Positions 1-23,457 of a DNA stretch of 23,457 bases are shown here, piece by piece. The stretch is from Priapulus caudatus (taxonomy: Eukaryota > Priapulida > Priapulimorpha > Priapulimorphida > Priapulidae), in the NCBI RefSeq assembly GCF_000485595.1, contig NW_014577148.1, positions 261,742 through 285,198 on the forward strand, given 5' to 3'. Every line of letters begins with the position of its first letter. Position 1 is the stretch's first letter. The notes beneath the pieces were generated by a model. The model saw nothing but the letters and a program-made list of their open reading frames with translations. It ran no database searches and was not told where the DNA came from. The position numbers and the translations under genes are program-made.

Positions 1-662
1 CGTACCCGTAGCCACTGCGTTATAGATTCGTTTGAGCTGTTACATGTGACGCTAGCTGTGGCGATGTTTCGATACCGAGCCAACTACACGTTTTTATGCG
101 CAAGAATTTGAAACGGTCTTCTAACCCTAGCAAAGACCGTTTCTTGGAGCTATCACCGATGTAGCCCCTTCGCCGTTTCGGCTTCGCTCCCGCTACAGTA
201 CAGGGGCATACTACAACATATGAAAGTAGAAGAATCTACAGCATGGGCCATGGCGGAGAACACGTAGTCCGTGGCACAATAATTTATTGAATAAAAAATC
301 ACCCTAGCCTCAGCTGCTCAAGGATAGAGAGCATGTCCAGTAATAAACATCATTCTGTCCTATCACCGTCCTGGACATCATCTCTATGCTTAAACCAGCT
401 TGCCCACAACAACATGCCCAAATTGGCCCCAAACGATCGCACGACCAAAACACACAATGATCCATGGTGGTGCTCCTATTTTACACAGATACAATAATGT
501 GACCCAACAAGAGTATGGATCGAGTGGCTACTGTTAGTCCAGCAGATAAGCACATGGAAATGGGCACATTGTGCAATTTTGGTTAGAATTGTGAAATGTG
601 CACATGCGTACTACAACAGGTCTTGAAGAATCTCTGATATAGTGCTAAGATATAAGTGATAT
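1..662. other. No recognisable gene; AT-rich non-coding DNA
   Basis: I see no convincing exon, RNA gene or complete repeat here. All three frames on both strands are interrupted often, and no stretch has protein-like composition flanked by splice sites. The right part leads directly into the inverted-repeat element that starts at about 663. Confidence 0.5.
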
Positions 663-1091
663 GGGGTCGTTCACAATTATCAACATTTTCACAAGCGTAC
701 AAACAGTACGCTGGGGGGAGGGGGTCAATGCCCGCCGTACGCTTTCAGCATTTCCGAGAAATGTCGATCCATTTCCCACGCCGCGCGCCCCAGCCGGCAT
801 CGCGCGCATCCTCACGCTGCGACGCGCTGAGCCCCGGCCGGCCCGCGCACCACACGGGCCCGCTGAACGAACGAACCGAGCTAGCTAGCTAGCAGCCAAG
901 TGCAGCGTAAACAACCGGCACGATGGCGGTTTTGCATGTAATTCATATACATGTATATTCTTATTATTCTATGTGGAATAGTGTGAAAAAAAATCAAAAT
1001 TTTTTTCCGTACACTTAGGGGGGAAGGGGGGGTCTCGAAAAAGTGTACGCTTTGTACGCTTGTAAAAATTTTGATAATTGTGAACGACGCC
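663..1091. mobile_element. Non-autonomous inverted-repeat element (MITE-like)
   Basis: The two ends are imperfect inverted repeats of about 45 bp: the left reads GTCGTTCACAATTATCAA from 666, and its reverse complement ends at about 1088. Both arms continue into an ACAAGCGTACAAA motif. The direct repeat CTAAGATAT (645-653 and 1091-1099) looks like a target-site duplication of 8-9 bp, although nine extra bases lie between it and the left arm. The interior is GC-rich and has no transposase, so this is a non-autonomous DNA-transposon derivative. An 8-bp duplication would suit a hAT-type mover, but the superfamily is not certain. Confidence 0.7.
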
Positions 1092-1099
1092 TAAGATAT

Positions 1100-1570
1100 T
1101 CTATATAATATGTTGAGTTACATTATTGCAGGGCTGCCAACATTGAGTTAGAGTTGAGAGTAAGATCATGCGAGGGAGCGGAGCGACCTAGCGGGGGGAG
1201 GGTGTGTCCCACACCAGGGAGCTTTTGTATTTTTCAGCTTGAAATTGTGCATTCTGGTGCATACTTAGTTAAAAGCAAGTTTTTAAAGATACACATGTAT
1301 GTATGTAATGAAATACACTGTAGTTCTGCTTGTATTAGTACATATACGCGCTCCGTGTGTAAAGCATGTCAACTTCGTACATTGTCTAGTCATATACATA
1401 GGCTACTGTATAGTGGACCAGAACCGGAACGAGTCTGCTTATTATAGACAGGGGTTTTAGCCAATCAGGTTAATTGCTCCTTCGGCCTCTTAGGTTTTTT
1501 AGGACCCGACATGCTACGCCCTCAGGCATGTCAGGCTGATATCATATGATTACGTTGATCTGTAACTTAA
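1100..1570. other. Non-coding spacer
   Basis: No exon, RNA gene or clear repeat is recognised. Short open frames exist but have no protein-like composition and no splice-site context. Confidence 0.4.
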
Positions 1571-1973
1571 TTATTTAGAAGCTGGTAAGCCATGCCCATG
1601 GTCATTGCGAGCATGAGAATCAAATATGAAATATTTACCATTGTTTAGAAAAACTGCAGATGCATAGCAATCAAGACAAATGAGAGCATATGGGTTAGAT
1701 GCATCTAAGCTTTGTAAGCTATCTCACTCAGCAAGAAGACTGTATGTTGGTTCAGCAGTTACAGCATTCACAAGACCAACAATTGATGTTTTGTCTGTAA
1801 TTTTGAAGTTCTTGTCAAAACATGTGAAATACTTTGGAATCTCTGACACTAGAAGGAAATCCTGTGACTTAGGAATCTGTGTGTAAACTAAAAGCTATCT
1901 CCACTTACCAATATTTTGTTGAGATCTTCAGCCATCCAGTTATTGACATTGCTAACATTGCTGTACACTAATG
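1571..1973 (-). pseudogene. Decayed cysteine-protease-like ORF of a mobile element, C-terminal part
   Basis: On the minus strand an interrupted frame reads protein-like for about 130 codons. It contains NNWMAEDLNKIL near its start and YFIFDSHARNDHG near its end. The second resembles the Asp-x-His motif of papain-like proteases of the herpesvirus-tegument deubiquitinase type, which are known from large proteins of invertebrate mobile elements. The frame is disabled by a TAG and a frameshift near 1880-1890 and by an in-frame TGA near 1722-1724, and it ends at TAA 1571-1573. It is the continuation of the fragment at 4113-4199: the two were separated by insertion of the 1974-4112 element. The motif resemblance is from memory, and I infer a transposon relic rather than a host gene or a virus. 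Confidence 0.55.
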
Positions 1974-2827
1974 CAAGGCTCGACACTAACTTTTTTTTTC
2001 AGTGGCCCGATCGGCCACCAAAATCATTGATTTTCAATTTTTGGTGGCCCGAAAATGAAATCTGGGTGCCCGAAAAAAAACAAAGAAAAACATTATAAAT
2101 CTTTATTTCAATCTCGTATTGTATATTATTTGAAAATTGGGCCATCTGATGCACTTGCACAAGTCTTTAAACAAACACCCACACAATGGCACACACTGAC
2201 ATTGATGATGAGGCATACATTTGAATTATCCATTCCAACGCATCAAATTTTCACCAGAATCTTTGCATACCATTTTTCTACTTTCACTCATTATTTATCT
2301 AAACACGCGCGCGTGCACATGCTATCGATCAGTTCAGACGTTTCAAGAAGATCAAAGTCACAGAGCATGCAAATATTAAAACAAGTAACTGTAATAAAAC
2401 AAAACCATTGGTTTTTCATGTTAAAATAAAACATATACATTTAATCTCATGAAAGTAAAATGTCTGGCAGGCTTTGAAACTGTAAAAATAAAATATTGCC
2501 GATTTAATAAGATAAAGTAGAACTATAATTATATCAACAAAGTAGCCTGGGTACGCATGCATTTAAAAAGAAAAAAGCAGCTATGTCTAAGACTAAGTTC
2601 AATATTTTCGTTGCGTAAAGAGACAGAGAAAATGCATAAATAAACTTACAAAGCACTAATATTACACTTCGGATTAAAATACTGATCATCTTCATGGAAT
2701 AGTTCAGTTATTCTACGCGAACTTTCGAACGCTGGCGAATTGGGTAATGCTATCCCCGGGCGTGGAGGGAGGTGACCGCAACGTGGCAGCACTAGTGTTG
2801 GAAGTGTTAGGATTCGGTTTAGGGACA

Positions 2828-2880
2828 GGGGTTAGGGTTAGGGTTATGGTTAGGGTTAGGATTAGGGTTAGGGTTAGGGT
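2828..2880 (+). repeat. Interstitial telomere-like repeat (TTAGGG)n
   Basis: About eight copies of GGTTAG-type hexamers with two single-base variants (GGTTAT, GGATTA) lie in a row. This is the canonical metazoan telomere motif at an internal position. A weaker relic follows at 3300-3346, and the opposite orientation (ACCCTAACCTAACCCTAA) occurs at about 4567-4587. Confidence 0.8.
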
Positions 2881-2949
2881 TTTTTGCATCATGATATCTG
2901 TCCCCACACCATAGATTTAATTTTTGTGGGATCACAATGCCTAGATATA

Positions 2950-3263
2950 CAGGGTTCGTAGCGGGTCTTTCAAAGTCTTATAAGTACTTATTTTGCCAAA
3001 AATAAAATAAGGGCCCTTATTAGTATTCCTTTTTTTTGGTGAAATCTTAGAAAAGTACTTAATAGTCCTTATTTTTTGCCAAAGGACCATTTTTATAAGC
3101 TGGAATAATTAAATCTGCTGTGCAATTGTGTATAAATATTATTAGTGTACTATAATAGTCAGTGAATCTATCAGAAATTCGCGTACAAAAGTCTTATTTT
3201 AGCCTCCAGAATAGGTCTTATAAGTCCTGTATTTCAACATGTGGTTTACTACTATGAACCCTG
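2950..3263. mobile_element. Small MITE with CAGGGTTCGTAG termini
   Basis: The left end CAGGGTTCGTAG at 2950 pairs with CTATGAACCCTG at 3252-3263 (one mismatch). Inside both ends are related blocks with CTTATAAGT in opposite orientation (about 2979 and 3220). Length is 314 bp and there is no ORF. The flanks are AT-rich (ATATA on both sides), so a target duplication cannot be defined cleanly. It lies in the centre of the 2734-3422 element. Confidence 0.6.
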
Positions 3264-3465
3264 ATATATAGCGCCGCCGACACATCATATTTAGTGTGAG
3301 GGTTAGGTGTTGGTGGTGTTGGAGTGGAGGGTTTCGTTAGGGTTAACGTTTGAACGTCACGTCAACGTTATCACGTGACCTCCCTCCACGCCGCCGGGGG
3401 ATAGCAAACACCCCAGTTTCGCTTCGGATCCGAAACAGTGAGCCACCAGTGCAGCTAGCTAGCAA

Positions 3466-3570
3466 TCAGGGTGACCAGACGTCCCGCATTTTGCCCATGT
3501 GTCCCGCGTGCCGTTACCGACCCTTCCGGTACGCATGTGTGTCCCGTATTTTTTAACATTTTGAACAAAA
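3466..3570. mobile_element. Single hAT-like transposon end
   Basis: The sequence CAGGGTGACCAGACGTCCCG starting at about 3468, followed by repeated GTCCCG blocks, resembles the terminus of a widespread class of hAT elements. I find no matching inverted end in the window, so this is a fragment or a solo end. Confidence 0.35.
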
Positions 3571-4112
3571 TACATCAAAAAAGGAAGAAATTTCATCATT
3601 TTTTTATTATGACAATTGTTTGCCTTCGAAACTCTCATCGCTCGCGTTCATTTTACATCGCCTCCACAGTACACTGCAGACAGGCATATGTCTAGACGCA
3701 TTGTCTGCGCAAATATGCGCCTGCTCAGATTTGACCTCTGGCTAGACTGGTTCGCGGCCAAACTGTTCGTCGCAGAGCGTGCTACATTGTCGTAGCAGAG
3801 CGTGAGGCCGCATACCAGTCTAACACAATACACGTGGCTTTGTTTGCAGCCGCAGTAGAAGGATAAACCGTGCGCCCGTGTATGCCCGCGGTAGAATGCT
3901 GCACGTGCGTACGTGTGCCCTCGCTCCGCGAATTGCTCGCTCTCTTTTGAATGAGATTAGCACGTAAGAAACAATTATTTTTATCACATAGACACTTGAA
4001 ATTTTAGTGGCCCAATCGGGCCACCAAATTTTTACTTTTGAAATTTTGGTTGGCCCGAATCAAGTTTTGGTGTGCCCCGGGCCACCGGGCCACGCGCTAG
4101 TGTCGAGCCTTG

Positions 4113-4199
4113 ACTAATGATAGAAGGGCATTAGTCATACATTGCTTTCCTCTAGAATTTGCATGAAATAAATCTGCACCTTGATGGTAATGTAACTGG
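4113..4199 (-). pseudogene. Decayed cysteine-protease-like ORF, N-terminal part
   Basis: A minus-strand open frame contains HQGADLF and then GKQCMTNALLSL. The spacing of Gln-Gly and Gly-Lys-Gln-Cys fits the catalytic Gln and Cys of the tegument-type papain-like protease fold. The frame continues without a shift into the 1571-1973 fragment if the transposon and one ACTAATG copy are disregarded. A stop codon lies just upstream of the fragment, so no intact start is present. Confidence 0.55.
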
Positions 4200-4746
4200 C
4201 ATTAATATAAGAAAACCTTAATCTAACGTATCTGCATATCTGCGCCTAACAAATGTGTCACTACGCACGACTGAAATTTTACGTTTATAACTAAACCGTA
4301 GCAACAGACCTCAGATGAGCCCAGACGCTCTGCGGCTCTTGTTATATTGAAATATCAGTTTTCTATTGTTGAAATCATAGGCAGAATAAGGCTAGTAAAT
4401 AATATTAATCTCTAATAATTGAGCCTTGTACGCTTCTCTGTTTTCATTCACTCCTGGTATTATATTGGGACTAGTTTGGGACAAGTCCTACATTGGGACC
4501 CATGTACATTAGTCAACCCTGAGATCAATTACATCACCCTAGATATCTAACTTTTTTATTTTCTCCTCAACCCTAACCTAACCCTAATTCAAAATACATA
4601 ATTGAATTTTGGGGTCCTAAAGTAGGATTGAAAACAAATTCAGTGTAATTAATTATATATTATAGTTACTTAGTTCTTAGTAATTAGCACTAGGAGTATT
4701 TTTAACTTTAATTTTTCTTTCTAATAGATGTCTTCATATTTTCTAG
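4200..4746. other. Non-coding spacer or gene A intron
   Basis: No exon is recognised. The first RING exon of gene A (with its C-x2-C pair) was searched for here and not found. A short reverse telomere-like tract lies at about 4567-4587. Confidence 0.4.
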
Positions 4747-4936
4747 TCCCACAGAGACCCCGTGTCGTCATGTATTCTGCAAAAAGTGCATAAGTGTCTG
4801 GTTGCGAGACCAGAATACCTGTCCTCACTGCCGAGGTCTGGTATTCAGATGCGAGATCAAACCTGTAGTACCAATAATACAGAACATGATATGTAAACTA
4901 CTCATCAAGTGTGATAATTTCGAGAAAGGATGCAAG
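4747..4936 (+). CDS. Gene A exon: RING finger (C3HC4 second half), putative E3 ubiquitin ligase
   Basis: The translation shows PTETPCRHVFCKKCI, then CPHCRG, which is the C-x-H-x2-C-x2-C-x10-C-x2-C part of a C3HC4 RING. It is followed by the helix and CDNFEKGC start of a TRAF-type zinc finger. The layout resembles RNF41/NRDP1, RNF151 and PDZRN proteins. RING domains of this type recruit a ubiquitin-charged E2. The acceptor is TATTTTCTAG at 4737-4746 and the donor is AAG|GTAAGT at 4937; phase is 1 in and 0 out. The first C-x2-C pair must lie in an upstream exon I cannot find. An alternative acceptor (CTAATAG, about 19 bases upstream) would also stay open. Confidence 0.85.
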
Positions 4937-5131
4937 GTAAGTAATATTAATTATAATGTAATGCCCATGCTATAGTTTGCTAATAAATAACGGTTTGAAG
5001 AAATGGTGGCAATAATTGAAAGCAATTATGCAATATTGGTAGATTGTTTGTAAACTAAATCATTATACCTAGCTTTATTCAATTGCTATGTAATCGTCAT
5101 CTTAGAATGCTTGTATGTTCTTTATGTGCAG

Positions 5132-5268
5132 GAACTACTACGGATTGAGGTTCATGAGGCTCATATGAAAACCTGTCTTTATGAAAAAATAACATGTGAA
5201 AACAATGGCTGCTTTGAATCCCACCTGCAAATGTCTATGGCGAGCCACAAGAGGGAATGCTGTTATAG
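5132..5268 (+). CDS. Gene A exon: TRAF-type zinc finger
   Basis: The exon encodes 45 codons including HEAHMKTCLYEKITCENNGC and a final SHKRECCYR. The Cys/His spacing is that of TRAF-type zinc fingers that follow the RING in RNF41-like and PDZRN-like ligases, where they bind substrates or adaptors. The acceptor is TTTATGTGCAG and the donor is TAG|GTAATG; it enters in phase 0 and leaves with two bases of an Arg codon. It lies 195 bp downstream of the RING exon and is present once only, because it lies upstream of the duplicated block. Confidence 0.85.
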
Positions 5269-5719
5269 GTAATGGGAGCAATATTACTCGAAAATATTTC
5301 ATGCATTAGACTTTGTGCAGGAAATATAAGTGGAGTTTTACTGGTGTCGAAGAAGAATAGTTGCAGATGTGGTAATACTCCATGCTAGAAAAGTAATGTG
5401 TTTCAGAAAAAAACCTTTGTAATGTGAGTCATGTCGTCCTATTGACTTCCCTATATAATTGGAGTTGCTTTCCTAGGAATGGTTTTTCAGCCAAAAAAGT
5501 GGGTATACCCTAGCTCTAGGTGAAACGATACACTAGGGTCACAATACGATACGTGTAGCGATACACAGACAGAAAGAGTCAGTCGACATGAATAGTCAAA
5601 TTCTAATGTTATTTTACTGTTATAATACTTATTATTCCAATACTTTTATAACGCAAATGTATTATGAGTATGTCAAAGCCATACTCAATTATATAGTAAA
5701 CAGTTACTATAATATTACA

Positions 5720-5930
5720 GACGGTGGTGGTGGAGATGCGGCGGTGGCAGTGGTGTTGGCTGTGGTGTGCTGGTAGTGGCGGTGGCAGTGGTGTTGGCTG
5801 TGGTGTGCTGGTAGTGGTGGTGGTGATGTTGTGCTGGAAGTGGTGTTAGCGGCCCTGGTGGTGATGGTGATGGAGGGTGGTGGTGGGTGACGGCAGTGTT
5901 GGCAGTGCTGGCAGTAGCGGTGGAGGGTAT
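5720..5930 (+). repeat. G-rich GGTGGT minisatellite in gene A intron
   Basis: The tract is made of GTGGTG, GGCAGT and TGTTGGC words. A unit of about 42 bp, centred on GGTGGCAGTGGTGTTGGCTG, is repeated nearly perfectly twice at the left. It lies in the intron between the two TRAF-finger exons and ends about 60 bp before the start of the duplicated block at 5989. It may form G-quadruplex-like structure and is a plausible assembly breakpoint. Open frames through it are repeat artefacts. Confidence 0.75.
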
Positions 5931-6080
5931 CACTATACCACCCCACTTATTCATAGCTGACGATATCAATGAAAATTGAGTGCAGGTGCCTTAATAACAG
6001 TTATTTGCTGTTTATCATTAGACCATTTATTGCCATTGTTATGAAAGCCACGTTATTGATTTTCTTATTTGATTTTGCAG

Positions 6081-6175
6081 AGTTGTTTCATGTCAAAAGG
6101 GATGTGATCTGACCATTCCATTCAATGCACTAGAAGAACATGATTGTATAGAAGAACTAAAAAAGAAAGTGAAAG
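6081..6175 (+). CDS. Gene A exon (copy 1): second TRAF-type zinc finger and helix
   Basis: It encodes VVSCQKGCDLTIPFNALEEH followed by DCIEELKKKVKG. The C-x3-C...H-x1-C pattern and the charged helix match the last TRAF-type finger of RNF41-like ligases. The acceptor GATTTTGCAG and the donor AAAG|GTGAT give phase 2 in and phase 1 out, consistent with both neighbours. It is identical in sequence to 11753-11847. Confidence 0.85.
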
Positions 6176-6658
6176 GTGATATAATTCACTTATTGCTAAC
6201 CAATGAAATAATTGGGCAGGAGTGGTTAGGTAGCTTAAACTGTATGGTTAGACTTGATGCTTCAAAATTAAGTACCTTTGAACAAAATTGAAAACTGAGG
6301 ACTTTGGTTCTTTTTTATATTATAAATAATTTACTAACTAGTTTATTACATCCACATCCCAATCTCAAGGAAACTTATTGTAAAATAAGTTGCTAAAGGG
6401 CCGAATTCCGTAAAGTATTTAATTAATTATTAAAGTATTTTCATTTTGCAATTGTATGCTTTAAATGGTGCTCCATCGATATCAACTATGTTTGCTGAGT
6501 GTACATTCCTAGCAACATCATAATGGTCTATGCAGTTTATGTAGTATCAGGATGCTATGGTGTTTTAATAAAAGCCATAATACCTTAATCTATTGTCAGT
6601 ATCTGGTCAGGTAGCATTTTCTAAGATGGACAGTATTTGGTATTTGGTATTTTGACAG

Positions 6659-6789
6659 AACAAGAGGAGATCATCAAGGCTCTTGCAGGTTCTCCTGTAT
6701 CAGATAGTAGGAGAAACTCTCTGGTTGGCACGCCTTACTCCACGCGAGGCCATTCTGACATTGACGCTCTTCTTAACACTACAAATGAG
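6659..6789 (+). CDS. Gene A exon (copy 1): linker
   Basis: It encodes 43 codons beginning EQEEIIKALAGSPVSDSRRN and ending ALLNTTNE. No domain is recognised. The segment is polar and contains an RRNSL basophilic-kinase-type site, and it starts the disordered region. The acceptor is TTTTGACAG and the donor is GAG|GTATGA; it leaves in phase 0. It differs from copy 2 by a silent CTT/CTC change. Confidence 0.75.
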
Positions 6790-7125
6790 GTATGACATCA
6801 TAACATGTCCAAAGACTGGCAGCTAACTTCACTGATGGACCTCAGCAAGATATCGTTTATTGTGTCGTTGGTTGTGAAATTTGTATTAGGAGTCCTTATT
6901 TTGTATGACAACACCTTGTGTGTAAAACTAGATTTGATTATAGAACAATAGGCAAGCTTGTGTGAGTACAACATGGTGCTACTTTATTCTCATCCTCTGA
7001 TATACTTACATAATATAATTTCTGTTTTCTGTCTTGTCATGTACAGTATTTATGTCTTGTATGTGGATTCTAAAATGCTTCTAAACATCATATTCGTGTT
7101 TAACATCTTTCTGACTGAATTTCAG

Positions 7126-7218
7126 ACAGAGCATACCTTCTCAGATGGTGACAGCATCAGAGATGTATTTCACACCACGGATGAGGAAGAGAGTGGGGAA
7201 TGTACCCCAGCATATGAG
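7126..7218 (+). CDS. Gene A exon (copy 1): acidic linker ending in a GC donor
   Basis: It encodes 31 codons, from TEHTFSDGDSIRD to GECTPAYE, with an acidic DEEESGE patch. The acceptor is CTGAATTTCAG. To stay in frame with the large last exon it must end in phase 0, and the only suitable donor is GAG|GCAAGG at 7219, a GC-AG intron. GT donors nearby put the last exon in a frame that stops at once. An alternative through an extra exon at 7272-7428 is described in the findings. Confidence 0.7.
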
Positions 7219-7820
7219 GCAAGGTTCTAAATAAGCAACAGTAGTTGAATGGCAAAGGATGTCTATTACAGCGTAGTGAGTAGTAGTATAACAATGAATC
7301 GAACTATCGATGCCATGGCATTTGGCTCGATAGTTATGTATCAGTGGCAAAGTAAAGCATTAACAACTATTGTTGAAAGTTCATTGAGCTATTCAGAGTT
7401 TTCGGTAATTGCAACATTAAAAGACCAGGTTAGTTTATTTACTTCTTAAAAGTTGTGATTTTTCCCATAAATATGCCTGAAAACCATTACCAACACTTTC
7501 ATGATTGTTGTAAATAATAATAAGACTGGTCCCCAGTCATCTACACATGGTCCATTCAACTAGCTCACTCACTATGCACGAGCATGTGATCAGTGGAATG
7601 ACAGGGTACCAGTCTAGTAATTAATGTGAACTAAAACGTTCACACGTATGCCAACATGAACATATAAGTGTGACAACAATATAATAGACAATTTCATAAT
7701 ACATAAATAGTATAACAATGTCATTCCAATTAGTTTTTCAATTATTGCAATATTATCGGCAAATCGAATTTCAACTGTCGCAATATCATCACAACTGTAA
7801 TGTTGCAACAAATAGTCCCT

Positions 7821-7859
7821 ACACACACGCACGCATGCACGCACGCACACACACACAGT
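7821..7859 (+). repeat. ACAC/ACGC microsatellite before the last exon (copy 1)
   Basis: A short (AC)n/(GCAC)n tract lies in the intron about 80 bp before the acceptor of the large last exon. It is the same length in copy 2 (about 13497-13535). Confidence 0.7.
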
Positions 7860-7936
7860 AGTGAGGATTCGCTTTCCTTTTATATCATCGCATGCTCTGA
7901 TTAATCTCTAATTCTTGCCTTGTTCGTTTATTGCAG

Positions 7937-10900
7937 CGTACGCCGAGACGGTCACAGCGTAACGAGACCGGCTTCCACATGAGGCTGCGTAACCGTGACG
8001 ACCGGTCGGACGCGAGGACGCCTTCGTTCGTCAGCGATGCTGAGGACGGTGGCGCCCTCAACATGTCCCGGCACCTGTCGCCGGACACGACGGTCGGTGG
8101 TGCGGGCGAGGCGAGGCAGGGCGACTGGTGGGTGTTCAGCTCGACGTCGCGCGAGCCGCGGCGTCTCTCCACGCAGGATCGCCCGGACGCCGGCTGGCTG
8201 TACTACCAGCATCGATCACACTCTACACCTCCGCCCATGGCGACCTCCAACCACGCGGAGACGATCAGAAGGAGTGAGCATAGGTCAGACAGCGACTTTG
8301 ACGACTCGCCCCGAACCGACTCAGCGAGTGGTGGACTCGCCGGCGAAAACCGGGCGCCGCCTGGCACCCACGCCGGTGCTGCTCGCTGCAGGAATCGGCG
8401 GTTATCGGGCGACACGTCCGTCGTCGCGGCGACCTCTGCTGCCGTTGTCCGCAGCGACACGGACGATGTTGCGATGCGTGACAGCGACGTGGTGACGACG
8501 GTGGAGGATGTGCTGAACACGTCAGGCCACCTCCACCAGCGACTGATCGCTGTCTATCAGAACCTGAACAGGTGCAGCAGTAAGTTCATGCAGCTGCGAA
8601 CGATGATTGGTAGTGGCGTGGGAGGAGCAGACGGCAACGATGATGGCACGATCACAGAGACGCTGCACGTGACAACGGGAGTGGGTGAAGGGAGCGGAGC
8701 AGCGGCGGGCAACGATGGAAAGGGTGGTGGAGAAACGAGTCGAAATGTGACATGCACTAGGGAAAATACGCTGTGTCACGAAGGTGATACGACACCAGAC
8801 TGTGACAATTCAGCTTCGAGTTTGACAACTCTTGATCGTGGTGGCCCAGCTTTAGGAGATACAGTAACTAGGGAGTGGTGTCGTCCAGCATGTTACACTA
8901 CCAGCCCAAACACTACTTCTGGCATTCTAGTTCCAGCAAGTCCGATATATGTCTCAATCGAAAATTCAGAAAGTCCACTTTATTCACAAACAAGTCCACG
9001 TTATCAACCAACAAGTCCACGTTATCAACCAACAAGTCCACGTTATCAACCAACAAGTCCAAGTTATCAACCAACAAGTCCAAGTTATCAACCAACAAGT
9101 CAACGTTATCAACCAACAAGTCTACGTTATCAACCAATAACTCCACGTTGTGACCAATCGATCCTGGAAAGCCCAGTGCATAGCACCACGGCCGTAGCGA
9201 GACCGAGCCATAGCCGCGCATACATAAACAGTCCATTACATAGCCAAGCAACGATAGCAAGCCCAGTAAGTAAACCTATATCGTTCGTGAGCCCAATACA
9301 TATCCCCACAAACATAGAAAGTTCACTGCGTGATCATACGTACAAAAAAAACCCAACTTATTCCACTATGCACCTAAGGTATGGGCCAATAAACTTACCT
9401 ATTACGTGCCCAAAGGGACCAAAGTATGAGCCCTCTGTGCCGACAGGTGCGTGCCACAGTAGGTTGAATCGCCAATGCGATGCAAGTCCATCTCAAGGTT
9501 ACGCTAGTCTAGATCTTTATCGATCAAGTAGAATGCCTGTTGTGACTGCTCCAAGCTGTGATACGTCGGCACGGGATGACGTTCTGAACGATGCTAAAGG
9601 ACGCGTGCACGAACACGCGGGACATTCTAGCCATCTAGTAGGTAGGCATGACTCTCCTAGAAAATCTCCTTCCCCTCGTCTAGTCGCCAAAAATGAGCAC
9701 GTGGACTCGTCAAAGCCTGATGCTTTGGAGAGGCTGTGGGAGCGACTAATAGCAACAGCAACCTTGGCCGAGCAGCAGCAAACGAGTGTGCTTCCTGATT
9801 GCAACGCACTGCACAGCTACAGTGACGCGGGATTGAGCAAATCCGTAGCAACAAAGCACAAGTGCAGCTTTCGTGCGCAGTTCGAGGGGGCGCCACCAGT
9901 AGAAGGTGATCCACCAGGAGTCGCCACTTCTACGGCGACGCGCGTGAATGCGATACGCTCGACTGCATCCTCTACTGATGAGGTCGCTTCATTCGAGGTC
10001 GTCGGCTTGCACAGGTCGCCTTTGCGTACCTCTCCGGACACGGTCGAGACTATACAGCTGTCGTCCAGCAGCAGTGGAGCGAGCTGCCAATCACGCGCTT
10101 CCCTGCGAGACGCGTGCGATGACGATTCGCTCTGCTGTAGCCGGCGGTCGCGCGACCCCCTCAGCTCTCTCAGTTCGGATGAATCCATCGAGCTCGCGAA
10201 TCGCGAGTCGCTCGGGGTGACAATCGAGCGTCTGTCGCACTGTGACAGAGCACGGCGACACTATTCCTCGGCTGCGCATGACCGCGAGCCAAACCTTTCC
10301 GAATCGGACGTTGACTCCTGCGATGAAACCGCGTCAAAGCATCCGCGTGTGAGCGCCGCCGGCAGCAGACGTAAGAGAAAGAAGTCTCCAGGTGGTGAGA
10401 CTGCTAGCATCGAGTCTTCATCTCGCGCGTCCTCATGCGAGACGTCTAGCCCCGACCATTCTGTAAGCTCTCGTACCTCGTTCACAAACTCTGTTGATTT
10501 ATCCAGTGACTCATCTGAGCAGAGCCGGTCAGGTGCGGCGAACACCGAGAACCGTACTCACAAACCTGTGCGATTCGAATTGAGAGATGTTTTGAGGTCG
10601 GGCTTCAATTCTGTTGCATCGGTGTGTTCCCCTCGACGAAACCAAGCATCTAATATAGACAGCCGCGGCACGGCGAACAGTGGCAGGGTTGGTCGTAACT
10701 TGGGACACCAGCGGGTGGGTGTTGACGTGAAGTCACCTGCGAACGCGCCGAGTTCGCAGCTGCGCGACGACAGAGACTGCGACACCTTCTCGACCACAAC
10801 CATCAGCAGCGACAGCGACGTACAGTTTGTCGTGGAGGTGAGTAAGGAGGATAAGATCTCCACGGTCGACCTCAGCGACGACGACACCAAGGCCCCCCTG

Positions 10901-11572
10901 CCCGCCATGACGTCGTCGCCACGCAAGCGCCACCTGGAGCCGTGGAGCACGTGGAAAGAAAAGAAGCGTTGCATCGACGCCGGCGGGCTCGCTCGCAAAC
11001 ACGCGCCGTCCACGTCGGCCGCGCCGGGCGGGAAGCCGACAACGCTTGCCGCGCCGCGTGCACCTCTCCCCACGCCGAGCATTGACAGTGCGGACCAGTC
11101 GGTCGGCGATGCTAAGAGAGGCGCCACCTGCAGGTGCAGCGGTGAGTGTCTCTGCAGTACGGACGGTGTCGAAGCGGCCGTGAGAGGCCTGCTGGGGGTG
11201 CAGCGGGAGTGCGGCATGCGCGTGCTGCCGCGCTGGGTGGAGCAGGTCGGCGCCCCGGCCAGCCGTCAATACAGCAGCGACTCCTCCTGGAGCCCTGGCC
11301 ACGACTCCCCCTCCGCATCCTCATCTTCCTCAGCCTCCCCAGCCTCCTCGCCCGATGATGACGACAGCTTGAGCGCGCTCGATTATGAGGTCCTGCTCGA
11401 CTGTGACTCGCGAGACAGCGACTCGAGACACGGCGACTCAAGAGAGGGCGATTCGCGAGATGGCGAGCATGAGCTGAGGCTTCCCCCGTCGACGGCCGAT
11501 CTGCTGCAGTGCTACCGCTCGGACGAGTCCGACGCCAGCTGGTCGCCGTCCAGCGACTCGGACGACGACTAG
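7937..11572 (+). CDS. Gene A last exon (copy 1): disordered tail with 8 Pol II CTD-like heptads
   Basis: A 3.6-kb uninterrupted exon starts after the acceptor CGTTTATTGCAG ([10 protein letters not shown]) and ends at TAG 11570-11572. In order it holds: a polar Arg/Ser/Gly-rich part; eight heptads of type YQPTSPR (8981-9148); nine degenerate decapeptides (9167-9436); Ser-rich low-complexity sequence; a basic RRKRKK stretch near 10370; SUMO-interaction-like VDLSSDS (10493), DVQFVVEV (about 10817) and [10 protein letters not shown] (about 10856); four DSRxG pentapeptides (11405-11464); and an acidic end SDSDDD. It has almost no predicted globular domain. The heptad region uses AT-rich codons, unlike the GC-rich flanks. 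The function of the tail is unknown. Together with the RING and TRAF fingers it suggests a nuclear ubiquitin ligase. Confidence 0.85.
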   Translation, partial: RTPRRSQRNETGFHMRLRNRDDRSDARTPSFVSDAEDGGALNMSRHLSPDTTVGGAGEARQGDWWVFSSTSREPRRLSTQDRPDAGWLYYQHRSHSTPPPMATSNHAETIRRSEHRSDSDFDDSPRTDSASGGLAGENRAPPGTHAGAARCRNRRLSGDTSVVAATSAAVVRSDTDDVAMRDSDVVTTVEDVLNTSGHLHQRLIAVYQNLNRCSSKFMQLRTMIGSGVGGADGNDDGTITETLHVTTGVGEGSGAAAGNDGKGGGETSRNVTCTRENTLCHEGDTTPDCDNSASSLTTLDRGGPALGDTVTREWCRPACYTTSPNTTSGILVPASPIYVSIENSESPLYSQTSPRYQPTSPRYQPTSPRYQPTSPSYQPTSPSYQPTSQRYQPTSLRYQPITPRCDQSILESPVHSTTAVARPSHSRAYINSPLHSQATIASPVSKPISFVSPIHIPTNIESSLRDHTYKKNPTYSTMHLRYGPINLPITCPKGPKYEPSVPTGACHSRLNRQCDASPSQGYASLDLYRSSRMPVVTAPSCDTSARDDVLNDAKGRVHEHAGHSSHLVGRHDSPRKSPSPRLVAKNEHVDSSKPDALERLWERLIATATLAEQQQTSVLPDCNALHSYSDAGLSKSVATKHKCSFRAQFEGAPPVEGDPPGVATSTATRVNAIRSTASSTDEVASFEVVGLHRSPLRTSPDTVETIQLSSSSSGASCQSRASLRDACDDDSLCCSRRSRDPLSSLSSDESIELANRESLGVTIERLSHCDRARRHYSSAAHDREPNLSESDVDSCDETASKHPRVSAAGSRRKRKKSPGGETASIESSSRASSCETSSPDHSVSSRTSFTNSVDLSSDSSEQSRSGAANTENRTHKPVRFELRDVLRSGFNSVASVCSPRRNQASNIDSRGTANSGRVGRNLGHQRVGVDVKSPANAPSSQLRDDRDCDTFSTTTISSDSDVQFVVEVSKEDKISTVDLSDDDTKAPLPAMTSSPRKRHLEPWSTWKEKKRCIDAGGLARKHAPSTSAAPGGKPTTLAAPRAPLPTPSIDSADQSVGDAKRGATCRCSGECLCSTDGVEAAVRGLLGVQRECGMRVLPRWVEQVGAPASRQYSSDSSWSPGHDSPSASSSSSASPASSPDDDDSLSALDYEVLLDCDSRDSDSRHGDSREGDSRDGEHELRLPPSTADLLQCYRSDESDASWSPSSDSDDD
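8981..9148 (+). repeat. CTD-like heptad array, 8 units (copy 1)
   Basis: Eight exact 21-bp units in frame encode Y-[S/Q]-[P/Q]-[T/I]-[S/T]-[P/Q/L]-[R/S]. The first is YSQTSPR, the next four are YQPTSPR or YQPTSPS, and the last three degrade (TSQR, TSLR, ITPR). Compared with copy 2 it corresponds to unit 1 joined to units 29-35, a clean loss or gain of 27 units. Confidence 0.95.
9167..9436 (+). repeat. Degenerate decapeptide (30-bp) array, 9 units (copy 1)
   Basis: Directly after the heptads, nine consecutive 30-bp units encode ten-residue repeats with a loose [E/N/A/V]-S-P-[V/L/I]-H-S-x4 pattern: [30 protein letters not shown] and [10 protein letters not shown] are clear, and the later units are eroded. 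The Ser-Pro core is shared with the heptads. Confidence 0.75.
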
Positions 11573-11650
11573 CCGCCCAGCGACGCGAACGACGACTAGC
11601 CGCCCAGCGACGCGGACGACGACTAGCCATTCAGCGACGCGGACGACGAC
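11573..11650 (+). repeat. 27-bp stop-codon minisatellite (copy 1, truncated by gap)
   Basis: Two full units and one 24-bp partial unit of CCGCCCAGCGACGCGGACGA-CGACTAG lie immediately after the stop codon. Each full unit repeats the last nine codons of the gene with the TAG included. The array runs straight into the N gap. Confidence 0.9.
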
Positions 11651-11660
11651 NNNNNNNNNN
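11651..11660. other. Assembly gap (10 N)
   Basis: Ten N join two contigs whose facing ends are copies of the same locus. The left contig ends in the 27-bp minisatellite and the right one starts inside a gene A intron. Confidence 1.
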
Positions 11661-11752
11661 CCTTAATAACAGTTATTTGCTGTTTATCATTAGACCATTT
11701 ATTGCCATTGTTATGAAAGCCACGTTATTGATTTTCTTATTTGATTTTGCAG

Positions 11753-11847
11753 AGTTGTTTCATGTCAAAAGGGATGTGATCTGACCATTCCATTCAATGC
11801 ACTAGAAGAACATGATTGTATAGAAGAACTAAAAAAGAAAGTGAAAG
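11753..11847 (+). CDS. Gene A exon (copy 2): second TRAF-type zinc finger
   Basis: It is the same 95-bp exon as 6081-6175, with the same acceptor and donor. The RING exon and first TRAF finger are not repeated upstream of it, which is what makes this contig start look like an assembly cut rather than a second full gene. Confidence 0.85.
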
Positions 11848-12330
11848 GTGATATAATTCACTTATTGCTAACCAATGAAATAATTGGGCAGGAGTGGTTA
11901 GGTAGCTTAAACTGTATGGTTAGACTTGATGCTTCAAAATTAAGTACCTTTGAACAAAATTGAAAACTGAGGACTTTGGTTCTTTTTTATATTATAAATA
12001 ATTTACTAACTAGTTTATTACATCCACATCCCAATCTCAAGGAAACTTATTGTAAAATAAGTTGCTAAAGGGCCGAATTCCGTAAAGTATTTAATTAATT
12101 ATTAAAGTATTTTCATTTTGCAATTGTATGCTTTAAATGGTGCTCCATCGATATCAACTATGTTTGCTGAGTGTACATTCCTAGCAACATCATAATGGTC
12201 TATGCAGTTTGTGTAGTATTAGGATGCTATGGTGTTTCAATAAAAGCCATAATACCTTAATCTATTGTCAGTATCTGGTCAGGTAGCATTTTCTAAGATG
12301 GACAGTATTTGGTATTTGGTATTTTGACAG

Positions 12331-12461
12331 AACAAGAGGAGATCATCAAGGCTCTTGCAGGTTCTCCTGTATCAGATAGTAGGAGAAACTCTCTGGTTGG
12401 CACGCCTTACTCCACGCGAGGCCATTCTGACATTGACGCTCTCCTTAACACTACAAATGAG
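12331..12461 (+). CDS. Gene A exon (copy 2): linker
   Basis: It is equivalent to 6659-6789, with one synonymous difference. The acceptor TTTTGACAG and donor GAG|GTATGA are conserved. Confidence 0.75.
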
Positions 12462-12800
12462 GTATGACATCATAACATGTCCAAAGACTGGCAGCTAACT
12501 TCACTGATGGACCTCAGCAAGATATCGTTTATTGTGTCGTTGGTTGTGAAATTTGTATTAGGAGTCCTTATTTTGTATGACAACACCTTGTGTGTAAAAC
12601 TAGATTTGATTATAGAACAATAGGCAAGCTTGTGTGAGTGCAACTTGGTGCTACTTTATTCTCATCCTCTGATATACTTACATAATATAATTTCTGTTTT
12701 CTGTCTTGTCATGTACAGTATTTATGTCTTGTATGTGGATTCTAAAATGCTTCTAAACATCATATCAATCGTGTTTAACATCTTTCTGACTGAATTTCAG

Positions 12801-12893
12801 ACAGAGCATACCTTCTCAGATGGTGACAGCATCAGAGATGTATTTCACACCACGGATGAGGAAGAGAGTGGGGAATGTACCCCAGCATATGAG
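12801..12893 (+). CDS. Gene A exon (copy 2): acidic linker, GC donor
   Basis: It is equivalent to 7126-7218. The unusual GAG|GCAAGG donor is unchanged in this copy, so it is not a sequencing error in one contig. The upstream intron has a 3-bp insertion relative to copy 1. Confidence 0.7.
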
Positions 12894-13612
12894 GCAAGGT
12901 TCTAAATAAGCAACAGTAGTTGAATGGCAAAGGATGTCTATTACAGCGTAGTGAGTAGTAGTATAACAATGAATCGAACTATCGATGCCATGGCATTTGG
13001 CTCGATAGTTATGTATCAGTGGCAAAGTAAAGCATTAACAACTATTGTTGATAGTTCATTGAGCTATTCAGAGTTTTCGGTAATTGCAACATTAAAAGAC
13101 CAGGTTAGTTTATTTACTGCTTAAAAGTTGTGATTTTTCCCATAAATATGCCTGAAAACCATTACCAACACTTTCATGATTGTTGTAAATAATAATAAGA
13201 CTGGTCCCCAGTCATCTACACATGGTCCATTCAACTAGCTCACTCACTATGCACGAGCATGTGATCAGTGGAATGACAGGGTACCAGTCTAGTAATTAAT
13301 GTGAACTAAAACGTTCACACGTATGCCAACATGAACATATAAGTGTGGACAACAATATAATAGACAATTTCATAATACATAAATAGTATAACAATGTCAT
13401 TCCAATTAGTTTTTCAATTATTGCAATATTATCGGCAAATCGAATTTCAACTGTCGCAATATCATCACAACTGTAATGTTGCAACAAATAGTCCCTACAC
13501 ACACGCACGCATGCACGCACGCACACACACACAGTAGTGAGGATTCGCTTTCCTTTTATATCATCGCATGCTCTGATTAATCTCTAATTCTTGCCTTGTT
13601 CGTTTATTGCAG

Positions 13613-16600
13613 CGTACGCCGAGACGGTCACAGCGTAACGAGACCGGCTTCCACATGAGGCTGCGTAACCGTGACGACCGGTCGGACGCGAGGACGCCTT
13701 CGTTCGTCAGCGATGCTGAGGACGGTGGCGCCCTCAACATGTCCCGGCACCTGTCGCCGGACACGACGGTCGGTGGTGCGGGCGAGGCGAGGCAGGGCGA
13801 CTGGTGGGTGTTCAGCTCGACGTCGCGCGAGCCGCGGCGTCTCTCCACGCAGGATCGCCCGGACGCCGGCTGGCTGTACTACCAGCATCGATCACACTCT
13901 ACACCTCCGCCCATGGCGACCTCCAACCACGCGGAGACGATCAGAAGGAGTGAGCATAGGTCAGACAGCGACTTTGACGACTCGCCCCGAACCGACTCAG
14001 CGAGTGGTGGACTCGCCGGCGAAAACCGGGCGCCGCCTGGCACCCACGCCGGTGCTGCTCGCTGCAGGAATCGGCGGTTATCGGGCGACGCGTCCGTCGT
14101 CGCGGCGACCTCTGCTGCCGTTGCCCGCAGCGACACGGACGATGTTGCGATGCGTGACAGCGACGTGGTGACGACAGTGGAGGATGTGCTGAACACGTCA
14201 GGCCACCTCCACCAGCGACTGATCGCTGTCTATCAGAACCTGAACAGGTGCAGCAGTAAGTTCATGCAGCTGCGAACGATGATTGGTAGTGGCGTGGGAG
14301 GAGCAGACGGCGACGATGATGGCACGATCACAGAGACGCTGCACGTGACAACGGGAGTGGGTGAAGGGAGCGGAGCAGCGGCGGGCAACGATGGAAAGGG
14401 TGGTGGAGAAACGAGTCGAAATGTGACATGCACTAGGGAAAATACGCTGTGTCACGAAGGTGATACGACACCAGACTGTGACAATTCAGCTTCGAGTTTG
14501 ACAACTCTTGATCGTGGTGGCCCAGCTTTAGGAGATACAGTAACTAGGGAGTGGTGTCGTCCAGCATGTTACACTACCAGCCCAAACACTACTTCTGGCA
14601 TTCTAGTTCCAGCAAGTCCGATATATGTCTCAATCGAAAATTCAGAAAGTCCACTTTATTCACAAACAAGTCCACTTTATCAACCAACAAGTCCACATAA
14701 TCAACCAACAAGTCCACGTTATCAATCATCAAGTCCACGTTATTCACAAACAAGTCCACTTTATCAACCAACAAGTCCACATTATCAACCATCAAGCCCA
14801 CGTTATCAATCAACAAGTCCACGTTATGAACCAACAAGTCCAAGTTATCAACCATCAAGTCCACATTATCAACCAACAAGTCCACGTTATGAACCAACAA
14901 GTCCAAGTTATAACCCAACAAGTCCACGTTATTCACAAACAAGTCCACTTTATCAACCAACAAGTCCACATTATCAACCATCAAGCCCACGTTATCAACC
15001 AACAAGTCCAAGTTATAACCCAACAAGGTCACGTTATCAACAATCAAGTCCACGTTCTGAACCAACAAGTCCAAGTTATCAACCAACAAGTCCAAGTTAT
15101 CAACCATCAAGTCCACGTTATCAACCAACAAGTCCACGTTATGAACCAACAAGTCCAAGTTATAACCCAACAAGTCCACGTTATCAACCAACAAGTCCAG
15201 GTTATCAACAATCAAGTCCACGTTATGAACCAACAAGTCCAAGTTATCAACCAACAAGTCCACGTTATCAACCAACAAGTCCACGTTATCAACCAACAAG
15301 TCCAAGTTATCAACCAACAAGTCCAAGTTATCAACCAACAAGTCAACGTTATCAACCAACAAGTCTACGTTATCAACCAATAACTCCACGTTGTGACCAA
15401 TCGATCCTGGAAAGCCCAGTGCATAGCACCACGGCCGTAGCGAGACCGAGCCATAGCCGCGCATACATAAACAGTCCATTACATAGCCAAGCAACGATAG
15501 CAAGCCCAGTAAGTAAACCTATATCGTTCGTGAGCCCAATACATATCCCCACAAACATAGAAAGTTCACTGCGTGATCATACGTACAAAAAAAACCCAAC
15601 TTATTCCACTATGCACCTAAGGTATGGGCCAATAAACTTACCTATCACGTGCCCAAAGGGACCAAAGTATGAGCCCTCTGTGCCGACAGGTGCGTGCCAC
15701 AGTAGGTTGAATCGCCAATGCGATGCAAGTCCATCTCAAGGTTACGCTAGTCTAGATCTTTATCGATCAAGTAGAATGCCTGTTGTGACTGCTCCAAGCT
15801 GTGATACGTCGGCACGGGATGACGTTCTGAACGATGCTAAAGGACGCGTGCACGAACACGCGGGACATTCTAGCCATCTAGTAGGTAGGCATGACTCTAC
15901 TAGAAAATCTCCTTCCCCTCGTCTAGTCGCCAAAAATGAGCACGTGGACTCATCAAAGCCTGATGCTTTGGAGAGGCTGTGGGAGCGACTCATAGCAACA
16001 GCAACCTTGGCCGAGCAGCAGCAAACGAGTGTGCTTCCTGATTGCGACGCACTGCACAGCTACAGCGACGCGGGATCGAGCAAATCCGTAGCAACGAAGC
16101 ACAAGTGCAGCTTTCGTGCGCAGTTTGAGGGGGCGCCACCAGTAGAAGGTGATCCACCAGGAGTCGCCACTTCTACGGCGACGCGCGTGAATGCGATACG
16201 CTCGACTGCATCCTCTACCGACGAGGTCGCTTCATTCGAGGTCGTCGGCTTGCACAGGTCGCCTTTGCGTACCTCTCCGGACACGGCCGAGACTATACAG
16301 CTGTCGTCCAGCAGCAGTGGAGCGAGCTGCCAATCACGCGCTTCCCGTTCACGCGCTTCCCTGCGAGACGCGTGCGATGACGATTCGCTCTGCTGTAGCC
16401 GGCGGTCGCGCGACCCCCTCAGCTCTCTCAGTTCGGATGAATCCATCGAGCTCGCGAATCGCGAGTCGCTCGGGGTGACAATCGAGCGTCTGTCGCACTG
16501 TGACAGAGCACGGCGACACTATTCCTCGGCTGCGCATGACCGCGAGCCAAACCTTTCCGAATCGGACGTTGACTCCTGCGATGAAACCGCGTCAAAGCAT

Positions 16601-17851
16601 CCGCGTGTGAGCGCCGCCGGCAGCAGACGTAAGAGAAAGAAGTCTCCAGGTGGTGAGACTGCTAGCATCGAGTCTTCATCTCGCGCGTCCTCATGCGAGA
16701 CGTCTAGCCCCGACCATTCTGTAAGCTCTCGTACCTCGTTCACAGACTCTGTTGATTTATCCAGTGACTCATCTGAGCAGAGCCGGTCAGGTGCGGCGAA
16801 CACCGAGAACCGTACTCACAAACCTGTGCGATTCGAATTGAGAGATGTTTCGAGGTCGGGCTTCAATTCTGTTGCATCGGTGTGTTCCCCTCGACGAAAC
16901 CAAGCATCTAATGTAGACAGCCGCGGCACGGCGAACAGTGGCAGGGTTGGCCGTAACTCGGGACACCAGCGGGTGGGTGTTGACGTGAAGTCGTCTGCGA
17001 ACGCGCCGAGTTTGCAGCTGCGCGACGACAGAGACTGCGACACCTTCTCGACCACAACCATCAGCAGCGACAGCGACGTACAGTTTGTCGTGCAGGTGAG
17101 TAAGGAGGATAAGATCTCCACGGTCGACCTCAGCGACGACGACACCAAGGCCCCCGTGCCCGCCATGACGTCGTCGCCACGCAAGCGCCACCTGGAGCCG
17201 TGGAGCACGTGGAAAAAAAAGAAGCGTTGCATCGACGCCAGCGGGCTCGCTCGCAAACACGCGCCGTCCACGTCGGCCGCGCCGGGCGGGAAGCCGACAA
17301 CGCTTGCCGCGCCGCGTGCACCTCTCCCCACGCCGAGCATTGACAGTGCGGACCAGTCGGTCGGCGATGCTAAGAGAGGCGCCACCTGCAGGTGCAGCGG
17401 TGAGTGTCTCTGCAGTACGGACACGGACGGTGTCGAAGCGGCCGTGAGAGGCCTGCTGGGGGTGCAGCGGGAGTGCGGCATGCGCGTGCTGCCGCGCTGG
17501 GTGGAGCAGGTCGGCGCCCCGGCCAGCCGTCAATACAGCAGCGACTCCTCCTGGAGCCCTGGCCACGACTCCCCCTCCGCATCCTCATCTTCCTCAGCCT
17601 CCCCAGCCTCCTCGCCCAATGATGACGACAGCTTGAGCGCGCTCGATTATGAGGTCCTGCTCGACTGTGACTCGCGAGACAGCGACTCGAGACACGGCGA
17701 CTCGAGAGAGGGCGATTCGCGAGACGGTGACTCGCGAGATGGCGAGCATGAGCCGAGGCTTCCCCCGTCGACGGCCGATCTGCTGCAGTGCTACCGCTCG
17801 GACGAGTCCGACGCCAGCTGGTCGCCGTCCAGCGACGCGGACGACGACTAG
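13613..17851 (+). CDS. Gene A last exon (copy 2): disordered tail with 35 Pol II CTD-like heptads
   Basis: A 4.2-kb exon runs from the acceptor at 13611-13612 to TAG 17849-17851. Architecture is as in copy 1 but with 35 heptads (14657-15391), decapeptides at 15410-15679, the basic stretch at 16628, SUMO-interaction-like motifs at 16751, about 17075 and about 17114, and five DSRxG pentapeptides (17669-17743). About twenty residues differ from copy 1 (for example S/L, N/D, E/Q and D/N changes), many of them replacements, as expected for two alleles of a weakly constrained disordered region. No enzyme motif is visible in the tail. Proposed role: a phosphorylatable or SUMO-binding scaffold of a nuclear RING ligase; this is inference. 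Confidence 0.88.
14657..15391 (+). repeat. Pol II CTD-like heptad array, 35 units
   Basis: Thirty-five consecutive 21-bp units keep perfect register. By my count position 1 is Tyr in 33; position 2 is Gln 24, Glu 5, Ser 3, Asn 3; and Ser5-Pro6 is present in 31. Typical units are [21 protein letters not shown] and YSQTSPL. The Pol II consensus is YSPTSPS. Blocks of several units recur ([14 protein letters not shown]-x-x at units 1-4, 5-8 and 14-17; [17 protein letters not shown] at 11-13 and 23-25), showing segmental amplification. Confidence 0.95.
15410..15679 (+). repeat. Degenerate decapeptide array, 9 units (copy 2)
   Basis: It matches the copy 1 array unit for unit, with at most silent differences. 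Unlike the heptad array it has not changed in length. Confidence 0.75.
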
Positions 17852-18243
17852 TCACCCAGCGACGCGGACGACGACTAGTCGCCCAGCGACTAGCCGCCCA
17901 GCGCTACAACGACTAGCCGCCCAGCGACTCGGACGACGACTAGCCGTCCAGCGACTCGGACGACGACTAGTCGCCCAGCGACGCGGACGACGACTAGTCG
18001 CCCAGCGACGCGGACGACGACTAGCCGTCCAGCGACGCGGACGACAACTAGTCACCCAGCGACGCGGACGACGACTAGTCACCCAGCGACTCGGACGACG
18101 ACTAGCCGCCCAGCGACGCGGACGACGACTAGCCGCCCAGCGACGCGGACGACGACTAGCCGCCCAGCGACGCGGACGACGACTAGCCATTCAGCGACGC
18201 GGACGACGACTAGCCGCCCAGCGACGCGGTCGCTGCGGGATAG
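17852..18243 (+). repeat. 27-bp stop-codon minisatellite downstream of gene A
   Basis: About 14 units of 27 bp follow the stop codon, each ending GACGACGACTAG; two units are shortened (15 and 23 bp) and a diverged last unit ends GGGATAG. Variants differ mainly in the first six bases (CCGCCC, TCGCCC, TCACCC, CCGTCC, CCATTC). The unit is the last nine codons of the ORF including TAG, so the array looks like repeated duplication of the gene's own end. Confidence 0.93.
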
Positions 18244-19365
18244 ACACCATGGACTAACTAGTGCATGTCCAGTACTGGTCACAGTGCATAGTCTATAATA
18301 AGGGCAAGTAGTGTCTACCATGCACCGCAGTGGACGTCTGTCCTGCGTTTTTAGTAATGAAGATCATTACCATCGTACTTGTGTCATTGTATGCAGCCAG
18401 CAGGGTGATACTAAAGCCTTCGTCTGCTGTTGGTGCTGTAGGTGGTGAAACTTTGTTTTGTAAGCATTGGAAGCCATAGATGTGCACCGATATTGATGTG
18501 ATCGTATAGAACTTTAGGAAACAATGTGGCCATTATATAAAGGTCATGTATTGAAATAAGTCATACGAGATCACGTTTGGTGATCTTAATTAATGGTGCA
18601 TGTGTAGGCTGCAAGTCAGCTCCTGTGTGTTGTGATTCTTTTGTAATATTCTGTTGTTTTGCATAAAAGTCCACTAACACAGTTAATGTTTCTATGTGTT
18701 GATAGATTGGCTATGAAGAAACAAAACAACAAATAATATCTTGATAATATCAGGAGTTAATAAAGACACATTTTGTCTTTATTAACTCCTGATAATATAT
18801 ATATATATTAATCTACGTCAAGCTACATATGTTTAGTTTGACTACAATGTTTATTATAATATGCGTTCTTGTCCTACTCCAATAAATTGTCTTTCTGTTA
18901 GTCTTTGAATGACTCATGACACGAAATGCAACGTTGTTATGTACATTTTTATTTCAAAACTAAACTTATGGAATCATGGAACTTCCTTATACAATTAGTC
19001 CACGCGGAGTAAGGAGCTAAATTTACTCTACTGATTTATGCGTGCTGCTAGACTATTAAACTGCATAATACATATTTGATCAGACACTCGTTTAGCATTA
19101 TGCTAAACCTATAAAGTAGAACAAATCTCGTGCGTAGTTTTACAATGATCACGGATAATTAATCTATGATCAGTATAAATAATAGGTTACATGTAATCTT
19201 GCGCTATACATCATCGAACGTGAAGCAGATAAAAGTTATTCACACTATATTACACGTCATATTTGACTCGCCCACGCAACGGACGTACGTAGACGCAGTA
19301 GCTTTGGGGCGAAAAAATCTATCGTCACCTGTACATATAATACCGTGTTATAATGTAACGGCGTT
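18244..19365. other. Intergenic region between convergent genes
   Basis: There is no convincing ORF. It presumably contains the 3' untranslated regions of gene A and perhaps gene B. It contains the hairpin at 18748-18794, a short (AT)n run just after it, and a further AATAAA at about 18891. Confidence 0.5.
18748..18794. terminator. Perfect 21-bp hairpin with AATAAA on both strands
   Basis: The arms TATCAGGAGTTAATAAAGAC-A and its exact reverse complement are separated by a 5-base loop. AATAAA reads on plus at 18759-18764 and on minus at 18778-18783. Its position between two convergent genes would suit a shared poly(A) region. It could equally be a small foldback element, because a related hairpin occurs at 23367-23408. 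Confidence 0.5.
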
Positions 19366-19725
19366 ATATGTGTGTGTGTGTGTGTGTGTGCGTGCTTGCG
19401 TGCGTGCGTGTGAGTGGTGGGGTGAGATTGAGGGAGAGCGAGCGCGCGCGTGTGTGCGCGTGTACGTGTGAGTGTGCGTGCACGCGTGTGAGTGCGTGCA
19501 CGCGTGTGAGTGCGTGCGCGCGTGTGATTGTGTGTGCGCGCGTGTGAGTGTGCGTGCGCGCGTGTGAGTGTGCGTGCGCGCGTGTGAGTGTGCGTGCGCG
19601 TGTGAGTGTGCGTGCGCGCGTGTGAGTGTGGAGTGAGTGTGCGTGCGCGCGTGAGTGAGTGTGCGTGCGCGCGTGTCAGTGTGCGTGCGCGTGTGTGAGT
19701 GTACGTGCGTGCGTGTGCGTGTAGG
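19366..19725 (+). repeat. Alternating GT/GC minisatellite, potential Z-DNA
   Basis: (TG)n passes into repeated units of about 20 bp, GTGTGAGTGTGCGTGCGCGC, with many variants. Almost every step alternates purine and pyrimidine, which favours Z-DNA. Open frames on either strand here are repeat artefacts. It lies just downstream of the gene B 3' end. Confidence 0.9.
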
Positions 19726-19819
19726 ACAGATGGGAATTTTGCCACTAGCTCCTGTACTAATACGAAAACGTCGAGATCTCTCGAATCGTGAGATCTCTCA
19801 GTATCAGTCACGTGACGTA

Positions 19820-19966
19820 GATGAAAACACTTTTTCCGGCGTCCATCACGATACCGCTCAGAATAAGGCACGTTTTCCAGCGTCCATCGCGACACCGCTC
19901 AGAATAAAGCACGTTTTCCGACGTCCATCGCGACACCACTCAGAAGAAGGCACGTTTTCCGACGTC
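19820..19966 (-). repeat. 41-bp tandem repeat spanning the gene B stop codon
   Basis: Three full units (19844-19884, 19885-19925, 19926-19966) and one partial unit (about 19820-19843) share GACGTCGGAAAACGTGCCTT and TCTGAG-GGTGTCGCGATG on the minus strand. The first unit in transcription order contains the last codons and TGA (19940-19942). The others lie in the 3' untranslated region and repeat the TGA out of register, because 41 is not a multiple of three. Confidence 0.9.
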
Positions 19967-20455
19967 GATGCCGTCAAACGCGCTCTCGATGACGTCAATC
20001 TCATGCTCTACAGCGGCGCACCGGGACTTGGCGTAGTCCGGCGCTGGTATGTAGGTTGGCGGCTCGTGGTACAGCGGCACGTACGGCCCGGCATCGTGCC
20101 CGTATTTACTGGCCTTCATCGGCGTCGGCGGCAGAGGGCGCTGCTGGTTGAAGCTGCGCGTGCGTGTTTCGTAGTAACCGTTGGCATGGTGATAGTTGCT
20201 CGGCGCGTAGACGTCGATGTCCTGGTAGACGGGAATGTAGGGGTCGACACTGTGTGAGGCGTTGAATTTAATGGCCGCCTCCGGCTGCATCAGCCACGGC
20301 AGCGGGCAGGTGACGATGAGGTCCGGCTCCACGGTCGGCGACCGCTTGTGATGAGATTTCGGCAACGTGCCCGGAGAGTTGGATGAACTGCTGAGACGGT
20401 GCGTCGAACTCGTGGACAGTGACGTCAGGCTGTTGCTGTTACCACGGGGGAGAAT
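19940..20455 (-). CDS. Gene B last exon: Ser-rich and Tyr/Pro-rich C-terminal tail
   Basis: It encodes 171 residues from ILPRGNSNSLTSLS to DVGKRAFF and a TGA. The first third is Ser/Thr-rich. Then come repeated Tyr-Pro motifs (DPYIPVYQ and GPYVPLYHEPP), and RPLPPTP, an SH3-ligand-like stretch. No FH1 or FH2 domain follows. The acceptor is a GTGTGTGTGTGCGGCAG tract, phase 0. The tail may dock SH3 or phosphotyrosine-binding partners, which is inference. The stop codon lies within the 41-bp tandem repeat. Confidence 0.8.
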   Translation of the reverse strand: MLPRGNSNSLTSLSTSSTHRLSSSSNSPGTLPKSHHKRSPTVEPDLIVTCPLPWLMQPEAAIKFNASHSVDPYIPVYQDIDVYAPSNYHHANGYYETRTRSFNQQRPLPPTPMKASKYGHDAGPYVPLYHEPPTYIPAPDYAKSRCAAVEHEIDVIESAFDGIDVGKRAFF

Positions 20456-20707
20456 CTGCCGCACACACACACAAGAACGCATTCATTAGTTAGGGAAACC
20501 AACGGTGCCCTGACCCTACCACAACTCGACTATGCTGATGGACCTATTTCACTCAGTTTTACCAGAACATCTCAATGCCTCGGCTGTGCTAATATCACGA
20601 ATGAAATTTTAATTGCCAATTAATTTGTGATACTTTTAATATGTTAAGATACTATAAAGACAACGTGATGAACGTTGGCCTTGCTAATATGACTTGATCA
20701 TACGCAC

Positions 20708-20911
20708 CTTGTCCATGACGCCTCTGTGGGAAGAAGAGCGTGAGGATGCACTTCCTGTGAGGTTAACACGAGGGGGCACCACAGGCGGGCCATCCTCGTC
20801 GTCGCTTGGTTCGCGACTCTCAAGTTGGTCAAGGCGTAGGCGCAAGCGTGCGCACTCATCTCGTAGATCTTGCTCTGTCCTGTACACTGCCACTCGCTCA
20901 TGCTCCAGTGC
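20708..20911 (-). CDS. Gene B exon: coiled coil and acidic-proline linker
   Basis: It encodes 68 codons. ALEHERVAVYRTEQDLRDEC followed by ARLRLRLDQLESRE has a clear heptad pattern of a coiled coil. SDDEDGPPVVPPRV and a Ser-rich SSRSSSHRG follow. The acceptor is TGCTTGCAG and the donor is AAG|GTGCGT; it is phase 0 at both ends, so the exon is symmetric and could be skipped without a frame change. Confidence 0.8.
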
Positions 20912-21054
20912 CTGCAAGCACATCGTTCTTTTAGTCAACAAAGACGTCATAGCGCCCATCTAACATGCTTCCCGAATGACTGCGGGTATACTGTGCCTAT
21001 ATCAGTATAGAAGTCCACTGAAAATTTGGTATACTATAATAAATGTATACGTAC

Positions 21055-21195
21055 CATCAAGTTATTCTGTAGGTGAGTCACTTTGTTCTTCATCAGGATA
21101 TTGTCGCCATTGACCTTGAGCATGTTGTCGGCAATTACCTCAACGTCGATGTAGTTGTTCTTCCAAAGGCTGACCTCATTCTTTAGTGTTGCCAC
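21055..21195 (-). CDS. Gene B exon: coiled-coil segment
   Basis: It encodes 47 codons, VATLKNEVSLWKNNYIDVEV onward and ending KVTHLQNNLM. It is amphipathic and coiled-coil-like. The acceptor is TTCTCACTAG and the donor is ATG|GTACGT, phase 0 at both ends. It links the FH3-like part to the longer coiled coil of the next exon, the same order as in formin N-terminal regions. Confidence 0.8.
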
Positions 21196-21405
21196 CTAGT
21201 GAGAAGAAACTTTTAATAATACTAGAAAATAACATTCGTTGTGAGGTACCAGGCGTTTTTAATTAAAAACAATAACGACCACAGCAACACACCTACACAG
21301 TTATGCGTGTCCAAAACGCAAGTATTAGGATGGCACACGCAATACGATATTACTTGAGAAATGCGATATATCATGGTCATAATACACATAGTCATGTATT
21401 CACAC

Positions 21406-21555
21406 CTTATCTGCGGGCTCATCGACGCTGTTGCAGCTGCCTTGTAGCTGCTGTAAGTCTAGTCCAGCAACTTCCAGCTCCTGTTGCAGGTAGACGCGCA
21501 TGTTGGGACTGGCTGCGCTGTCCAGCAACCGATTTAGCATCTGTAGTGCCGCTAT
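21406..21555 (-). CDS. Gene B exon: formin FH3-like segment
   Basis: It encodes 50 codons, including IAALQMLNRLLDSA and MRVYLQQELEVAGLDL. This resembles the part of formin FH3 (armadillo-like) domains where a helix ending in N-x-x-V/L is followed by F/M-R-V-x-L-Q-x-E-F/L-x3-G-L-D, as in FMNL and diaphanous proteins. The acceptor is TTCTCCACCAG and the donor is AAG|GTGTGA, phase 0. In formins this region contributes to Rho-GTPase-dependent control and localisation. The assignment is from motif memory, not a search. Confidence 0.7.
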
Positions 21556-21685
21556 CTGGTGGAGAAATATGATTTTTCTATAATGTGAAACAGGGATTCT
21601 TTTAATACTGACTAGATACAATATCGTAACCCTGCAGGCCAGGTCTGTCCGATCACGCTGTCTCTAAGACCTGTCTGCAGGGCTA

Positions 21686-21686
21686 C

Positions 21687-21760
<74 letters not shown>

Positions 21761-22070
21761 TGTGTTTGTGGTGTGTGGGGGGGGGGCGTGTGTGGTGCGC
21801 GCGGTCGTGTGGTGTTGTGGGCGTGCGCGCGCTGTGTTGTGTGCGGCAGTGCGTGCGGCGTGTGTGGCGTGTGTGTGCGCGCGTACGCGGCGTGTGTGTG
21901 TGTGCGCGCGCGTGTGCGGTGTGTGTGTGTGCTGTGTGTGTGTGTGTGGTGTGTGCGTGTGTGGGTGTGTGCGCGCGCGCGTTGTGTGGTGTGTGTGTGC
22001 GTTGTGTGTGCGTGTGTGATGTGGTGTGTGAGTGGTGTGTGTGCGCGCGCGCGGTGCGTGCGTCTGGCTA
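21686..22070 (+). repeat. (TA)n/(TG)n/(CG) microsatellite cluster in gene B intron
   Basis: A (TA)n run passes into (TG)n, then into about 300 bp of irregular TG/CG alternation. It lies within the intron between exons 22167-22273 and 21406-21555 of gene B. Three overlapping Cys/Val-rich open frames through it are artefacts of the repeat. Confidence 0.9.
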
Positions 22071-22166
22071 TCTATGCTTTCTTACCGTCATTTCAGTGGG
22101 TGCTAGCTGTCCTACTCACCTGGAGGTAATTACAGCTGTAGGCCGGGGTTACTCATCATCGCTCAC

Positions 22167-22273
22167 GAGCATCTTAAACCGCGGCCGACCTCGCAAACTC
22201 TGAACTTGACCATAGTGAATAGACTCGCAAGACCTCGTAATTTCATCCTTCGCGAGCAGGTAATCGTTAGCAG
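22167..22273 (-). CDS. Gene B exon upstream of the FH3-like segment
   Basis: It encodes 35 codons, ANDYLLAKDEITRSC to GRPRFKML. The acceptor is GCCCATTATAG and the donor is CTC|GTGAGC; it needs one base from the previous exon and leaves in phase 0, matching the next exon. A GTAACC donor eight bases further would place the next exon out of frame. The RPRFKML end joins IAALQML in a way that resembles the R-F-x-x-L-I-x-A-L start of FH3 helices. Confidence 0.65.
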
Positions 22274-22579
22274 CTATAATGGGCAACAATGCAACAAACA
22301 TAATATACAACTATAGAGTTACCAATACATGCCAGTAAGGCACACACGGACAATAGTATCTGGGGTATTTCGGCTAGAATTGCTTGATTTGAATTGTATA
22401 GATTTTTGATAGTATCTTATTATGTTTTTTCAAGGCATTTATATGTGTAAGAATTTCTGGCTGTTTGTTAAATTTCACGTTACTTTAATAATAATTTTTT
22501 AGTAATGATTTTATCGTCTTTATTCATTGTAAAGTCAGTGGCTTTTTTGGCCGAATACTTTCAAGGTAATTTATCCTAC

Positions 22580-22683
22580 CATGATACTCTAGGCGGCCAG
22601 AGTCGCTTGCTTTTGTGAAGCTGCTCATAACAAACATGCTGTATGTCTTCATACCGACAGGGTGAGCCACCATTTTGATCCAT
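22580..22683 (-). CDS. Possible first coding exon of gene B
   Basis: A minus-strand ATG at 22681-22683 has a strong start context (A at -3, G at +4) and opens MDQNGGSPCRYEDIQH, ending KRLWPPRVS before ATG|GTAGGA. The phase (two extra bases) does not fit the exon at 22167-22273, so either an exon between them is missing or this is not part of gene B. Confidence 0.3.
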
Positions 22684-22699
22684 GCTTTGCCTAGCAGGA

Positions 22700-23350
22700 A
22701 GATAATACAGTAAAGGACGAGCTGCGAGTTCATCGCGCGTTAAATATATATCGAGAAAACGTCTTTTACAATGCGCATATACGAGTTCACGCAAGTTTCC
22801 GAGCGAACCACGCAATTGTGTATAAAAAGATAAAAAGGCACGAAGGTAACGCGTGGGGAAATAATACTTAGCGGGTATCGCGTGCTTAGCTTCAGGCTGA
22901 GCAAGCAGTCATGCTGCCATCTCAGTCTAGAAGAGGAAGAAAACATTATTGTAGCATCACGCATGTGAAGGATCCAGTCTAGTTGAGGTGACCCTCTCAA
23001 AAACCGACGCTTGTCCTGTGACTATTCTGGTGACAAACGGGTCATGTGCTGACACCTCTTCGTAGCAATCTTTTAAAAAGCGAAAACGTGAAAGCAGTTT
23101 GAGTGAATATAAAATAATATCTGCATAAATTGTATTTTGACCACAAAAGTAACAAACGGCCAGAAGGAGAAGAGGTTTGAAGGTCTATCATCTGGGCCGG
23201 GTGAGAATTAGATACAATCGAGAAACATATTTTATATAAAAGACTGGTTTTATGATCGCGTAAAATCAGTGTTATCTGACCGTTGATGCTTCAAAATCTA
23301 ACTAACAATAAACGCATTTTATAAAATGCTAGACATTCTAGGTTCAAACA
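22700..23350. other. Non-coding region, possible gene B upstream region
   Basis: No exon is recognised on either strand. A TATAAAA string occurs on the plus strand at about 22821 but has no gene behind it in the right orientation. If gene B starts near 22683, part of this is its promoter region, but I see no clear elements. Confidence 0.35.
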
Positions 23351-23366
23351 TTAACATACAATAATA

Positions 23367-23408
23367 TCAGGAGTGAATAATAATAGATCTGCTATTATTC
23401 ACTCCTGA
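23367..23408. repeat. Hairpin related to the one at 18748
   Basis: The arm TCAGGAGTGAATAATA (23367-23382) pairs exactly with TATTATTCACTCCTGA (23393-23408), with a 10-base loop containing AGATCT. The 5' part AATATCAGGAGT-AATAA is shared with the hairpin at 18748-18794, so the two probably belong to one family of short foldback sequences. Confidence 0.7.
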
Positions 23409-23457
23409 GCTCATTAGTGTCGCTCACTAATACGTTTTCATATTCACATCTCGGCGA

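Follow-up and report, generated by a model that had tools for sequence, protein, structure and literature searches.

Tandem heptads of consensus YSPTSPS (Pfam: PF05001) form the C-terminal domain (CTD) of Rpb1, the largest subunit of RNA polymerase II (Pol II), where the paired phosphosites Ser2-Pro3 and Ser5-Pro6 are accompanied by Ser7. The repeat number of this domain shifts by the loss of whole units, and contractions of the yeast CTD are reported to be flanked by microhomologies (PMC7341143). For the mammalian CTD, five heptads are given as the minimal functional unit (PMC6548728), and a tyrosine-driven condensation of the CTD has been reported (PMC10519987).

CTD-like motifs are also known off the polymerase. 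Among the proteins concerned with the CTD or its likenesses, Spt5 is a DSIF subunit without a RING finger, and Asr1 is a RING protein. Nrd1 is reported to bind CTD-mimic motifs in Trf4, Mpp6 and Sen1 (PMC4186968, PMC7110113), the C-terminal CTD-like motif of Spt5 to be phosphorylated by CDK9 (PMC7070488), and Asr1, a yeast E3 ubiquitin ligase, to be recruited by the phosphorylated CTD (PMC12270679). The literature that we found on CTD mimics deals mostly with yeast termination and the influenza polymerase, several papers being unrelated; no paper joining CTD-like heptads with a RING finger or an E3 ligase was found in a search that left out most subscription journals.

Here we analyze a window from Priapulus caudatus, i.e. 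the whole stretch of 23,457 nucleotides under study, which lies on contig C88 of a genome of 385 Mb in 2952 contigs. Like the Rpb1 CTD, the array found in it is composed of tandem heptads with Tyr1, Pro3, Thr4 or Ser4, Ser5 and Pro6, matches PF05001 in its longer copy (copy B), and shifts in repeat number by whole units; unlike the Rpb1 CTD, it reads YQPTSPR, has mostly lost Ser2 and Ser7, sits off the polymerase, and uses almost one codon per residue. With the Nrd1-interaction motifs of Trf4, Mpp6 and Sen1 it shares the placement of a CTD-like motif in a (here probably) disordered part of a non-polymerase protein, but those motifs are short, contain acidic residues and come from yeast, whereas here there are 35 units without an acidic stretch. 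Spt5 is another protein outside the polymerase that bears a CTD-like motif (PMC7070488). Asr1 provides the parallel of a ubiquitin ligase tied to the CTD; however, Asr1 binds the CTD, while here a probable ligase itself carries a CTD-like array. Proteins of the TRAF6/LNX2 type have a RING finger followed by TRAF-type fingers, an order that the present gene, with its sub-threshold TRAF-type match, may share; it has a long Ser-rich tail in place of a MATH/TRAF-C or PDZ domain.

Structure of the heptad array and its surroundings

The longer array (Table 1) consists of 35 consecutive 7-residue units without a break, encoded by 21-base units in the open frame 13577-17851. The initial annotation had reported these 35 in-frame heptads and had described Tyr1, Pro3, Thr4, Ser5 and Pro6 as largely kept; both statements are borne out by the unit count, and the array itself also by TRF (period 21, 35.5 copies, 14647-15392, score 1079). 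Measured against YSPTSPS, the seven positions agree in 33, 3, 28, 27, 33, 32 and 9 of the 35 units. Position 2 is occupied by Gln (24), Glu (5), Ser (3) and Asn (3), position 4 by Thr (27) or Ser (7), i.e. by one of these two residues in 34 units, and position 7 by Arg (18), Ser (9), His (4), Leu (3) and Gly (1). Position 6 follows a Ser or Thr as Pro in 32 units (SP in 31, TP in one). The combination of paired Ser2-Pro3/Ser5-Pro6 phosphosites and Ser7 that marks the Rpb1 CTD is not found in the array: Ser5 is largely retained, but Ser2 is missing in 32 units and Ser7 is mostly gone. Nrd1-interaction motifs have acidic residues ahead of a hydrophobic stretch flanked by Tyr and sit in disordered regions of nuclear proteins; the array has Tyr in 33 and Glu at position 2 in 5 of its 35 units, without an acidic stretch inside it.

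The initial annotation had also suggested a profile search with the Pol II CTD repeat. On exon 7 of copy B, PF05001 reaches 25.4 bits and passes its cut-off of 20.3; exon 7 of copy A, with 8 heptads, matches no Pfam family at E up to 1, PF05001 included. A search of the whole genome with this profile was uninformative, since it missed even Rpb1 and the array, and none of its 14 controls rang.

Upstream of the array, 345 residues have a high content of Ser, Thr, Arg, Gly and Asp; the 819 downstream residues are enriched in Ser, Asp, Ala and Arg. The only Pfam match in exon 7 at E up to 1 is the CTD repeat of copy B. Judging from this composition, the tail of the protein is long, Ser-rich and probably disordered. 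Behind the heptads there is a degenerate S-P array with a period of 10 residues: in this region, which was picked by eye, the amino acid autocorrelation at a lag of 10 is 0.25 (compared with shuffles, P 0.0008), and that of the DNA is 0.50 at 30 bp and 0.51 at 60 bp. Farther downstream lie two basic runs, which are candidate nuclear localization signals; the second of them, KKKKR in copy B, reads KEKKR in copy A.

A gene part present twice across a scaffold gap

A near-identical part of the gene is present on either side of a run of ten Ns (5989-11650, copy A; 11661-~18210, copy B). Both the gap and the duplication across it were overlooked in the initial annotation; its array persists, but the RING exons sit directly upstream of copy A, with 8 heptads, and not of the exon with 35. 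Positions 5989-9157 align with 11661-14834 at 98.8% identity, and 8971-11611 with 15214-17890 at 97.3%. The end of copy A (11545-11650) matches within a 27-bp repeat past the stop codon, best at 18105-18210, and the first base of copy B is the first base past the Ns, with no unique sequence ahead of it. Units 2-8 of the array in copy A equal units 29-35 in copy B codon for codon, and unit 1 of copy A equals unit 1 of copy B except for the last codon (CGT vs. CTT), so the shorter array reads as it would after an in-register loss of 567 bp and one base change. All length differences between the two copies of exon 7 keep the frame (15, 6, 15 and, in the array, a net 567 bp).

Two overlapping contig ends of two haplotypes, left unmerged, would fit these observations better than two genes; the assembler perhaps failed to merge the haplotypes because their arrays differ by 567 bp. 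We regard a true tandem duplication, whose downstream copy either has no RING exons or has them in the gap, as unlikely. Both copies do lie on one scaffold, but the gap sits right on the junction, copy B opens without unique sequence, and copy A ends in the 27-bp repeat that copy B continues, as expected of overlapping contig ends; moreover, the first alignment is 98.8% identical, and the introns differ at only 7 of 1629 positions. The duplication is also the less simple reading, because the gap would have to hit the junction by chance. The copies diverge more in exon 7 than in the introns (35/3612 vs. 7/1629, P 0.045); this counts against plain haplotype divergence, which does not predict it. 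As for the shorter array, its 8 units could also be the product of an assembly collapse.

The 27-bp tandem repeat (17829-18229) starts where the reading frame ends. Most of the units printed carry a TAG of their own, and copies of the stop have therefore spread into the 3' region. Elsewhere in the genome, contig C1210 (L003/L004) contains a relative of window positions 4345-6676; the likeness ends at 4345, and the heptad exon is not shown there. We rejected its interpretation as a paralog, since single-base insertions make up 143 of the 232 indel events counted over its two aligned pieces, next to 174 substitutions. It resembles what uncorrected long reads of this locus would leave behind in an assembly.

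Gene model and domain organization

When the RING exons are combined with copy B, six exons yield one continuous frame of 1627 codons with matching phases, counted from a start at 4747. Their borders have AG acceptors and GT donors, except for the donor after exon 6, which is GC. The intron opening at window position 7219 (AG followed by GCAAGG) is probably of the GC-AG type, and copy B has the same. In copy A, the open frame 7901-11572 comprises 1223 aa, the first residues of which fall in the intron. The initial annotation had asked for the splicing between 4747 and 13613 to be checked: the model is consistent in frame, but the join from the RING exons to the 35-heptad exon crosses the scaffold gap and probably two haplotypes. 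In our view it is very unlikely that the heptad exon is part of another gene or transcript than the RING exons; the one GC donor, from exon 6 to exon 7, would speak for such a split, but the six exons share one frame, matching phases and AG acceptors, and both copies have exons 4-6 lined up alike ahead of exon 7.

Table 1. Predicted exons, repeats and sequence motifs in the window.
Feature	Position	Strand	Evidence
Exon 2: second half of RING finger (VFIFSSPTETPCRHVFCKKCISVWLRDQNTCPHCR...)	4728..4936	+	PF13639, 38.7 bits on ORF 4712-4972; donor GTAAGT
Exon 3: TRAF-type zinc finger, first part	5132..5268	+	PF02176 across exons 3-4, splice sites, phase
Exon 4, copy A: end of TRAF-type zinc finger	6081..6175	+	splice sites, phase
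Exon 5, copy A	6659..6789	+	splice sites, phase
Exon 6, copy A: non-canonical GC donor AG/GCAAGG	7126..7218	+	continuous frame into exon 7
Exon 7, copy A: Ser-rich tail, 8 heptads, stop 11570-11572	7937..11572	+	open frame 7901-11572
Heptad array, copy A: 8 units	8981..9148	+	unit count
10-N scaffold gap between two overlapping copies	11651..11660		run of ten Ns
Exon 4, copy B	11753..11847	+	identical to copy A
Exon 5, copy B	12331..12461	+	1 difference vs. copy A
Exon 6, copy B	12801..12893	+	identical to copy A
Exon 7, copy B: tail, 35 heptads, stop 17849-17851	13613..17851	+	open frame 13577-17851
Heptad array, copy B: 35 units, consensus Y-Q-P-T-S-P-R	14657..15391	+	TRF, unit count, PF05001 25.4 bits
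Degenerate period-10 S-P array	15413..15622	+	autocorrelation
Basic run RRKRKK, NLS-like	16625..16642	+	motif scan
Basic run KKKKR, NLS-like	17213..17227	+	motif scan

For exon 2, the start at 4728 (acceptor taatag, 4722-4727) is preferred over 4747 for two reasons: the RING model PF13639 gives the longer frame a better score (38.7 vs. 33.3 bits, cut-off 27.3), and a relative on contig C26 reads C-A-I-C-G-G-V-F before its TPCGHAYC. This relative (L016) is the best-scoring other RING relative in the genome that reads openly (38% identical over 67 residues); its 336-aa frame has a complete RING together with a stretch resembling a zinc finger, and no such heptads. A further locus with a RING match, on contig C48, has no open frame fitting the RING pattern used. 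In the window, only the second half of the RING was found: upstream of exon 2 there is no convincing first Cys pair, and a scan of positions 1-4700 for the C-x2-C pattern gave six matches, one of them with an internal stop. The first Cys pair probably lies in an earlier exon. One candidate for it, M-C-P-A-C with the Met at 3497, was not adopted: by reading it would join in frame, but its donor is weak, and it may sit in a dispersed repeat.

Across exons 3-4, the TRAF-type finger PF02176 scores 22.9 bits (E 1.4e-4), under its cut-off of 27, and among the 60 PDB matches listed for the RING/TRAF part RNF4 leads, with TRAF6 and LNX2 included. In neither copy does exon 7 show a PDZ domain or the C-terminal MATH/TRAF-C domain that characterizes the TRAF family (Pfam, E up to 1). 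The initial annotation let the protein start with a RING and TRAF fingers; the RING is supported by PF13639, but with its second half alone in the window, and the TRAF finger stays below threshold. As far as can be told from the sequence, the gene product is a probable RING-type ubiquitin ligase.

Two further features of the window may be mentioned. Open frames on the minus strand (19943-22908) may belong to a neighboring gene; three pieces of them were compared with Pfam and gave no match (E up to 0.1). At 2806-2881 there is a GTTAGG-type array of 12.5 copies, which resembles a telomere repeat.

Selection and age of the array

Over 1204 aligned codons, the two copies of exon 7 differ by 14 synonymous and 21 non-synonymous changes (pS 0.0159, pN 0.0077, P 0.046); a single non-synonymous one lies in the array. 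Taken as a whole, exon 7 is coding sequence under mild purifying selection, and the tail is not free of constraint. Within the array, the variants relative to the consensus unit comprise 20 of the 45 possible non-synonymous types and 1 of the 15 possible synonymous types (P 0.019); this test is rough, as it counts against the consensus and breaks codon changes of several bases, e.g. CAA to TCA, down into single-base steps, one of which would on its own read as a stop. The third base of the Tyr, Pro and Thr codons is invariant, which, together with the non-synonymous excess, fits a recent spread of one founder unit. Because of the same excess, the constancy of Tyr1, Ser5 and Pro6 can neither be read as constraint nor taken to exclude it. 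By these comparisons the array looks young, unstable and without visible constraint.

Origin of the heptads

The genome's own Rpb1 CTD is located on contig C85, with canonical heptads, 46 of which have the form Y-x-P-x-S-P-x. This Rpb1 tail scores 560-622 bits against Rpb1 chains of 1970-1984 residues, presumably mammalian, and 264 bits or less against one other Rpb1 and chains that we take to be of yeast type; together with the splicing, this suggests an animal. The array is not attached to the largest subunit of Pol II, as exon 7 has no other Pfam match and the Rpb1 CTD lies on C85. A comparison of the array with the genome yielded 25 matches, from 33 of 899 candidates scored, and five loci (L008-L012) were opened; they include Rpb1 on C85, a low-complexity sequence on C80, and a different Tyr/Pro repeat on C465. 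The last of these (L010) has YQPAQPSYGAPEPA-like units within an open frame of 529 aa.

Exon shuffling or gene conversion might have carried the Rpb1 CTD into this gene, with later drift at positions 2 and 7, but we consider such a capture highly improbable. At the protein level the likeness to the genome's Rpb1 CTD amounts to 62%, and the best alignment of an array unit to Rpb1 is slightly above that to codon-shuffled Rpb1 (P 0.060 for the first unit, 0.106 for the consensus unit; a weak test). However, the DNA identity between the array and the 46 Rpb1 units is 0.506, compared with 0.515 for a random synonymous recoding of the same peptides (P 0.68); in this comparison no nucleotide trace ties the array to Rpb1, the identity being no higher than the peptide predicts. 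Furthermore, Rpb1 uses many codons per position and the array almost one per residue, and no Rpb1 linker or C-terminal end is seen by eye around the array. Alignment of the array unit to the decamers of the period-10 array gives P 0.043 for the first unit, uncorrected, and 0.216 for the consensus unit, again a weak test. Most likely, the heptads grew within an S-P-rich, repeat-prone segment and were not captured from Rpb1, with an origin from the local decamers weakly supported.

Possible function and implications

The reading that we prefer, with a confidence slightly better than even, is that of a single gene seen through two haplotypes, which codes for a RING-type ligase with a disordered tail and a young coding minisatellite that converged on CTD-like heptads. 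According to this model, two overlapping haplotype contigs were set end to end with a 10-N gap, whereby the gene appears twice. Its product would be a RING-type ubiquitin ligase that also bears TRAF-type zinc fingers and ends in a very long tail rich in Ser; in the last exon of the gene a 21-base coding minisatellite would have grown to 35 units, compared with 8 in the other copy, every unit being near Y-x-P-T/S-S-P-x, and the likeness to the Pol II CTD would be a convergence in a segment that was already S-P-rich and repeat-prone. Ser-Pro ladders suit proline-directed kinases and Pin1-type readers. The array may represent such a multivalent Ser5-Pro6 ladder, phosphorylatable by proline-directed kinases and open to modular Ser-Pro readers, e.g. 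Pin1-type WW domains; its tyrosines may add self-association, in line with the condensation reported for the CTD (PMC10519987), and the copy number would set the valency. Given the five-heptad minimum reported for the mammalian CTD, the 8- and 35-unit forms could differ in function. In favor of the model are the six-exon frame, the alignments of the two copies, the codon-identical units, the frame-keeping indels, the variant types, the DNA identity of the units to Rpb1, the period-10 S-P array and the heptad-free relative on C26. Against it stand the weak support for a local origin from the decamers, with similar P values for Rpb1, the chance of a true tandem duplication or of a shorter array collapsed in assembly, the GC donor of exon 6, the first Cys pair of the RING outside what was seen in the window, the higher divergence of exon 7 than of the introns, and the mild purifying selection on exon 7.

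A functional mimicry of the CTD, in which the array recruits or titrates readers of the Ser5-phosphorylated CTD or docks CTD kinases and thereby brings the ligase to transcription complexes, is improbable as things stand. The retention of Tyr1, Pro3, Thr4, Ser5 and Pro6, the PF05001 score of copy B and the NLS-like basic runs in the tail are in line with it, and Glu at position 2 in 5 of the 35 units might imitate phospho-Ser2. Precedents are reported in Trf4, Mpp6 and Sen1 (PMC4186968) and in the recruitment of the yeast ligase Asr1 by the phosphorylated CTD (PMC12270679). Against these points, few units have Ser2 or Ser7, the array carries no purifying signal, and the other copy has 8 units and fails PF05001; readers that need phospho-Ser2 are disfavored because Ser2 is lost. 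The initial annotation had proposed that the array competes for or recruits CTD-binding factors, or that the protein is a ligase acting on transcription complexes. What it observed stands in the main: the likeness to the CTD and the combination of domains are facts of the sequence, within the limits given above. We see no direct support for the proposed function, although the Ser5-Pro6 (31 units) and Thr5-Pro6 (one unit) pairs, the NLS-like runs and the frame-keeping lengths agree with it; such a function is possible, but we do not favor it.

A more elaborate version, rather improbable in our estimate, would be a ligase with its own length-variable CTD decoy: a Ser5-only array, with Ser2 replaced by Gln or by a fixed phospho-mimicking Glu, would be phosphorylated by CTD kinases and gather readers of phosphorylated Ser5. 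In this way the ligase would join transcription condensates or drain them, to a degree set by the length of the allele.

If the array acts as a CTD, the locus would offer a natural test of the CTD code, with Tyr1, Pro3 and Ser5-Pro6 but without Ser2 or Ser7, off the polymerase, and with 8- and 35-unit forms side by side in one assembly. If it does not function like a CTD, it would represent a clean case of convergence on low-complexity sequence, and a reason for caution in annotation with PF05001.
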